From positions 310,001-374,000 of the forward strand of contig JAQUGO010000001.1 of NCBI GenBank assembly GCA_028684065.1: 64,000 bases of DNA, read 5' to 3'. Made by a program: the position numbers and the translations under genes. Shown here in pieces: positions 1-64,000 of the stretch. This DNA is from Sulfurospirillaceae bacterium (lineage in GTDB: Bacteria > Campylobacterota > Campylobacteria > Campylobacterales > Sulfurospirillaceae). Position 1 is the first letter of the stretch, and every line of letters starts with the position of its first letter. The notes beneath the pieces are model-generated. The model was not told where the DNA came from, made no database searches, and saw nothing but the letters and a program-made list of their open reading frames with translations.

Positions 1-2
1 AC

Positions 3-383
3 TTTTATGATGCTTATAGAGAATTGGCGAGTGTCGAAAATCTAATTTTAATTGCACCTGTTGCTAGCCTAACCTTAGTGCTTTGCGCCGCTGAATTCAT
101 ACGAAACTTACGTGAAAAAGAACTCAACCCAAAGAAAATGGAGAGTATCCGTGATTCGATTCCTGTTATGGTAATCTTCGCAGGCTATATTCTCTCATTA
201 GAATATATTGGATTTGATGTGGGCACAACACTCTTTATCGCTATCTTTTTACGCTTACATGGTGAATTACGTTGGCAATGGATTATCCTTTACAGCGTAT
301 TGTTTGGTCTCATAATGTCTTATTTCTTTTCCCAGATGTTACCGTACCCAATGCCTATGTCGCTTTTCCCAACTGATTATTAA
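3..383 (+). CDS. tctB: TctB, small membrane subunit of a tripartite tricarboxylate transporter (5' truncated by window edge)
   Basis: Small four-helix membrane subunit of a TctABC secondary transporter, which takes up di/tricarboxylates delivered by a periplasmic TctC protein. The open frame runs from the window edge (FYDAYRELASVENL...) without a stop, so the start lies outside. An internal TTG at 24 is a possible but unlikely start, because TctB proteins are usually about 150 residues and only about 126 are visible here. Hydrophobic segments are clear around IAPVASLTLVLCAAEF, VMVIFAGYILSLEY and IILYSVLFGLIMSYFF. It ends 11 bases before tctA, the standard tctCBA order, so the binding protein tctC is expected just left of the window. 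Confidence 0.85.
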   Translation, partial: FYDAYRELASVENLILIAPVASLTLVLCAAEFIRNLREKELNPKKMESIRDSIPVMVIFAGYILSLEYIGFDVGTTLFIAIFLRLHGELRWQWIILYSVLFGLIMSYFFSQMLPYPMPMSLFPTDY

Positions 384-394
384 GGACAGCCATT

Positions 395-1927
395 ATGAAC
401 CCTTTTGATTTAATCGATTTTGCTTCAGCCTCTGGTGCTATCCATATGTTATTTTCGGTACCGCAAAATTGGCTCGTTGTTATTCCAGGTATCCTGATTG
501 GTCTTCTTTTTGGAGCGACACCGGGTCTTCAAATATCTATGGCCATGGCCATTTTTATGCCTATGACACTTTATATGGACTTTTTGCAAGCCATGTTGTT
601 TTTAACTGCTATTTTTACGGGCGGTTCATTTGGAGGGGGCGTTCCCGCCATTTTAATGAATATTCCAGGAACATCTTCCGCTATCGCCACAGCTTTTGAT
701 GGTTATCCTATGGCACAGCAAGGAAAGCATAATGAAGCCTTAGGCCTTGCTCTTGCCGCTTCAACTTTTGGCGTTCTATTTGGTCACCTCTTGCTTTTTA
801 TGCTGATCAAACCTCTTTCTACGATGGTCCTTAAAATTGGTCCACAAGAGATGTTTTTTATCATCCTTTGGGGTATTACGTTGATTGCTAGTTTACGAGG
901 TGATCATATGCTTAAAGGTCTTATTGCAGGATTTGTTGGCTTGCTTCTTGGAACCATAGGATTCAATGAAGAAGGAACACTTCGAGGTGCGATGGGAAGT
1001 GAATATTTAATGGATGGCATTCCTGTTGTTCCAGCAATGATGGGTATGTTTGCCGCATCAGAGCTTTTTAGACTTGTGAAAACCGATTATTTACATGAAG
1101 ATGAATCTGTTCGTCATGTACGACTCTCTAAAATCATGCACGGCTTTAGGTTAGCGTTTAAATATCCTGTGGTTTTAATGCGTGGTAGTATGATCGGTAT
1201 TATTATTGGTGCAATCCCAGGCATTGGCTCTTCTGTTTCCAATCTAATCTCATATATGGAAACAAAACGCGGCGATAAAGACCCTTCAAGTTTTGGTAAA
1301 GGAAATCCTAAAGGCGTTGTTGCTTCCGAATCAGCCAACAGTAGTTCCGAAGCAGGCTCACTGGCAACACTTCTAGCCCTTGGTATCCCAGGTGGTGGAG
1401 CAACTGCGGTTATGTTAGCTGCTTTTGCTATGCACAATATTACAGGGGGCCCACAGTTTATCCGTGAGCAGACAGATGTTGTTTATGCCATTATTTTTGC
1501 TAACTTTGGGCAGGTGTTTTTATTAATCCTATTAGGACTTCTTAGCCTTCCTGTTTTGGCATCCATTGTTAAAATAAGAATGAACTACTTAATTCCTTCT
1601 GTTTTAGCACTAGCAACCCTAGGTGCTTTTGGTTTAACAGGCAATCTTGCTGGCCCTATAACGGTTCTTGTCTTTGCCATTGTAGGATGGTTTTTCAGAC
1701 GTTATGACTATTCTGTGCCAGGTGCAGTTATTGGTATGTTACTGGGTCGAATGGCAGAGAGTTCTTTATTACATACTTATCAAATAAGCGGTGGTAAACT
1801 CTCTTATATCTTTGAGAGACCTATTGCTCTTGGTATTTTGATTTTAATGCTTGTATCTCTTTTCTCACCGATATTAATTAAAAAATTTAAAGAGTATCGT
1901 GCTAAATCAGATGTGTTAAAAGCATAA
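395..1927 (+). CDS. tctA: TctA, large membrane subunit of tripartite tricarboxylate transporter
   Basis: A 510-residue polytopic inner-membrane protein, the normal length for TctA, the translocating subunit of the TctABC family. Typical TctA stretches are visible: the glycine/proline-rich GGSFGGGVPAILMNIPG near residues 76-92 and a second copy of the same pseudo-repeat, LATLLALGIPGGGATAVML, near 323-341, which reflects the internal duplication of the family. The start ATG at 395 follows AAGGACAGCC. Next to tcuAB, the most likely substrates are tricarballylate, citrate or aconitate; substrate cannot be read from the sequence. Confidence 0.93.
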   Translation: MNPFDLIDFASASGAIHMLFSVPQNWLVVIPGILIGLLFGATPGLQISMAMAIFMPMTLYMDFLQAMLFLTAIFTGGSFGGGVPAILMNIPGTSSAIATAFDGYPMAQQGKHNEALGLALAASTFGVLFGHLLLFMLIKPLSTMVLKIGPQEMFFIILWGITLIASLRGDHMLKGLIAGFVGLLLGTIGFNEEGTLRGAMGSEYLMDGIPVVPAMMGMFAASELFRLVKTDYLHEDESVRHVRLSKIMHGFRLAFKYPVVLMRGSMIGIIIGAIPGIGSSVSNLISYMETKRGDKDPSSFGKGNPKGVVASESANSSSEAGSLATLLALGIPGGGATAVMLAAFAMHNITGGPQFIREQTDVVYAIIFANFGQVFLLILLGLLSLPVLASIVKIRMNYLIPSVLALATLGAFGLTGNLAGPITVLVFAIVGWFFRRYDYSVPGAVIGMLLGRMAESSLLHTYQISGGKLSYIFERPIALGILILMLVSLFSPILIKKFKEYRAKSDVLKA

Positions 1928-1937
1928 CTTTCTATGG

Positions 1938-1965
1938 TGCTAGAAGAGCGTTTTTTCTTCTAGCA
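1938..1965 (+). terminator. Hairpin after tctA
   Basis: Perfect 10-bp inverted repeat, TGCTAGAAGA and TCTTCTAGCA, around an 8-nt T-rich loop. It sits 11 bases after the tctA stop. The tail is only moderately T-rich, so it could be a leaky terminator that lowers expression of the downstream AbrB-family gene. Confidence 0.6.
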
Positions 1966-2019
1966 TCCTTATCAATCTTTGAGAGATACTTCTATTCAAT
2001 CATCATAAGGACTAACGTG

Positions 2020-3069
2020 ATGTTTCAATGGTTTACAATAATGCCTAAACTTGCTTTAACATTAATCATCGGAACACTGGGTGCCTTAACTTTTAGGTAT
2101 GCACATTTACCACTTCCGTGGCTTTTGGGATCTATCGTTTTTACAGCCATTGCTTCACGGTTTGATTCTTTGCCCATACATCGTCCAAAAATTTTGACGG
2201 GCCCCGCTCGTACGGTACTTGGCATTACGATAGGCAGTGCTTTTACACCACAAGTGGCACAAGGAATTTTCACATTTTTACCAAGTCTATTGATGATTAT
2301 TCCTTTTATCGTCATTATTGGGTTAGCCGGTGTATGGTATTACTGGAAAGTGATTAAGTTTGATAAGATGACAGCCTTTTTTAGCACCATGCCAGGAGGT
2401 TTAATGGAAATGGTTTCCATCGCTGAAGATATGGGTGCTAATGTAGCCAAAGTTACCTTAACACAATCCACCCGATTATTATTGATTGTTTTTACATTAC
2501 CGTTTATCATTGAAGCGTTAGGGCATACTCATTTAGGAGATAGAGGTGCTATCACTGCCCCTTTGCATGATGTTTCAAATCATGACTTACTTGCCATGTT
2601 TTTTCTTGCTGTTATTGGGGCATGGGGTGCCAAAAAATTGCACCTTTCTGGGGCATATATCCTTGGGCCAATGATTGTAAGCGCTCTTGTTTATATGTTT
2701 GGATGGGTAGAAGCAAGACCCCCAGATGAAGCAATTAAATTGACACAGCTTATCATTGGAACAACCATAGGATTTGTTTTTCGTGGCATCAAAAGTAAAG
2801 AAGTTCTGAGAACTTTAGCACAAACCTTTGGATTTTTTCTTATTCTTTCCCTTGTATGTGGGCTCTTTATTTACATGGTATATACCTTTTTTGATTTTCC
2901 TTTAGTGTCTATATTACTTGCGTTTTCACCAGGTGGACAATCAGAGATGAATCTTATTGCAATCATCTTAGGCGTTAACGTTCCTTTTGTTGCTTTGCAC
3001 CATGTTATGCGTATTTTTTTAGTGATGGGGATTGCGCCCTTGATTGCTAAATGGTTTAAAAAAGTTTAA
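2020..3069 (+). CDS. AbrB-family integral membrane protein
   Basis: 349-residue membrane protein of the AbrB family (PF05145; not the Bacillus regulator AbrB), with two similar halves of about five helices each. Repeated motifs LPWLLGSIVFTAI and LSGAYILGPMIVSAL, and STMPGGLMEMVSIAEDMG and FSPGGQSEMNLIAIILG, show the duplication. The family is often found beside TctABC-type transporters and is presumed to be a transporter or transporter accessory; its biochemical role is not established. Two adjacent starts exist, GTG 2017 and ATG 2020; the ATG is better spaced from the AAGG at 2007-2010. It follows tctA by 92 bases, with a hairpin between them. Confidence 0.82.
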   Translation: MFQWFTIMPKLALTLIIGTLGALTFRYAHLPLPWLLGSIVFTAIASRFDSLPIHRPKILTGPARTVLGITIGSAFTPQVAQGIFTFLPSLLMIIPFIVIIGLAGVWYYWKVIKFDKMTAFFSTMPGGLMEMVSIAEDMGANVAKVTLTQSTRLLLIVFTLPFIIEALGHTHLGDRGAITAPLHDVSNHDLLAMFFLAVIGAWGAKKLHLSGAYILGPMIVSALVYMFGWVEARPPDEAIKLTQLIIGTTIGFVFRGIKSKEVLRTLAQTFGFFLILSLVCGLFIYMVYTFFDFPLVSILLAFSPGGQSEMNLIAIILGVNVPFVALHHVMRIFLVMGIAPLIAKWFKKV

Positions 3070-3198
3070 TGTTCGTTTTATATGTTACCTTTTGTAAAAA
3101 AATATTCTTTAGAAATATTTAGCGTATTTTAATAAAAGGTATAGTTGAAGGCTTATATACGACATAGAGCCACTTTTGGTGGTACTTTGCTTGATTTT

Positions 3199-3216
3199 TT
3201 GCAAGCGTCTTGCAAG
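3199..3216 (+). promoter_or_regulatory. TTGCAAG direct repeat, 11-bp period, upstream of tcuA
   Basis: Two identical copies of TTGCAAG at 3199-3205 and 3210-3216, exactly one helical turn apart, 123 bases before tcuA. OmpR-class response regulators bind paired direct repeats of about this spacing. A related CTTGCAT pair with the same 11-bp period lies in the promoter of the TctD-like regulator at 9014-9031, so this is a plausible binding site for that regulator (inference). Confidence 0.5.
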
Positions 3217-3338
3217 CCTTGATAGATAGGATATCTTTGTGAAATAAAAAAGAAAGATAGTGTGATAAGTCTCAATTTTACACATTATTTTTCAAATATA
3301 AGTCGTGTAAGATTAAAAATACTAGATAGGAGAATTAC

Positions 3339-4709
3339 ATGTATGACGTTATAGTCATTGGTGGAGGAAATGCTGCTTTGTGTGCTGCTATAAGTGCGGC
3401 AGAAGAAGGAGCGCGCGTTTTAGTATTAGAATCATCTCCCAGACTCTGGAGAGGTGGTAATTCTCAGCATACAAGAAATATGCGTGTAGCGCATCCCGCA
3501 CCAACACGATGTTTGACAGAGAGTTACTCTGTTGAAGAGTTCTATGAAGATTTGCTCAAAGTCACCAAAGGTGAAACCAATGAAGAATTGGCAAAACTAG
3601 CCATTGGACAATCTGAAACAATGTATCACTGGTTAGAAGAGAGAGGTATGTTTTTTCAAAAGAGTATTTCAGGTACCCTTAGTCTCTCTCGTACCAATGC
3701 CTTTTTTTATGGTGGTGGTAAAACCTTGGTGAACTGTGAATTTCAAAAAGCAGAAGATTTAGGTATTACAATTCTTTACGACCATGAAGTTGAGTGGTTA
3801 AATATTAAAAACGAGCGTGTAGAATCCTTAATCGTTAATACGCCTAAGGGCAAAAAAGAGTTTAAAGCTAAAGCGATTATCGCTGCGAGTGGTGGATTTG
3901 AATCTAATCGAGAATGGTTACGAGAAGCATGGGGAGAACAAGCCAAAAACTTTTTAATACGAGGAACACGTTTTAATGAAGGCAAAGTGCTTAAAAGTAT
4001 GCTCAATCAAAATGTCCAAGCCGTTGGCAAACCAGAACAAGGACATGCCGTAGCCGTCGATGGTCGTGCACCACTGTATGATGGCGGTATTGTAACACGA
4101 TTGGATTGCGTCCCTTTTGGTATTGTTGTCAATAAAAATAGTCAACGATTTTACAATGAAGGCGAAGATTTTTGGCCAAAACGTTATGCTATTTGGGGAA
4201 GACTTGTCTCTTCTCAACCTGATCAGATGGGAAATGTTATCATTGATAGTAAAAGCTTCAACCTCTTTATGCCTTCTGTTTTTGCACCATGTAAAGCAGA
4301 CACATTGGAAGAGTTAGCAGGACTTTTAGATATCCCTGCAAAAGAATTTATAGAAACAGTTAACGAATTTAATGCCCATGTACAAGAGGGAACGTTTAAC
4401 CCAGATACACTTGATAATTGCTGTACGCAAGGATTGGCGGTGAATAAAACGCACTGGGCTCGAAAAATTGACACTCCACCATTTTATGGCTATACCTTAC
4501 GCCCAGGTATTACTTTTACCTACCTTGGTGTCAAAATTGATAAAGATGCACGCGTTTATATGGACAATGGAGAACCTATGAAAAATCTTTTTGCCACAGG
4601 TGAAATCGTTGCTGGTAACATCTTGGGTCAAGGTTATTTAGCCGGAACGGGGATGACCATTGGTGCCGTTTTTGGAAGAATTGCAGGAAAAGGAGCCGCT
4701 CATGTCTAA
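3339..4709 (+). CDS. tcuA: FAD-dependent tricarballylate dehydrogenase-like protein TcuA
   Basis: 456-residue soluble flavoprotein of the fumarate reductase/succinate dehydrogenase flavoprotein superfamily. The N-terminal dinucleotide fold is MYDVIVIGGGNAALCAA (GxGxxA), the FAD-contact block AIIAASGGFESN is near residue 185, and the C-terminal FAD motif is GEIVAGNILGQGYLAGTGMTIG. Length, lack of a signal peptide and direct linkage to a TcuB homologue match TcuA, which in Salmonella oxidises tricarballylate to cis-aconitate. In an anaerobe with quinone-linked TcuB the reverse, aconitate reduction to tricarballylate, is conceivable. The start follows TAGGAGAATTAC. It is expressed from a 270-bp upstream region with possible regulator sites. 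Confidence 0.82.
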   Translation: MYDVIVIGGGNAALCAAISAAEEGARVLVLESSPRLWRGGNSQHTRNMRVAHPAPTRCLTESYSVEEFYEDLLKVTKGETNEELAKLAIGQSETMYHWLEERGMFFQKSISGTLSLSRTNAFFYGGGKTLVNCEFQKAEDLGITILYDHEVEWLNIKNERVESLIVNTPKGKKEFKAKAIIAASGGFESNREWLREAWGEQAKNFLIRGTRFNEGKVLKSMLNQNVQAVGKPEQGHAVAVDGRAPLYDGGIVTRLDCVPFGIVVNKNSQRFYNEGEDFWPKRYAIWGRLVSSQPDQMGNVIIDSKSFNLFMPSVFAPCKADTLEELAGLLDIPAKEFIETVNEFNAHVQEGTFNPDTLDNCCTQGLAVNKTHWARKIDTPPFYGYTLRPGITFTYLGVKIDKDARVYMDNGEPMKNLFATGEIVAGNILGQGYLAGTGMTIGAVFGRIAGKGAAHV

Positions 4710-5814
4710 AATTCTATCATTACAAGAAAATATGCAAGTTGCACGTCGGGCTATGGAAATTTGTAATGCCTGTCGTTATTGCGAAAGTTTATGCCCAGTG
4801 TTCCCAGAAATTACACGTTTTCGTACCTTTAGTGACCACGATTTGAACTATTTTGCCAATCTTTGCCACAATTGTAAAGGCTGCTTTCATGGATGCCAAT
4901 ACGCGCCACCGCATGAATTTGACCTCAATATACCTAAAACTCTCTCAGAGATAAGAGTAGAAAGTTATAGTCAATACGCTTTCCCATCAGCTTTTGGAAA
5001 ACTCTTCTTCAAAAATGGTACATTGGTAAGCATCATTATGGCCATAAGTCTTGCTTTGGTTTTTATCGCTGGAATCTTGCTCAATAATGCCGATTCATTA
5101 TTTACAGCATACTCAGGCGTTGGCTCATTTTATCACGTCATCCCCATTAAATTAATGAGTGGTGTTTCGATGCTTGTATGTGCGTATGTTGCATTAGCTT
5201 TTTTTATGGGCTTTAAGAAATTCTGGCTTGAGAGCGGCGAAAAAATGAGTGATTTAACCAATGGTTCTTTATGGAAATCTGCTCTAAGCGATATGTTCAC
5301 GTTACGTCATTTAGGTGGTGGTGATGAAGGCCATGGCTGTACCCATGTAGATGATAGGTATTCACAATCACGCAAATGGTTTCATCACACAACCTTTTAT
5401 GGGTTTGCAATGACCATCATTTCTACAACCATCGCTGCTATTTATCACTATGGATTTGGCTGGCATGCTCCTTATGATATGACATCATTACCTGTTATTT
5501 TTGGTACAATTGGTGGTATTATGATTGTCATTGGGACTATTGGGCTAAGTGTCATTAAAATCAAAATGGATCCTGTTCCTGTTGCACAACAATTTTTGGG
5601 AATGGAGTATTCATTTATAACCTTACTTTTCTTAGTAAGTTTTACAGGCTTAGCACTTCTCTTGTTGAGAGATGGAATTTACATGCCACTATTCTTATGC
5701 CTTCATTTAGGGTTTGTTTTGGCATTTTTCCTTGTGTTGCCTTACAGTAAATTCGTTCATGCCCTATACCGTTTTGGAGCATTGTTAAAATACGCAAAAT
5801 ACAAAGAGCGATAA
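4702..5814 (+). CDS. tcuB: TcuB-like iron-sulfur/membrane electron-transfer protein
   Basis: 370-residue partner of TcuA. The N-terminus carries two cysteine clusters for [4Fe-4S] centres, CNACRYCESLCPVFP and CHNCKGCFHGCQYAP, followed by about six hydrophobic helices with several histidines (HHTTFYGF, HHV, YHYGFGWH), consistent with haem b. In Salmonella, TcuB passes electrons from the flavin of TcuA to the quinone pool. The start chosen is ATG 4702, preceded by AAGGAGCCGCTC; it overlaps the tcuA end by 8 bases, so translation is coupled. A longer in-frame start at 4660 lies inside tcuA and has no ribosome-binding site. Confidence 0.85.
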   Translation: MSKILSLQENMQVARRAMEICNACRYCESLCPVFPEITRFRTFSDHDLNYFANLCHNCKGCFHGCQYAPPHEFDLNIPKTLSEIRVESYSQYAFPSAFGKLFFKNGTLVSIIMAISLALVFIAGILLNNADSLFTAYSGVGSFYHVIPIKLMSGVSMLVCAYVALAFFMGFKKFWLESGEKMSDLTNGSLWKSALSDMFTLRHLGGGDEGHGCTHVDDRYSQSRKWFHHTTFYGFAMTIISTTIAAIYHYGFGWHAPYDMTSLPVIFGTIGGIMIVIGTIGLSVIKIKMDPVPVAQQFLGMEYSFITLLFLVSFTGLALLLLRDGIYMPLFLCLHLGFVLAFFLVLPYSKFVHALYRFGALLKYAKYKER

Positions 5815-5827
5815 AGTCAATTACGCT

Positions 5828-5857
5828 GCCCAAACGTTTATTGAAAGCCGTTTGGGC
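5828..5857 (+). terminator. Hairpin after tcuB
   Basis: Perfect 9-bp inverted repeat GCCCAAACG / CGTTTGGGC with a 12-nt loop, 13 bases after the tcuB stop. The 3' tail (GCGCATTATATTGTG) is not a good U-tract, so termination efficiency is uncertain, but the position fits the end of the tcuAB transcript. Confidence 0.55.
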
Positions 5858-5893
5858 GCGCATTATATTGTGTTGATGCATTTAATTTGAGTA

Positions 5894-5945
5894 TTAGGAA
5901 AGGAGATATTTTCATGGTTACAATCATAAAAATTTTCTTTCCTAA
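5894..5945 (+). promoter_or_regulatory. Hairpin that would sequester the ribosome-binding site of a leader ORF before tctC
   Basis: A perfect 9-bp inverted repeat, TTAGGAAAG at 5894-5902 and CTTTCCTAA at 5937-5945. The left arm overlaps the AAGGAG ribosome-binding site of a 19-codon ORF and the right arm lies inside that ORF. If this forms in RNA, it would hide the leader's ribosome-binding site. The orphan tctC start overlaps the leader's stop, so leader translation may decide tctC translation. Confidence 0.4.
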
Positions 5946-5973
5946 CCTATTTGTAGGTCATCATAAAATATGA
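5914..5973 (+). CDS. Putative 19-residue leader peptide coupled to the orphan tctC
   Basis: ATG 5914 is preceded by a strong AAAGGAGATATTTTC ribosome-binding site and encodes MVTIIKIFFPNLFVGHHKI, ending at TGA 5971-5973. The stop overlaps the tctC start as ATGA. The following gene has no good ribosome-binding site of its own, which suggests it depends on reinitiation. The peptide matches no family I know. It may simply be a device for translational coupling. Confidence 0.45.
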   Translation: MVTIIKIFFPNLFVGHHKI

Positions 5974-6953
5974 AAATACACTATAAACTTCGTTTTATTA
6001 TTACTGTAGGTCTTTTTTTATCCACGCTGTATGCCAATGATTTTCCTCAAAAACCTATTGAGCTTATTGTAGGATTTGGCGAAGGTGGGAGTACCGATAG
6101 AATGACGCGTATCATGCAACCCTTTTTAGAAGAAATCGTAGCCCAAAAGCTTACGGTCACTAATATACGGGGAAAAGGAACACAATCTTCCATTGAATAT
6201 TTTCTCAAGAAACCTCAAGATGGCTATACTATGCTCTCTTCGACATTTTCTCCCTACATGCAAAATGCCATCATCAGTGGCAAAGCACAGTATAAAATAG
6301 AAGATTTTGACTTTATTAATCTTCAATGGTTTGACTATGATTTGATAGCAGTACATCAAGAATCTAAAATAGATACTTTATTAAACCTTTTAGAGACGAT
6401 GCAAAAGAGCCGAACACCTCTTAAAGTTGCCCTTATATATCGTTCAGCGGGACATCTTAATTTAAATCTCTTGCTTGAAAAATTTGGTATAGAGAGAAAA
6501 AAATTAATTTATGTTTTTTTTGAAAGTGGGCAAAAAGCACGAGAAGCTTTAGTCAAAAAAGAAGTCGATTTTCTCATAATTTCCGCGCAAGGCAGTGAGA
6601 CGATTCGAGAGCATATCAATCCACTCGCAGTAGTCAAAGATACAAGAGCAAAAAAATGGGATGCTCCTACACTGAATGAAGCTATTGCTACAAGCGGTAT
6701 TTCTCTTCCTATTTTAAGAGGCTCGATGAGAGGTTTTGCTGTTTCAAAAGCCTTTAAAAAAAAGTATCCTGAACGTTATGATTATTTAGTTGAAGCTCTC
6801 AAAAAAACCTTAGCCCAAAAAAGAGTTCAACGTGCATTAAAGCTGAATCACATAGGATATGCATGGGTAGGGCCAGAACATTCAAATGCTTTAATGAAGG
6901 AATCCTTTGAAATATTTAAAGCGTATGATCATCTTTTTGATGCTCAAAAATAA
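5970..6953 (+). CDS. Orphan TctC/BctC-type periplasmic tricarboxylate-binding protein
   Basis: 327-residue protein of the Bug/TctC family of periplasmic binding proteins. It begins with a Sec signal peptide (MKIHYKLRFIITVGLFLSTLYA), then the family's conserved start FPQKPIELIVGFGEGGSTDRMTR. It is not in the tctCBA operon but is convergent with, and its 3' end overlaps by 38 bases, a TctE-like sensor kinase gene. In Bordetella, BctC, a protein of this family, contacts the sensor BctE to report citrate. A sensing role rather than bulk transport is therefore likely here (inference). Its start overlaps the stop of a small leader ORF. Confidence 0.82.
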   Translation: MKIHYKLRFIITVGLFLSTLYANDFPQKPIELIVGFGEGGSTDRMTRIMQPFLEEIVAQKLTVTNIRGKGTQSSIEYFLKKPQDGYTMLSSTFSPYMQNAIISGKAQYKIEDFDFINLQWFDYDLIAVHQESKIDTLLNLLETMQKSRTPLKVALIYRSAGHLNLNLLLEKFGIERKKLIYVFFESGQKAREALVKKEVDFLIISAQGSETIREHINPLAVVKDTRAKKWDAPTLNEAIATSGISLPILRGSMRGFAVSKAFKKKYPERYDYLVEALKKTLAQKRVQRALKLNHIGYAWVGPEHSNALMKESFEIFKAYDHLFDAQK

Positions 6954-8301
6954 TAGCAACTTTTAGCCCATTGTTGTTCATGGCAATCACTTTCGCTTGA
7001 TGCAATGCTGCTATTTGTTTGACGATACTCAATCCTAAACCAGAGCCTTGTTTTTTAGAATCGACACGATAATAGCGATCAAAAATATGATTGATATAGT
7101 GTTCATCGACGCCTTTTCCTTCATCTTGAACGCAAAGCCAAATAGTATGTTGATGTCGTTGAATACTCAAAGTAATCGTACCAATAGGTTTTTTATTGTC
7201 GTCAACGGCATAATGCAGGGCATTATTAATAATATTATCTAACATACTTTCCAACAAAATGGGGTCACTGTTGATATCTATTACCTCATTTAAATCTTGG
7301 AAAACATAGTCAAACCCTTTTTGGTAAACCCTTAGTGCTGTTTTTTTACTATAGTTTTTACAAAATTTATTGAGATTAACAATTTTGAAACGCTTAAAAT
7401 TGATAGTATTAGCATTTGTCTTTGCATATAAAAGAAGCTGTTCCATAATATGCGCCATATTGTCCAATAACCTATTAAGTGCAATGTAGTCTTTATTCTT
7501 TTTATCGTATAAAAGTTCTAATTTAACTTTCAATTCAGCAATAGGTGTTCGCAATTGATGGGAGACATCGGCATTAAAATGTTCAATGTATTCAATAGTA
7601 TCACGACTGCGTTCCAACAAAATATTAATACTCTCTACAATATCTTCCAACTCTTTGGGTGCATCAAATTCAAGGGGTTCTAAATCACGACTATCTCTTT
7701 GCTGAATGATTTTTTTTAATGTATTCAAAGGAAGCAAGCCTTTTTTGACAGCTACTAACGTTACTATGATAATAAAGAGTGCTACAAAAAGTAAAATGGA
7801 GATGAGAATGGTAAGCATATCTTGAATATTAATATTTCGTTCTTCCATACTTTCAGCTACGGTAATAAAAACAGGATATTGTTTCCCGACACTCACAATA
7901 GATGTTTTATAAGAAACAGCCTTTAGGGGAATATCATCATACGTTGTATTGAAAAATATTTTGTTCTGTGTTTTTGGAATAGTTTTTTTTAAAAGTCTCT
8001 GATACCCAATAAGTACGTTACCTTTAGCATCTTGAACAGAATAGTAAACGACACCCATATCTTGAGACGATAAAAAATCAATGGAAAAACTCGGAAAATC
8101 AACAAAAAGTTTTTCATCTTTAACACCAATACTCTGTTCAATACTCTGAGCAATGGCATAAAGACGTTTATTGAAAAAATCATTGACTTTATTTTGAAGG
8201 TAAAAATAGAGAAATAAAGAGAGCAAGAGTGTAAAAACACTCAAAGGAACGATAATCCATACAATAAGCTTACGTTTTAAGGAAGTTTTTTTAATCCTCA
8301 T
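6916..8301 (-). CDS. TctE-like sensor histidine kinase
   Basis: 461-residue membrane sensor kinase. Transmembrane helices lie at about residues 12-34 and 163-185, bracketing a periplasmic domain of about 130 residues. The phosphoacceptor H-box is FNADVSHQLRTPIAEL (His about 248); the ATPase domain has the N-box NIINNALHYAVDD, and G-boxes DEGKGVD and GSGLGLSIV. The architecture and context match TctE/BctE sensors of citrate and tricarballylate uptake. The start overlaps the end of the response-regulator gene by 11 bases (one operon), and the 3' end overlaps the convergent tctC-like gene by 38 bases. Confidence 0.88.
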   Translation of the reverse strand: MRIKKTSLKRKLIVWIIVPLSVFTLLLSLFLYFYLQNKVNDFFNKRLYAIAQSIEQSIGVKDEKLFVDFPSFSIDFLSSQDMGVVYYSVQDAKGNVLIGYQRLLKKTIPKTQNKIFFNTTYDDIPLKAVSYKTSIVSVGKQYPVFITVAESMEERNINIQDMLTILISILLFVALFIIIVTLVAVKKGLLPLNTLKKIIQQRDSRDLEPLEFDAPKELEDIVESINILLERSRDTIEYIEHFNADVSHQLRTPIAELKVKLELLYDKKNKDYIALNRLLDNMAHIMEQLLLYAKTNANTINFKRFKIVNLNKFCKNYSKKTALRVYQKGFDYVFQDLNEVIDINSDPILLESMLDNIINNALHYAVDDNKKPIGTITLSIQRHQHTIWLCVQDEGKGVDEHYINHIFDRYYRVDSKKQGSGLGLSIVKQIAALHQAKVIAMNNNGLKVAIIFEHQKDDHTL

Positions 8302-8959
8302 GTTCTGCCATCATATAGCCAACACCTCTGACATTTTTGATAAAAATAGAAGTGCCTAGTTTTTTACGGAGTCGTGATATATACGTTTCTACGGCAGTCG
8401 GATTTAAGTCATCATCAAGCGATGTAATATGTTCTACAATATCTTCTTTACTGACAATAGCATTAAGATTAAGAATAAGATGCTCAAAAATCGTAAGCTC
8501 TCTTTTATTCAAATCAACAAAAATAGTTCCTTTACGAAGAACACGATTTTTTGTATCATAAATTAAATCGTTACATGTAATGGTATAGGAAAGATGTCTT
8601 TTACTGCGTCTTAGAAGTGCTTGTGTACGAGCAATGACCTCATCGAGCTCAAAAGGTTTACACAGATAATCATCAGCTCCCGTATCAAGCCCCAAAATAC
8701 GCTGATCTAACCTATCCCGTGCTGAGATGACAAGTATAGGCAGATTGTTCTGCCACTCTCTCACTTTTTTAATAATGTCAATACCATCAATGCCTGGAAG
8801 TCTTAAATCTAAGATAAGCAAATCGTAGTTTTTAGATTCTAAAGCATAAAGACCATCTTCTCCATTGAGAAAAAAGTCAACGATAAAACCAACGCCCTTT
8901 AATTTTTGATAGATACCATCGGCTAAAGTTTCGTTGTCTTCAAGTATTAATATATCCAT
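8291..8959 (-). CDS. TctD-like OmpR-family response regulator
   Basis: 222-residue two-domain response regulator. The receiver domain starts MDILILEDNETLADG, with phosphoacceptor Asp about 51 in LLILDLRLPG. The C-terminal OmpR-type winged helix contains LTIFEHLILNLNAIVSKEDI and TYISRLRKKLG. A 29-residue longer frame upstream (start 9046) is rejected because receiver domains begin right at MDILILED. It is the first gene of a two-gene operon with the TctE-like kinase. Its promoter holds a CTTGCAT repeat pair, suggesting autoregulation. Expected targets are the tct/tcu genes. Confidence 0.88.
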   Translation of the reverse strand: MDILILEDNETLADGIYQKLKGVGFIVDFFLNGEDGLYALESKNYDLLILDLRLPGIDGIDIIKKVREWQNNLPILVISARDRLDQRILGLDTGADDYLCKPFELDEVIARTQALLRRSKRHLSYTITCNDLIYDTKNRVLRKGTIFVDLNKRELTIFEHLILNLNAIVSKEDIVEHITSLDDDLNPTAVETYISRLRKKLGTSIFIKNVRGVGYMMAEHED

Positions 8960-9013
8960 CTTTTTATCTTTTCTTATCGTAAAATGGTAAGCATTAGAAT
9001 GTAACACAAGAAG

Positions 9014-9031
9014 CTTGCATGTGACTTGCAT
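9014..9031 (-). promoter_or_regulatory. CTTGCAT direct repeat, 11-bp period, in the regulator/phosphoketolase intergenic region
   Basis: CTTGCAT occurs at 9014-9020 and again at 9025-9031, period 11, about 55-72 bases upstream of the response-regulator start and about 117 bases upstream of the divergent phosphoketolase start. Spacing and core (TTGCA) match the pair before tcuA. Confidence 0.5.
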
Positions 9032-9147
9032 CTTATGAATTTTCATCCAAAAGTATACTAAAAATTACATGCTAACACAACAAAAATATCCTTTAAGTAA
9101 AATTGAAGTAGCATAACCTTATGACATATTTTCGAAGGAGGATTTTC

Positions 9148-11511
9148 ATGGAATACAAACCCCTTTCTTCATCCGACCTAGAACATATTAATGCTTATTG
9201 GCGTGCCGCAAATTACCTCTCAGTCGGGCAAATATACCTTTTAGACAATCCTTTGTTAAAAGAACCTCTGTGTTTAAAACATATCAAACCACGCCTTCTT
9301 GGGCATTGGGGCACAACGCCAGGTCTGAATTTTATCTATACACATATGAACCGTGTTATCAAAAAAGATGACTTAACGATGTTGTTTATTGCGGGCCCTG
9401 GACATGGAGGTCCTGCTGTGGTTGCTAACACTTACTTAGAGGGCACATACAGCGAAGTGTATCCTGATATTTCTCAAGATGAAAAAGGGTTGCAAAAACT
9501 TTTCAAGCAGTTCTCTTTTCCAGGGGGCATTCCAAGCCATGCTGCACCCCAAACACCTGGTTCTATTCACGAAGGAGGCGAACTAGGATATGCTCTTTCG
9601 CATGCGTTTGGAGCTGTTTTTGACAATCCAGATTTAATAGCATGTTGTGTCGTCGGTGATGGTGAAGCCGAAACAGGACCACTAGCTACTGCGTGGCACT
9701 CCAACAAATTTTTAAACCCCAAACGCGATGGCGTTGTACTTCCTATCTTGCATCTCAACGGCTATAAAATTGCCAATCCAACCGTACTCGCACGTATCTC
9801 TCATGAAGAGCTTGAAAGCCTCTTTATCGGCTACGGATATGAGCCTTACTTTGTCGAAGGAGATGAGCCTTTAGCCATGCATCAAAATATGGCGAAGGTG
9901 ATGGATATCGTTATCGCTAAAATTAAAACTATTTGGCATGACGCACGTATTCAAGGCAATACTATTCGTCCTCGCTGGCCTATGATTATTTTACGAAGTC
10001 CTAAAGGATGGAGCGGGCCTAAAGAGATTGATGGACTTAAAATGGAAGGCTACTGGCGCTCTCACCAAGTACCACTCTCAAAATTTGAAGATAATCCAGA
10101 ACATGTCGCTAGCCTTGAAGCATGGATGAAAAGTTATAAACCTGAAGAGCTTTTTGATGAAAAAGGTCAACTTTTGCCTGAGCTAGCCGCACTTGCCCCT
10201 AAAGGTCAAAAACGTATGGGAGCCAATCCTCATACCAATGGTGGAGTATTGCTGCAAGACCTGCACTCACCTAACTTTAAAATGTATGGCGTTAATGTTA
10301 TAAAACGCGGTCAAGAAACTGCTGAAGCCACACGTATTTTAGGCACATTTTTGCGTGATGTTATGCGTCAAAATATGCAAAACTTTCGTGTCTTTGGTCC
10401 TGATGAAACTGCGTCTAATCGTTTAGGTGCCCTTTTTGAAGTAACCAATCGCGTCTGGATGGCAGAACACTACGATGATGACAACCACTTAGCCCAAGAT
10501 GGGCGCGTTATGGAAATCCTCTCCGAACATACATGCCAAGGTTGGCTTGAAGGCTACTTACTGACAGGAAGGCATGGCTTTTTTTCATGTTATGAAGCCT
10601 TTATCCACATTATCGACTCTATGTTTAATCAGCATGCCAAATGGCTTAAAGTCACCAGTTGTGAAATACCATGGCGCAAGCCCATCGCTTCTCTGAATTA
10701 TCTTTTGACTTCACATGTTTGGAGACAAGACCACAATGGTTTTTCGCATCAAGACCCAGGGTTTATTGATGTGGTTCTCAACAAAAAAGCACATATCGTC
10801 AATGTCTATTTTCCACCCGATGCCAATACCCTTTTATGGGTAGGAGAACACTGTCTCAAAAGTCGTAACTCTATTAATGTCATCGTTGCAGGGAAACAAC
10901 CCGAATTACAATGGCTTGGAATGGATGAAGCAATAGTTCATTGTGAAAAAGGCATTGGCATTTGGGAGTGGGCAAGTCATGATCAAGGAAATGATCCTGA
11001 TGTGATTATGGCATGTTGTGGCGATGTACCGACTTTGGAAACACTGGCCGCAATCAGTCTTTTACATGACTACGCACCTGAGCTCAAAATTCGTCTTATT
11101 AATGTAGTAGATTTAATGCGCTTACAACCTCATGAAGAACATCCACACGGGCTCAATGATGAAGCTTTTAATGCGCTTTTCCCAAAAGAAACGCCTGTCA
11201 TTTTTGCCTATCACGGCTACCCATGGTTGATTCACCGTTTAGCCTATAAAAGAGCTAACCATGAACATCTACATGTAAGAGGGTACAAAGAAGAAGGAAC
11301 AACTACCACACCTTTTGATATGGTTGTACTCAACGATATAGATAGATTTCACTTGGTGATGGATGTGATGGATAGAGTACCTAAAATGCATGCGCATGCA
11401 GAGTCTATTAAACAAAAAATGCGCGCTAAGCTTATAGAGCACAAGAGTTACATCGAAGCATTTGGAAAAGATATGCCAGAGATAGTAAACTGGAAATATT
11501 TAAGATGCTAA
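9148..11511 (+). CDS. xfp: Xylulose-5-phosphate/fructose-6-phosphate phosphoketolase
   Basis: 787-residue thiamine-diphosphate enzyme that cleaves xylulose-5-P (or fructose-6-P) with phosphate to acetyl-phosphate plus glyceraldehyde-3-P (or erythrose-4-P). Recognisable blocks include [38 protein letters not shown], the ThDP/Mg motif [18 protein letters not shown], and [18 protein letters not shown]; length is typical (about 790). ATG 9148 is chosen because AAGGAGG lies 6 bases upstream; a longer frame at 9121 lacks one. There is no acetate kinase next to it. It is divergent from the tctD-like regulator, sharing a 188-bp intergenic region. Confidence 0.95.
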
Positions 11512-11564
11512 CAATGCTAAAATCCAGTCTTCTACTTTTTTAAGCGTTTGGGTGTTTTTATTGT

Positions 11565-12638
11565 TCACAAAACAAATGGATTTAACATTCTAATTTGTTT
11601 GACCACTTCCAATTCAAATCCGCTTATACCTACAAACTCTTTTTCTTCGCTGTCACTAAGTAGTTCAATTTTTTTGATACCTAAATATTTGATGATTTGA
11701 GCACCTATGCCATATTCACGAACTTGGCACATGTTTCCGACTTCGCCTTCCATAAAAATAAGAATACCACCATATTTTTGAAGATGGGCAATACTGAGCA
11801 TTAGACTTTGATACTTATCGCTATTACTTAAGAGTTCACTATCTGGCGTGATGGTATGAAATTTAACAGCTGAACACGCACTTATCGCTCCAAAGGAATA
11901 GACAATATGATGTTTTTCAAGATGATCTACAAAATCATATTTCTGCACAGTACTCCCCATAAATGTAGTCGCAGATTCCGTCAAAAGTTTAATGAGAGAT
12001 TCATTCATCATACGATATTCAACAATATCGGAGATATAGATGATATTAATGCTATGTTCATCACAAAAAATATCAAGGTCTGCTCGCCTTGCCATAGTGC
12101 CATCTTCTTTCATGACTTCACAAATAACAGCTGATTCACTGAGCCCCGCTAAACGACATAGGTCTACAGAGCCTTCAGTATGTCCTGTGCGAACTAAGAC
12201 ACCACCTTCTTTGGCAATAAGCGGGAAAATATGACCTGGTCGTACCAGTTCCGATGGCTTTGAAGTCTGCGTCGCCAAAATTTTAATGGTCATATCTCGT
12301 TCAAAAGCTGAGATACCAGTTGTTGCCGTTCTTGCATCCACCGAAATTGTAAAGGCTGTTTCATAAGACGAGTCATTATTTTTAACCATAGGTTCCAAAG
12401 AAAGTCCACTTGCAATTTTTTTTGAAACAGCCACACAAATAAGCCCTTTGGCAAAACTAGCCATAAAATTGACTTTTTCTGGAGTTGAAAAAGGAGCTGC
12501 ATAAACGAGATCGCCCTCATTTTCTCTATCTTCATCATCAACCATAATAACTATTTTTCCACTCTTAATGTCTTCTATGGCTTGATTGACGCGCTTTATG
12601 GCTTGTAATGTTTTTTGATCATTCATGATTGCATTCAT
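11565..12638 (-). CDS. ribB: 3,4-dihydroxy-2-butanone 4-phosphate synthase with degenerate GTP cyclohydrolase II-like C-terminus
   Basis: 357 residues. The N-terminal 200 residues are a clear DHBP synthase (ribulose-5-P to the riboflavin precursor DHBP): VDDEDRENEGDL, RPGHIFPL, RTGHTEGSVDLCRLAG. The C-terminal 150 residues resemble GTP cyclohydrolase II but lack its zinc cysteines, as in other campylobacterotal RibBA-like proteins, so cyclohydrolase activity is supplied by the adjacent ribA. Start ATG 12638 follows AAAGGAATTATACA. It lies 12 bases after ribA in the same direction, downstream of a flavin-containing reductase operon. Confidence 0.9.
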   Translation of the reverse strand: MNAIMNDQKTLQAIKRVNQAIEDIKSGKIVIMVDDEDRENEGDLVYAAPFSTPEKVNFMASFAKGLICVAVSKKIASGLSLEPMVKNNDSSYETAFTISVDARTATTGISAFERDMTIKILATQTSKPSELVRPGHIFPLIAKEGGVLVRTGHTEGSVDLCRLAGLSESAVICEVMKEDGTMARRADLDIFCDEHSINIIYISDIVEYRMMNESLIKLLTESATTFMGSTVQKYDFVDHLEKHHIVYSFGAISACSAVKFHTITPDSELLSNSDKYQSLMLSIAHLQKYGGILIFMEGEVGNMCQVREYGIGAQIIKYLGIKKIELLSDSEEKEFVGISGFELEVVKQIRMLNPFVL

Positions 12639-12650
12639 TGTATAATTCCT

Positions 12651-13214
12651 TTAGAGTAGATGCCCCATCAACTCTTTTTTTATTTGAAGATAACCTTTAT
12701 TGTATTGATTGGAAGGCATCACAATAGGCCAACGCTCAACAATGTCAACTTTTTTAAGAGACTCTATTTTTAGGGGATTATTGGTCAAAAGACGAATTTT
12801 TTGAATGTTGAAATACTCCAAAATAAATTCAACGACTTCGTAACTGCGCTCATCAGTTTCAAACCCTAACCGATGATTTGCCTCTATCGTATTTAAGCCA
12901 TTATCTTGCAGAGCATAGGCATTTACTTTATTAAATAAACCAATATTACGTCCTTCTTGACGTAAATAAATCACCATTCCACCTAAAGTAGCTATATTGT
13001 TTAGCGCAAGTTCTAGCTGTTCACCACAATCACACTTCAAAGAGCCCAAAGCATCCCCTGTTAGACATTCACTGTGTATCCTAACTAAAGGTATATTCCC
13101 AAAAGGCTCTTTGAAAATCACTAAGTGTTCTTTAATACCTTCTTGAAAAGCTTGTATTTTAAAATTTCCAAACCGTGAAGGCATCTTTGCGATATTTGAG
13201 ATATTGATTACCAT
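12651..13214 (-). CDS. ribA: GTP cyclohydrolase II
   Basis: 187-residue enzyme for the first step of riboflavin synthesis. Zinc-binding cysteines are in [21 protein letters not shown], followed by [11 protein letters not shown] and the C-terminal [12 protein letters not shown], all hallmark motifs. The frame extends upstream to 13316, but the added 34 residues are not family-like and overlap the region after a hairpin, so ATG 13214 ([18 protein letters not shown]) is preferred. With ribB downstream it would raise flavin supply, fitting the upstream FAD reductase gene. Confidence 0.9.
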
Positions 13215-13319
13215 AAGTATCCAATCTACACTGTTTATTGAAAAACTATTCACTAAAAAATATTCTGTAAAATAGTCACGATAGACTCGACGCATTAAAA
13301 TCATTGAATCAATCAAAGA

Positions 13320-13355
13320 ACCTTGTATTTAACATCAAGTCGTTAAATACAAGGT
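13320..13355 (-). terminator. Strong hairpin between the flavoprotein gene and ribA
   Basis: Perfect 14-bp inverted repeat ACCTTGTATTTAAC / GTTAAATACAAGGT with an 8-nt loop. On the minus strand it is followed by TTCTTTGATTG. It should terminate or attenuate transcription leaving the cytochrome-flavoprotein operon before it enters ribA-ribB. Confidence 0.7.
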
Positions 13356-13379
13356 CAGTTTATATCACTTTTTGACGTT

Positions 13380-15089
13380 TTATAAAGTCATTTTTGTTTT
13401 GACATCATTAACACTCTTACCTGCAGCAACTAGACCCGTAAGTCGCCCGAATGTCATACAGCGTCCATGACCAATTCCTGGGCAGATGGTTGGATAATCG
13501 CCAGCAAAGAAGTTACCTTGTGCAGCACCAGCAACATAAAGGTTTGCAAATGGTTTATCATCTTTATCAAGAACAAGCATTCTCTCATCCGTACTAAGAC
13601 CACCACACATTGTAAGCAATGTTGCTAAAAGTTTACCTGCATAAAAAGGTGCTTTATCAATTGGATATAAGACCTCTGATCTTTTCCCAAAATCTGTATC
13701 GTTTTTAGCTTTTACAATTTCATTGTATCTTTTGACAGTTTTAACAAATTCTGCTTTTGGGATATTCATTTTATCTGCAAGCTCTTCAATGGTATTTGCG
13801 ACTACTACTTTCCCCTCGGCGATATGTTTTTCAAGCATATGCTTTTCATCTTCCATACTCCATTCTGTAACGCCTTCAATTTTGTCTTGTTGACCAAAGA
13901 ATAAACCACCACCAAGTTTTTTCTTCATCATTTCTTGAGCATAATTAAGACCATTTGCATCATATATAGACCATGCAATACCGTCTTTTTGATACAATTT
14001 ACCACAACTCATTGATTGCGTATTGATATCTTCATTTTTAAATCTCTTGCCATAGGTATTTACATGAAGGAAGTTGTAGCTTTTTGCACCCGCTTCAAGG
14101 TGAATAACGGCCGCGTGGTTTGCATCTCTTTGCATGGCACCACCAATATCCATAGCCATCATATGTCCATCGCCCGTATTTGATTTACTTGGGAAATAGA
14201 TTTGCGCATCGGCTAATGAAGCTGTTTGAGAGTAGTAAGAAACCATATCATGATTTGAGGCATAGTCTCCTGATGCGATAATAACAGCTTTTTTGGCTAC
14301 ATATTGTACATACCCTTTTTTGATTTTAGCGATTACAGCTGTGACTTTAGTGCCATCTTTAACCAATTTTAGTGCTCTAGCTTCAAAAATAACTTCGACA
14401 CCTTTTTCTTTTGCAATCTCAACAAGAGCATCTACCATAGGCGCATTTCCTGGTACACCATTTTTATCTCTAAATAAATGTGTTACAGGATGTTCATAAT
14501 AGTATGGGTCTTTACAACCTTCAAACCATTGACCATTTTGAAAACCTTTGGGTGCCAATATGCCTTCCAACCAATCCATACATGCACCACTTTTTTCAAT
14601 GAAAAGTCTCAGTAAATTTTCATCAACACGTCCTTGCCCCCATCTTTCGAGTTCTTTGGCAATTTGTCTTGGATGAATATCTTTTGTAATTCCATGTTTA
14701 TCTTGAAAATTTGAACCAAACGCAGTAATATGTCCACCACGAGCACCTGGTTTTTTATATTTTTCTAAAACAATAACTTTTGCACCAACTTCTGCTGCAG
14801 AAATAGCCGCACACATACCCGCAAATCCTGCACCAATAACGATAATATCAGCTTCCATGCTTTCTTTTACTTGGCTTGCATCTACTTTTGGCAAGGTATT
14901 TGGATAGGCAGGATTTTTAGAAGGGGCAATGCCTCTTTCTGTAATAAAAGGTTGCGCAACTGCTTTATCTAAATCAGGACCTTTTTCTGCTGCATTCAAA
15001 CTTGTACCAATTCCTGTTGCACCTAAGACCACCGCACCTGTACCTATGGCACTAGTCTTAAAAAAATTACGTCTTGATTGATTTGTCAT
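13380..15089 (-). CDS. Tat-exported periplasmic FAD reductase (fumarate reductase flavoprotein-like, Fcc type)
   Basis: 569-residue flavoprotein of the fumarate reductase/urocanate reductase superfamily. Tat signal SRRNFFKTSAIGTGAVVLG, then the FAD fold ADIIVIGAGFAGMCAAISAAEVGA near residue 80 and the C-terminal FAD block NLYVAGAAQGNFFAGDYP. No FMN-binding flavinylation domain and no haem motifs, so electrons must come from separate cytochromes, encoded just upstream. The usual NRLGGNA segment is replaced by GDYPTICPGIGHGRCMTFGR, so the substrate may not be fumarate; other unsaturated acids are possible. ATG 15089 follows AAGGAAAAAAG; a 42-residue upstream extension is rejected because it would precede the Tat signal. 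Confidence 0.85.
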   Translation of the reverse strand: MTNQSRRNFFKTSAIGTGAVVLGATGIGTSLNAAEKGPDLDKAVAQPFITERGIAPSKNPAYPNTLPKVDASQVKESMEADIIVIGAGFAGMCAAISAAEVGAKVIVLEKYKKPGARGGHITAFGSNFQDKHGITKDIHPRQIAKELERWGQGRVDENLLRLFIEKSGACMDWLEGILAPKGFQNGQWFEGCKDPYYYEHPVTHLFRDKNGVPGNAPMVDALVEIAKEKGVEVIFEARALKLVKDGTKVTAVIAKIKKGYVQYVAKKAVIIASGDYASNHDMVSYYSQTASLADAQIYFPSKSNTGDGHMMAMDIGGAMQRDANHAAVIHLEAGAKSYNFLHVNTYGKRFKNEDINTQSMSCGKLYQKDGIAWSIYDANGLNYAQEMMKKKLGGGLFFGQQDKIEGVTEWSMEDEKHMLEKHIAEGKVVVANTIEELADKMNIPKAEFVKTVKRYNEIVKAKNDTDFGKRSEVLYPIDKAPFYAGKLLATLLTMCGGLSTDERMLVLDKDDKPFANLYVAGAAQGNFFAGDYPTICPGIGHGRCMTFGRLTGLVAAGKSVNDVKTKMTL

Positions 15090-15180
15090 CTTTTTTCCTT
15101 GTATATGATTTTTATATGTATTGGCTCTTTCAAGCACCTTGTTTTCTTCAGTTTTTAATTTTGTTTTATAACCTATCTTG

Positions 15181-15798
15181 TTAATTGATACTTCCTTTGC
15201 CATATAACTTTTCATTGATTTTTAGTTTCTCTTTTTCTGAGCCTTTCTCATAAAGAGGGTGTTCTGGCTTATAAATATTTAACATGTTATTAAGTCCATG
15301 ATGCCCTACTTCAGCGTGGCAACTAGCGCAACCTAATTCTTTATCCGTACCAATCAATGCGTTATAGTGCTGGTGCATTTGGCGAGCTTTTGCACTGAAT
15401 TTTTCATTTGTTGTATAATTTGTATGGCACTTTTTACAGCCATCATCAAAAACAAATTTTGCTCTCCCCTCTCTGTGATTTTGCCAGTCAAAGGTATCAA
15501 CATCTCCAAAAAAATGGGCACCAACTTCAATGCTTCCATTTTTAGCCTTAGTGAAAATATAGTTCATAAGATTATTATGAGGAAGATGGCAATCAACACA
15601 ATTTGCTCTAATGCCTGTTTTCCCAGTACCTCCATGGACATCTTGGTCAAAAGATGCTCTCATTGGAGCCATTTCATGACATATAACACAAAATTTTGCA
15701 GTTCCTGTGCGTGTTATAGTTTCATACGATATATAAGAGATAATCAGTCCTATGATGACACCTACAAATAGTATCAGTATAAAGATCTTCTTTTTCAT
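15181..15798 (-). CDS. NapC/NirT-family membrane-anchored tetraheme cytochrome c (quinol dehydrogenase)
   Basis: 205 residues. A single N-terminal membrane anchor (KKIFILILFVGVIIGLIISYISY) is followed by four CxxCH haem sites: CVICH, CVDCH, CKKCH, CASCH. NapC/NrfH-type proteins oxidise menaquinol and pass electrons to periplasmic partners. It resembles FccC in Wolinella. ATG 15798 overlaps the stop of the preceding small cytochrome as ATGA, giving tight coupling. It supplies electrons to the Tat flavoprotein encoded 91 bases downstream, probably through the small tetraheme cytochrome. Confidence 0.9.
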   Translation of the reverse strand: MKKKIFILILFVGVIIGLIISYISYETITRTGTAKFCVICHEMAPMRASFDQDVHGGTGKTGIRANCVDCHLPHNNLMNYIFTKAKNGSIEVGAHFFGDVDTFDWQNHREGRAKFVFDDGCKKCHTNYTTNEKFSAKARQMHQHYNALIGTDKELGCASCHAEVGHHGLNNMLNIYKPEHPLYEKGSEKEKLKINEKLYGKGSIN

Positions 15799-16244
15799 GG
15801 TGTCACCTTTTTCATCCAATTAGGAAGCTCTTTTTCATGACACTCCAAACACGAATTTTTTGATGGTTGATGCACTTGATGGCAATCATCACAATGATAC
15901 GCTAACCCATCATGAAATGAATTATGAGGGTTGGTATGAAAAGAGTCCATAAATCCTGTTCTTAATGCAACTTTTTGTTTGCTCCCATGACAAGCCAAAC
16001 AGCCTTCATCTCCAATAGCCTCAAACTTTTCTGGGTCTTTACCTTGTCCGTCATGACAATGAATACAGTCCAATGATAGCTTCGCATGATGCGGTTTTAT
16101 AGGGTATTTTTCCCTTAGCTCATGTGTTATAGGCACCACGGTAGACTCATTTACAAGCGCAGTTGATATTTTATTAGCTGCCCCTAACGATACTAATGAG
16201 AAAATAAATATGCCTAGCAACGAAAACAATATTCTCACTTTCAT
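15795..16244 (-). CDS. Small periplasmic tetraheme cytochrome c
   Basis: 149 residues with a Sec signal (MKVRILFSLLGIFIFSLVSLGAA) and four haem motifs: CIHCH, CLACH, CDDCH, CLECH. It resembles the tetraheme domain of flavocytochrome c3 and Wolinella FccB, an electron carrier between a quinol dehydrogenase and the flavoprotein. Start ATG 16244 is chosen because the mapped promoter box (16284-16289) puts the transcript start near 16277, which excludes the longest frame (16304) and leaves a leader of about 33 nt. First gene of a three-gene operon. Confidence 0.87.
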   Translation of the reverse strand: MKVRILFSLLGIFIFSLVSLGAANKISTALVNESTVVPITHELREKYPIKPHHAKLSLDCIHCHDGQGKDPEKFEAIGDEGCLACHGSKQKVALRTGFMDSFHTNPHNSFHDGLAYHCDDCHQVHQPSKNSCLECHEKELPNWMKKVTP

Positions 16245-16280
16245 CCCGCCTTTTTTAAAGATGTAATTTAATTTCATAGT

Positions 16281-16337
16281 TAAAGTATAAAAAAATAAAA
16301 TCATAAAAATCTCATAATAAACTTAATATTAACTTAA
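16281..16337 (-). promoter_or_regulatory. Promoter and tandem TTAAGTT activator site of the cytochrome-flavoprotein operon
   Basis: On the minus strand, TTAAGTT occurs twice with 11-bp period (plus-strand AACTTAA at 16320-16326 and 16331-16337), then ATGAGATTTTTATGA, then the -10-like TATACT (16284-16289). The same blocks with the same spacing recur upstream of the porin gene at 21311-21367. The arrangement fits activation by an OmpR-type regulator, most simply the one encoded next door. Confidence 0.7.
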
Positions 16338-16470
16338 TATTATTGTTCTTTGTGAGTCTAATTTTAAAAAATTGTGTTATTTTATAGGTACCATTGAGAA
16401 GATATTAAAATGATATGCGCAGATGAACGTGTAAGCTATAGCCAGTATTATGTACTTTTTGGTATGCCTT

Positions 16471-17163
16471 TTATGAAACAGGTGTTACTCTTAAAATATA
16501 CCCTTCTTTTGGAATATTTTCGATGTCTAATGTACTCAGTTGCTTTTTAATTCTCAAAATTTCATTATACAGTGTGCTTTTGTTGACACATTCTCCATTA
16601 TAGACGTAATTTTCGCACATATCATAGGAAACTAAGCGACCAATGTTATAGCACAATAACCAAAATATTTTATTACACTTATGCGATAAAAAGATAGGTT
16701 CATCATTCCTATAAATAATCTCCTTTTGATAGTCAATATGGACGTCACTACTAAGCGTTTTAGTGGTATATTTTATCCTGCCTAATGTCATAACAAGAGC
16801 CGTTTGTAACTCTTCCATATCCAAAGGTTTACGCAAAAAGCTACATGCACCATCTTTCATACTATGGATAAGATTCTGATCGCTATCATAAGAAGTCATA
16901 ACAATAAAAAGCTGTTCAGGTTTTAGTTTTAAAATCTCTTCAATCATATCAAAACCGTTAATTTCTGGCATATGAATATCTGTAACGATCACATCTATCT
17001 GATGCTCTTTAAAAAGTTGCAATCCGTATAATCCATCGCCAGCTTCATAAAAAACTTTGCAATAAGGTTTGATATCTTGTTTAATTGTCGCTCTTGCAAT
17101 CTCGTCATCTTCTACTATTAAAACGGTCAGTGCATTAAGTAGATTAAGCGTTTGTAGATGCAT
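16471..17163 (-). CDS. OmpR-like response regulator of the cytochrome operon
   Basis: 230 residues: receiver domain LTVLIVEDDEIARATI with phosphoacceptor Asp about 62 (VIVTDIHMPEING), conserved Thr/Ser and Lys (VMTSYD, FLRKPLD). A divergent winged-helix effector spans about residues 140-225 (IFLSHKCNKIFWLLCYNIG, STLYNEILRIKKQL). Start ATG 17163 lies inside the 3' end of the upstream sensor kinase gene (20-base overlap), so the two are co-transcribed. It lies next to the cytochrome-flavoprotein operon whose promoter carries tandem 11-bp repeats. Confidence 0.85.
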   Translation of the reverse strand: MHLQTLNLLNALTVLIVEDDEIARATIKQDIKPYCKVFYEAGDGLYGLQLFKEHQIDVIVTDIHMPEINGFDMIEEILKLKPEQLFIVMTSYDSDQNLIHSMKDGACSFLRKPLDMEELQTALVMTLGRIKYTTKTLSSDVHIDYQKEIIYRNDEPIFLSHKCNKIFWLLCYNIGRLVSYDMCENYVYNGECVNKSTLYNEILRIKKQLSTLDIENIPKEGYILRVTPVS

Positions 17164-18439
17164 TATCGTAATCCTTTTTTAACAAATGGTACTTAAATGA
17201 AAATCTAAAAGTAGTCGGAGAAGATGATTGTATTAAGATGAGGTCCCCCTCTAATTTTTCTCGTGCTATTTTCCGCGCAAAATAGAGACCAATACCACTG
17301 CCTAAATCTTTTTTAGAGCTTTTGATATTGTCAAAAAGTTTTGCTTTCGTCTCTTTGGTAATACCCTCACCCCAATCAGAAATATCTAGAAAAACTAAAT
17401 CTTTTTCAACAGAAATAAGGATTTGTATTTTATGATGATTGATTTCAGCCTTAGTCAATAAAGCTTCTTTTGCATTTTGCAAGAGCACGAGTAGTACTTG
17501 TTGTATAAAGTTATCAACTGAAGTTACCTGCAAATCCTTATGCGTATCATTATGAATTTCGACACCGATATTTTGCCTGCTAAAATCAATATAGAGAACT
17601 TGCAAAACACTTTCGATGCATTTTTGTAAAGAAAATTGGCTAATATTTTCATCACATCGATAAAAATTACGAAACAAGCCAATCGTTTTAGACATAAGGA
17701 CAATGGATTGTTGAGACATTCGAAGGTTCCCCTCCAAGGTTTCATTTGTGAGTGTTTTATTTTTTAAATTGGATAGCATTGAGGTTGTTAAAAGATTTAA
17801 AGCATTGAGGGGTTGTTGTAATTGATGATTAATTCCTGAGATAAGTTCACCTATCTCACTCATCCGTGAACGATGTGCAAGAATAAATTCGTATTCATCT
17901 TTTTTCTTTTCTACTTGGTGTCTCCAAAACTCATGTACAGCATTGATACCAAGCATTAAACAAGTACCTAAAATAAAAAAACCGAAACTAAGGTATAGTA
18001 ACTTTTTGGTTTGGGCATTCAAATTGGCAAAGGCAACCTCTTTTTCTAACGTTAGCACTACTTTCCAATGCGTTGAGGCTACGGTATCAAACAATAGAAG
18101 GTATTTTTTTCCCAATAATTCATATTCAACAAGCCCTGCTTCTTTAGAGAAAATTTCATCTTCCAACCATTTGAGTTCTGGTATATTTTCAGACAACTTT
18201 TTCCCTCGAAATGCAATGGTTGGATCAACGAGAATTTTTCTATTTGCATCAATCAACACAGCAAAAACACCCTCAAATTTAGTTTGAGATACTTTTTCTT
18301 CAACATCTTTGATTTCAACAACCAATGTCGCCAAACTCTTTCCATTAAATGGAGCTATTGCCGCAATCATGTTGTCAATTTTATTAATTGGACTTTTAAA
18401 AACCTGACTAATTGCTGGTTCGAAATTATTCGCTAACAT
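17144..18439 (-). CDS. Sensor histidine kinase, C-terminal part (second half of a split gene)
   Basis: 431-residue product starting inside a periplasmic Cache-like domain (residues about 1-140), then a transmembrane helix (about 147-167) and kinase core: H-box SEIGELISGINHQLQQPLNAL (His about 205), N-box LLQNAKEALL, G-boxes DISDWGEGI and GSGIGLYFARK. The first membrane helix and start of the Cache domain are encoded by the preceding frame (18433-18825). The two frames overlap by 7 bases at CTATGTTAG, where the ATG of this part and the TAG of the upstream part interlock. Alone, this protein would lack its N-terminal anchor. It is either a frameshifted kinase or a two-piece one made by stop-restart translation. 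Confidence 0.8.
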   Translation of the reverse strand: MLANNFEPAISQVFKSPINKIDNMIAAIAPFNGKSLATLVVEIKDVEEKVSQTKFEGVFAVLIDANRKILVDPTIAFRGKKLSENIPELKWLEDEIFSKEAGLVEYELLGKKYLLLFDTVASTHWKVVLTLEKEVAFANLNAQTKKLLYLSFGFFILGTCLMLGINAVHEFWRHQVEKKKDEYEFILAHRSRMSEIGELISGINHQLQQPLNALNLLTTSMLSNLKNKTLTNETLEGNLRMSQQSIVLMSKTIGLFRNFYRCDENISQFSLQKCIESVLQVLYIDFSRQNIGVEIHNDTHKDLQVTSVDNFIQQVLLVLLQNAKEALLTKAEINHHKIQILISVEKDLVFLDISDWGEGITKETKAKLFDNIKSSKKDLGSGIGLYFARKIAREKLEGDLILIQSSSPTTFRFSFKYHLLKKDYDNASTNA

Positions 18440-18825
18440 AGTTGATACGGCATATTTGCTTCCTCATCCTTGGGCGAAAGGTTCCAGTTTCTATCGGTAT
18501 GAATCAGTGTTTTTCCTTTATAATACACCATAGAAGCATCTATCTTGGCAGCATCATTGACAAGATACAGATAGCTACGCACTGTTTCAGGAGGCTGGTC
18601 TTTAAGCGTTTGTACGCGTTTACTCAAAGCAATAGCTATGCGTTGCTTATCGCCTAACCACGCATCAATGCTTTTTGTCAAAGTAGCGGATTTATCTTTT
18701 AACTTGTCATAAATCTCTATTGTTGCGGTTTCTCGCATCATTGAATGATTGATAGCAAGGAATAGAATAAATCCTATAAACATTCCACCCATGATAGATA
18801 ATGTAATCTTTTGTTGTACCTTCAT
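18433..18825 (-). CDS. Sensor histidine kinase, N-terminal part (first half of a split gene)
   Basis: 130 residues: transmembrane helix at about 8-26 (ITLSIMGGMFIGFILFLAI), an extracytoplasmic coil (YDKLKDKSATLTKSIDAWLG) and the beginning of a Cache sensor fold that breaks off at NMPYQLC. The continuation (LANNFEPAISQVF...) is in the -1-shifted frame of the next ORF. There is no homopolymer at the junction, so simple slippage or a common sequencing error is not an obvious explanation. Confidence 0.75.
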   Translation of the reverse strand: MKVQQKITLSIMGGMFIGFILFLAINHSMMRETATIEIYDKLKDKSATLTKSIDAWLGDKQRIAIALSKRVQTLKDQPPETVRSYLYLVNDAAKIDASMVYYKGKTLIHTDRNWNLSPKDEEANMPYQLC

Positions 18826-18927
18826 AAGATTATCCCTAGCATCATTGATGCTTATCTTTTGTTTCTATTAAATGTCTTACTTTCAAGCATAGAGAGAGGC
18901 TTTTTAGCACTTTTCACCTTTCAATGA

Positions 18928-19587
18928 TTATTGATTCCAAAACTCCGATGATGGCCTTGTTCTCGTCATGGCATTTATCCAGTTAATTAAGGACGCAAGT
19001 TCTTCTTCTGCTTGGTTCTTATCAATTTTCTCCGTTTTCAAAGAAAGCCACAAATACTCAAATAAACCTCTGATATTTTCAGGGTAAATTATACTACTGC
19101 TAGTAAAAATATGTTCTATGCTCTCATCCCCACTCCACGTAGCATCACTATTTTCTATAAAAGCGCATGTAACTTTTTTACCACTATGGCTCGTTGATAT
19201 TGTTAACATAGTTTCTTCAAATAAAAATTCATATGTGTCACTATGTCCCAATTTCGGACTAAAAATATCAAAGTTAAGAGTCATTATCGTTTCTACGGCG
19301 TATATTGTATAAAGTAGTAAATCTGCACCATCATCGTAGCTTTCAATAACGTTAATAGTGTTCTCAAGCGTCTTAATATCTTTATAAAGTTCGTTCGTTT
19401 GAAATATATACTCGACAGCTTCATCTTCTGTTTCAAAAAATTTTTCATCAACTACGGGTTTAAAGCCATATGCAACACCATATCCATTCACCATCATCGG
19501 ATTTTCATCAGGTTGAGAATACTCAATATTTTCTCTTATCTCTTTTTTAATGTCACCTATAGTCAAAACTCTAATTTCTTCTAACAT
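18928..19587 (-). CDS. Unknown acidic cytoplasmic protein
   Basis: 219 residues, no signal peptide and no membrane helix. Starts at ATG 19587 with AAAGGAAGCGT upstream. Rich in acidic residues, with alternating alpha/beta-looking segments; I recognise no domain. It lies between the sensor kinase genes and the porin, all on the minus strand, with about 100 bases on the kinase side. No function is proposed. Confidence 0.65.
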   Translation of the reverse strand: MLEEIRVLTIGDIKKEIRENIEYSQPDENPMMVNGYGVAYGFKPVVDEKFFETEDEAVEYIFQTNELYKDIKTLENTINVIESYDDGADLLLYTIYAVETIMTLNFDIFSPKLGHSDTYEFLFEETMLTISTSHSGKKVTCAFIENSDATWSGDESIEHIFTSSSIIYPENIRGLFEYLWLSLKTEKIDKNQAEEELASLINWINAMTRTRPSSEFWNQ

Positions 19588-19699
19588 ACGCTTCCTTTAG
19601 AGATAGTACTAAAATAGAGTGAACGAGCTTCATCTAACTAATCTCATAATACTATTTTCTCATGGAACATTTTATTGCAATAGGAAAATATCGTGCGTT

Positions 19700-19713
19700 G
19701 TTTACATGTAAAC
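19700..19713. repeat. Perfect 14-bp palindrome
   Basis: GTTTACATGTAAAC reads the same on both strands. It lies directly beside the terminator hairpin at 19716-19750 and could be an operator for the unknown protein gene to its left, or chance. Confidence 0.35.
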
Positions 19714-19715
19714 AA

Positions 19716-19750
19716 GAGAAGAGCTTTATGCAACATGGGAAGCTCTTCTC
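19716..19750. terminator. Terminator hairpin downstream of the porin gene
   Basis: Perfect 11-bp inverted repeat GAGAAGAGCTT / AAGCTCTTCTC with a 13-nt loop, flanked by TTTTTC on the plus strand and by TTGTTT on the minus strand. It ends the minus-strand porin transcript and probably works in both directions. Confidence 0.75.
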
Positions 19751-19786
19751 TTTTTCAAGGAAATCTCATACTACGATAATTTTTTA

Positions 19787-20995
19787 TTAAAATTTGTAGC
19801 TACCTCTAAACCACAACTCTTTTCTATCTGCTACCTTATTGGTATCATGACTTTCATCTTCATAAGCAATGGTAGCCCCTAAACCTTTCAGCGCTTTGTC
19901 AAATGATATACCAGCATAAACAGTGGTGATATCTGCTTTATCTTCACTCACAGTATAATCTATATTCATATAACGAGCACCTACAAGAAGTCCAATCTCT
20001 TTAATAAGATAGTTGGCATCAATAGCATATTGTTTAGACTCTGCGTATTGTCCTGACAATACAACGGAGGAAGTATAAATAAGCGGTATCGTACCAGAAC
20101 CAGCTGTTCCCCACCACGCATCACCATCTTTGATTTGAGCATATGCAATGTAAGTATTAAAATTAGCGATACCAAGACCTACTTTTACACCATAAAAATA
20201 AGCATCATTGATACTACTGTTATCATAGTTAACATTGCCGTACTGAATGGCTGCATTATACGTAAATGCTGCTGCTTTACCATCATATTTAGCATCAGCA
20301 TACATCATATCAAAAGTGTTATCCAATTGGCCGTAAGAAGCTGTTAATGTTGTATTTGCCAGAGATTTATTGACGATTGCAAGAGCATAGGCATAATCAA
20401 CATTATTTCCAAGTTTTTGAAAATCAGCAATGTTTCCCTCACCATCTGTCCAACCTTGAAATCTATTAACATAAGCGGCCATAAGAGTCGTGTTTGGAAT
20501 TTCGTTACTGATTATGGTAGCACCTTGAAAAGATTCAACGGTTAAACGGGATGGAGCACTTCCAATGAGCGGCATATCAATATATTGTCGGCCAACTTTA
20601 ATAATTGTTTTATTGGCAGTATAAGAAAGATACGCTTGAGAAAGAACAGCACCAGATCCCCACATGTCTTGAAGACCACGTCCTGGCGTTGTACCGTAAG
20701 CTTCTTTTCCATCAGTATCAACCCATGGAGCATTAGAAGTTTGTATACCTAATCCTACTTTGAAATTATAAAAAGCCGCTGTTTCATAATCCAATTTTAT
20801 ACCAAAATTGATAATATCTCCATCGAGCTTGTGCGCATTATCATATACGCCATTATATGCAACACGATTATAGTAATAAGCTTTAAGTTCTCCATTCAAA
20901 GTACCATTCTTAAAAGCGTCCGATAAAGAATCATCAGCAACCAAAATTGTTCCCATTGCCATTATTGTGGCAAGTGAAAGTTGTAGCAATTTCAT
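19787..20995 (-). CDS. Outer-membrane porin (OprD/campylobacterotal family)
   Basis: 402 residues. Sec signal MKLLQLSLATIMAMGTILVA, then a long series of alternating aromatic/polar beta strands and a C-terminal Phe (LWFRGSYKF), typical for a beta-barrel assembled by Bam. It resembles the OprD-like porins of Campylobacterota that admit small organic acids. Start ATG 20995 has GGAGAAGAAAAA upstream; a 21-residue longer frame to 21058 would put non-signal residues first and is rejected. Its promoter (21311-21367) matches that of the cytochrome operon, implying it imports that reductase's substrate (inference). Confidence 0.82.
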   Translation of the reverse strand: MKLLQLSLATIMAMGTILVADDSLSDAFKNGTLNGELKAYYYNRVAYNGVYDNAHKLDGDIINFGIKLDYETAAFYNFKVGLGIQTSNAPWVDTDGKEAYGTTPGRGLQDMWGSGAVLSQAYLSYTANKTIIKVGRQYIDMPLIGSAPSRLTVESFQGATIISNEIPNTTLMAAYVNRFQGWTDGEGNIADFQKLGNNVDYAYALAIVNKSLANTTLTASYGQLDNTFDMMYADAKYDGKAAAFTYNAAIQYGNVNYDNSSINDAYFYGVKVGLGIANFNTYIAYAQIKDGDAWWGTAGSGTIPLIYTSSVVLSGQYAESKQYAIDANYLIKEIGLLVGARYMNIDYTVSEDKADITTVYAGISFDKALKGLGATIAYEDESHDTNKVADRKELWFRGSYKF

Positions 20996-21054
20996 TTTTT
21001 CTTCTCCAATGATAGTATTTTTGACACGTAAGCCCTCCGAGGAAGGCACAGAGC

Positions 21055-21162
21055 TCATAACTCTATTTCTACTTGAATTAATGGTTTTAGGATTGCCGCT
21101 GAGAAATGCATTACTGCAATCATAGTCGGATTGCTAATTCTATTAACTAAGGGGTCAATCAT
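21055..21162 (-). CDS. 35-residue small protein upstream of the porin
   Basis: ATG 21162, with a consensus AAGGAGG ribosome-binding site (21173-21179), opens a 35-codon frame beginning MIDPLVNRISNPTMIAV and ending IQVEIEL. It lies between the mapped promoter and the porin, in a leader of about 310 nt. Its stop overlaps the upstream in-frame ATG of the porin as ATGA. No homologue is recognised; it could be a small membrane-associated protein or a regulatory leader peptide. Confidence 0.5.
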   Translation of the reverse strand: MIDPLVNRISNPTMIAVMHFSAAILKPLIQVEIEL

Positions 21163-21310
21163 TACAACGCTACCTCCTTATTCTTGAGTAGATCATTTTG
21201 AATACTTAATACAAAAATTAAAGACAAATAAGCGCACTTGCATTCATAGATACTCTAAAACTAGATTTCAAAAGTATCTACATCTTCAATAGTCTTATTA
21301 GTTTTAGAGT

Positions 21311-21367
21311 AAAAGTATAAAAAAAGAAACTCATAAAAATCTCATTTATAACTTAAAATAAACTTAT
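21311..21367 (-). promoter_or_regulatory. Promoter and tandem repeat of the porin gene
   Basis: Minus-strand copy of the cytochrome-operon promoter: AACTTAA (21350-21356) and AACTTAT (21361-21367) on the plus strand, 11 bases apart, then TCATAAAAATCTCAT (21331-21345), then AGTATA (21314-21319), the complement of TATACT. All distances between these blocks are identical to those at 16281-16337. Confidence 0.7.
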
Positions 21368-21836
21368 ATTAAGTTGTTATTTTTCAAAAAAACACTAAGA
21401 TATTTAACGGTGTAAGTGTAATATCTTGGAGAATACGTTCATTAAAAAGTAATAATTGCACTATAAATTTTAGGGTGGTAAAGATGTGTTAACCTCGATA
21501 AATAAAGTATTGACGTAGAAAAAACCACTCTTTCAAAAATAGTAAAATTAATTTAACTATAAAATTTTTAATTACGCTATTTTCTTGCTATAAATTTAAG
21601 CTACAATTCCATTGTTAAACTAGTGTATGCATATAAAAGTTGATATGATAGTTTTGTATGAGTTAAAATGTTCCAGTTTTAACTGCCAAGATTTTATTAT
21701 TAGTTTGAGTTATCAATTTTTATCAGTTATGTGCCCTTGAAAAGGTTGATATCATCATAACGTCATATAATCATGATAAAGTTCTTACTAATTTATATTA
21801 GTTATATTAGTTAAGCTAAATAGTAGAGGACAACCT
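21368..21836 (+). promoter_or_regulatory. Intergenic region carrying the hyf operon promoter
   Basis: About 470 AT-rich bases with no convincing gene. It must contain the hyf promoter. Visible signals are a tandem 9-bp repeat TTATATTAG/TTATATTAG at 21793-21810, just 27 bases before hyfA, the small palindrome TGATATCA near 21750, and several TATAAA/TACAAT-like boxes. AGAGGACAACCT before ATG 21837 is the hyfA ribosome-binding site. No clear sigma-54 or FNR site was found. Confidence 0.45.
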
Positions 21837-22487
21837 ATGTCTAAAGTTCATAAATTCGTTATTACTAATCCCGTTCTTTGCATTGCATGTAATGCTTGTA
21901 TGAAAACGTGTATCAAACATGCTTATATGCGTGGAAAGCTCTCTAAAAAAAGACTCGATGTCCTAACGTTAGAGAGTGGAAAGATGCCCAATCAATGCCG
22001 TCAATGCGATGATGCCCCTTGCGCTAATGTATGTCCAACGGGCGCTCTTCGTATCGCCAATTCGTGCGTTGAACTTTGTGAGGAAATATGCATCGGTTGT
22101 AAGCTTTGCACCATTGCATGCCCTTATGGGGCAATCAATATTGATGCCGAATTCCCCCCTTCTATTCAAGAAGAAGTAGAACGACACTTGGAAGCTGGCT
22201 GTATCAGTGGGCTTAAAAGTATCGCTATTAAATGTGACATGTGTGAGGGTATCGAAAGTGGACCTGCATGTGTTGGCGCATGCCCAACAGGAGCACTTGT
22301 GATGGTAGATCCTGTTTTTGGTGAATGTAAATTTGGTAAAAAAGTCAAAGGAGATATGACACCCTTTTTAAAACTTATAGTACCAGATGTTGTGTTTAAA
22401 GATATTCCTGAGCCAACCCTTAAAAAGCCAAAAGAACCTAAGCCTGAGCTCACGGAGCCCTTAGAAATTAAAAAAGAGGAAGCATAA
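21837..22487 (+). CDS. hyfA: Hydrogenase-4 iron-sulfur subunit HyfA (HycB-like)
   Basis: 216-residue polyferredoxin. Four cysteine clusters for [4Fe-4S] centres: CIACNACMKTC, CRQCDDAPCANVCPTGA, CIGCKLCTIACPYGA and CDMCEGIESGPACVGACPTGA. The tail is rich in Pro/Glu/Lys. In formate hydrogenlyase-type complexes, this protein carries electrons from a formate dehydrogenase (or other donor) to the hydrogenase core. First gene of the operon; the stop and the hyfB start overlap as TAATG. Confidence 0.9.
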   Translation: MSKVHKFVITNPVLCIACNACMKTCIKHAYMRGKLSKKRLDVLTLESGKMPNQCRQCDDAPCANVCPTGALRIANSCVELCEEICIGCKLCTIACPYGAINIDAEFPPSIQEEVERHLEAGCISGLKSIAIKCDMCEGIESGPACVGACPTGALVMVDPVFGECKFGKKVKGDMTPFLKLIVPDVVFKDIPEPTLKKPKEPKPELTEPLEIKKEEA

Positions 22488-24427
22488 TGCAAAGTATATA
22501 CATTCTATTTTTGTTAACCTCACTCCTTTCGTTACTCCTTTATAAAAAACCACTTTTTGCGCAAAAAATCGGATTTGGCTTAGCCTGTTTGATTTCGCTT
22601 TATGCCGCGGTTTTTTTCTTCTCCAACCTTCATGAAACACTGATGTGGAAGTTACCTGGGAATTTTATCACCGCGCCAACATTTAGACTCGATTCACTAG
22701 GAATGTTTTTTAGCTTTTTGATTAGTTTAATTGCCTTTGCAGTTTCTTTATATAGCTTTGAGTATGTGAAATTTTATGAAAAAAAAGCAAACTTAGCTGT
22801 TTTTGCTTCACTTTTTAACGCATTTATCCTTTCTATGCTTCTTGTTGTGGCTAGTGATGGTGTGTTCTCTTTTATGCTTTTATGGGAGATTATGACCTTG
22901 CTTTCTGCTCTTTTGATTTTATTTAATGACGGTAAGGGCGCAGCAAAAAATGTAATGGTTTATCTAGGCATTGCCCAAATCGGGGCATTTTGTTTGATGG
23001 TTGCACTTTTAATTATGGCAAGCTTTGCGGGTAGCTTTGAGTTTAGCGCATTTTCAAAACTGAATATTAGTTTTGGTATGAATCTCACTTTATTTGTCTT
23101 ATTGTTAATAGGTTTTGGCTCCAAGGCGGGAATGTTTCCATTTCATGTTTGGTTACCGATGGCATACTGCCAATCCCCTTCAAATGCTTCGGCTTTGATG
23201 AGTGGCGTTATGATTAAAGTCGCACTTTTTGCCTTTATCAAATTTGCACTTTTTCTTCCTCAAACTGTACAGTTTGGCTATATTCTACTCTTCTTTGGAA
23301 CACTAAGCTGTGTTTTTGGTGTCTTGTATGCAGTCGTTTCCAATGACTATAAAGCCTCTATTGCATATAGTTCATGCGAAAATGTTGGAATCATCTTTTT
23401 AGGACTTGGCGCTGCCTTTTATGGTCTGGGAGCGCATATACCTTCTCTTGCTGTACTCGGTTTTATCGCCGCACTCTTTCATATCGTCAATCATGCCGTA
23501 TTTAAATCTTTACTCTTTATGCTCAGTGGTAATATTTTCACCGCCACGTTGACACGAGATATGGATGCTCTGGGTGGACTTCATAAAAAAATGCCTATCA
23601 CGTCGGTTATCTTTTTTGTAGCGGCACTTTCTATTTGCGCACTTCCACCACTCAATGGATTTGCCAGTGAATGGGTAACGTATAAAGCAATGCTCTTGGG
23701 TGGTATGGAGCCAAGTGTGATGTCACGGTTTTTATTTGTCCTTGCTGTCATTGCTCTAGCCGTTGGTGGAGCACTAGCTGTTATGGCATTTTCCAAAGTC
23801 TATGGCGCCGTCTTTTTAGGCCTCCCCAGAGATGAAAAGAGTTATGAGAATGCTCAAGAAGTGTCTAATATCATGCTAACTCCCCTTTGGATTCTAGCAA
23901 CTTTTTGTGTGGGTCTTGGTATCTTTATGGGCGATGTGATTGATGTTTTATCTAAAATCGTTTTAAGTTTCATACCCGCTACCAGTTTCAATCAAAATGA
24001 ATTTATCTCGATGCCTATGGTTATCCTTGTGATGCTACTTTGTGCCATCGTGCCATTTGTTTTACTCTATCTTTTAAAATCAAATAATAAAACCGTGCGT
24101 ATTACTGACCCTTGGGCATGTGGCTTTATCTACAATAACAACATGCAAATTGGCTCAAACTCTTTTACTGGTGACATACGAAGAGCACTTAGTTTTATTT
24201 TAAGATATGAAAGTGAGATTACGATTGATGGGTATTTTTCCAAGGCAGTATATAAACGTAAAATACACGATTTCTTCTGGGATAAGCTCTACGAACCTAT
24301 TATCCGTCTTGTCATGCTCATCGCTGATAAAATAGGCATTTTCCAAAATGGTCGAACAAATTTTTATGCAGGTTACATCTTAGTTTATTTATGTATGGTG
24401 TTAATCTTTGCATATTATTACCTGTGA
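22487..24427 (+). CDS. hyfB: Hydrogenase-4 membrane subunit HyfB (NuoL/M/N-like antiporter-type)
   Basis: 646 residues, about 15-16 membrane helices. Conserved complex I/Mrp features include MLLWEIMTLLSALLI (ion-path Glu), GSKAGMFPFHVWLP (key Lys) and ALFHIVNHAVFKSLLFML. It would form the proton or sodium channel module coupled to hydrogen turnover in group 4 hydrogenases. It starts one base inside hyfA and is 8 bases from hyfC. Confidence 0.92.
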   Translation: MQSIYILFLLTSLLSLLLYKKPLFAQKIGFGLACLISLYAAVFFFSNLHETLMWKLPGNFITAPTFRLDSLGMFFSFLISLIAFAVSLYSFEYVKFYEKKANLAVFASLFNAFILSMLLVVASDGVFSFMLLWEIMTLLSALLILFNDGKGAAKNVMVYLGIAQIGAFCLMVALLIMASFAGSFEFSAFSKLNISFGMNLTLFVLLLIGFGSKAGMFPFHVWLPMAYCQSPSNASALMSGVMIKVALFAFIKFALFLPQTVQFGYILLFFGTLSCVFGVLYAVVSNDYKASIAYSSCENVGIIFLGLGAAFYGLGAHIPSLAVLGFIAALFHIVNHAVFKSLLFMLSGNIFTATLTRDMDALGGLHKKMPITSVIFFVAALSICALPPLNGFASEWVTYKAMLLGGMEPSVMSRFLFVLAVIALAVGGALAVMAFSKVYGAVFLGLPRDEKSYENAQEVSNIMLTPLWILATFCVGLGIFMGDVIDVLSKIVLSFIPATSFNQNEFISMPMVILVMLLCAIVPFVLLYLLKSNNKTVRITDPWACGFIYNNNMQIGSNSFTGDIRRALSFILRYESEITIDGYFSKAVYKRKIHDFFWDKLYEPIIRLVMLIADKIGIFQNGRTNFYAGYILVYLCMVLIFAYYYL

Positions 24428-24434
24428 GGACACA

Positions 24435-25352
24435 ATGAGTTATTTTTACTTATTTTTACAACTGATTTCAGCCATACTCGTCGCTCCACTTTTTGATGGA
24501 ATAGCCAGAAAGCTAAGGGCCAAATACCAATCTAGAATTGGGCCAAGCATCTTTCAAACCTATCGTGACCTTTATAAACTTCTTAAACGTGGACGTACAA
24601 AGTCACACAGTACAAGCTTTATCTATCAAATAGCGCCCTATTTGATGTTTGCGACTACGGCGGCGATGTTTTGTGCTTTACCTATTACCTATGAAAGCTA
24701 TTCTATCTTTGCAAGGTTTTCAGATATTTTTGTGATTATCTATCTTGGTGCTCTTTTTAGATTTACCTTTATCATTTCTGGCTTTGATACCGCAAACCCT
24801 TTTGCAGGAGTCGGCTCAAGCAGAGAAGCTACCATTGGGTTTTATAGTGAAGCGGTTGCTATTTGCTGTCTTATTGTCGTTATGTTGGGTGCGGGAAGTT
24901 CTAATATCCCTCTTATTGCAGCCATAATAAGAGATGGAAATTATGGTTATTTTGTTCCATCTTACGCCATTGCTTCAACAGCATTTCTTTGGGTCATGTA
25001 TGTTGAAACGGGCAGAAAACCTTATGATTTAGCCGAAGCAGAACAAGAGCTTCAAGAAGGTGTTTTAGGGGAATATTGTGGTAAAGACCTTGCTATTATT
25101 GATGTGGCTTTAATGTTAAAGCAGTTTTCAATGTTAGGATTTTTCTTAATACTTTTTGAACCTTGGCATTTTAATAATCCTATTTTATCTTTGCTTCTTT
25201 TCCTTGCTGAAATTGGATTTCTGTATGTTTTTGCAATTTTTATCGATAACTTTGGCCCACGTTTTACTATGGGTAAATGGATGAAGCTAACAATGCTTTT
25301 CCCTCTGAGTATTGCTAGTATAGCTTTAATGCTTTATATTATTGGGGTATAA
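24435..25352 (+). CDS. hyfC: Hydrogenase-4 membrane subunit HyfC (NuoH-like)
   Basis: 305 residues, about eight helices. NuoH/HycD-type loops: LRAKYQSRIGPSIFQTYRDLYKLLKRG and ETGRKPYDLAEAEQELQEGVLGEY (acidic quinone-site-like loop). It anchors the soluble hydrogenase arm to the membrane. ATG 24435 follows GTGAGGACACA; a longer frame at 24408 runs inside hyfB. Confidence 0.92.
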   Translation: MSYFYLFLQLISAILVAPLFDGIARKLRAKYQSRIGPSIFQTYRDLYKLLKRGRTKSHSTSFIYQIAPYLMFATTAAMFCALPITYESYSIFARFSDIFVIIYLGALFRFTFIISGFDTANPFAGVGSSREATIGFYSEAVAICCLIVVMLGAGSSNIPLIAAIIRDGNYGYFVPSYAIASTAFLWVMYVETGRKPYDLAEAEQELQEGVLGEYCGKDLAIIDVALMLKQFSMLGFFLILFEPWHFNNPILSLLLFLAEIGFLYVFAIFIDNFGPRFTMGKWMKLTMLFPLSIASIALMLYIIGV

Positions 25353-25353
25353 C

Positions 25354-26001
25354 ATGATAAATTATATTGATGTCATCACCGTATTGATGATGGGAACAAG
25401 TTTGGCAGTATTTGGTTTACGAAAATACAGGCTCAGCATTTTTGCATATGTACTGCAAACACTGCTTTTAGTCATCGTCTTTTTGCTTTTATATTTTAAA
25501 TATGATGCTCACGAATTACTTGTTTGGGCTTTTACCGCCTTTTTAATGAAGGTCGTTTTTGTACCACTTTTTTTACTTAGCGTGGTTAAAAAGATTGGCG
25601 TCATTAATGAAGATGACCCCGTAGGTGGCTTTTTTATATCACCTATTATTGCGCTTAGCTTTTCACTTGCGGTTGCGATGATGTTTTACAAGGTTTTTGT
25701 TCATTTCTCAATTTTCAAAGATGCATTGCCACTCTTCGCGGCTTCATTTATCTTTATGATAGGCATTTTTGGCTTTATTTTAAGAAACTCATTTTTAAAA
25801 CAAATTCTTGCCTACTGCCTCTTTGAAAATGGCATTCACCTCAGTCTAGCATTGATGGCATACAACTCTCATGAGCTTGTTGAGGTTGGTATCTTAACCG
25901 ATGCGATTTTTGCCGTTGTCATTATGAGTATCTTGGCTAAGCGGTTTTACACCTCTTACGATAGTCTTGACACATCTAAAGCCATAAATTTAAGGGGATA
26001 A
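25354..26001 (+). CDS. hyfE: Hydrogenase-4 membrane subunit HyfE (NuoK-like)
   Basis: 215 residues with about six helices, including a NuoK-like part (FENGIHLSLALMAY, Glu in a helix) after an N-terminal extension typical of HyfE. Start ATG 25354 lies one base after the hyfC stop. HyfD, which lies between C and E in Escherichia coli, is absent. Confidence 0.88.
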   Translation: MINYIDVITVLMMGTSLAVFGLRKYRLSIFAYVLQTLLLVIVFLLLYFKYDAHELLVWAFTAFLMKVVFVPLFLLSVVKKIGVINEDDPVGGFFISPIIALSFSLAVAMMFYKVFVHFSIFKDALPLFAASFIFMIGIFGFILRNSFLKQILAYCLFENGIHLSLALMAYNSHELVEVGILTDAIFAVVIMSILAKRFYTSYDSLDTSKAINLRG

Positions 26002-26002
26002 A

Positions 26003-27472
26003 ATGAACATTCTTTTATTAATACTCATCGTACCTTTTGTTTTTGGCACCATTATGTTCTTCATGCCACTTCATTTCAAGCTCTTACAAAAGCTCCATAT
26101 ACTGATGAGCTTGGCCGTTTCAGCACTTTTGCTCAGCGCCGTTGGAAAAATCGTTGATGGCGTTGAACTCTTTGCCTTTCATAACTATATTTTTCTAGAT
26201 TCTCTTGGTGCTATCTTTTTGTCCCTTATCGCCATTACAGGTTTATTGGTCAATATCTACGCCACGACTTATATGAAATGGGAACTTGAAGATGGGCACA
26301 TTAGCTTAAAAGAAGTCAAAAATTACTTTGCGCTTAGCTTCATTTTTATAGGAACAATGAGTTTAAGCGTTATTTGTAACAACATCGCCTTTATGTGGGC
26401 GGCCATCGAAGCAACAACACTTGCTTCAGTGTTTCTTGTAGCGGTAAAAAAGGATAAAAATTCTACTGAAAGTGGCTACAAATACATCGTTTTGTGTAGC
26501 ATCGGTTTAGCTTTCGCTCTTTATGCAACCATTTTGCTCTACTCAGCAGCCAATGGCAAAATTGATGGTGAAGCGATGCTTTTTACCAACTTACTTGCGA
26601 GTGCCACCAGCCTAGATCCAATGGCATTAAAACTTGTCTTTATCTTTGCGTTGATTGGCTTTGGAACCAAAGCAGGATTGGCACCTACACATACATGGTT
26701 ACCAGATGTCCACGCCGAAGGCCCTGCACCAACGTCAGCTTTGCTTTCAGGTGTGCTTCTTAAATGTGCGATGCTCGGACTTATCCGCTACTACGCCATT
26801 GTTGCCAATGGAGTTGGTTTTGATTTTGTACAAATTGTAATGATTATCAGTGGAACGTTGACTCTTTTTGTCTCTTCCTTCTTTCTTATCCGCCAACATA
26901 ATGTTAAACGGATGTTTGCTTATCACTCTATCGCCCACATGGGTGTTATCGCTTTTGGACTTGGCGTGGGTGGAGCGATTGGGCTTTTTGCAGCATTATT
27001 CCATTGTGCGGCACACTCCTTTACAAAAGCGTTAGCTTTTTGTTCTACAGGCAATATCGCCAAGATTTATGGTACAAAAGATATGACGAAAATGGGTGGA
27101 ATGATACATATTGCACCAGTAACTGCTGTACTCTTTGGAATTGCCATCTGTTCATTAGTGGGTGTGCCTGGCTTTGCAATTTTTGTGAGTGAATTTTTAA
27201 TCTTTAAAGCTGCCGCTATCAGTGGGCAATACCTTTTAATGGGTATCTTTGCCCTTGCCTTAGCGATTATTTTTATCGCAGATTTTTCTCACTTCTTTCT
27301 TGCAACCTTTGGTAAAGTAGAAGGTAAGGTGGAGTATAACAGTGAGATGAAGTTCAGCGAAAACTTTCCGTTGATTGCCTTGGCTATATTGATTGTATCT
27401 TTTGGTGTATGGCAATTTGATTCATTTATATTTCTCCTTGATGAGAGCGTTAAAATTATAATGAAAAGATAG
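26003..27472 (+). CDS. hyfF: Hydrogenase-4 membrane subunit HyfF (NuoL/M/N-like)
   Basis: 489 residues, about 14 helices. Antiporter-family motifs: MWAAIEATTLASVFLVA, GFGTKAGLAPTHTWLPDVHAEGPAPTSALLSG and HCAAHSFTKALAFCSTGNI. Second ion-pumping module of the complex. Same operon, 1-base spacing to hyfE. Confidence 0.92.
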   Translation: MNILLLILIVPFVFGTIMFFMPLHFKLLQKLHILMSLAVSALLLSAVGKIVDGVELFAFHNYIFLDSLGAIFLSLIAITGLLVNIYATTYMKWELEDGHISLKEVKNYFALSFIFIGTMSLSVICNNIAFMWAAIEATTLASVFLVAVKKDKNSTESGYKYIVLCSIGLAFALYATILLYSAANGKIDGEAMLFTNLLASATSLDPMALKLVFIFALIGFGTKAGLAPTHTWLPDVHAEGPAPTSALLSGVLLKCAMLGLIRYYAIVANGVGFDFVQIVMIISGTLTLFVSSFFLIRQHNVKRMFAYHSIAHMGVIAFGLGVGGAIGLFAALFHCAAHSFTKALAFCSTGNIAKIYGTKDMTKMGGMIHIAPVTAVLFGIAICSLVGVPGFAIFVSEFLIFKAAAISGQYLLMGIFALALAIIFIADFSHFFLATFGKVEGKVEYNSEMKFSENFPLIALAILIVSFGVWQFDSFIFLLDESVKIIMKR

Positions 27473-27480
27473 GACTCTTA

Positions 27481-29220
27481 ATGAAATGCGATAAATTTAT
27501 AGAAGCTCTTGGGGCTAGAGTTAAAATTTTAGAAGTGACAAGGCAATATGAAGATCAAGTTACCGCTTTGGTAGGGCTTAGTGATTTACCTGAAGCCGTT
27601 CGCTTTTTATATTACGATATGGGTGGTTATCTCTCAACAATGGTTGCAAATGATGAACGCAGTATCAATAAGAATTATGCCCTCTACTACGCACTCTCTA
27701 TGGAGGGTGGTAAAATGTTTGAGGGTGATGAGATAGCACAGGATGAAAAATGCTTTGTCACAGTCAAAGTGCTTGTTTCTCCTGAAAATCTCACTTATCC
27801 ATCCGTAACACCTTTAGTGCCTGCGTGTGTTTGGTATGAAAGAGAAGCTTATGATATGTTTGGACTTATTGCTGATGGGCTACCTGACAAAAGACGATTG
27901 GTACTAAGTGATGATTGGCCAGAGGATTTGTTCCCGCTTCGCAAAGATGCAATGGATTACCGTTATCGTCCGGATATGAAAGAACACTACAATGAGCCAG
28001 AATATGAGTTTTTAAGACCTGAAGGGTCAGGAATCATTGATGTACCTTTAGGACCTTTGCATGTAACGGCAGATGAACCAGGGCACTTTAGACTTTTTTG
28101 CGATGGTGATATTATTGTTGATGCAGATTATCGACTTTTTTACCAACACAGAGGTATGGAAAAACTTGCTGAAAATCGTATGAATTATGACCAAATGGGT
28201 TATTTGGCAGAAAGAGTTTGTGGTATTTGTGGTTATGCCCACGCAATTGCATGTATTGAAGCGGCAGAGAAAGCGATTAATTTGGAAATTCCTGCGCGTG
28301 CTCAAGCCATTCGTATCATCTGTTCCGAGATTGAAAGACTTCATAGCCACCTTTTAAACATCGGACTTGCGTGTGAAGTGACAGGAAACTACACTGCATT
28401 TATGCATATCTTTAGAATCCGTGAATACTCTATGAAGCTTGCTGAACTTGTTACGGGTGGTCGAAAAACCTATGGTAATGTTGTTATGGGAGGTCTTAGA
28501 CGCGATATCACGGGAGTTGAGATTAAAGAGAGTTTACGCATTTTAAAAATCATCGAGACACAAGTGGAAGAAGTTTGGGATGCTGTTATGGATGACAAAC
28601 GTCAAATCAAACGATGGAAAGGTGTGGGAGTCCTTGATAAACAAGTTGCACGTGACTTTTCCGCTGTTGGACCAAACATTAGAGGCAGTGGTATCAAGCG
28701 CGATACACGCTATGATCATCCTTATGATTTTTTCAAACAAATTGAATTTGATATAGCCGTCGTAGAAGGTGGCGATGTCTTTGCAAGAGAAATGGTGCGT
28801 TATCTTGAACTTAAAAGCTCTGTCTCCATCATCCGTCAATGTTTTGAGCTCATGCCTCAAACAGCAATCATTGTCGATCCAACATTCCACGTCAAACCTG
28901 AAAACTTCGCATTAGCTTATGTTGAAGCCCCAAGAGGAGAGAATGTCCACTGGATTATGCAAGGTAGTGCGCAAAAAGTCTTTCGCTGGAGATGTCGTGC
29001 CGCCACTTACAACAACTGGCCAAGCCTTCGTTTTCAGTTCCGTGGCAATACCATCGCCGATGCTGCACTGATTGTCTGTAGCCTTGATCCTTGTTATTCG
29101 TGTACAGAACGGGTAACGGTTGTCGACATTAAAAGTAAAAAGAGTAAGATTTTGACAAACAAAGATTTAAAAGATTTTTCAAAAACACTCAAAAATAGTC
29201 CTATGAAGGATTTAAGATGA
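27481..29220 (+). CDS. hyfG: Hydrogenase-4 catalytic large subunit HyfG
   Basis: 579 residues. An N-terminal NuoC-like domain (about 1-160, VPACVWYEREAYDMFGL) is fused to the group 4 [NiFe] large subunit. Nickel-ligand motifs are RVCGICGYAHAIA near residue 244 and DPCYSCTERV near 537, with the intervening EIERLHSHLLNIG block. About 35 residues follow the second motif and are expected to be clipped after Ni insertion by the HycI-type protease encoded downstream. Overlaps hyfH by 4 bases. Confidence 0.95.
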   Translation: MKCDKFIEALGARVKILEVTRQYEDQVTALVGLSDLPEAVRFLYYDMGGYLSTMVANDERSINKNYALYYALSMEGGKMFEGDEIAQDEKCFVTVKVLVSPENLTYPSVTPLVPACVWYEREAYDMFGLIADGLPDKRRLVLSDDWPEDLFPLRKDAMDYRYRPDMKEHYNEPEYEFLRPEGSGIIDVPLGPLHVTADEPGHFRLFCDGDIIVDADYRLFYQHRGMEKLAENRMNYDQMGYLAERVCGICGYAHAIACIEAAEKAINLEIPARAQAIRIICSEIERLHSHLLNIGLACEVTGNYTAFMHIFRIREYSMKLAELVTGGRKTYGNVVMGGLRRDITGVEIKESLRILKIIETQVEEVWDAVMDDKRQIKRWKGVGVLDKQVARDFSAVGPNIRGSGIKRDTRYDHPYDFFKQIEFDIAVVEGGDVFAREMVRYLELKSSVSIIRQCFELMPQTAIIVDPTFHVKPENFALAYVEAPRGENVHWIMQGSAQKVFRWRCRAATYNNWPSLRFQFRGNTIADAALIVCSLDPCYSCTERVTVVDIKSKKSKILTNKDLKDFSKTLKNSPMKDLR

Positions 29221-29756
29221 TGAAGCTTCTTGATATTACCGAAAAGTATGGTAAAGCGACCCATAAATATCCATTTGAACCCTACAAAGTTGCCACTAAT
29301 TTCCGGGGAAAACCTGCCTATATTTTTGACCTATGCATTGGCTGTGCAGCATGCGGAATAGCTTGCCCTTCTAATGCCATTACAGTTCAATTTAACGCGG
29401 ATCAAAGTAAACTTGTGTGGGAATTTGACTGTGGCCGTTGTATCTTCTGTGGTCGATGTGATGAAGTCTGTCCCACTGGGGCCATTAGACTCAGTGAAGA
29501 ATTTGAACTCGCTGTCAAATTTGACAAATCTGCTCTTATTCAAAGAGGGGAGCTTGATACTCAGTTTTGTACTGAATGCAACAAACCTTTTACGGCTAAG
29601 AGACTGATTAAATATAGTTTTGAATGTTTAAGTAAAGCCAATCTAGGCGAAAAAAGGCTCGAAGAGGCTGCAAGTTATCTAAATATTTGCCCAACTTGTA
29701 AAAAAAATGCCACGGTAACAAACTTTACCAGTGGTAAAGAGATGGTGATAGAATGA
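29217..29756 (+). CDS. hyfH: Hydrogenase-4 ferredoxin-like subunit HyfH (NuoI-like)
   Basis: 179 residues with two [4Fe-4S] motifs, CIGCAACGIACP and CGRCIFCGRCDEVCP, and a C-terminal zinc-like pair CTECNK / CPTCKK. It relays electrons between HyfA and the HyfI small subunit. Two adjacent ATGs (29217, 29220) overlap the hyfG stop. Confidence 0.92.
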   Translation: MMKLLDITEKYGKATHKYPFEPYKVATNFRGKPAYIFDLCIGCAACGIACPSNAITVQFNADQSKLVWEFDCGRCIFCGRCDEVCPTGAIRLSEEFELAVKFDKSALIQRGELDTQFCTECNKPFTAKRLIKYSFECLSKANLGEKRLEEAASYLNICPTCKKNATVTNFTSGKEMVIE

Positions 29757-30574
29757 AAACATATGAAATTCCACAAGAGATTCAAGATGCTAATACACTA
29801 GAAGAAAAACTCGATTTACTCAAACATATTGGGCGTAGCTTTAGCGTTTATCGTATAGATTGCGGAAGTTGCAATGGCTGTGAGATTGAAATTTTTGCAG
29901 CGATTACACCGATGTGGGATCCAGAGAGATTTGGTTTTAAACTGGTTGCCAATCCAAGACATGCTGATATTTTACTCTGTACAGGTCCTGTGACAAGGCA
30001 GATGTACTATCCTTTGCTGAGAGCTTATGAGGCAGCACCCGATCCTAAAATCGTTGTTGCTCTTGGTGCATGTGGTGCAACGGGAGGTATTTTTTATGAT
30101 GCGTACAGTGTACTCAGTGGTATCGATAAAATTATCCCTGTAGATGTTTATATTCCAGGATGCCCACCACATCCAGCCAGTATCATTTATGGACTTGCAA
30201 CTGCCCTTGGTATTATGGAACAAAGACTTCAAAAAGTCAGTTTTGAGCATGATAGTGAGATGCCACCTCTTGTGGAAGACTCTGTTCTTGGCAATACGCT
30301 TTTTGAGAGAGATTTACTGGTAGAAGCTAAAAGGCTTATGAGTTATGTCTTTGGACGACAACTCTTCGATAAATATATCGCTGCCCTTGTTAAAAGTGGT
30401 AACGCCAAAGATACTAAAGCAACTAAAATAGCTATCACAGAAGCGATGAAAACAGAAGTTGATCCGCGCTATGCAGAGTGTTTAGGTATCCTACATAATG
30501 ATATTTATACTCAATATGTTCCTTGCGAAGAAGAAGACAAGATTAGCCTTCATCGAGTTGAGTGGGGGCAATAA
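29753..30574 (+). CDS. hyfI: Hydrogenase-4 small subunit HyfI (NuoB-like)
   Basis: 273 residues. Cysteines for the proximal [4Fe-4S] cluster: DCGSCNGCEIEI near residue 42, LGACGATGG, and PGCPPHP. The C-terminal 90 residues extend beyond the NuoB core, as in HyfI. It overlaps hyfH by 4 bases. Confidence 0.93.
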   Translation: MKTYEIPQEIQDANTLEEKLDLLKHIGRSFSVYRIDCGSCNGCEIEIFAAITPMWDPERFGFKLVANPRHADILLCTGPVTRQMYYPLLRAYEAAPDPKIVVALGACGATGGIFYDAYSVLSGIDKIIPVDVYIPGCPPHPASIIYGLATALGIMEQRLQKVSFEHDSEMPPLVEDSVLGNTLFERDLLVEAKRLMSYVFGRQLFDKYIAALVKSGNAKDTKATKIAITEAMKTEVDPRYAECLGILHNDIYTQYVPCEEEDKISLHRVEWGQ

Positions 30575-30925
30575 ATGGTAGAAGTTTACAAGCTCACAAA
30601 GAGACATCTTGATGGTGCAAAATCTGGTGATGCTAAACTTGACCAGATAAAAATCTTCTCTACATGCATAGGGCATGGTGTTGGGACGATTGATTTCAGT
30701 GAAAAAATTTTAGAAATTGCTAATGATGAATTTCAACAGATTTTGCAAGATGGTGATGAATATCTGAGATTTAAAATTGGTAATTTGAATAAATACTTTG
30801 AAATAGAAATCTTTCCTGAACATGCAGTAAAACTGATACCCCATATGATGGAATGTCCTTTTAGAGAGGTCCTTAGGGGTTTAAGTCAAGGGTATTTAGT
30901 TCTTAGAAAAGATTTTAAAAATTAG
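30575..30925 (+). CDS. hyfJ: HycH/HyfJ-family hydrogenase maturation protein
   Basis: 116 residues. The segment STCIGHGVGTIDFSEKI resembles the conserved core of HycH/HyfJ, a small protein needed for processing of the formate hydrogenlyase large subunit. It begins directly at the base after the hyfI stop. The match is by short motif and position, so moderately sure. Confidence 0.7.
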   Translation: MVEVYKLTKRHLDGAKSGDAKLDQIKIFSTCIGHGVGTIDFSEKILEIANDEFQQILQDGDEYLRFKIGNLNKYFEIEIFPEHAVKLIPHMMECPFREVLRGLSQGYLVLRKDFKN

Positions 30926-30946
30926 TCAATTCTAAAGGAATATCGG

Positions 30947-31393
30947 GTGAAAAAAGCGCTTTTATGTGTTGGCAATGAACTTAGGGGAGATGATGGCGTT
31001 GCTATCGCTGTTGGTAGAATAGTAGAAAAACATTTGCCAGAATGGAAAGTCTTTTTTGGATATGACACTCCTGAAAGTGAGTTTCTACATTTACGCGAAT
31101 TCGAACCCGATATCATCATAGTCGTTGACGCCATGAGTGGTTTTAAAGAGGACAAGATAGAGTTTATAGACCTTAGTGATGAACGCACGTATATGTACTC
31201 AACACACAACCTCCCTACCCCCATTTTACTAAGCTACCTTAGAGATATTTGTACCAAAACTATTTTTTTAGGCATTTCTGTTTTACTTGAAAATGTCTTA
31301 CACTTTAACGAAGGCCTAAGTGATAATGCTAAAAATTCAGCGCTTAAAGCTTTAGATAAAATAAAAGAGCTTGATTCAATGATTGAGAATTGA
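30947..31393 (+). CDS. hycI: HycI-type hydrogenase maturation endopeptidase
   Basis: 148-residue M52-family protease that removes the C-terminal peptide of the large subunit after nickel insertion. Conserved GNELRGDDGVAIAV (metal-binding Asp), VVDAMSG and STHNLPTPIL are visible. Start is GTG 30947 with AAAGGAATATCGG upstream. Its substrate should be HyfG, encoded in the same operon. Confidence 0.9.
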   Translation: MKKALLCVGNELRGDDGVAIAVGRIVEKHLPEWKVFFGYDTPESEFLHLREFEPDIIIVVDAMSGFKEDKIEFIDLSDERTYMYSTHNLPTPILLSYLRDICTKTIFLGISVLLENVLHFNEGLSDNAKNSALKALDKIKELDSMIEN

Positions 31394-31409
31394 ATAAAAA
31401 ACTAGTTCA

Positions 31410-31634
31410 CTATACATCAAAAACTTCCCAGTTGTGCGCTTCGCTTACACGTATAGAATCTTGTATCAGATGAGACATACGTTTGCATCAATGATGATAG
31501 GCCATGGAGAAGATATATTGTGGGTTTCAAATATGCTTGGAGACAAAGATAGCTCAATCCCATTGCAGTAATATGCACGGTATATTAAGAAGGAAAAGAT
31601 AGAAAGACTCTCTTTTTTAACCCAACCTTGCTAA
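31410..31634 (+). pseudogene. C-terminal relic of a tyrosine integrase
   Basis: One reading frame encodes a typical phage-integrase C-terminus: LYQMRHTFASMMIGHGEDI, LWVSNMLGDKDSSI, then a TAA stop at 31569 and, in the same frame, YARYIKKEKIERLSFL. The catalytic LGH histidine is replaced by Asp and the tyrosine part lies after the stop, so it is inactive. The N-terminal two thirds are missing. It sits between hycI and a tRNA fragment and marks an earlier integration at the same tRNA. Confidence 0.8.
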
Positions 31635-31711
31635 TACAAACTTAGCACAGTTTTAGCACACTTGGAAAGAAAATCTCTTGAAATATCGTCATTTAGGGGA
31701 TTTTTAAAGAG

Positions 31712-31756
31712 TGGTGTCAAGAGAGGGACTCGAACCCTCGACCTCCGGCTTATGAG
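31712..31756 (-). other. Attachment-site remnant: 3' half of tRNA-Met(CAT)
   Basis: Read on the minus strand: loop CTCATAA (anticodon CAT), stem GCCGG, variable AGGTC, a perfect T arm GAGGG-TTCGAGT-CCCTC, acceptor strand TCTTGAC, A, CCA. The 5' half is not present; upstream sequence does not pair with the acceptor or anticodon strands. It is thus not a functional tRNA but the duplicated 3' end left when an element integrated into a tRNA-Met gene. The complete copy should lie at the other end of the element, outside the window. Confidence 0.85.
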
Positions 31757-31862
31757 AGAAGAACTCTATCAAATCTTTTAGTTTTTATCAATTCATATTC
31801 CCCTAAAATAGACATTCATATTTCTTTCTATTTCCTATTAAGCTATAATTACTTCCAACAAA

Positions 31863-31888
31863 GGTGTCACCCATAGGTGTCACCCAAT
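31863..31888 (+). repeat. Tandem GGTGTCACCC repeat before the integrase
   Basis: GGTGTCACCC occurs at 31863 and 31876, period 13. GGTGTCA is also found at the 3' end of the tRNA fragment (31713-31719). Candidate integrase arm-type binding sites or operator. Confidence 0.45.
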
Positions 31889-31907
31889 TATTATGCCGGA
31901 GGTCATC

Positions 31908-33029
31908 ATGGCAATAGACGTAAAAGAATTTCCTAATGATGTAGATGTTGGGTTAAAAGCAAACAAAGATTATACAAAATTCTTTTATCGCTTTAAAATC
32001 GATGGCGTTTCTAAACGAGGCATTATTGATTATAGTAACAAAGATTGGGATAAGAGAACTAAAGTATCAAATGCTAAAGTTGAATTGGCACAAAAACGTA
32101 AAAATGAAACTGGTGTCAAAGCAAATTTTACAGAAAGCAGTTCTCTAAATACTATTGCAGATACTTATTTTGAAACGGTATGCAATACAAAAGCAAATTG
32201 GACAAATGAAAGATTAAATGCTTATAACTTATATTGCCGTAACGGCATTGGTAAAAAGAAAATCAAAGATATAAAAGTCGTTGATATTGATCGTTTACGT
32301 AAAGAAATGGAAACAAAAGGACACTCAAAACAAACTGCAAATGGTTGTAGTCCACGGACAATCAAAAAAGTTCTAATGCAATCGCTCAAGCCAATATTGC
32401 AGTATGCAATTGATAACAAAACTATCAGCGATATGCCAAAAATAAATATCCCAAAACAAAATAAACACAAAAAGCTTGTGACTGATGCCGGTATCAAATT
32501 AGCGACCTTGTATAAAACAATCTTTGATTTATATAATGATGATCCTTTCTATCGTGCCCTCTTCCTATTTGCACTTTATGGCAGAAGATGGAATGAAATT
32601 CGAACACTCCAATGGACGGATATTAATTTTCTACAAAACACTTATACGATACGTGCGGAAAACAATAAAATATCAATTGATCAAACCTATGATCTACCAA
32701 TACCAATAGCAGAAGCATTATCTCAGTTGAACAGCAATGGGGGTTTAGTATTCGAATCCCCTATTACGCATCAAGAACTTTTTACCCCAAAAAAGCAACT
32801 TGCAAAAATCAAAAAAACGGCTCAAATACCAGAACTTACTATGCACTATTTTAGACATATATTAGTTTCCGCAATGGGAGAAAGTGGTGTTGCCGGAACC
32901 ATTCTAAGTGCTTCATTGGGGCACACAAATTTAGATACTGTAAATCAATTTTATCTATCAGCAAACCATAAAAAAGCTTCTGAAGAAGCCAATAAAGCAC
33001 TTGACTTAATTGTATCGAGAGATTCATAA
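31908..33029 (+). CDS. int: Tyrosine recombinase (integrase) of the element
   Basis: 373 residues. N-terminal SAM-like core-binding region (TIADTYFETVCNTKANWTNERL), then a catalytic domain with first Arg in YGRRWNEIRTLQWTDI, HYFRHILVSAMGESG (H-x-x-R), LGHTNLD and nucleophile in VNQFYLSA. Start ATG 31908 has GGAGGTCATC upstream; a 5-residue longer frame is possible. Located about 150 bases from the tRNA-Met fragment, as expected for an integrase that targets it. Confidence 0.9.
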   Translation: MAIDVKEFPNDVDVGLKANKDYTKFFYRFKIDGVSKRGIIDYSNKDWDKRTKVSNAKVELAQKRKNETGVKANFTESSSLNTIADTYFETVCNTKANWTNERLNAYNLYCRNGIGKKKIKDIKVVDIDRLRKEMETKGHSKQTANGCSPRTIKKVLMQSLKPILQYAIDNKTISDMPKINIPKQNKHKKLVTDAGIKLATLYKTIFDLYNDDPFYRALFLFALYGRRWNEIRTLQWTDINFLQNTYTIRAENNKISIDQTYDLPIPIAEALSQLNSNGGLVFESPITHQELFTPKKQLAKIKKTAQIPELTMHYFRHILVSAMGESGVAGTILSASLGHTNLDTVNQFYLSANHKKASEEANKALDLIVSRDS

Positions 33030-33075
33030 ACTCAACATTTTTTATTTCATGATGCTCTTTTAAATAATTAACGCA

Positions 33076-33109
33076 TATAATCGAACCACTTATGGTATGA
33101 TTATATCAT
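33076..33109 (+). promoter_or_regulatory. Promoter with palindromic operator before the Fic gene
   Basis: A TATAAT box at 33076-33081 is followed 15 bases later by ATGAT-TAT-ATCAT (33097-33109), an inverted repeat placed at the probable transcript start and thus suited to repression. Confidence 0.4.
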
Positions 33110-33136
33110 CTAATTAAACCACTTTGGAAAATGACT

Positions 33137-34264
33137 ATGAAACAATGGATCTGGCAATATGAAAATTATCCACACTTTACCTATCAATTTGAGAAACTAG
33201 AACATCTGCTTCAAAAGATTGCTATGGAACAGGGCTATCTTTTAGCACTTACGCAAACCATGAGCCACGATACCATCCTTCAACGACAATGTGATGCTTT
33301 GCTAAGTGAAACGCTTAGTACAGCTGCTATTGAGGGAGAAATACTCAATCGTGATAGTGTTAAAACTTCTATTGCTAAGAAATTTGGATTAAGAGAAATC
33401 GATGATAAAAAGATTATTGATTCGACAGATAATTTAGTTTCAATCCTGATTGATGCCAATACCAACTATGATAAAGCATTAACCCTAGAGAGACTCTTTG
33501 GCTGGCACAATGCACTTTTTCCGAAAGGATACAGTGGATTACGTAAAATCAATACAGCCTCTTTGAGAGGTGAAGAGACGATGCAAATTGTAGGTGGAAC
33601 AATAGGCAGAGAAATTGTCTATTATGAAGCACCCCCTCGTGATAGACTAGAGCAAGAGATGCTACATTTTCTAGAGTGGTTCAATAGTGAAAAACCTACA
33701 TTGATTAAAGCGTGTATTGCTCATCTATGGTTTATTATTATTCATCCCTTTGATGATGGCAATGGAAGAATTACACGAGCCATTACAGACTTAGTTCTTT
33801 CCAATATTGAAAACTCTAAAATCTCACGGCTTTATTCTATGTCGAGTACGATTAATGAGAATAAAAAAGCTTATTATGCTGCACTTGAAAACACAACGGG
33901 ATATATTCAAAAAGATGCTAATCAACTAGATATTACATTATGGTGTGAGTGGTTTTTAAATACCCTCTATCAAGCACTATTAGATGCTAGAGGAAGATTG
34001 CACCATATTGTCTTTAAAACACAGTTTTGGGATAAGCATAGAGATAAACGACTTAATGCAAGACAGATCAAAGCATTGAACTTTATTTTAGATATTGGCA
34101 TTGATAATTTCAAAGGGAATTTGAGTAAGAAGAAATACATGAGTATTGCTGATACCGCTTCGACAACAGCATCAAGAGATATAGCAGAATTATTGGAGTT
34201 TGGATGTATTGAACAGGTTGAGGCAACGGCGGGTCGAAATGTGAGTTATCGTATTATTTTATAG
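33137..34264 (+). CDS. Fic-family AMPylating protein (class II, N-terminal inhibitory motif)
   Basis: 375 residues. N-terminal DUF4172-like part, inhibitory helix TAAIEGE near residue 65, active-site HPFDDGNGRITR near 200, and a C-terminal winged-helix-like segment (YMSIADTASTTASRDIAEL). Fic enzymes transfer AMP or related groups to target hydroxyls; the inhibitory Glu blocks ATP until released. Stand-alone Fic proteins of this build (SoFic) have been reported as phage defence. ATG 33137 is better spaced from TTGGAAAA than 33131. First cargo gene after the integrase. The 245 bases after it hold no gene I can support. Confidence 0.85.
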   Translation: MKQWIWQYENYPHFTYQFEKLEHLLQKIAMEQGYLLALTQTMSHDTILQRQCDALLSETLSTAAIEGEILNRDSVKTSIAKKFGLREIDDKKIIDSTDNLVSILIDANTNYDKALTLERLFGWHNALFPKGYSGLRKINTASLRGEETMQIVGGTIGREIVYYEAPPRDRLEQEMLHFLEWFNSEKPTLIKACIAHLWFIIIHPFDDGNGRITRAITDLVLSNIENSKISRLYSMSSTINENKKAYYAALENTTGYIQKDANQLDITLWCEWFLNTLYQALLDARGRLHHIVFKTQFWDKHRDKRLNARQIKALNFILDIGIDNFKGNLSKKKYMSIADTASTTASRDIAELLEFGCIEQVEATAGRNVSYRIIL

Positions 34265-34509
34265 ATACATTACCTTATTATTACTTGAGAGATGATCCTG
34301 TGGAATATCCCCCCTCATCTTTTGTTACTTTCCGAACTCGTTGCATCACAGTAGGTACATTTGAACCTCAAATTGTAAAAAAAATCAGACCCATATGTTT
34401 GATTAAATAGAGCAAAAGATACTTTCACTCTACGATCTTGGAAAAAGTCGTAGCAAAGTAAGATATCATATTGAAGAGATATAGTTGTTTATTTTGAGAA
34501 CTTATTTTT

Positions 34510-36189
34510 TTAAATTTCGATTTTTTTAATATCCGCGTCTCCAACAATCCAAAGTCTAAATCTAGCACGGGAAATAGATACATATAGCATTTTTTCACTC
34601 ATACTTGATGAATCCAATATCCATAAGAAAATTATCTTAGATTCAAGACCTTTAAATCTTTTAGCTGTTTCCACTAATACTTTGGATTGGGGAGAAAATT
34701 CTTTAAAAGCCCATATTTTATTATTCTGAGTCCTTTCTAAAAGTCCTTGTGCCGTATTAAAACTATCCATTACAATAACTGCAATATCTTTTGGTTTAAT
34801 ATCTTCTTTATGTATTAACTCAGCAACTTTTTTATCAATTTCAAAAGCTTGTTGTTCAAGTGAACCTTTAACTATAAACTGTGTTCGTTCACCGTCTATT
34901 TTAGGTGCTTCAATCTCTTCACCTTTATAATATTGATATGCCAATTGGTGTATAGGCTTAGTATTTCTACAATTATCAAATAAAAATAACGGCTCACTTT
35001 TAATAGGTAACTCATCTGTTGAAGTATATATAGCTTGATTTCCATCTTGAAAAATGTATAATTTAGTGTTATTGTTACTATCTCTTAATTCTTCTATAGC
35101 TAACCAATACTCATCTTTAAAATCTTGTCCTTCATCTACAATAATCACGTCATATGTGATAGGTGAAATATCATAACTATTTATTAATGCATCAGGCATC
35201 CAAACATTATATTTATCTTCATTATGATAATTTATTTCTGATTCTGCAAGTAAATTCCTATTGGTGTCATTTTGAACCTGTTTTATCCTCCAATTACAAA
35301 ATTGATGAAAACTCATAGGATGTAAGTTTTCTATTCCTTGTGACTTTTCTTTCAATTTATTACCAAGTTTTTCATTATAACAAAGCAGTAAAACTTTTAA
35401 TCCCTGTTTGGCTAAAGTTTGAGCATGGTCTAAAGCCAATACGGTTTTGCCAGTTCCTGCCCCTCCCTCAATAATCGCTTCTTTTCTCTTTTTTAATTGT
35501 CGAAGTATACTTTTTTGCTGATTCGTCAGAATAATTTGTTGTTCGATTTCAGTTTCAATTTTGCTTGCAAGGGATTGTTGAATAGTTACTTGTTTTCCAT
35601 ATAGTTGACTAGCTATATTAACTCCACTAGGTTCTAATGGATTATACTTTGGTTGTTCTCCTGCGTAAAATTGAAAAATTGAAACAATCCAAGTCTTTAA
35701 GTCACTTAATTTATCACTTCCACCTAAAATATTATTGGGGATGGCAGGACTAGATAAGGCATTAATATTAGATATATCAGGAAACAATGCACCATGAGCT
35801 AATAAAATGTTTCTTTTCCCTCTTTGTTCTAAATGATTTCTTATTTCATATTTTGCATCTTTAGCTTGACCTAAAGGATCTTTTATTTCATGCTTATTTT
35901 GATACCTATCTATAGAATACCATTGTCTAGTTTGCCCATCACATTCTACTCCGCCACCTTTAACTTCTATAACCAAAACTCCATACGCAGGGGCAAATAT
36001 CACAAAATCAGCTTCTCTATCTCCATGACTATTGTATTGAGATGTTTTTTTTATAAATTCTAATGAATGAATAACTAACCAATTATCTGGTAACTGAGCT
36101 TCTAATGCTTTGTAAACTTTTTGTTCTGATTTTGGTTCAATTTTGGATATTTGAGTATCTGTTAGTACAGGTATAATATTAGCCATCAA
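34510..36189 (-). CDS. NERD-domain nuclease-like / SF1 (UvrD-Rep) helicase fusion
   Basis: 559 residues. NERD domain at about 20-150 (DREADFVIFAPAYGVLVIEVKGG, a PD-(D/E)xK-like E-x-K core). Then an SF1 helicase: Walker A EGGAGTGKTVLAL near 240, Walker B DVIIVDEGQDF, motif III FQDGNQAIY, motif V AKRFKGLESKIIFLW, motif VI LYVSISRARFRLWIVG. It overlaps the end of the giant GHKL gene by 11 bases (ATG 36189 or 36186), so the two are co-expressed and probably act together on DNA. No phage-defence system with this exact pair is known to me by name. Confidence 0.85.
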   Translation of the reverse strand: MMANIIPVLTDTQISKIEPKSEQKVYKALEAQLPDNWLVIHSLEFIKKTSQYNSHGDREADFVIFAPAYGVLVIEVKGGGVECDGQTRQWYSIDRYQNKHEIKDPLGQAKDAKYEIRNHLEQRGKRNILLAHGALFPDISNINALSSPAIPNNILGGSDKLSDLKTWIVSIFQFYAGEQPKYNPLEPSGVNIASQLYGKQVTIQQSLASKIETEIEQQIILTNQQKSILRQLKKRKEAIIEGGAGTGKTVLALDHAQTLAKQGLKVLLLCYNEKLGNKLKEKSQGIENLHPMSFHQFCNWRIKQVQNDTNRNLLAESEINYHNEDKYNVWMPDALINSYDISPITYDVIIVDEGQDFKDEYWLAIEELRDSNNNTKLYIFQDGNQAIYTSTDELPIKSEPLFLFDNCRNTKPIHQLAYQYYKGEEIEAPKIDGERTQFIVKGSLEQQAFEIDKKVAELIHKEDIKPKDIAVIVMDSFNTAQGLLERTQNNKIWAFKEFSPQSKVLVETAKRFKGLESKIIFLWILDSSSMSEKMLYVSISRARFRLWIVGDADIKKIEI

Positions 36190-39100
36190 TTTTTTTCCAA
36201 GATTTATTAAATTTTTTATTTTTTATCTCTTTTCCAGTTTCTAAAATTAAATCAACTTGAAAAAAAACTCCTCTCGGCTGTACATTTGTAATTACACATG
36301 TAGTTATTAAACCTACAATCTCTACCTCATATTTATCATCAATTTTTGGTTCTTGATTCTCTATCTTTTTCGATTGATAGGTCAGTTGTTTCCAACTACT
36401 ATCAAACATAAATCTATTAGCTTCCAATATAGGATTTTTAAATTGATAGACTTTAGTGTTATCTGTATTGATGTTTTCTACAACAAATAACCACCATTTA
36501 TCTTTTTCTTTTTGAGCAAATTCTAATTGGTCTTTAGTTATTCCCACGCCACCTTGTGCCCATTGTCCTGTTAATGTTTTAACCTCTATGTAACGAATAA
36601 TTTGTCCATTTGTATCTTTTTCATATATATCAAAACCTTTGTTATTGGTTGGTGTTTTTTGGAAATCATTATCTTTTGAAAGAAGCAAAGTTTCTTTGTG
36701 GACTAAAATATAATTTTCTCCTTTATCCCCTATCTCTTTTGCACTCTCTCTTTGACTTATTTCTTGTGCTTCATCTAGTTCTTTATCTTTTCCAACATAT
36801 ACAGGTTTTCTATCATTAGAGCTTATTATTTTTTTATTAGTCGTATTTGATGAACTTGTACCAAAATAAGTGGAAGAACTACTTTCTCGATGTTTCACGC
36901 TATGGTTTTTAGCACTTATGTTCTCGGATGTACTTTTAGGTTTAATAGGAGGAGCTATTTCTCCTTTTGATTTTATATTTAACTGTTCATGATTTTCTTC
37001 TTGATTCATAGGAGTATCATAAATAGTCTCTTCATCAAATTGTTCTGTGTTAGGATTTGAAAATAAAGATACTGTATCGTCTATATCAAATTCTTGAGGT
37101 AAATCTATGACTTTTTTATTATTTAAAAAATCATGTATTTCTTCTTTACTCATTTTATTTCTCAGGATTCTTTCAATCCATCCATAACTATCTCTTGATA
37201 AATTTTTTGTATCGCAAATATATTTCGCGATGATTTCTATCATGTCATCTTCATTGTTGTGTTCAAGGATATAAAGTTTTCCATCACCTTCATAGGTAGT
37301 TTCATCACTTTTAAATAGAAAATTCTTTTCTATAGAGAATTCAATAACCAATTTACTTACAAAAGTTAAATTTGAAGGTAATACATCATGTAAAATAGAT
37401 TCATTTATTTCATTTTCTTTTATCTTTTTTTCATGATATAAAAGTCTTAATATGGCTTCTTTAAAGGAATCATTTTTCAGAATATTTACAATTTCATGAC
37501 TGCTTTCACATTCTACATAATCATAAATGGCAGAAGTATAATTTTCAGTTAAAGATGTAACTTCTAACCTTTTCGCTAATTTTTCAAATTGGTTTTGACA
37601 AAACTTTAAATTTTTATTTTTATCTGTAGCTTTTTTATATGCAGGCAAATCATTTATATATAATTTAGAAGATAAAATGAGTTGATTATCTACTGTTAAA
37701 ATAGGCAATTGATCATTAATTAAATTTTCATCTTCTTTTTGAATTTCAGTAAGTAATGCTCTCGCGTCTTTTAACTGATTTGAATTTAAATCTTGCTCTT
37801 GTGGCAATCTTTTTAGTAGTTCTATTAAAAAATAAAAAGTTGGTTTTTCCTGTACTCCAAGTAAAATTAACCCTTTAGCTAAATTTGATTCTTTGTCATC
37901 TCCAACTAAACTGCTCCAACTATAAATATCCGTTAAATGAATTTCAACTTGATAAACATACTTTGGAGCAATCCATTGATTGTTAATCAATATCGTTTTC
38001 TCTTCTATATCAAAATCAATTGTTTCATCTTTGAATCTTCTACCTATATATTTATAAATTTCTTTAGTATAATTAACTACTTGTCCATTGGTAGGTGATA
38101 GTTTTATCAGTTTTCGAAAGCTTTCAAAAAAAGATTCATTTGGAATATGTGTTATTAATCCCAATTTTGTAGCCATTTCTTTTTCACTAAGGCTACTTTT
38201 CTCATCTTTTTTACCAAGCCTAACACTTCTATCTAAAATATGATAGTATCCACCAGCTATTTTTAAATCATCATACAAGATTAATTCATCTGCTTTTTTT
38301 AATTCTGTATAGGCATATTTAGGTTTTAATAAGTCTTCTGCTTCTTCCACAGGATACCAAGCATATTTTGCCAAAGTATCTAAAATATTCAGTTGTTCAA
38401 ATATTTCAAAGTTATTCGCAATATAGTTTAATAATAAAATAGCATCTTTTTTACTATTTTTTTCAATTATTTGCTTTACTCTATCTTCTATATGTTGTGC
38501 TAGTATTAAAGGAGAAGCCCCTAAATCTTTCAAGAAAACAACCCAACTTTCTTGCGTTTTTTCATCCTCAAAACATATAGGTTTATATCGATTATCACTT
38601 AATATATTTGGTAGTTCAATTGTAGGCATATAAAGCTCTGATGCTTTGTATAAATTTTCTATATTTAAAAAACTGGGGATGATATTTGCATTTTTTAATC
38701 TACTAAAAGTATTATCTTCTATTGCTTCTTTTATCTTATTCCACTCTATAGCTAACCATTTTAAGGTTTCTATTTTATCATTTGTGTCATCACTATTTTT
38801 TAAAAAAGGAATAATAATATCTTGAATATAACTATCAATATTTTGCTCAGTAAATCCCATTTTTCTATAAAGTTCGTAAAGATTAGAAGTTACTTCCACA
38901 GATATAATTTCATATTCGCCTTCAAGACTTTTTATATGTTTTGGTGGCGTAAAATTTGTTGGTAAAAAGAGTTTTGCATCAGTATTCTTATTATAGATAT
39001 TATCCGTTACAGTTTCAACAAACGGTATAGAGTTTAAAGTTAATTTTTCATACTGTGATAAATTTTCAAACCAAGAAATATCTTCAGCCAAAATATCTAT

Positions 39101-41425
39101 CAGATATTCTCTTGCCTCTTTTTTTTGAAAAAATTCAAAACTATCCAATAGCAGAAGATGTTGAATTAATGTAGCTGATGTTAATTGTGTAATAAGTCCC
39201 TCATATTTTAAAAGAGGTTTATATATCTCAATATAATAATGATGAACAATGTTCATTTTAATCTCTTCCAAATAGATTAAATTATTTTCAAGATCTTCAT
39301 CTCTTGGCATATAAGGCGAATAATTTTTTATATCGCTTTGTATTTTTCCGTATTCACCATTTTCTTGATAAATTATTTGAAATTTTTTGATTTCATCTTC
39401 TGCTTCATTATATTCTTCTGAATTTGCATGGACAATTAAATCAATAACTTCTTTAATCCACTCTTTTGAAAGTGTTAAATGTTTCCAATATTCAAGCAAT
39501 AGAGATAGCTGATTTTGCAATGTTGGCTGCAACCAACTACTAGGAAGAGTATCGTGTTTTTTAATGGAGCCTACTAACTCTGTATCAAGAAATAAATGTT
39601 TCATATCTTGAAAAAGTGTTAGATTTGGATTTTTATCAAATAATGTATCGGAACCAATTTTATAAATACTTCTATTTAAAGTTAATTCAAAAGGTAATCC
39701 ATCGAGTAAATTATAATCTTCTCCATTATTGGCACAATATTTTAAGATTTCAAAAAACCACTCTTTTTTTCTCAATATAGCTATAGGCATTTTATCTATA
39801 GATACAGGAAACTCAATAATCTTTGATTCTGTACTTAAATAACCTCTTATATAGTCTGATGTGATTTCAGTTAGTTCAATATCTATATTTGCAAAATTAT
39901 CAATAATATATTTTTGTGGTTTTGGAAGAATAATCGAAAAATGTTTTTCAAAGGCATTAAGCAAAATTTCATTTTTTTCATCTTTAAAATAATGTAAATC
40001 TATTTCTTTTGGAGATAACCATTCTTTTTTTTCTTCAAAGGCTGTATAAAAACATTTCAGCTCAGATATATGTTTATAAAATCCTTTAACTAGTTTATCG
40101 TTTAATGAAAATTCTGTCTCTTTAGCCCAAAAATTATAATGACTGTTTTGTTCTATTTTCAAATAATCAATTAGTAATGCCCATGCTTTAGAAACTCCTT
40201 CTTCTAAAAGAAGCTCATTCCAATGAACTAAAGTTTCTTTATCATCCCCACTACCACTGCTTGTAATTTCAGTTCTTTTAGGATTTAAATCAAACCAGCC
40301 ATGAATATGAACTGGATAATTTGATTTAATTGGTAATGGTAAAAAGGTAAAAAACTTACTTTCATTTTTTATAGGTTGATTTTTATCATCTATCTCAACA
40401 GCTACTCCTACCCAAGGTAAAACTTTTCTAGGGTTTGGAGTAATTTTCAAAACTTTTTTGGCTTGCTGTATCAATGAATTATTGTCACCCCTTAGCAATC
40501 CATTGATAACAGTAAATTTTTTCTTCTCATGCGAATATTGTGCTTTATTTCTATCAAAATAATTAATTTCAAAATGATGTTTATAGGTAAAAAGTGGCAA
40601 CTCATTACCATGTGATTCCCACCTTTCACAAATCTCGATAGGGCTACCTTTAAACTCTTTTTGTATTATGTTGTTGTATTTTTCAAGCTCATCTTTATTT
40701 TCTGTTTTAATATCTAAATGGACTGTTTTTTTACCATCTTCACTAATTTCTTGGAGAATAAGTCTATGCACATGTCTAAGAAATAATAAATTGTCTACAT
40801 TATCTTGCCACGCATCAACCCATTTTAAGAAATCTTCAAATGTAAATATTTCATTGCTTATTTGACTCTCTTTTGAAGTTATTTCATCTCTTAGAGGTAG
40901 TCTAAATATAGTCTTCTCAAAATTTTCATCAATTACATTATTAAAAGTATCTAACCATTCACTTATCTCTTGAGAACTCGTATAGTCCCAGCCTTGGATA
41001 CTTTTGCTTTTTTCTTTACCTACAGCAGTTCGCTGAACATCAAACCAATAAGCTCTACCGTTTGATACAAAACTAGGATGATCAGAAATACTAAAACTAG
41101 AACTAAAGCCTTGACCAAATCTACCAGTAGAATCAGCTTCCTTTGTTTTACCTTGGGCACTTATTTTTACTATGCTTTTAAAATCTTTTTCTTTAAATTG
41201 TGAATTATTTTGTAATAAAAGGGCATTAGTATTTGCTGCTTCAAAATCTGTAGAATTCAATTTTGGATACTGTTGCTTATCAAATGTAACTATTAATTCT
41301 GTAGCACCAGAATCATCTGCATTTTGAAGATATTCTTTAAGAATAGAATCCTTATCATAACCATCAATTAAATCTCTTATTCTTGGTATTAATTCCTCAT
41401 CATAATCCACTTCAAAAGATGACAC
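36179..41425 (-). CDS. Giant GHKL (Hsp90/sacsin-like) ATPase with C-terminal DUF3883 domain
   Basis: 1748 residues. The N-terminal GHKL ATPase has the N-box KEYLQNADDSGATELIV and the G-box TGRFGQGFSSSFSISDHP, as in sacsin and NO VEIN proteins. A long helical middle follows. A C-terminal DUF3883 fold, nuclease-like, is at about 1585-1680 (NKGFDIYEKDTNG, RYIEVKTLTGQWAQGG with E-x-K). A linker rich in Ser/Asn precedes it. GHKL ATPases of this type occur in bacterial conflict systems. GTG 41425 is chosen since AAAGG is correctly spaced; the frame can start 9 bases earlier (GTG 41434) without a usable ribosome-binding site. Transcribed away from hsdR, after a perfect hairpin. Confidence 0.85.
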   Translation of the reverse strand: MSSFEVDYDEELIPRIRDLIDGYDKDSILKEYLQNADDSGATELIVTFDKQQYPKLNSTDFEAANTNALLLQNNSQFKEKDFKSIVKISAQGKTKEADSTGRFGQGFSSSFSISDHPSFVSNGRAYWFDVQRTAVGKEKSKSIQGWDYTSSQEISEWLDTFNNVIDENFEKTIFRLPLRDEITSKESQISNEIFTFEDFLKWVDAWQDNVDNLLFLRHVHRLILQEISEDGKKTVHLDIKTENKDELEKYNNIIQKEFKGSPIEICERWESHGNELPLFTYKHHFEINYFDRNKAQYSHEKKKFTVINGLLRGDNNSLIQQAKKVLKITPNPRKVLPWVGVAVEIDDKNQPIKNESKFFTFLPLPIKSNYPVHIHGWFDLNPKRTEITSSGSGDDKETLVHWNELLLEEGVSKAWALLIDYLKIEQNSHYNFWAKETEFSLNDKLVKGFYKHISELKCFYTAFEEKKEWLSPKEIDLHYFKDEKNEILLNAFEKHFSIILPKPQKYIIDNFANIDIELTEITSDYIRGYLSTESKIIEFPVSIDKMPIAILRKKEWFFEILKYCANNGEDYNLLDGLPFELTLNRSIYKIGSDTLFDKNPNLTLFQDMKHLFLDTELVGSIKKHDTLPSSWLQPTLQNQLSLLLEYWKHLTLSKEWIKEVIDLIVHANSEEYNEAEDEIKKFQIIYQENGEYGKIQSDIKNYSPYMPRDEDLENNLIYLEEIKMNIVHHYYIEIYKPLLKYEGLITQLTSATLIQHLLLLDSFEFFQKKEAREYLIDILAEDISWFENLSQYEKLTLNSIPFVETVTDNIYNKNTDAKLFLPTNFTPPKHIKSLEGEYEIISVEVTSNLYELYRKMGFTEQNIDSYIQDIIIPFLKNSDDTNDKIETLKWLAIEWNKIKEAIEDNTFSRLKNANIIPSFLNIENLYKASELYMPTIELPNILSDNRYKPICFEDEKTQESWVVFLKDLGASPLILAQHIEDRVKQIIEKNSKKDAILLLNYIANNFEIFEQLNILDTLAKYAWYPVEEAEDLLKPKYAYTELKKADELILYDDLKIAGGYYHILDRSVRLGKKDEKSSLSEKEMATKLGLITHIPNESFFESFRKLIKLSPTNGQVVNYTKEIYKYIGRRFKDETIDFDIEEKTILINNQWIAPKYVYQVEIHLTDIYSWSSLVGDDKESNLAKGLILLGVQEKPTFYFLIELLKRLPQEQDLNSNQLKDARALLTEIQKEDENLINDQLPILTVDNQLILSSKLYINDLPAYKKATDKNKNLKFCQNQFEKLAKRLEVTSLTENYTSAIYDYVECESSHEIVNILKNDSFKEAILRLLYHEKKIKENEINESILHDVLPSNLTFVSKLVIEFSIEKNFLFKSDETTYEGDGKLYILEHNNEDDMIEIIAKYICDTKNLSRDSYGWIERILRNKMSKEEIHDFLNNKKVIDLPQEFDIDDTVSLFSNPNTEQFDEETIYDTPMNQEENHEQLNIKSKGEIAPPIKPKSTSENISAKNHSVKHRESSSSTYFGTSSSNTTNKKIISSNDRKPVYVGKDKELDEAQEISQRESAKEIGDKGENYILVHKETLLLSKDNDFQKTPTNNKGFDIYEKDTNGQIIRYIEVKTLTGQWAQGGVGITKDQLEFAQKEKDKWWLFVVENINTDNTKVYQFKNPILEANRFMFDSSWKQLTYQSKKIENQEPKIDDKYEVEIVGLITTCVITNVQPRGVFFQVDLILETGKEIKNKKFNKSWKKIDG

Positions 41426-41525
41426 TGTATTCACCTTTATTCCAGAACGAATTCATAGTTACTCCAAATTATTCTTACATATCCATAAGGATACTTTCTT
41501 GTATATTTCTAACAACTCGATTGGT

Positions 41526-41569
41526 TTGTTCTGGAACATAGTATTTTGCAATACTATGTTCCAGAACAA
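41526..41569. repeat. 20-bp perfect inverted repeat between hsdR and the GHKL gene
   Basis: Arms 41526-41545 and 41550-41569 pair perfectly (core GTTCTGGAACATAGTATT) around a TTGC loop. No T-tract follows on either strand. The outer 9 bases GTTCTGGAA recur once more at 41440-41448 (minus strand), just before the ribosome-binding site of the GHKL gene. Candidate operator, transcript hairpin or cruciform. Confidence 0.8.
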
Positions 41570-41603
41570 TATTCTCTTTGAAAATAATCAACTATTCTTT
41601 ATA

Positions 41604-44543
41604 CTACCTTGCCCTCAAGGCTCTTTCAAAGCTATCTAGCATCCCAATTCTAAATGCCTCGTCGCCCGCAAAAAGCTTATAAAGCTCAAGCTCTTTTTTT
41701 CGTTCTTTATTCATAACTTCAGCAACGATTCTTTCTAATGCTATTCTTCTCGTATGTGTGTCGTTATTGTCTTGGTATTTGGTTTGAAAATCATCATGCG
41801 TTTGCACTTTATCCATCAGACTTATAAATTTAACTCTTTGCTCTTGTGGTGTTGCTTCCCAACCATGAAACCACTTTTCGTTAAATGCTTCAATGATGCT
41901 GTCCAATAAGTCTTTTTCAGGCTCTCCATGTGTTCCTCTAGGGTTTGCATTTTGTGGGTCTAGTTGTGTCTCACTCTCATCAAGCACTATATTTGCACTA
42001 AGCTTTACTCTCTCAAGTCCATAGGTTGATAAATCAACACTATTTAACAGTTCATCGAGCTTATCTTGGTCTTTATCTTTTATAATCAATTTTGGTATTA
42101 AAAATTTTAAAAACCAAAAGAGTTTTTCCCATGCAACTATTTCATAAGGCATAATAGAAGCCATCTGCCCATAGATTTTTACAAACTGTTTTGCTTTGAT
42201 TTTATAATCTACTTTATCTTCATCTTTAAGTTCTAATGCATGATTAAATCTCTCAGCCGCCGTATCTATTATTGGTGAAAGCTTACTTGCGTCTACACCT
42301 TTGAAATATTTTTCAAAAAATTCATCAACTTCATTTGATTCGTAAACACCTAAATCATCAAGTGCGTCTTTTAATTCGTGCAACACATTTATATCAGTAG
42401 CTTCACTAAGCGTTGTTGATGTATAAAATGGATCAAAGGAAACTTTAATATCCTCTATTTTATTAAAAAAATCTAGTACAAATAAATCTTCTGTTTTTTT
42501 ACTATATTTAGGTGCTGAGCGATTAAGACGGGAGAGAGCTTGAACTGCTAATACATCTTGCAATTTTTTATCCACATACATTGTACAAAGCTTTGGTTGG
42601 TCAAAACCTGTTAAAAATTTATTTGCAACTACAAGTAGTTTATATTCATCACTATCAAATTTTTCACTTATATCTTTTCCTGCAAAACCATTCATTCCAT
42701 CTTCTGTATAATCAATTCCTTTAACCTCTTTTTTGCCAGAAAATGCGATTATCGCCTTAAATGGATTACCAAGCTCTACAAGTTTCTTATTTATTGTTTG
42801 AAAATAAACAATAGCTGTTTCGATATTGGCTGTAACAACCATACCTTTTGCTTTGCCTTTTAGCTTCTTAGTTTTGACAACTTTTTCCATAAAATGGTCT
42901 AAGATAATCTCCACTTTTGTAGCTATTGTTGATGGGTTCTTTTCTACAAAACTTCTTAATTTCTTTTGGGCTTTTTTTGTGTCAAATAGTGGATTATCTT
43001 CTATTGATTTGGCAATTTCATAGTAACTTTTGTATGTTGTATAGTTTGATAATACATCTAAAATAAATCCTTCCTCAATAGCTTGTTTCATAGAGTACAG
43101 ATGAAATGGTTTGAAAGTTCCATCTTGTTGTTTGGTTCCAAACTTTTCTAAAGTTGTATTTTTGGGAGTTGCTGTAAATGCAAGGTATGAAGCATTTCCT
43201 TTCATTTTACGACTTTGCATGATTTCTAAAATCATATCTTGAGCATCCATTTCTTCGTCAAACTCTTTTTTACCCATTGCTTCATTCATTTTTCCATGAG
43301 CCGAACCACTTTGAGATGAATGAGCTTCATCTATGATAACCGCGAATCTTTTATCACTTAGGTCGCTTATGCCATCTACAATAAAAGGAAATTTTTGAAT
43401 AGTAGTGAGTATTATCTTTTTACCATTTTCAAGATTGCTTTTGAGTTCACTTGAACTATAGGCGGGAGCTACTATATTTTTTTGTTCACTGAAGCTTTTG
43501 ACATTATCACGAAGTTGTTTATCAAGAAGCTTTCTGTCTGTTACTATAATTACACTATCAAAAAGTGGATAATCCAGACCTTTACTTCCTTGTATATGTT
43601 CACTGTTCGGATAAGCCTCTATAAGCTGATATGCACTCCATGTAATTGAGTTAGACTTTCCACTTCCTGCACTATGTTGGATAAGATAGGTTTTACCCAC
43701 ACCATTGCAGCTGACATCATCTATCAGTTGTCTAACAACATCAAGTTGATGGTATCTTGGAAAATAAAGCGTTTCACCATCCAGCCTTACAAAGTGCTGG
43801 ATGATGTTTGCTAATGAATTTTTACTAAAGATTTCTTCCCAAATATAGGCAGTTTTATGCCCATTTTTATTTACTGGATTGCCAGCCCCAAAATTATTTC
43901 CTTTATTAAAAGGCAAAAAGAAAGTTTTATCATTCTCTAGTTTTGTGGTCATAAATGCTTCATCAGTGTCAATAGTAAAGTGAACGATACATCTAGCAAA
44001 ATTTAATAATGGCTCTCTTGGATCTCTATTTTCTTTATATTGTTTAATCCCATGATACCGTGCATTTTGTCCAGTCCAATGGTTTTTAAGTTCCATTGTA
44101 ATAATTGGTAAGCCATTTAAGAAAATTACCATATCGAGTTCTAACAAAGGATTGGCATTTGAAAAGGTTACTTGTCTTGTGATACTAAATTGATTTGAAG
44201 CAAATCTTCTTTTGAGTTCGTCTCCACTTGAAGCCAAAGGAGCAATATAGAAAAATGTAAAATGAGCATCATCTACATCAAGACCTTTTTTAAGGATTTT
44301 TAGAATCCCATACTTTTTAATCATCTTATCGAGTCTTTGGATGACTTTTAGTTTGTATTGAGGATCTCTTTTGAGTTTATTTAACTCTTCTTCTTGAGTG
44401 GATTCTAAAAAATTCCAAAATATCTTTTCATCAATCGCATACTCTTTATTAAAGTCTTTGTTTTCGCCTTTATAAAAAGCCTGTGCTAATAAAGATTGTT
44501 CAATACAACTTTCTAATGCTTCTTCGTTTGTTTGACTACTCAT
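41604..44543 (-). CDS. hsdR: Type I restriction enzyme R subunit HsdR
   Basis: 979 residues. Nuclease core ELDMVIFLNGLPIITMELKNHW near 136-157 (D...ExK). Translocase: Walker A QHSAGSGKSNSITW near 291, DEAH box VIIDEAHSSQSG, SF2 motif SYLAFTATPKNTT and QALSRLNRSAP. Intact and full length. The start overlaps the end of the rhuM gene as ATGA. It is the last gene of the restriction operon, separated from hsdM and hsdS by the Kiwa-like pair and RhuM. Confidence 0.95.
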   Translation of the reverse strand: MSSQTNEEALESCIEQSLLAQAFYKGENKDFNKEYAIDEKIFWNFLESTQEEELNKLKRDPQYKLKVIQRLDKMIKKYGILKILKKGLDVDDAHFTFFYIAPLASSGDELKRRFASNQFSITRQVTFSNANPLLELDMVIFLNGLPIITMELKNHWTGQNARYHGIKQYKENRDPREPLLNFARCIVHFTIDTDEAFMTTKLENDKTFFLPFNKGNNFGAGNPVNKNGHKTAYIWEEIFSKNSLANIIQHFVRLDGETLYFPRYHQLDVVRQLIDDVSCNGVGKTYLIQHSAGSGKSNSITWSAYQLIEAYPNSEHIQGSKGLDYPLFDSVIIVTDRKLLDKQLRDNVKSFSEQKNIVAPAYSSSELKSNLENGKKIILTTIQKFPFIVDGISDLSDKRFAVIIDEAHSSQSGSAHGKMNEAMGKKEFDEEMDAQDMILEIMQSRKMKGNASYLAFTATPKNTTLEKFGTKQQDGTFKPFHLYSMKQAIEEGFILDVLSNYTTYKSYYEIAKSIEDNPLFDTKKAQKKLRSFVEKNPSTIATKVEIILDHFMEKVVKTKKLKGKAKGMVVTANIETAIVYFQTINKKLVELGNPFKAIIAFSGKKEVKGIDYTEDGMNGFAGKDISEKFDSDEYKLLVVANKFLTGFDQPKLCTMYVDKKLQDVLAVQALSRLNRSAPKYSKKTEDLFVLDFFNKIEDIKVSFDPFYTSTTLSEATDINVLHELKDALDDLGVYESNEVDEFFEKYFKGVDASKLSPIIDTAAERFNHALELKDEDKVDYKIKAKQFVKIYGQMASIMPYEIVAWEKLFWFLKFLIPKLIIKDKDQDKLDELLNSVDLSTYGLERVKLSANIVLDESETQLDPQNANPRGTHGEPEKDLLDSIIEAFNEKWFHGWEATPQEQRVKFISLMDKVQTHDDFQTKYQDNNDTHTRRIALERIVAEVMNKERKKELELYKLFAGDEAFRIGMLDSFERALRAR

Positions 44544-45535
44544 TTTAACCTCTTTATATCTTCTTCAAGTTCTTTGATACTTTGGAATTTTTCTATTTTC
44601 TTCTGTTCATCTTTAAATTTTTGATATTCTAGTTCACTTTTGGCTTTTGCTATTTCGTGGCTTATTTTTCCTGCATGTGTCAATAATTCTCTACCATTCA
44701 TAGACAATATCATATCGAGTCTGATTATCCAATCTTTCATATACATAGGCATCTTTTGAGATGCCATCGTTTCTGCAAATGCTAAATACTGCTCGACTAA
44801 AAGCCCAAGAAGTTTTATCTCTTCTTCGTCCAGATAATTTTTAGCGACACTTACATCTTTTTTGGTGATATTTTTGTTCTCTTTATCAAACGACATCATC
44901 CCTAAAAGCGGTTTTGCGATATCGATCCTGTTGTGTACCAGTTCAGCAGCCGTTTGGCTTGACACTGCCCATAAAAGCTTGTTTTGCACTATTTTAAAAA
45001 ACTCTATTGTTTTTTCATCTGTAGCATCATAGTCAATGCTTGTCATATAGATATCTTTTATTTTTTGATAAAAAAATCGCTCACTAAGGCGTATCTCTCT
45101 TAGTCGTTGTTGAAGTTCATCGAAATAGCTCATAGAGTTGCCATTTTTAAATCGCTCATCATTGAGTACAAAACCTTTGGTGATATACTCTTTTAGCTTG
45201 TCATTTGCCCAGATACGAAATTTTGTACCAGTGGTTGAGCGTACTCTAAAACCAATGGCTATCATCATATCGAGGTTGTAAAACTTCACATCATTACTTT
45301 GAGTTTTTCCTTCAATAGCACCATGTTGTGTGGTTGTTCGGAAATTCCGAACAACCACATTTTCATCTAGTTCACCCTCTTCAAAAATAGCTTTGATATG
45401 CTCACTGATAGTTGATTTTGCTTTGCCAAATACTTCACAAATCTGAGCTTGAGAAAGCCACATAGAGCCATCCTCAAACATCACATCTACTTTAATATTG
45501 CCATTTTCGTTTTGATAGATCAAAATTTCACTCAT
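44540..45535 (-). CDS. RhuM-family protein
   Basis: 331 residues. N-terminal DNA-binding-like part (MWLSQAQICEVFGKAKSTISEHI), then the family core NFRTTTQHGAIEGK ... FYNLDMMIAIGFRVRSTTGTKFRIWA. C-terminal coiled coil rich in Glu/Lys. RhuM proteins are common passengers in type I restriction loci; their role is undefined. Start shares one base with the KwaB-like stop (TAATG) and the end overlaps hsdR by 4 bases. Confidence 0.88.
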   Translation of the reverse strand: MSEILIYQNENGNIKVDVMFEDGSMWLSQAQICEVFGKAKSTISEHIKAIFEEGELDENVVVRNFRTTTQHGAIEGKTQSNDVKFYNLDMMIAIGFRVRSTTGTKFRIWANDKLKEYITKGFVLNDERFKNGNSMSYFDELQQRLREIRLSERFFYQKIKDIYMTSIDYDATDEKTIEFFKIVQNKLLWAVSSQTAAELVHNRIDIAKPLLGMMSFDKENKNITKKDVSVAKNYLDEEEIKLLGLLVEQYLAFAETMASQKMPMYMKDWIIRLDMILSMNGRELLTHAGKISHEIAKAKSELEYQKFKDEQKKIEKFQSIKELEEDIKRLK

Positions 45536-46350
45536 TACATCTCCAAAATTGAATTAGCAAGTCTTTTTTCAGGATGGATTAAAGTCGTATAATACCGTTG
45601 TTCAATTCCAAACAAAACCAACTTCAAATGATCTTCTGTTTCAATCACAAACTTATCTCCATCTGTTGGAACATCTGGGCAATAAGATTTAGTATAAGTT
45701 ACAACTTGTGTTACTTCACTATCTGTAAAGCTATTTAATGTATCAATAGCCATTGCAATTCTTTTTCTATTTGCAGTTTTTACACCATCACTAGTAAAAT
45801 CTGTGCCTAATGAAATAAAACCTTTACCTAAAAAACTATTTACTTCTTCTTGTGTGGCTGTCCGATACAAAGCCTCAATACCCTTAAACATCTGTTTAAT
45901 TTTTGCAATCTCTTTGAAATACAAAGTATCGCTATCTTTATCATATATAGCATCAATCCATTCATTGATTACAATAATTGGTTGATCTGTTTGCAATGTT
46001 GGTGAATCAGTAATCTTAAACCATTTTTTCGATAGAAGTTGAGTAGTTGACATTTTTTGAAATAAATATAGATTATTTTGTTTTGAGCATAAATATTTAA
46101 TATCTTCATATTTATCAGTAGCTATTTGATTAAAAGTAGTTCCATTAAAAGTTTCTTCTATCAATCCATTTGTATAATTTCTAGATAAAAAATTATCTAA
46201 AATGAACCATTCATCATCTTCAAGTTTATACTCTGAAGAATAGCTTTGAGGATTAGCTAAGTTGGGAGTTTCAAGTATAGTGTTTTTTGATGCAATAACT
46301 TTTAAAAACTCATCACCTCTACCTTTTAATTTTGCTAATAAATAGTTCAT
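45535..46350 (-). CDS. KwaB-like protein of a Kiwa-type defence pair (DUF4868-like)
   Basis: 271 residues, cytoplasmic, mixed alpha/beta. The order and spacing of blocks such as LYLFQKMSTTQLL, IDAIYDKDSDTLYF, TANRKRIAMAID and LKLVLFGIEQRYYTTLI resemble DUF4868/KwaB, the DNA-binding partner in Kiwa; KwaB is usually somewhat longer (about 315). The preceding gene encodes a matching small membrane protein with a 4-base overlap, as in kwaAB. Assigned from memory of the family; not certain. Confidence 0.55.
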   Translation of the reverse strand: MNYLLAKLKGRGDEFLKVIASKNTILETPNLANPQSYSSEYKLEDDEWFILDNFLSRNYTNGLIEETFNGTTFNQIATDKYEDIKYLCSKQNNLYLFQKMSTTQLLSKKWFKITDSPTLQTDQPIIVINEWIDAIYDKDSDTLYFKEIAKIKQMFKGIEALYRTATQEEVNSFLGKGFISLGTDFTSDGVKTANRKRIAMAIDTLNSFTDSEVTQVVTYTKSYCPDVPTDGDKFVIETEDHLKLVLFGIEQRYYTTLIHPEKRLANSILEM

Positions 46351-46958
46351 TTTTGTCCTTTATCTAAGTCTATAAATGTGTAATTTGTAATTCTTTTAAG
46401 ATTATTAAATCTTGCACTTCGAGTAGTTTTTATCTCTTTTTTTGTGATTAACAATACTTTGACATTGTTACTATTTATAACATAAAAAAATTTATAGCCA
46501 AAAATAAAAAATATAGGATTGAAGTATGAAATTCTTGAGTAGTAAATAAATATTGCAATGATCCCAAAAACAACAAAAAATATTTCAATATCTGGCACAC
46601 TTAATGCAACAAAAAAATACGCTAAATAGCTTGGTAAAAAAGTATCATTAGCAGGTTCAATATTGGTAAGTGTATCTTTTTCAATTTCATCATCGGATAA
46701 CATATTGATAAAATAGACACTAGCAGTAGATAGTGTAACAATAAAAATAAGATAAAAAAGATAAGAGGCTATATTTAATAAACTATAAAAATACTTGTTG
46801 ATAAAAGGAATTAAAAAATCTATTTTAAGCACTAGGGAACAAATGTAATAAAAGATTGGCTGTATCCAGTCTAAGGTAATATGTTTATGTATTGCAAATA
46901 TTAAAAATGATAGAGACAATGAATTTACTATCAAAAACAATCTAAATATATATGCCAT
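46347..46958 (-). CDS. KwaA-like four-helix membrane protein of a Kiwa-type defence pair
   Basis: 203 residues. Predicted helices at about 4-23, 33-50, 60-85 and 112-140, then a cytoplasmic tail. A conserved-looking segment NIEPANDTFLPSYLAYFFVALS and tail NNLKRITNYTFIDL fit my recollection of KwaA, the membrane sensor of Kiwa. Starts on the last base of the hsdS stop (TAATG), so it is translated within the restriction operon. If not Kiwa, it is still a membrane protein obligatorily paired with the next gene. Confidence 0.55.
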   Translation of the reverse strand: MAYIFRLFLIVNSLSLSFLIFAIHKHITLDWIQPIFYYICSLVLKIDFLIPFINKYFYSLLNIASYLFYLIFIVTLSTASVYFINMLSDDEIEKDTLTNIEPANDTFLPSYLAYFFVALSVPDIEIFFVVFGIIAIFIYYSRISYFNPIFFIFGYKFFYVINSNNVKVLLITKKEIKTTRSARFNNLKRITNYTFIDLDKGQK

Positions 46959-48244
46959 TAAGCTACCCTCACTTTACCTGTAACTACACTATCAATAAGA
47001 GTAGCTTTGTACTCTTTGAGTTTGGTTATGTAGTTTTGTTGTAATTCGATTGTTTTATCGATTTTTGTTGTTTGGTTTTCTATATATTCTACGATTTGGA
47101 GTTGTTCTTGTTTTGGGGGGAGAACAATATTAAGCCGTTTAAAATCAACAAAACTTAGATTTTGTCTTAATCCCGAACCAAGTTTATAGATTGCTTTTGT
47201 AATATCTAATACATGTAAAAGATAATGCCAATATTCTGAACTTCCATCTTTTACATTCAAGTTTAAATATGCACTTGTAATAATTCCGTCATCTTTTGCT
47301 AAAGCTGTTCTAAGGCTTACTTTATCATTTTGTAAGTCCGTACATCTAATTATAATATCTCCAGTTTTTACGATTTGATATGTTTCAAATGATTCAGGAA
47401 CAAGTCCCACTAACTTTTCTTTTGCCTTTCTAATAATTCGACCATAGGATAATGATAAAACTCTATCGTCAATCATCCCAGTATTTTTTCTTTTATTTTC
47501 TTTAAATACTCTAAGCCCAGGTAAAATTTCCCAATGTTTCGGTATCTTTCCAATCCACTCAACACCACTATCTACAAGTTCTACATTTTTATCTAAACCT
47601 TTTGTTACAGCTTCGTTTGTAACGATTTGTTTTCGCTCTTTAAGCAGTGCGATAAGCTTTTCTTTTTGGCTGATGACTTCATTAATTTGAGCGGTTTTTA
47701 CATCAAGAAATAAGGCTATTTTTGTTTGTTCTTGTTTTGGGGGTAATGGAATTTCAAAAGAATTCAAATTACCAACAGTAAGTTGATTGATAGTTGAAGT
47801 TAAAAATTTTCCTGATTGTTTTTTAAAAATTTCAGAATTTAATATCTGAAATAAATAAGAATTTAATTTTGACCTAAAAACAGTTGTAAATGCACCAAAA
47901 GAATAGCTTTCATCCTCTTTTTTTGCAATTGCACACTTTCCAATTAATTCTCTACTTCCATTTCTTGAACAGATTAAAATATCATTTTCTTTAATAAATA
48001 ATTTCTTTGGAATATTGCTTTTAACATATACATTATCATCAAATGTAAGTTTCCCATTTTGAATATTTGATGACCTTAATACTAATGTCCCTTCTTCTTT
48101 ATTACATAAATCATTTGGATTATATGTTAATCCTATCGTTGAAGTTCCAAGATATTTTAATTTGGTAATATTCCAATGTTCTGGTATTTTGCCAATCCAA
48201 TCAACTTTACTATCTTTGTAAGAAGTATATTTTTCCAATGTCAT
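46958..48244 (-). CDS. hsdS: Type I restriction enzyme specificity subunit HsdS
   Basis: 428 residues with two target-recognition domains. The repeat is clear: DWIGKIPEHWNITKLKYLG at the N-terminus and EWIGKIPKHWEILPGLRVF near 240, each TRD followed by a conserved helix (IPLPPKQEQTKIALFLDVKTAQI; IVLPPKQEQLQIVEYIENQTTKI). Start ATG 48244, two bases after the hsdM stop, with GGGAGTATAAG upstream; a longer frame at 48298 lies inside hsdM. Confidence 0.93.
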   Translation of the reverse strand: MTLEKYTSYKDSKVDWIGKIPEHWNITKLKYLGTSTIGLTYNPNDLCNKEEGTLVLRSSNIQNGKLTFDDNVYVKSNIPKKLFIKENDILICSRNGSRELIGKCAIAKKEDESYSFGAFTTVFRSKLNSYLFQILNSEIFKKQSGKFLTSTINQLTVGNLNSFEIPLPPKQEQTKIALFLDVKTAQINEVISQKEKLIALLKERKQIVTNEAVTKGLDKNVELVDSGVEWIGKIPKHWEILPGLRVFKENKRKNTGMIDDRVLSLSYGRIIRKAKEKLVGLVPESFETYQIVKTGDIIIRCTDLQNDKVSLRTALAKDDGIITSAYLNLNVKDGSSEYWHYLLHVLDITKAIYKLGSGLRQNLSFVDFKRLNIVLPPKQEQLQIVEYIENQTTKIDKTIELQQNYITKLKEYKATLIDSVVTGKVRVA

Positions 48245-48245
48245 C

Positions 48246-50594
48246 TTATACTCCCAAAATCTCTTTGATAAGACCTTCACTAGCCTCTTCAAGCTCAAGG
48301 ATATCTTTTGCTACTTCTTCAAGCGTTCTTAGTGGTTTATGAGTATAAAAGTATTTATTAAAGCTGATCTCATAGCCTATCTTTACACTATCAAGATTGA
48401 TCCATGCTTCTTCTACATGTGGTTTTACTTCTTGTAAAAAATACGCTTGGATATTTACATGTAAAGGGATGTTTTCACTGTCTCTTAACTCTGTTTCGCT
48501 CTCATACTCTACATATTCATCTTTTTTGCCTGTAGTAAAGTAGCCAAAATGAGCAAGTTCCTTTTCTTTACATGTAAGATGCTCTAGGAGTTGTTCTTTT
48601 TTTTCTCCGCTGATTTTAGAGATTTTCTTGATGACTTTTTGTGCATTTTCATCATACCAACTTACCGCATTTAGTATGGTACTTAATTCGGCGTTACTTA
48701 GTTTTATCTTTTCTTCTTTTAGTGTTTTTTCAACTTTATCTTTGAAGATATTAAAATCATCGTATTCAGTTGTTCCTATTTTTTCTTGAAGTAATTTTGC
48801 TGTATTTTCTAAAGTTTTATGTTTTGTCCATAACTCTTTTGAAAATAGAGATTTCAACTGTTTTGCATTTAGTTCTATGTCATTTTTATCTAAGTATTCT
48901 TCAATAACTTTTTTATATTTTGACAAGTCTACATAACACACTGCTTTATACTCTTCTAAACACCATCTCATAGGCTCTTCTAAGGTTTTATCAAATCTTA
49001 GTGTTTCTATCAAATCATCTCTAAGCTGAGACTTCAATCTTTTTGGTCTCTCAATATTTACTTTGTAGTATCCAAAATCACTATTATTAAAGGTTTTTGA
49101 AGAGATTTTTTTACCATTACACTCATCATCACATGTTTCAAATTTTTTATAAATCTCCATGATTTTGGAGATTTGCTTAGGCTCTAATTCGCAGTTTTTA
49201 TCACCTAAATTTTTTCGCAATTTTGAGTATAAATCATTTGCATCTATAAGCTGCACTTTGCCTTTTCTCGTTTGTGCTTTCTTATTTGATAAAAGCCAAA
49301 TATAGGTTGTAATTCCCGTGTTATAAAAAAGGTTGTTCGGTAGCTGGATGATGGCATCAAGTAAATCATTTTCGATGATATATCTTCGTATGTTACTTTC
49401 TCCACCACCTGCATCACCCGTAAAAAGGCTACTTCCATTGTGAACTGAGGCTATACGACTTCCTACACTATTTGAAGATGATGGTTTCATTTTTCCAACC
49501 ATTTCCATTAAAAAGAGTAACTGTCCATCACTACTTCGTGGAGTTGCATCTACATCACTTTTATTTCCCCAATAATCAGCTAAATTTACAATAAATCTTG
49601 TATCAATAACATCTTTACCATCTTTGATGTATTTTTGTTCACTTGCCCATGACTTACCATAAGGAGGATTTGAGAGCATAAAGTCAAATTTTATTCCTGC
49701 GAAATCATCTACACTTAGTGTTGAGCCATTTTTGATATTTTCAGGGTTGTTTCCTTTTACCATCATATCTGATTTGCAAATGGCATAAGTTTCGTCATTT
49801 ATCTCTTTTCCATACAAGATAACATCGCCTGTTGCTTTTATCTCTCCATCTTCATCTTTGATAAAATTTTGAGACTCTGTTAACATACCACCGCTTCCAC
49901 AAGCGGGGTCATAGATGGTCATAACTGGCGGTAGATTGTCTTTTATAGGATCAAACACGATATGAGTCATAAGGTCTATCACTTCTCTTGGAGTGAAGTG
50001 TTCTCCCGCTTCTTCGTTGTTGTCTTCGTTAAATTTTCGTATCAGTTCTTCAAACACATATCCCATACCAAGATTTGTCAGTGGTGGAAGTTTTTTGCCC
50101 TCAGGATCAAGTGCTTCTTTGTCTGTAAGGTTGATGTAAGAGCTTGTAAATTTTTCTAAAACATCAAGAAGTACATCTTTATCTGCCATATGTTTGATTT
50201 GAGATTTTAATTTGAACTTTTCAATAATCTCTTGTACATTTTTACTAAATCCATTGAGGTACTCTGTGAAGTTTGCTTCAAGCATTTGTGATGAGTTTGT
50301 TGCAGTATCAAATAGTTTTTGTAAAGTCCATTTACTAGTGTTATAAAATACATATCCACTTGAATCTTGTAATCCTCTCTCATCAAATTCTGTAAAACCA
50401 GCTTCTTCTTTTTGAAATCTAAGCTCCTCGAGTACAGCTTCTTTTGTAGGCTCAAGTAGTGCATCAAGTCTTCGTAAAACTACCATAGGTAAAATAACAT
50501 CTCTATATTTGCCTCTAACATACACATCTCTTAGACAATCATCTGCGATTGACCATATAAAATTTACTAATTTGTTGTGTACTGCTTGATTCAT
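48246..50594 (-). CDS. hsdM: Type I restriction enzyme modification subunit HsdM
   Basis: 782 residues, N6-adenine methyltransferase. SAM-binding motif I YDPACGSGGML near 229 and catalytic motif IV SNPPYGKSW are intact; N-terminal HsdM helical domain (VNFIWSIADDCLRDVYVRGKYRDVILPMVVLRRLD) and GEHFTPREVIDLM. The C-terminal 250 residues form an extended helical region. One base separates it from the pseudo-methyltransferase fusion upstream. Confidence 0.95.
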   Translation of the reverse strand: MNQAVHNKLVNFIWSIADDCLRDVYVRGKYRDVILPMVVLRRLDALLEPTKEAVLEELRFQKEEAGFTEFDERGLQDSSGYVFYNTSKWTLQKLFDTATNSSQMLEANFTEYLNGFSKNVQEIIEKFKLKSQIKHMADKDVLLDVLEKFTSSYINLTDKEALDPEGKKLPPLTNLGMGYVFEELIRKFNEDNNEEAGEHFTPREVIDLMTHIVFDPIKDNLPPVMTIYDPACGSGGMLTESQNFIKDEDGEIKATGDVILYGKEINDETYAICKSDMMVKGNNPENIKNGSTLSVDDFAGIKFDFMLSNPPYGKSWASEQKYIKDGKDVIDTRFIVNLADYWGNKSDVDATPRSSDGQLLFLMEMVGKMKPSSSNSVGSRIASVHNGSSLFTGDAGGGESNIRRYIIENDLLDAIIQLPNNLFYNTGITTYIWLLSNKKAQTRKGKVQLIDANDLYSKLRKNLGDKNCELEPKQISKIMEIYKKFETCDDECNGKKISSKTFNNSDFGYYKVNIERPKRLKSQLRDDLIETLRFDKTLEEPMRWCLEEYKAVCYVDLSKYKKVIEEYLDKNDIELNAKQLKSLFSKELWTKHKTLENTAKLLQEKIGTTEYDDFNIFKDKVEKTLKEEKIKLSNAELSTILNAVSWYDENAQKVIKKISKISGEKKEQLLEHLTCKEKELAHFGYFTTGKKDEYVEYESETELRDSENIPLHVNIQAYFLQEVKPHVEEAWINLDSVKIGYEISFNKYFYTHKPLRTLEEVAKDILELEEASEGLIKEILGV

Positions 50595-52343
50595 CTACCT
50601 TGCCCCTAAAAAATTATTATGTATTGTATTTATTTTTTGTGTTATTTCTTCTATATCTTTGAACATTTTGATTTCATTATGAAAATTTGCGATGATCTGC
50701 TTATCTTCTTCATCTATTAACATTGGAACTTTTAACTTTTTAATTTCTATCGTTGCAATTTGTGGCATTGCCACTCCAGACACTAAAGTCGACAGCAACG
50801 CCTGTCCCAAGATTGATTTCAAAAACATATACAGCACTATAGCTTTTTGTTTTTTGTTATTACCTTTTAATCTTATAACTTGCACTGCTTGAGATGCAAT
50901 CATCGTTTCACTTGCTTCACCCACAATTGCCACTTTACCGATAGTTCCTTTTGTACTTAACAGTACATCATAAGGCTCTAATTTATAAGTTTGTAATCTT
51001 TTATACTGTGAACCTATTTGTTTGATTTTTCCACATTCAAAAAGAAATCCAGCTTTGCTAAAATCAGATGGTGAAACCTCATAAACTTCTTTTCCCTCGT
51101 CCTCATCTTTAAATAATTGTGATCTTCTTATATCTGCTACTGCTTCTAAATTCACTAGCTCAAAACTATTTAGCTTTTGCTGTATTGCTTCAATCTTATT
51201 GGAGATGATATACCTATCAATAGCAAAAGAATAATTGTTATTACTTATCTCATCAGGGGATACAAATCTTGAGATATTTTCCAACTCTTCCTTTTTTTCG
51301 TAAAGCGATACAATGTAATTTACATCATTTAGGATAAGCTTTCTACCTTCTCTTTGCAAAAAGCTTTCATGTTTAAGATTTAAAAAATAAACATTGTTAT
51401 CTTTTTTATGCTTATTGATAATAATAAATGTAGTTTCGATTGAAGTTGCATTATGTAAGTTTGGTGGTAATTGTATTAATGCTTCTAAAAGATTATTTTC
51501 AATTAGATATTTTCTAAACTCTTCATCTTGGTTGCCCCTGTAAGTAAAGCCAACAGGCATTAAAACAACCGCTTTACCACTCGTTTGGGATAGAATATGC
51601 TCAAAATGTGCTACTTCTCTATTTGATTTTACTTTATGGAATCTAAATCTATTGTATTTATCAGTATGTAAGAATTCATTATTGGTCGCCACCCCCATAG
51701 GTGGAAATGATAAGACACACTTGAATTGTTCTAGTGAATTTGGAGAATTTATGTTAGTATAGGTTGGTCGTTCTAGTGGATCGGTAAAAGTAAAATCAAT
51801 AGAAACACCTTCTATGGTTTTCATTAATTCGATAATGAATTCATCGGCAAAAGATTCCGCTAGTATTTTTTTATTAGTATAGTATGCTATGTTATAGCCA
51901 TTACTAAAAGGCGAATATATTTCAGTACACTCACCGTCTAATAACTTTACTCCAAAATCTGCTATTTGATTTGCAACTGAAAAGCCCGTATAGTCATCTG
52001 TAAGTGAAGAAAAAACATCAAAAACTTTTGGCAAAACCAACTCATCATTGACTATACTACAAAGTTTATTTAGCTCATTGCTTTCAATTTTATCAAGTCC
52101 AATATTTTGATGCAAAAAGAGTTCAAAAAGTTTAATAGATTTTGACAACTCTTTTATAATAGATTGGAATTTTTTAGTTTCAACCCTTTGATTATAAAAG
52201 TATTTAAAGGTAAGTTCTTCTTTATCGATGTGTATTGATATCTTTTTCCAAGCCATTAATAGATAAATAATTTTCGCAAATTGTTCAACTTTTAATCCGC
52301 TTTTTAATTCTCTAAGTAAATAAATTAATTGTTTTTCATTCAA
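50595..52343 (-). CDS. Pseudo-methyltransferase fused to an HsdS-like recognition domain
   Basis: 582 residues. The first 380 follow the HsdM layout (YTGFSVANQIADFGVKLLDG, EALIQLPPNLHNATSIETTFIII), but motif I is IYSPFSNGYN instead of DPACGSGG (about 143-152) and motif IV is LSFPPMG instead of NPPY (about 211-217), so it should not methylate. The last 180 residues are a specificity-type TRD plus spacer helix (VNLEAVADIRRSQLFKDEDE, LLSTKGTIGKVAIVG). Start TTG 52343 is chosen for GGAG seven bases upstream; TTG 52361 is the longest frame. First large gene of the operon, immediately before hsdM. An accessory or decoy subunit is likely. Confidence 0.75.
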   Translation of the reverse strand: MNEKQLIYLLRELKSGLKVEQFAKIIYLLMAWKKISIHIDKEELTFKYFYNQRVETKKFQSIIKELSKSIKLFELFLHQNIGLDKIESNELNKLCSIVNDELVLPKVFDVFSSLTDDYTGFSVANQIADFGVKLLDGECTEIYSPFSNGYNIAYYTNKKILAESFADEFIIELMKTIEGVSIDFTFTDPLERPTYTNINSPNSLEQFKCVLSFPPMGVATNNEFLHTDKYNRFRFHKVKSNREVAHFEHILSQTSGKAVVLMPVGFTYRGNQDEEFRKYLIENNLLEALIQLPPNLHNATSIETTFIIINKHKKDNNVYFLNLKHESFLQREGRKLILNDVNYIVSLYEKKEELENISRFVSPDEISNNNYSFAIDRYIISNKIEAIQQKLNSFELVNLEAVADIRRSQLFKDEDEGKEVYEVSPSDFSKAGFLFECGKIKQIGSQYKRLQTYKLEPYDVLLSTKGTIGKVAIVGEASETMIASQAVQVIRLKGNNKKQKAIVLYMFLKSILGQALLSTLVSGVAMPQIATIEIKKLKVPMLIDEEDKQIIANFHNEIKMFKDIEEITQKINTIHNNFLGAR

Positions 52344-52458
52344 AATTTTACTCCAACACAAGGCAAATATGCAATTAGTCTTGTATTTACTAATTGTGTT
52401 GAAATGTTATCAGTTTTTTAAAAGCTTGTCAAGTAGTCTAGTATTTACTTATTACATT

Positions 52459-52629
52459 CTATCCGAAAAGTTTATCTATGATATTTAGCTTTTTTAGTTC
52501 CATTTTAGATTTACATTGAGGGCAGATATTTATCATAGCTACTGAATTTAGTACATCACTTTTTGGCTTCACTATTTTACTATATCCGCATTGTTCACAG
52601 AGAAATTTAAAAGGCTTTGGCTGAATCAT
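52459..52629 (-). CDS. 56-residue zinc-ribbon protein
   Basis: ATG 52629 with AGGAACAAATT upstream opens 56 codons beginning MIQPKPFKFLCEQCGYS and ending NIIDKLFG. Two CxxC pairs (CEQC and CPQC), 25 residues apart, fit a zinc ribbon. It precedes the pseudo-methyltransferase gene on the same strand by about 115 bases and may be part of that operon. Function unknown. Confidence 0.65.
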   Translation of the reverse strand: MIQPKPFKFLCEQCGYSKIVKPKSDVLNSVAMINICPQCKSKMELKKLNIIDKLFG

Positions 52630-52663
52630 AATTTGTTCCTATGGCTGTTGACGGTAATAACTA

Positions 52664-52699
52664 CAAAAGACTTCTTGTAGCTTTGCAAGAAGTCTTTTG
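52664..52699. terminator. Perfect 14-bp hairpin
   Basis: CAAAAGACTTCTTG and CAAGAAGTCTTTTG around an 8-nt loop, between two small minus-strand genes. Its tails are not T-rich, but stem strength and position suit a boundary between the EcsC/TerB unit and the restriction operon. Confidence 0.6.
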
Positions 52700-52713
52700 A
52701 CACGATTGCATTT

Positions 52714-52887
52714 TTATAATAAACCTCTTTTTCTTGCTTCTTCTTTGGCATATTTATTATTTGGATTTTTTTCCAACAATTCCTTTATTTGTGCATTTGT
52801 AAATTTTTCAGCTTGTTTTTTCATTGTTTCATCAGCACTTTTTAATGCTTCGCCACCTATTTCTTTAGCTTTATCCCAAAATCCCAT
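52714..52887 (-). CDS. 57-residue helical protein
   Basis: ATG 52887 follows AGGAGTGCAAA. The frame starts MGFWDKAKEIGGEALKSADE, is charged and helical, and ends EEARKRGLL. Its start MGFWDKAK resembles MGLFDKVN of the adjacent larger protein. It is 13 bases downstream of that gene, so probably co-transcribed. No known family. Confidence 0.65.
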   Translation of the reverse strand: MGFWDKAKEIGGEALKSADETMKKQAEKFTNAQIKELLEKNPNNKYAKEEARKRGLL

Positions 52888-52900
52888 TTTGCACTCCTAT

Positions 52901-53902
52901 TTAATTTATTAATTCGGTTAGATCGTCTTCGTTAAAGCCTATTGTTTTAGCAATATTTTTAATAAACATCTTTTCAGTTACATGAAACTTTTCATCAACC
53001 TTTGCCAAAGCAATTAAATCTATTAAAAGATATAAGCCATCTTCTTGATTATCTTTAAGTACAGAATAATCAACTTTGATTTTATCGCTACTTCCAAGTT
53101 GTTCAATGAGTTGCATCTCATCTTCATTGGATAAATTTGATTTTTCAATAAAATTTTGAATATAATTCACTTCTTTGTCATCTATATTACCATCGATTTT
53201 CATTAAGTTTATTAATGTTTGAATCTTCACTTTTGCGATATGTCCACTCAAATCAGTATTTTCGATAGCTAGATTTGGTGCACTCACCTCAAGCATTTCA
53301 TCATTTTCAAACTCTATACTTCTTGAGAACACTTCAATTGCTTTATTCCCGATTTGGTGCGTGCTATACTTTGACCATGTTGCCATAGCAATCGCACCCG
53401 CAAAAGGTACCCATTTAGCAGCCATAGATTTAGCCATCTGTTGTGTAACTTTTCCACCAAGAATTTTGATGATATTTTGCAATGCCCTTGCACCCACTTT
53501 TTTAACCATGATTTTTTGACCATGAACTACAATTAAACTTGTAGCAGCGTTGCCAACCGCTCCAAACAAAACAGCAATGATCAACTCTTTTTCTACTTTT
53601 TGATGTCCATGAGCCTTAGCAACATCATAAATCATACTCATTTGGTTTTTTATAACGGCTACAATTTCTGGAATAGAAGCTGCCATCCCCCAAGGTCCGG
53701 GAATCATCCCCGCACCACCAGAGATAACGGCATTTTTATTACCATAACTTTGTATTATTTGTGAAATTTCATTTTTACTAGGATTTGAATGATTTTTATA
53801 ATATGTTTCTCGTTCATTTGATACTTTCTCCACGGCATCTGAAAGCCCTTGAGATAATTTTTCTTGAATCATGTCTCCATTAACTTTATCGAATAATCCC
53901 AT
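52901..53902 (-). CDS. EcsC-like protein with C-terminal TerB-like domain
   Basis: 333 residues. A glycine/alanine-rich hydrophobic region (about 60-190: SGGAGMIPGPWGMAASIPEIVAVI, GAVGNAATSLIVVHG) resembles EcsC-type membrane-associated proteins. The last 110 residues (LINLMKIDGNIDDKEVNYIQNFI, IALAKVDEKFHVTEKMFI) look like TerB, an acidic metal-binding domain. Such proteins occur in stress and defence islands. ATG 53902 follows AGAGGACGCA. It is divergent from an HTH regulator with a 21-bp palindrome between them. Confidence 0.65.
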   Translation of the reverse strand: MGLFDKVNGDMIQEKLSQGLSDAVEKVSNERETYYKNHSNPSKNEISQIIQSYGNKNAVISGGAGMIPGPWGMAASIPEIVAVIKNQMSMIYDVAKAHGHQKVEKELIIAVLFGAVGNAATSLIVVHGQKIMVKKVGARALQNIIKILGGKVTQQMAKSMAAKWVPFAGAIAMATWSKYSTHQIGNKAIEVFSRSIEFENDEMLEVSAPNLAIENTDLSGHIAKVKIQTLINLMKIDGNIDDKEVNYIQNFIEKSNLSNEDEMQLIEQLGSSDKIKVDYSVLKDNQEDGLYLLIDLIALAKVDEKFHVTEKMFIKNIAKTIGFNEDDLTELIN

Positions 53903-53925
53903 TGCGTCCTCTTTAAATATATAAC

Positions 53926-53946
53926 CTATAGATTACTAATCTATAG
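53926..53946. promoter_or_regulatory. 21-bp palindromic operator
   Basis: Arms CTATAGATTA and TAATCTATAG flank a single central C, a perfect dyad, in the 108-base gap between the EcsC/TerB gene and the divergent HTH gene. Likely binding site of the HTH protein controlling both directions. Confidence 0.65.
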
Positions 53947-54010
53947 AGAATTGATAAAAGATTCTACTTGAACTACTATTAAACTAAAGTTAACCACTAG
54001 GATACTAACC

Positions 54011-54262
54011 GTGTTTATAGCAAATGCAGATAATGAAGAAATTAGAGATTTTTATAAAACCATTTCTAACAATGTAAAAAAGTATAGAATTGAAAAAAAG
54101 ATGAGCCAACTTGAATTAGCTTTAACCATAGGGCAAAAAGGAAATGCCTTTTATAACTATGCTGAAAATAACACGAACAATAAACATTTTAATTTGGAGC
54201 ATTTATATAAAATTGCAAAGGCTTTAGAAATCGATGTCAGTGAGCTTTTGAAAAACCAATAA
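54011..54262 (+). CDS. Xre-family HTH regulator
   Basis: 83 residues with an HTH_3 fold: ISNNVKKYRIEKKMSQLELALTIG, then helices ending IAKALEIDVSELLKN, a canonical Xre signature. Start is GTG 54011 with AGGATACTAACC upstream. It is divergent from the EcsC/TerB gene across a 21-bp palindrome and is followed by its own terminator. Confidence 0.85.
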   Translation: MFIANADNEEIRDFYKTISNNVKKYRIEKKMSQLELALTIGQKGNAFYNYAENNTNNKHFNLEHLYKIAKALEIDVSELLKNQ

Positions 54263-54282
54263 TCTCTCTAGCCCACCATCGG

Positions 54283-54317
54283 GAGGATTGTCCTATAACA
54301 ACCCTCAATATTTTTTT
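54283..54317 (+). terminator. Rho-independent terminator of the HTH gene
   Basis: GAGGATTGT / ACAACCCTC stem (one mismatch) followed by AATATTTTTTT. Confidence 0.7.
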
Positions 54318-54357
54318 AAATCATTTCTAGCATATTGCAATTTATGGCATTACCACG

Positions 54358-54954
54358 CTATTTTTTAATGCCCCTAGGTCTTCCTTTATTCCCTTTATCT
54401 TTAGGGATAGTGCCACGAGTAAAAGCCCTATCTTTTTTGTTGCCTTTTAGGGGCTCTACATCTTGATCATCTTTGCACAGGTATGATATTACATCTTCCT
54501 CTAGTATCTTTCTTCTATCACTATCACAATGGTCAAGCAACCCTATGCCATCGAGTTTATACGAATTGCGATGACAGTTATGATAACTACCTTTTCCCTT
54601 TGTTATTTCTTCCCAATATTTACCAATTTGATCTGCCTTAAAAGAGCTATTTTGTACCTTTTGTCCATCAAAAGCAATCATTGTATGGAAATGCATCCCT
54701 TTATCTTCGGTGTATTCTTTTTTACATATATAGCCTACCTGTTCTTTGAAGACAGATGGTTTACTTCGTCTGTTGTTCATCATACGATTAAAGTCATTAT
54801 TCGCATCATCGGGTGTTATGCTATTACTATATGGTTTTTTGTAGCCTAAATCAATCCTAACGATATTAAGCTTTGAATATTTTTCGCTGAGTGTATCGAT
54901 GTACTTCTTAGTACTTTCGATTCGTTTGTTGATAGTTGTCTTGCTGTTTGCCAT
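54358..54954 (-). CDS. YfjJ/YagK-type (inovirus Gp2-like) replication protein
   Basis: 198 residues. The motif KGMHFHTMIAFDGQ (H-x-H, as in HUH-type nucleases) and later EEDVISYLCKDDQDV with a Tyr and Lys fit the YagK_YfjJ_C/inovirus Gp2 family, thought to start replication of phages and satellites. The basic C-terminus (PRGIKK) suits DNA binding. Start ATG 54954. Downstream of the recombination genes, on the same strand, after a 300-base AT-rich gap. Confidence 0.7.
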   Translation of the reverse strand: MANSKTTINKRIESTKKYIDTLSEKYSKLNIVRIDLGYKKPYSNSITPDDANNDFNRMMNNRRSKPSVFKEQVGYICKKEYTEDKGMHFHTMIAFDGQKVQNSSFKADQIGKYWEEITKGKGSYHNCHRNSYKLDGIGLLDHCDSDRRKILEEDVISYLCKDDQDVEPLKGNKKDRAFTRGTIPKDKGNKGRPRGIKK

Positions 54955-55240
54955 TTTTTATCCTTTTGTGATTTAATATATATCAACTAAAGGTATGTAT
55001 ACAAAAAATATATCTTTTAATTGCATGATGATATGTTTGACACATGACTAAAACAGATAGATAAAGCAGTAAAGAATATATAATATAATAACAATAATAT
55101 TAATAACCTAAAGTGGTTCTTTAAAAAATGCACGAGATACCTTGGTATACTAAATTTAAAACTCCTTGTTTTGTAGGCTTTTTGTTGCAAGGATAATATA
55201 CAAAGTTAGGAATTTCAACAAGAAAAAAATGATACCGTGG
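54955..55240. other. AT-rich gap upstream of the rep-like gene, possible replication origin
   Basis: About 285 bases without a supported gene. At 55070-55115 there is a run of AT-only sequence (ATATATAATATAATAAC, AATAATATTAATAAC), and ATACC-TT-GGTAT at 55138-55149 is a short inverted repeat. Easily melted DNA beside a Rep gene is compatible with an origin, but no iterons were found. Confidence 0.3.
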
Positions 55241-55271
55241 GTGTAGTAGAACCGTTATGGCTCTACTACAC
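55241..55271. terminator. 10-bp hairpin at the end of the recombination gene cluster
   Basis: GTGTAGTAGA / TCTACTACAC with an 11-nt loop. The stop codon of the 51-residue gene lies inside the loop, so the hairpin ends the minus-strand transcript. Confidence 0.5.
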
Positions 55272-55410
55272 GCAAAGATAATAATTTAGCCTCAATTTGT
55301 GCTTTAACTTCTTGGCTAAGCGTTGAATCGGTTAAGAGAAAAGCCAAACCATGAACTGTCCAGTCTTTGAAATTGGATTTGGCTTCTTTATTGATATAAA
55401 GATACTTCAT
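55255..55410 (-). CDS. 51-residue small protein after the DUF2958 gene
   Basis: ATG 55410 overlaps the stop of the DUF2958 gene as ATGA. The frame begins MKYLYINKEAKSNFKDWTVH and ends SLRVVEP. Coupling to the preceding gene supports translation. No family recognised. Confidence 0.55.
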   Translation of the reverse strand: MKYLYINKEAKSNFKDWTVHGLAFLLTDSTLSQEVKAQIEAKLLSLRVVEP

Positions 55411-55715
55411 CCGTGCTTTTTGCGTATCTTAGATAACACTGTAGGCTCAAACAGTAGATCACGCTCAACCTTTAAGCCTAATGAACCTTTGATAGAGCGT
55501 AATTCGCTTAAACTAAAATAGCCCAGTTCATTTTCAAGTCCTTTCACATAGCCATAACAAATATCTCTGTTGGTTTTAGAAAGCTCAATAACATACCATG
55601 TCCAATTGGCATCAGGCGTAAAAAGCTTAATATGACACAAAGGATCTTTTTTATCTTCCATTTCGTAGAGGTTTGGAATGGTGTCCTGTAGTGAAAATGG
55701 TATCAGCTCATCCAT
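55407..55715 (-). CDS. DUF2958-family protein
   Basis: 102 residues. Family hallmarks: LFTPDANWTWYVIEL, GLENELGYFSLSELRSI and LGLKVERDLLFEPT. DUF2958 proteins are common on plasmids and integrative elements, function unknown. One base after the Rad52-like gene, same strand. Confidence 0.82.
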   Translation of the reverse strand: MDELIPFSLQDTIPNLYEMEDKKDPLCHIKLFTPDANWTWYVIELSKTNRDICYGYVKGLENELGYFSLSELRSIKGSLGLKVERDLLFEPTVLSKIRKKHG

Positions 55716-55716
55716 C

Positions 55717-56382
55717 TTATGCCGCCTGTTGCTCTATTGGTTTGCACCAATACTTCGAGCGACCATCCCACTTAAATCCACACGCTTTAATGGTGTCTTT
55801 TTTCGCAAAAATATCATCACCCATGACAATAAGATTTTGTCCTTGTTGCATAACGCTCAATCCTAAATTGGAAAGTTTGGAATAATCTTGTGATACAGTA
55901 TTCACTTTGTTGGATGGTTTGGGTTGCTGTGTATATTGTTGTGTGGTTTGATGATTTTTTGTTTTATCATAGAGTGATAATCCAAATTGATTTCCAAAGC
56001 TTCGTAATGCCCTTTTTAAAGCATCCGTTACCGCCTCCTTGCTTGCACCCTCATGTGCATCGCAAAGTGTTCTTGCAATACCAGTACCAAATCCAACATC
56101 TTCACGGCTAATGTGTTGCGTATGCTGTGCATTGGATATCTTTACAGCAACAACTGCTTTATACCCGATGACAATGTTTTGATTTTGATTTGATTCTTGC
56201 GATACTTGCTCTAATGTGGGTACGGCATAGCTCCAATTACCATATCCAAAAATCCTATTAGCCGTATCAATTACATCAAATCCCTCTAAATAGGAAAGCT
56301 CAATATCACCTTTTGAGCGACTTTTTATTCTGGTGTTTTCAAGCTCTTTTGCAAGATCTTGGTTTTGTTGTTCGTTAAACAT
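55717..56382 (-). CDS. Rad52/22-like single-strand annealing protein
   Basis: 221 residues. The annealase core is visible: LSYLEGFDVIDTANRIFGYGNWSYAV, REDVGFGTG, ASKEAVTDALKRALRSFGNQFG. The C-terminal 40 residues form a separate small domain (FAKKDTIKACGFKWDGRSKYWCKP) often found on element proteins. Rad52-type annealases recombine mobile DNA. Part of the minus-strand cluster DUF932, Gp157-like, Rad52-like, DUF2958. Confidence 0.85.
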   Translation of the reverse strand: MFNEQQNQDLAKELENTRIKSRSKGDIELSYLEGFDVIDTANRIFGYGNWSYAVPTLEQVSQESNQNQNIVIGYKAVVAVKISNAQHTQHISREDVGFGTGIARTLCDAHEGASKEAVTDALKRALRSFGNQFGLSLYDKTKNHQTTQQYTQQPKPSNKVNTVSQDYSKLSNLGLSVMQQGQNLIVMGDDIFAKKDTIKACGFKWDGRSKYWCKPIEQQAA

Positions 56383-56393
56383 GTTTTTTCTCC

Positions 56394-56981
56394 TTATGCT
56401 GCTTCAACGATGTTGAGCAGTTCCTCTGCTTGCGTGTTTAAGCCAATACGTTTTGCATTGACTTTTACTTTTGCAGGCGTTTTTGTTGTTTTTGTCTCAC
56501 TGGTGACAAATTCTGCTAACTCTTCTAATCCCTCAGGTGTCATCATCGCTTGTTCTATCGCTTCCGCATCAGGTTGGTATTTGATATAGCCCAAACGCAT
56601 CACTGCTTCATTATCTAAGATAGTGAAGGATGTTTGGGTGCTTGATGTTTCATTGGCAAGTGTCAGGGAGCTAATGATATTTCCATCAATGCGATCAACA
56701 CCATTTTCTAAGAACACTGAAGCAATGATCTCTTTAGCAATTTCAAGTGACTCTGATAGTCTCTTTTTGAGGTTTTGAAGCTCTTTAATATCGTTGGCGA
56801 GTGTGTCAATCTTTGCTTTGATCTCTTGAAGCGATAAGCCCACGTAATCAGCTCTTTGATAGTAAGGCTTTGTGGTATCTTGCAAGATGGTATGAACATA
56901 GTCTGAGAAGTATTGTGTAGACTTAGAAGTCGCCAAACTTTCAATGTGTGTTTGCAGTTGGTAATTGAGCAATTTCATCAT
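56394..56981 (-). CDS. Gp157-like phage protein
   Basis: 195 residues. N-terminal coiled coil (IKAKIDTLANDIKELQNLKKRL) and the segment SLTLANETSSTQTSFTIL are as in the siphovirus Gp157 family, phage proteins usually near ssDNA annealases, proposed to affect host nucleases. A C-terminal extension is not family-specific. Immediately upstream of the Rad52-like gene. Confidence 0.65.
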   Translation of the reverse strand: MMKLLNYQLQTHIESLATSKSTQYFSDYVHTILQDTTKPYYQRADYVGLSLQEIKAKIDTLANDIKELQNLKKRLSESLEIAKEIIASVFLENGVDRIDGNIISSLTLANETSSTQTSFTILDNEAVMRLGYIKYQPDAEAIEQAMMTPEGLEELAEFVTSETKTTKTPAKVKVNAKRIGLNTQAEELLNIVEAA

Positions 56982-56988
56982 CTCTCCT

Positions 56989-57807
56989 TTATGCTGCCAT
57001 CATGAGAGAAGGTGTTTTAAAGTTGGCTATCATCTGTGCTGTGGCAAAGAGTTCTTTGTTCATCTTGAGATTAGCATCAATGGCGGTAATCGCTTTAGAA
57101 GTAAAGGTTTTACCTGTTACTTTGTTGGAGCCTTTGATGCCTCCTCGAATAATGGCTTCTTGCACACGGTTAAAGACATTCCAAAGCGTTGGAGCTTCAT
57201 CTTCGTCTCTTTGTATCTGCAAAAACTCTTTAAAATCAACACTATGCACTTCCTTGTCAAATCGAATATCAAGTGCTGCTTTTGCAAAAGAGTGTTGCTC
57301 TGCAACGGATAGCTCAATTGCCTTGAATGCCTCAATCTCGTCCTGTATTTTTGGCATATGTGATGTTACTTCTTCAATTGCCATGTGTACTTTCTCAAAA
57401 TTAAACCCAGCGTGAATGATGGAGTGGTGAGCAAATGTATGAGAAGGCACAACAAGCATATTGGCACATACAAGGCGAAAGATTGCTAGATCAACGCTAA
57501 AAGAGGATGTTCTATTGTGCGAATTGGTCAGCACAATATCCGCATACTCTTCATTGGCATTGGGGCGTAATAGATGATCTAAGCTTCTAAACTGAATGAT
57601 GTGTTTTTGATAGCCTTTATTCTCATGGTTTCTTACTCGACTTTCACCTGCCATGATCGGGTAATAGCCTGCATTTTTGAATGTATCCAACACAGAATAA
57701 GTGGGTACAAAAGCATACTTTTCAGAAACACCTTCAATAGGCGTTTCTGAAAAAATGGAGGGTGCAACAGCTCTTAGCTGCTCGTTACTTAATGGTTTTA
57801 ATTGCAT
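56989..57807 (-). CDS. DUF932-family protein
   Basis: 272 residues. Characteristic blocks: KYAFVPTYSVLDTFKNAGYYPI, RPNANEEYADIVLTNSHNRTSSF, AIFRLVCANMLVV, TLWNVFNRVQEAIIRGG. DUF932 proteins are frequent in phage and plasmid replication/recombination regions. Seven bases before the Gp157-like gene in the same direction. Confidence 0.85.
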   Translation of the reverse strand: MQLKPLSNEQLRAVAPSIFSETPIEGVSEKYAFVPTYSVLDTFKNAGYYPIMAGESRVRNHENKGYQKHIIQFRSLDHLLRPNANEEYADIVLTNSHNRTSSFSVDLAIFRLVCANMLVVPSHTFAHHSIIHAGFNFEKVHMAIEEVTSHMPKIQDEIEAFKAIELSVAEQHSFAKAALDIRFDKEVHSVDFKEFLQIQRDEDEAPTLWNVFNRVQEAIIRGGIKGSNKVTGKTFTSKAITAIDANLKMNKELFATAQMIANFKTPSLMMAA

Positions 57808-57864
57808 AGTGGTTTCCTTGTGGATTGATGATAAATGTTGAAAGTCTTGTAGACTAAAACATGA

Positions 57865-57948
57865 TTAGTTGTCGTCACCTGAATCAAGTGTTGTTTTAAT
57901 AGCTGTGGCGACGGCAATGACCAGTGTTAAGATAAAGGATACATCCAT
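57865..57948 (-). CDS. 27-residue hydrophobic peptide
   Basis: ATG 57948, AAAGGAGCATAAAAG upstream. Begins MDVSFILTLVIAVATAIKTT, a single membrane helix, and ends LDSGDDN. Overlaps the end of the 43-residue frame by 22 bases in another frame. Confidence 0.5.
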   Translation of the reverse strand: MDVSFILTLVIAVATAIKTTLDSGDDN

Positions 57949-58058
57949 CTTTTATGCTCCTTTGAGTGGGTGATGATGTGAATCATCAGTGGTAAAAGTA
58001 GTATTAGAATCTGGCAGTTACACTTTCTTGATTTATGAAATAGTTTTAATGTTTTCAT
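57927..58058 (-). CDS. 43-residue putative membrane peptide
   Basis: ATG 58058 with GGAGGTGATTT upstream overlaps the preceding stop as ATGA. Begins MKTLKLFHKSRKCNCQILIL, one hydrophobic stretch, basic ends. Middle of a three-ORF cascade before the DUF932 gene. Confidence 0.45.
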   Translation of the reverse strand: MKTLKLFHKSRKCNCQILILLLPLMIHIITHSKEHKRWMYPLS

Positions 58059-58144
58059 AAATCACCTCCATTTGTCTGCTCTTCTACCAAATCTAAACTT
58101 TTTGGTTTCGTATAAAACATGACATTTTCATCCTCTGTGTGCAT
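58055..58144 (-). CDS. 29-residue acidic peptide
   Basis: ATG 58144 with AAAGGAGATCT upstream, starts MHTEDENVMFYTKPKSLDLV and ends NGGDL. Its ribosome-binding site is close to consensus. First of three tiny ORFs; no family recognised. Confidence 0.5.
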   Translation of the reverse strand: MHTEDENVMFYTKPKSLDLVEEQTNGGDL

Positions 58145-58251
58145 AGATCTCCTTTGTGTGTGGAAGTAAAGAATAGGCTTATTCTTCTTTCTATGGTTAG
58201 GATATGTGGTTGAAAAAAAGTGGAAATTAAAATGAAGGATTGATATTTTTT

Positions 58252-58268
58252 TACGAATATCGTATAAT
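58252..58268 (+). promoter_or_regulatory. Promoter and operator of the AbiE-type operon
   Basis: TACGA-ATA-TCGTA (58252-58264) is a perfect dyad overlapping the -10 box TATAAT (58263-58268). This is a typical site for repression by the antitoxin. Another short inverted repeat, AAGAATA/TATTCTT, lies at 58169-58186 toward the divergent small ORFs. Confidence 0.6.
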
Positions 58269-58287
58269 TATAAAAAAGGAGGATACG

Positions 58288-58680
58288 ATGAAATCACAAG
58301 ATATTTATTCAGTATTAGGTATTGCTCCATCAACATTGTCTGATTGGAGTAAAGAGGATAATAAAAAATATACTCTTGCTAAATTACTGCAAAATATAAG
58401 CCTAGAAGATGTTCAAAAAATTCTTAATGCAAAGCAAACATCAAAACCAAAGCCTATGATGCTGTTATCAACAGTCAATTGTTCCATTGGCAATAAGAAA
58501 AAGCACTTTACGCTTACAAAACTAAAACAGCTCTTTTATAAACAAGAAAATTTGGATACCTATGAAAAGTATGCACTCAAAGTGATGAAGGAAGAAGCAA
58601 TAGCAGAAGAAATTGAGGATTTTGCAAAATATTATAAAATCTCTCCAAAAAGAATTAATACGGTATTGGCTTCATTATGA
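58288..58680 (+). CDS. Antitoxin of an AbiE-type toxin-antitoxin pair
   Basis: 130 residues. N-terminal HTH-like segment (DIYSVLGIAPSTLSDWSKED) and helical C-terminus (LASL end). It precedes a nucleotidyltransferase toxin with a 4-base overlap. ATG 58288 has GGAGGATACG upstream; a 16-residue extension to 58240 would cross the promoter. Unlike classical AbiEi it is short, so it is a minimal antitoxin. Confidence 0.75.
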   Translation: MKSQDIYSVLGIAPSTLSDWSKEDNKKYTLAKLLQNISLEDVQKILNAKQTSKPKPMMLLSTVNCSIGNKKKHFTLTKLKQLFYKQENLDTYEKYALKVMKEEAIAEEIEDFAKYYKISPKRINTVLASL

Positions 58681-59381
58681 AGAATATTGAATTTTTACAC
58701 GAGCATTATCTTGAACAGATTCAAGCACTCAATCACTTTATCGAAGATGCCTATAAATTTTTACCACAGAAAGATCACTCTTTAATTCGGTTTGGTGGCG
58801 GAACAGCGTTAGCAATTTACTATTATCAGCATCGCCTTAGTTTTGATATTGATTTATTTGTAACAGATATGCAAGTGCTCAATTACTTAAGTCCGAAGCA
58901 TTGGATTGATGAAACAAACAAATTTAATAGCAGTTCCTATATTGATCTTTCGCACCATATTAGAGTTTTAGAGAAGAAAAACAATATCAAAATTGATGTA
59001 CTCGTTTCACAATCTTCAACATCTAGTTATTTAGTAGATGACTCCAAAACGTTGTTTAATGAAACGATTTATGTTGAGAGTATCGAGGATATTATTGCTA
59101 AAAAGATAGTTTATAGGCGTAATGATAATTTAACAAGGGATATTATCGATATTGCCATTTCGATTAGGCACAAAGAGAATTTTTTAGAAACCATGCTTGC
59201 ATCAGGATTAATAAATAAAGAAGATTTAGAAGAACTGCATGGTTCCTTGTTACGGCTAGATAAGCAAACATTTGATGAGGAATTGGAAATTGTTGCACCA
59301 TTTGAGAATTATCTAAATGATGCTAAAAATGCTCCTGAGATTATTAAGCAGGCTTGCCAGAAAATTTTATTGGGAAGATAG
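58677..59381 (+). CDS. AbiEii/AbiGii-type nucleotidyltransferase toxin
   Basis: 234 residues of the MNT superfamily. Core FGGGTALAIYYYQHRLSFDIDLFV (GG-T-A-L ... D-x-D) and NNIKIDVLV. AbiEii toxins block growth, in some cases by adding nucleotides to tRNA, and abort phage infection. Overlaps the antitoxin stop as ATGA. Confidence 0.88.
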   Translation: MKNIEFLHEHYLEQIQALNHFIEDAYKFLPQKDHSLIRFGGGTALAIYYYQHRLSFDIDLFVTDMQVLNYLSPKHWIDETNKFNSSSYIDLSHHIRVLEKKNNIKIDVLVSQSSTSSYLVDDSKTLFNETIYVESIEDIIAKKIVYRRNDNLTRDIIDIAISIRHKENFLETMLASGLINKEDLEELHGSLLRLDKQTFDEELEIVAPFENYLNDAKNAPEIIKQACQKILLGR

Positions 59382-59409
59382 TTTATATTTTATACACAAA
59401 GGGTATTCA

Positions 59410-60744
59410 ATGACTGATATAGAGCTAAGCCAAAAAGTAAGCCCTGCTATCGCTGAAACATACATATCTGCAATACAATTTATTAAAACACTCCCTGATT
59501 ATGCTTTGCTTTTATTTAGAACTGTGCTGTCAGACTTATGTGACAATGTAATAGCAAAAAACATTGACACAGTTAAAAAGCCTAATACACTTGAGAAAAC
59601 GATTGATCTATTGTTTAACCAACAAATGATAGATCAAAAATTTAAAGATGTACTACATAAAATACGTAAACTTGGTAATCGAGGTGTTCATAGAGATTAT
59701 AAGATAATAGAAGATAATGAAAAATTTATAGAATCTATCAAAAATAATTTATTTGAAGATGCAGAAGAAACAAGAACATTACTGGTTGAAGCTTTTAAGC
59801 TACATCAAAATATGCCTTCTATAGATATTGCATTTTCAGAAATTCATGAACAAGAATATAAGCAAACTATTTTTGATGCAATGATTTCCCCATCTAGCAA
59901 AGCCAAATTAAGAGCCGGATTACTATGCGAATTACTTGCTGAAGATGAATCGAAAAAATCTCTTTATATTCAACAAGAATCATTGTTTCATATCCAAAGT
60001 CTTTATCAACATGCGGTAGCATTTTATAATACCTCTCTTAAAATTAGTGCTGATGTAGAACAAAAAAAACTACGAAAACTTGATCTTAGAAGTATAGAAG
60101 ATATCATTTTAGAAGATTGCAATTTAGAGCCGCTATACAGATATAGTAAAATATTGTGTCAAAAACTAGATGGAAGTGAACAAAAGGAATTGGGATTAAA
60201 ATATTTGAAGATTGCCTCAGATAGAAAACATCCTGAAGCAACTGCTTTTTATGCAGCATATCTTTATGAAATTTTGAAAGACTACACTCAAGCCTTTGAG
60301 TATTTAAATCAGCCCTATGTTCAAGAAGTTCCTTTAGCCCATCGGATACTTTGTCATTATTACAGTGATAAGATAGTAAATTCCGTCAATCATGAATTTG
60401 CATTACAGCATATACAAAAAGCAATTGATTTAGGTTGCGCTGATGCTTTATTTGATCTTGGTAAAGCGTATCATATTGGAAGCTTTGTGGAAAAAGATGA
60501 TGCATTAGCTGAAGAATTTTTGCAAAAAGCAATTAAGAGGGGTAATTTTGAGGCAAAAAAATATTATTTCTTTGAATTTAAGCAAAATCGTCAAGCTTTA
60601 ACTGAGTTAATTTCTTCAAAAATGAAAAAAATTGCATCATCACTCCAATGCACACATGACAATAATGCTCCAAAAATAGGGCGTAATGATTTGTGTAAAT
60701 GTGGGTCAGGTAAAAAATACAAAAAATGTTGCGGGAAAAACTAA
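59410..60744 (+). CDS. DUF4145-like / Sel1-repeat / SEC-C protein
   Basis: 444 residues. N-terminal DUF4145-like helical domain (YALLLFRTVLSDLCDNV, VLHKIRKLGNRGVH). The middle has Sel1/TPR-like repeats (HPEATAFYAAYLYEILKDY; CADALFDLGKAYHIGS). The C-terminal SEC-C zinc motif is GRNDLCKCGSGKKYKKCCG. DUF4145 domains are common in restriction and toxin proteins. ATG 59410, 28 bases after the AbiEii stop; longer frame at 59317 overlaps the toxin and is rejected. Probably the third gene of the same operon. Confidence 0.7.
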   Translation: MTDIELSQKVSPAIAETYISAIQFIKTLPDYALLLFRTVLSDLCDNVIAKNIDTVKKPNTLEKTIDLLFNQQMIDQKFKDVLHKIRKLGNRGVHRDYKIIEDNEKFIESIKNNLFEDAEETRTLLVEAFKLHQNMPSIDIAFSEIHEQEYKQTIFDAMISPSSKAKLRAGLLCELLAEDESKKSLYIQQESLFHIQSLYQHAVAFYNTSLKISADVEQKKLRKLDLRSIEDIILEDCNLEPLYRYSKILCQKLDGSEQKELGLKYLKIASDRKHPEATAFYAAYLYEILKDYTQAFEYLNQPYVQEVPLAHRILCHYYSDKIVNSVNHEFALQHIQKAIDLGCADALFDLGKAYHIGSFVEKDDALAEEFLQKAIKRGNFEAKKYYFFEFKQNRQALTELISSKMKKIASSLQCTHDNNAPKIGRNDLCKCGSGKKYKKCCGKN

Positions 60745-60830
60745 TAAAAGTTAAGTTTTAAATAGCGATCTTAACGCTCCCTCTATTTTAGGACAATCAA
60801 TATTTTAGACTATTTTTGGAGTTTTACAGT

Positions 60831-60932
60831 ATGACAGAGAAGATACTGCAAAACTCTTCTGAAGACCATAAACAAGGCTGTTCCAATGATATTTTGAGCA
60901 TATCCCAAGTAACTACACTTTTACAAGAATAA
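60831..60932 (+). CDS. 33-residue possible small protein
   Basis: ATG 60831 with TTTGGAGTTTTACAGT upstream, reading MTEKILQNSSEDHKQGC, ending at TAA 60930. It lies in the 233-base gap between convergent genes. Weak support; it may be a relic or chance. Confidence 0.25.
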   Translation: MTEKILQNSSEDHKQGCSNDILSISQVTTLLQE

Positions 60933-60977
60933 TTAAATGTAATTCAAAATATCGTCAAAACAAGCCTAGAATATGAA

Positions 60978-63197
60978 CTACGAAATGGGCAGAAGATAAT
61001 ATTTTTCAGTTTTTGAAGATCCATCTTTTAGCTTTCGTGTCTGCGGAATGGCTTCAAGAAACATAGAGTTTTTGTCTTTAAGCATTTCTGTGAATTTTCG
61101 ATTGTCTATTAGATGAGATTGCTCAAATGCCAATTTAAAAACAGTGCCAAGTTCTTGCTGCCTCATCCTTGGCTGTTTTTTATCTGTTTTAGGTTCAAAA
61201 TAATTAAAATCACTTTCAATCTCTGCAAACCTTTCTGGATCAGATATTTGAAGCTTTTTAAGACAAGATGAATCAGATAAGTCTGCTGATGAGATGGTTG
61301 CAGCCATCTCATCAAGCATAATATGCAAATCAGTTTCTGTAGGTTGTGCTACTACTTGTTCTTGGATAGTTCTATAATAATATTTCAATTGATATTGCTT
61401 TTGCTCTTGTAATTGTTCATCAGAGATATCCTCTTTCTCATCGAGAAATCTATTTGTATTTTGAACCTTAACAATCTCATTTTCACCTACCGAAATATAA
61501 AACTGACCTTTAGACAACTTTTCAACATCAAGTTTTGTGTTAAGTGCTCTATTCATAGCTTCAAGAGTTTCATTTGAATTTTTGCCAATAATTTTTGCAT
61601 CAGTCATACTTAAGATTATATCTCTAAAGTTTGCAGTTTTATATTGTGACACAGCTGGATTAGCCATTGTTAAATAGAGGTTATATTTCCCTGCTTCAGT
61701 TAATATTGTTTCTATGTTGCCATTTGGAGTTATAAAATTATGAGCTTCATCGAGAAATAAGTGTGTTAATACCCTCTCATGCCTAGGAAGTTCAACTCTT
61801 TTTAAAGCTAATATTTGGACATACTCCAATATGAAATTAATATAATACGCATAGCTATTTTGCATTTCTCCTTTAGAAATATCAAAAACTATAACTTTTC
61901 CAAGTGTATTCATCTCTTTTTCTAAATCAATAGTATTAGTACCATTCATAAGGTTAGAAAATAAAGGATCATTTAGCAAGGTACTTAGCCTTCTTCTTAC
62001 GGCATCTTTCGTACTTGTAGCAGATGCAAAATAATCGTTGAAGTACTCTTTTTCCAATAAATTCCCACTACCTTTAGCATATTCAACCAAATCTTTGTTT
62101 CTCTTATCATTCATAAACCTATAAAGCTCAGAAAAACTTCCTCCGCCTTTTCTTAATAAAATACGAATACAATTTAAAAGTAACTCTTCCATTGCACCAC
62201 TAAATGATTCTTCCATTTTAATGCTTTTTAAGACTCGTAAAATTACTTGAACTAATTTAGCTATATTTTTTTCACTTTTATCGGAAATCTCAAATAGATT
62301 AATGGTAGGAGAATAGGAGCTGTCTAACACTGGGCAAATATACACCAACCTCTCTGGTTCCTTAATTAATTTTATGATTTTTTTAGCTAAATCACTATGT
62401 ATATCAAATAGAATAACACTACAATCATTTCTAAAAATATACCTTAACATTAATGTGAGCATGAGAAAACTTTTCCCTATACGTGTTAAACCTGTTATAA
62501 GGGTATGGTAATCTCCTTGTGGAAAGAGAGTTTCATAGTTTTCATTATAAGGATCTAAAATAGGTAAGTTATTGCTGCTTAAATGTGTATTAGTAGTGAC
62601 TTCGCTAACTAATTCAAGATATCTTTGATTGTCATTTGTATGTAAATTAATCTGTTCTTTAGGCATAGATGAAATTTCACTTGCATAATAATCTAAAGAT
62701 TGTTCAATTTCTTTATATAAAAGTACTAAGTTACTTATACCGAGCTTTGAAAGAAAATCTTCATCTTTATTTATAAAAAGTGTTGTCGTTAATTCCATAA
62801 AATTTTTAAAGAATGAATCTGCTTCATCTATTGTAACAATCACTTTGATTTGAGTTGGTATTGTACGTTCATCGGATAAAAATGACCTTTGAATAACAAT
62901 TGAAACAAGTAATTGTTTAAGCTTCTCTCGATCATTTTCATCTACTGGAATATGATCAATATGCAAAATCAATTTCCCTTTTACAATGTTTTCAAAACTT
63001 TCTTTTTGCAACATATTATCTGTAAGTGTTGCAATTATGCCTGTATTGAAAAGTTGCTTGATTACCTTATTAATAACAATATCTTTGGATACAGTTTGAT
63101 TGCCAACTAATAATAAAATAGTATTCGCATATGTGTCGACAATATCTTTGATCCATAAAGATATGGAGTCTGAGTTGCATTGCGTAAGATTTGACAT
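60978..63197 (-). CDS. HerA/VirD4-like P-loop ATPase
   Basis: 739 residues. An N-terminal region with a possible degenerate P-loop (LLLVGNQTVSKDIVINK) and VIVTIDEADSFF. The main ATPase has Walker A GLTRIGKSFLML (about 236-247), CSVILFDIHSDLAKKI and Walker B LTHLFLDEAHNF, followed by LTEAGKYNLYLTMANPAVSQ. The pattern is that of VirD4/HerA-type coupling or DNA-pumping ATPases. ATG 63197 overlaps the preceding stop (TGATG); a longer frame to 63284 is rejected. Possibly packaging or transfer of the element. Confidence 0.75.
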   Translation of the reverse strand: MSNLTQCNSDSISLWIKDIVDTYANTILLLVGNQTVSKDIVINKVIKQLFNTGIIATLTDNMLQKESFENIVKGKLILHIDHIPVDENDREKLKQLLVSIVIQRSFLSDERTIPTQIKVIVTIDEADSFFKNFMELTTTLFINKDEDFLSKLGISNLVLLYKEIEQSLDYYASEISSMPKEQINLHTNDNQRYLELVSEVTTNTHLSSNNLPILDPYNENYETLFPQGDYHTLITGLTRIGKSFLMLTLMLRYIFRNDCSVILFDIHSDLAKKIIKLIKEPERLVYICPVLDSSYSPTINLFEISDKSEKNIAKLVQVILRVLKSIKMEESFSGAMEELLLNCIRILLRKGGGSFSELYRFMNDKRNKDLVEYAKGSGNLLEKEYFNDYFASATSTKDAVRRRLSTLLNDPLFSNLMNGTNTIDLEKEMNTLGKVIVFDISKGEMQNSYAYYINFILEYVQILALKRVELPRHERVLTHLFLDEAHNFITPNGNIETILTEAGKYNLYLTMANPAVSQYKTANFRDIILSMTDAKIIGKNSNETLEAMNRALNTKLDVEKLSKGQFYISVGENEIVKVQNTNRFLDEKEDISDEQLQEQKQYQLKYYYRTIQEQVVAQPTETDLHIMLDEMAATISSADLSDSSCLKKLQISDPERFAEIESDFNYFEPKTDKKQPRMRQQELGTVFKLAFEQSHLIDNRKFTEMLKDKNSMFLEAIPQTRKLKDGSSKTEKYYLLPIS

Positions 63198-63787
63198 CAA
63201 TTTTCTGGTAAAAGATTGGTATTGACTATTAAGTAACAATTTTTTTTTTGATATCGCGTGTCTGCCAATAAATTTCTCTTCCAAACGCCATTATAGTCTT
63301 GAAATAACTCATATTTTGTATTAGGATTAAATAGCTCTTCTTCTATAATAGGTAAACTATTAATTGTTATTGGAAAAGTATTTATCCTATTTTCATTGTT
63401 GTTTTGTAAGACATCATTTATGTCGTTATAAATGCGCACGTTGCATCCATAACGGCTCGAAAGTTCTTTTTGTATTTCGATCTGATTAGCACTGATCAAT
63501 TGTCCATTGTTTGTGCGGTAGTACAATTGTTTTTGATATCTCCACAATCGTATCTCTGGGTCATTGATTCTATGGAGTAGACTATTTTGAGCATTTATTA
63601 ATGAGTTATATTTACTCACTTCATTATTCCAAATATGTTGTCTATTAGCCTCAGCTTGCCAGTATCTTTGATTAGTATTTTCCACTGCCGCCACACTAGT
63701 GGAATATTGTGCTAACTGATGTCCAAATTGAGTATTATCTATTTGTATAGCATTTGAAATTGCCATCCCATCTAAATTTAAATTCAT
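63197..63787 (-). CDS. Unknown protein upstream of the element's ATPase
   Basis: 196 residues, Asn/Gln-rich, no signal or membrane helix. N-terminal half is helical (QYSTSVAAVENTNQRYW), the rest mixed. Start overlaps the HTH gene stop as ATGA and its own stop overlaps the ATPase start as TGATG. It probably works with the ATPase. I do not recognise it. Confidence 0.6.
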   Translation of the reverse strand: MNLNLDGMAISNAIQIDNTQFGHQLAQYSTSVAAVENTNQRYWQAEANRQHIWNNEVSKYNSLINAQNSLLHRINDPEIRLWRYQKQLYYRTNNGQLISANQIEIQKELSSRYGCNVRIYNDINDVLQNNNENRINTFPITINSLPIIEEELFNPNTKYELFQDYNGVWKRNLLADTRYQKKNCYLIVNTNLLPEN

Positions 63788-63999
63788 TTTACACCACCTT
63801 TTACCTGGTGTTCTTCAAGCCATTGGTCAATAGCATATCTATCATAACGGATGTATTTACCGTTTATTTTACTAAAAGGTATTGTTGAGCTATTGCTAGC
63901 CATCCTCATTTTTGCTTGTGTTGATTTACTAAAGCCATACTCTTTAGCTAGGTCATCTGGAGACAACCACCTTTTACCTACGTTTGCATATAGCTTTGC
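63784..63999 (-). CDS. AlpA/excisionase-like HTH protein (5' end outside the window)
   Basis: At least 71 residues with a winged-helix MerR/AlpA-like fold: WLSPDDLAKEYGFSKSTQAK, then FSKINGKYIRYDRYAIDQWL. The frame stays open to the window edge without ATG, so the start lies further right. Such small proteins act as excisionase or regulator in integrative elements. First visible gene of a three-gene minus-strand unit. Confidence 0.75.
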   Translation of the reverse strand, partial: AKLYANVGKRWLSPDDLAKEYGFSKSTQAKMRMASNSSTIPFSKINGKYIRYDRYAIDQWLEEHQVKGGVK

Positions 64000-64000
64000 A

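Follow-up and report, generated by a model that had tools for sequence, protein, structure and literature searches.

Two overlapping genes on the reverse strand, at positions 34510-41425 of the 64,000-nucleotide stretch of DNA analysed here (the window), encode a giant GHKL ATPase and a helicase-nuclease. Do they form one anti-phage system, and is that system new? An earlier, sequence-only reading had proposed that they do and knew of no named system of this composition. Taken singly, both components turned out to be catalogued, the large protein as TmtA of Tiamat and the helicase as RTasNERD-Hel in PADLOC, so the absence of a name did not survive for the parts; for the pair it stands as far as we could find. 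Because the components are catalogued and the pairing apparently is not, we treat the locus as a variant of a known system and not as a new one.

Two overlapping genes encode a TmtA-like protein and a helicase

The gene models that we prefer are as follows.

34510..36186, (-): NERD-SF1 (UvrD-like) helicase-nuclease gene, about 1.7 kb; 558 aa from ATG 36186
36179..41425, (-): tmtA, encoding a TmtA-like (Tiamat) giant protein, ~5.2 kb; 1748 aa from GTG 41425; PADLOC TmtA match
36179..36186, (-): stop/start overlap of the helicase gene and tmtA, 8 nt, ATGGCTAA, counted from ATG 36186

We searched the large protein against PADLOC-DB 2.0.0, from which the TmtA family model was taken. It matched TmtA (PDLC03966) with an E value of 4.9e-272 and 904 bits, residues 10-1689 aligning with positions 27-1649 of 1655, and its matches were confined to TmtA and one weak PDC family. 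The TmtA family in PADLOC is broad: all 24 of the unpaired GHKL proteins that we rescanned match it at 1e-30 or better. Judged from these alignments, the large protein is almost certainly a member of the TmtA (Tiamat) family. Tiamat was reportedly validated by Millman and colleagues in 2022 as a single-gene system, and the validated protein carries DUF3883. It is listed among systems of unknown mechanism (PMC10482375).

Both genes have more than one candidate start. The first GTG of tmtA lies at 41434 and gives an alternative ORF of 1751 aa (36179-41434, (-)); GTG 41425 is preferred because an AAAGG Shine-Dalgarno sequence lies 8 nt upstream of it and because it agrees with the starts in Shewanella and Colwellia. 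For the helicase, TTG 36189 gives the alternative ORF 34510-36189 (-), and ATG 36186 is the better start because it fits the homologous start MA.(I/M)(I/F)P. Both ORFs were located correctly in the sequence-only reading, and the end that it gave for the large gene, 41425, is the preferred GTG. Its overlap of 11 bases is right when counted from TTG 36189 and shortens to 8 nt from ATG 36186. At the corresponding junction Shewanella has TGATG and Colwellia has TAATG, and tmtA and the helicase gene are likely to be translationally coupled. Residue numbers below refer to the ORF from GTG 41434 (1751 aa) for the large protein and to the ORF from TTG 36189 for the helicase.

A 14-codon ORF, MNSFWNKGEYSVIF (window 41412-41456, (-)), has a GGAG ribosome-binding site and runs across the tmtA start in another reading frame; it is possibly a leader peptide for coupled translation.

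Domain organization of TmtA and the helicase

The earlier reading named four domains, an Hsp90/sacsin-like ATPase, DUF3883, NERD and a helicase, and Pfam matched all of them. The large protein contains a sacsin/GHKL domain (SACS, PF25794; E = 2e-46) and NOV_C/DUF3883 (PF13020; E = 3e-12), and the small protein contains NERD (PF08378; E = 8.5e-13) and an AAA_19/UvrD helicase (E = 6e-11). Pfam and predicted structures divide TmtA into the following parts.

40157..41425, (-): GHKL/Hsp90-type ATPase and transducer at the N terminus, residues ~1-426; Pfam SACS and predicted structure
36365..36763, (-): DUF3883/NOV_C PD-(D/E)XK nuclease domain, residues ~1558-1690, with D1602, E1617 and K1619
36182..36358, (-): SH3/Tudor-like C-terminal domain, residues ~1693-1751; structure comparison of the model

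The ATPase head has an intact N-box (EYLQNADDSGA) and G-box (GRFGQGF). In a predicted structure of residues 1-1000 (pLDDT 83.1), residues 12-244 matched sacsin SR1 with a Z score of 25.3, and residues 12-426 matched SMCHD1 (Z 13.0) and MORC2 (Z 11.9). Residues 12-426 are thus modelled as an ATPase and transducer module like that of the ATP-operated clamps (MORC/SMCHD1-like). A second model, covering residues 700-1751, had a pLDDT of 77.6. Its middle region is long and made of repeated alpha/beta units, with a disordered linker at about 1452-1555; structure comparison of the predicted model gave no trustworthy fold match for this region, which is not proof of a new fold.

The DUF3883 domain (residues 859-991 of model mcf50e4700e30) resembled a SPARDA nuclease subunit (9qcc, Z 10.7) and the archaeal Hjc resolvase (2wcw, Z 9.9). 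SPARDA acts in abortive infection. Foldseek alone returned no E value below 0.001 for the 700-1751 model, so the PD-(D/E)XK assignment rests on the VIA Z scores together with the Pfam match and the conserved D...EVK residues. An earlier description presents DUF3883 as a novel REase domain (PMC3710099). The C-terminal barrel matched the Tudor domain of PcrA/UvrD (5dma) with a Z score of 6.8, which is in the range of common arrangements, and elongation factor P with the same score.

In the small protein, a NERD nuclease at residues ~21-125 (E59, D61, E75 and K77) is followed by a helicase part at residues ~220-555 with Walker A (GGAGTGKT) and Walker B (DEGQD) motifs. PADLOC RTasNERD-Hel (PDLC03813) matched it over its full length (E = 1.6e-62), and C3a187 NERD+UvrD matched more weakly.

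The gene pair recurs across bacterial phyla

The first recurrence of the pair was on a Sphingomonas plasmid, where the gene order is the same and the helicase is 35% identical. When 84,980 genomes were then scanned with an alignment, at least 79 loci came out, a sample that is biased to relatives of the window protein and is no census. From the scan loci, the plasmid and IMG/VR loci we took for examination 72 TmtA-like proteins with a length of 1000 aa or more. A NERD helicase is the next downstream ORF on the same strand in 32 of these loci, and two more (L075 and L105) are paired but fragmented. The total is at least 34 of 72, in the window genome and about 30 unrelated ones, two of the paired loci (L031 and L088) being identical. 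The gaps between the tmtA and helicase ORFs range from -92 to +10 nt, and most pairs overlap or abut. Recurrence on this scale in the sampled loci excludes chance adjacency. It bears out the earlier treatment of the two genes as one unit and answers the worry, raised with it, that they might rarely be conserved together.

Hosts of the pair include the window genome (Campylobacterota), Alpha-, Beta- and Gammaproteobacteria, Myxococcota, Acidobacteriota, Chloroflexota, Planctomycetota and Thermodesulfobacteriota; Shewanella morhuae, Marinobacter and Methylobacillus are among them. Of 25 members of the main Pseudomonadota clade, 21 are paired, and none of the 16 complete TmtA-like members lacking a recognizable DUF3883 EVK motif is paired (the fragmented L075 was left out of this count). 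The GHKL and DUF3883 active sites are conserved in paired TmtA, with two exceptions in DUF3883.

These exceptions are the identical loci L031 and L088 of Corallococcus praedator, in which the paired TmtA lacks the first DUF3883 aspartate (GCSLES for GYDI.S) and keeps EVK. The DUF3883 nuclease may thus not always be required; in these two proteins it is perhaps inactive and dependent on the NERD partner.

Within the window phylum, 200 relatives and 397 phylum genomes contained no other relative of comparable score; the weak matches in G449 and G472 were rejected as other GHKL proteins. TmtA was not found among 50,697 phage records, and plasmid records compared with the window TmtA sequence gave short C-terminal matches only. 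IMG/VR scans with a single sequence of either protein or with a two-row alignment returned nothing; those with conserved-motif alignments did give matches. A literature search, thin on subscription journals and preprints, found no publication linking Tiamat to a NERD helicase, and we know of no description of Tiamat with an overlapping downstream NERD-SF1 helicase gene. The pairing of TmtA with a NERD-SF1 helicase is apparently undescribed so far.

The pair is exchangeable cargo of a tRNA-Met island

The pair sits in an island of about 34.7 kb at tRNA-Met, flanked by 48-bp direct repeats, with these features.

31710..31757, (+): attL, 48-bp repeat of the tRNA-Met 3' portion; repeat comparison
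31893..33029, (+): tyrosine integrase of the island; Pfam PF00589
33131..34264, (+): Fic-domain protein, in the same slot as the pair on the opposite strand; Pfam Fic and DUF4172, PADLOC SoFic
41526..41569, no strand: inverted repeat between hsdR and tmtA, two perfect 20-bp arms around a 4-nt loop; slot edge
41604..44543, (-): HsdR, type I R-M; Pfam/PADLOC, 99% identical in the congener G005
44540..45535, (-): RhuM-family protein (PDC-S05), in the R-M operon; Pfam/PADLOC
45535..46958, (-): Kiwa-like KwaB (E = 3e-17) and KwaA (E = 2e-12), second exchangeable slot
46958..52361, (-): HsdS, HsdM and a second methylase/specificity protein; PADLOC/Pfam
window-equivalent 66363-66410, outside the window: attR, 48-bp repeat

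The integrase, the direct repeats and the tRNA-Met target confirm the mobile element that the sequence-only reading had proposed, and the restriction operon that it placed nearby is a type I R-M operon by Pfam and PADLOC. The defence context holds as well.

A sister island in the congener G005 defines this slot. Its HsdR is 99% identical to that of the window, against only about 75% for a chromosomal segment, and homology between the islands starts at 41582, just past the inverted repeat. This repeat may serve as a terminator or an operator, or may be a scar left by recombination. Between integrase and HsdR, G005 carries a single 610-aa DUF262/GmrSD-type protein, whereas the corresponding window slot (about 33017-41581) holds the Fic gene, the helicase gene and tmtA; the Fic gene is absent from the sister island. 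Between RhuM and HsdS, G005 carries Hachiman HamAB where the window has the Kiwa-like pair. In this comparison the helicase gene and tmtA are jointly present or jointly absent, in a slot used for restriction genes, and the pair is exchangeable cargo of the island.

Beyond the pair, comparison of L205 (9490-20000) and L206 (G005:C36) with window positions 31669-59367 reveals two congeneric tRNA-Met islands that have a phage-like backbone (Rad52, Gp157 and DUF932) in common as well as the integrase and type I R-M, and in which defence cargo is exchanged at two fixed slots, a modular swapping on the scale of the island. The Kiwa-like pair is diverged; it is enclosed by the type I R-M operon, with the RhuM gene on one side and hsdS on the other. 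The second methylase gene (50595-52361, (-)) is fused to a specificity domain (N6_Mtase and Methylase_S) and lies beside separate HsdM and HsdS.

TmtA and the helicase are inherited together

In a tree of 54 helicases, quickly built and with some long branches, all 33 TmtA-linked helicases fall in one clade (SH-aLRT 98), and the DrmAB-linked and DruE-linked helicases branch outside it. All 33 retain NERD residues E59, D61, E75 and K77 and helicase residues G245, G247, K248, T249, D352, E353 and R408. Between the TmtA tree and the helicase tree, distances correlate with r = 0.869 over 30 pairs and r = 0.684 over 18 well-separated ones, and none of 5000 permutations gave a correlation as high as that observed; the permutation ignores shared ancestry, so we read the correlation as co-inheritance and not as contact. 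In the one tree as in the other, the window pair falls together with Shewanella and Colwellia, which implies that the two genes moved between phyla together. Judged from these trees, TmtA and the helicase have remained partners since they were first joined long ago.

We searched three paired genomes in full and found no second helicase of the family in any of them. The 398 genomes of the Marinobacter phylum gave about 4 strong matches; one is partnered by TmtA, one by DruE and two by DrmAB, with a different order at one of these two loci. We set aside, as another family, NERD-UvrD proteins of 140-200 bits and about 600-640 aa in the Pseudomonadota sample, most of which have no recognized defence partner.

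Two independent defences could in principle give the same arrangement, if TmtA works by itself as single-gene Tiamat and travels by chance with a NERD helicase that is a defence of its own or an accessory. Such independence would account for the many helicase-less TmtA loci in our sample, among them L150, which is very close to the paired L024, and for a helicase family whose members also neighbour DISARM, Druantia and DpdF-like helicases and include a named DRT accessory. Mere co-travellers, however, would swap partners, whereas order, strand and overlap are kept at deep divergence, the TmtA-linked helicases form one clade and the trees match. We therefore consider independence unlikely, and think it probable that TmtA and the helicase make up a two-gene functional unit. 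Since helicase-less TmtA exist even near paired ones, TmtA may nevertheless act alone with the helicase as an auxiliary, and the helicase may be a non-essential accessory that broadens or backs up TmtA.

A possible mechanism for the pair

Our best explanation, to which we give a probability of roughly 0.6, is a two-gene variant of Tiamat, with TmtA as an ATP-gated sensor and clamp-nuclease and the helicase-nuclease as its dedicated DNA-processing partner. Family membership and pairing are well supported, and we infer antiphage activity of the window locus. The specific sensor–nuclease–helicase mechanism is a more tentative proposal. The middle region of TmtA would sense an infection cue, and ATP-driven closing of the head, as in MORC, SMCHD1 and Hsp90 proteins, would form a clamp and license the DUF3883 nuclease. 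The NERD helicase, produced in matched (stoichiometric) amount through translational coupling, would load at nicked or cut DNA or at single-stranded replication DNA and would unwind and degrade it. Replicating phage DNA would be the likeliest target, and suicidal destruction of host DNA an alternative outcome. There are precedents for this scheme: in VcSduA, a GHKL ATPase has been proposed to control (gate) a PD-(D/E)xK antiphage nuclease (PMC12137116), and Hachiman combines a sensor helicase with an effector nuclease (PMC12278908).

It is also conceivable, and in our view quite unlikely, that the helicase is a backup suicide effector that TmtA restrains and that is freed to destroy host DNA once TmtA is inhibited or overwhelmed. 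Such a role has been proposed for the NERD domains of PglW and DndF (PMC12839542, PMC10853773), and the invariant NERD active site of the TmtA-linked homologues and the closeness of the DUF3883 fold to the SPARDA nuclease would agree with it, but the fusion to a helicase and the strict 1:1 pairing fit DNA processing equally well or better. A housekeeping role as chaperone or in DNA repair, without a part in phage defence, might be imagined by analogy with human sacsin, whose SR1 is closest to the ATPase head (Z 25.3), but it is highly improbable given the sporadic distribution (absence from 199 sampled relatives), the membership of the protein in the Tiamat family and a mobile-island slot that is exchanged with a GmrSD-type gene near type I R-M and Kiwa or Hachiman.

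A two-gene variant of Tiamat would have practical consequences. Tiamat is currently scored as one gene; if much of the family truly has two, tests of tmtA only may miss or understate activity, and annotation tools omit half of the system. The pairing also offers a directly testable mechanism, with four active sites and one putative complex.

Comparison with known systems

Tiamat is the nearest named system. A full-length TmtA match, the GHKL ATPase head and the DUF3883 tail are common to both, and the window locus adds the overlapping downstream NERD-SF1 helicase gene. VcSduA (Shedu type I-D; PMC12137116) likewise fuses a GHKL ATPase to a PD-(D/E)XK nuclease but has DUF4263 in place of DUF3883 and no helicase partner; Pfam gives only SACS and NOV_C in the large protein and no DUF4263, and we rejected membership of Shedu. 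Gabija (GajB) and Hachiman (HamAB) resemble the window pair as two-gene defences that combine an SF1 or SF2 helicase with a nuclease. The pair, however, has no GajA or HamA, and the similarity of the small protein to GajB is weak (31 bits) and limited to the helicase part and its motifs, so we rejected Gabija. Nhi and AbiO were considered and rejected on Pfam and PADLOC results. NERD nucleases are mentioned in TALON, PglW and DndF (PMC12458937, PMC12839542, PMC10853773), and NERD is listed for Mokosh and Nhi-like systems (PMC10952713).

The small protein also has counterparts in other systems. The full-length match to RTasNERD-Hel is to an accessory helicase of reverse-transcriptase (DRT) systems; the partner here is TmtA, and the classified neighbours (TmtA, Fic, integrase and type I R-M) include no reverse transcriptase, so the locus was not assigned to DRT. 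In DISARM-like and Druantia loci, a homologous helicase occupies the same downstream position, directly after DrmA-DrmB (L003-L005, L007, L036, L037, L040, L042, L043 and L172) or DruE (L016, L018, L035 and L174), and in L039 it follows a DpdF-like/alt-Cas3 helicase. These loci have another main protein, and their helicases lie outside the TmtA-linked clade. DISARM was rejected because the R-M operon, the pair and the neighbouring genes that we scanned gave no DrmA or DrmB match, and Druantia because the main protein, with its matches to TmtA and one weak PDC family, is not DruE.

Two further arrangements were seen. On the Sulfuricurvum kujiense plasmid pSULKU01 (L015, 6195-14730), a stand-alone NERD protein of 229 aa adjoins a short GHKL-DUF3883 protein of 1006 aa, followed by QatABCD. 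In L173 (2613-15000, G771), a 1792-aa protein with no PADLOC match at 1e-10 is followed by genes for a NERD helicase and for DrmA-like and DrmB-like proteins; this may be a DISARM-like operon that has no name yet.

DISARM, Druantia and DRT proteins all have members of this one helicase family beside them, which suggests a common effector step in systems now treated as unrelated. Somewhat short of an even chance, in our estimate, is the broader idea that the NERD-SF1 helicase is a general plug-in immune effector, adopted largely clade by clade by TmtA, DrmAB, DruE and probably others. Systems with different sensors would then end in one shared step of DNA processing, TmtA being the ATP-gated clamp-nuclease that passes DNA to the helicase.
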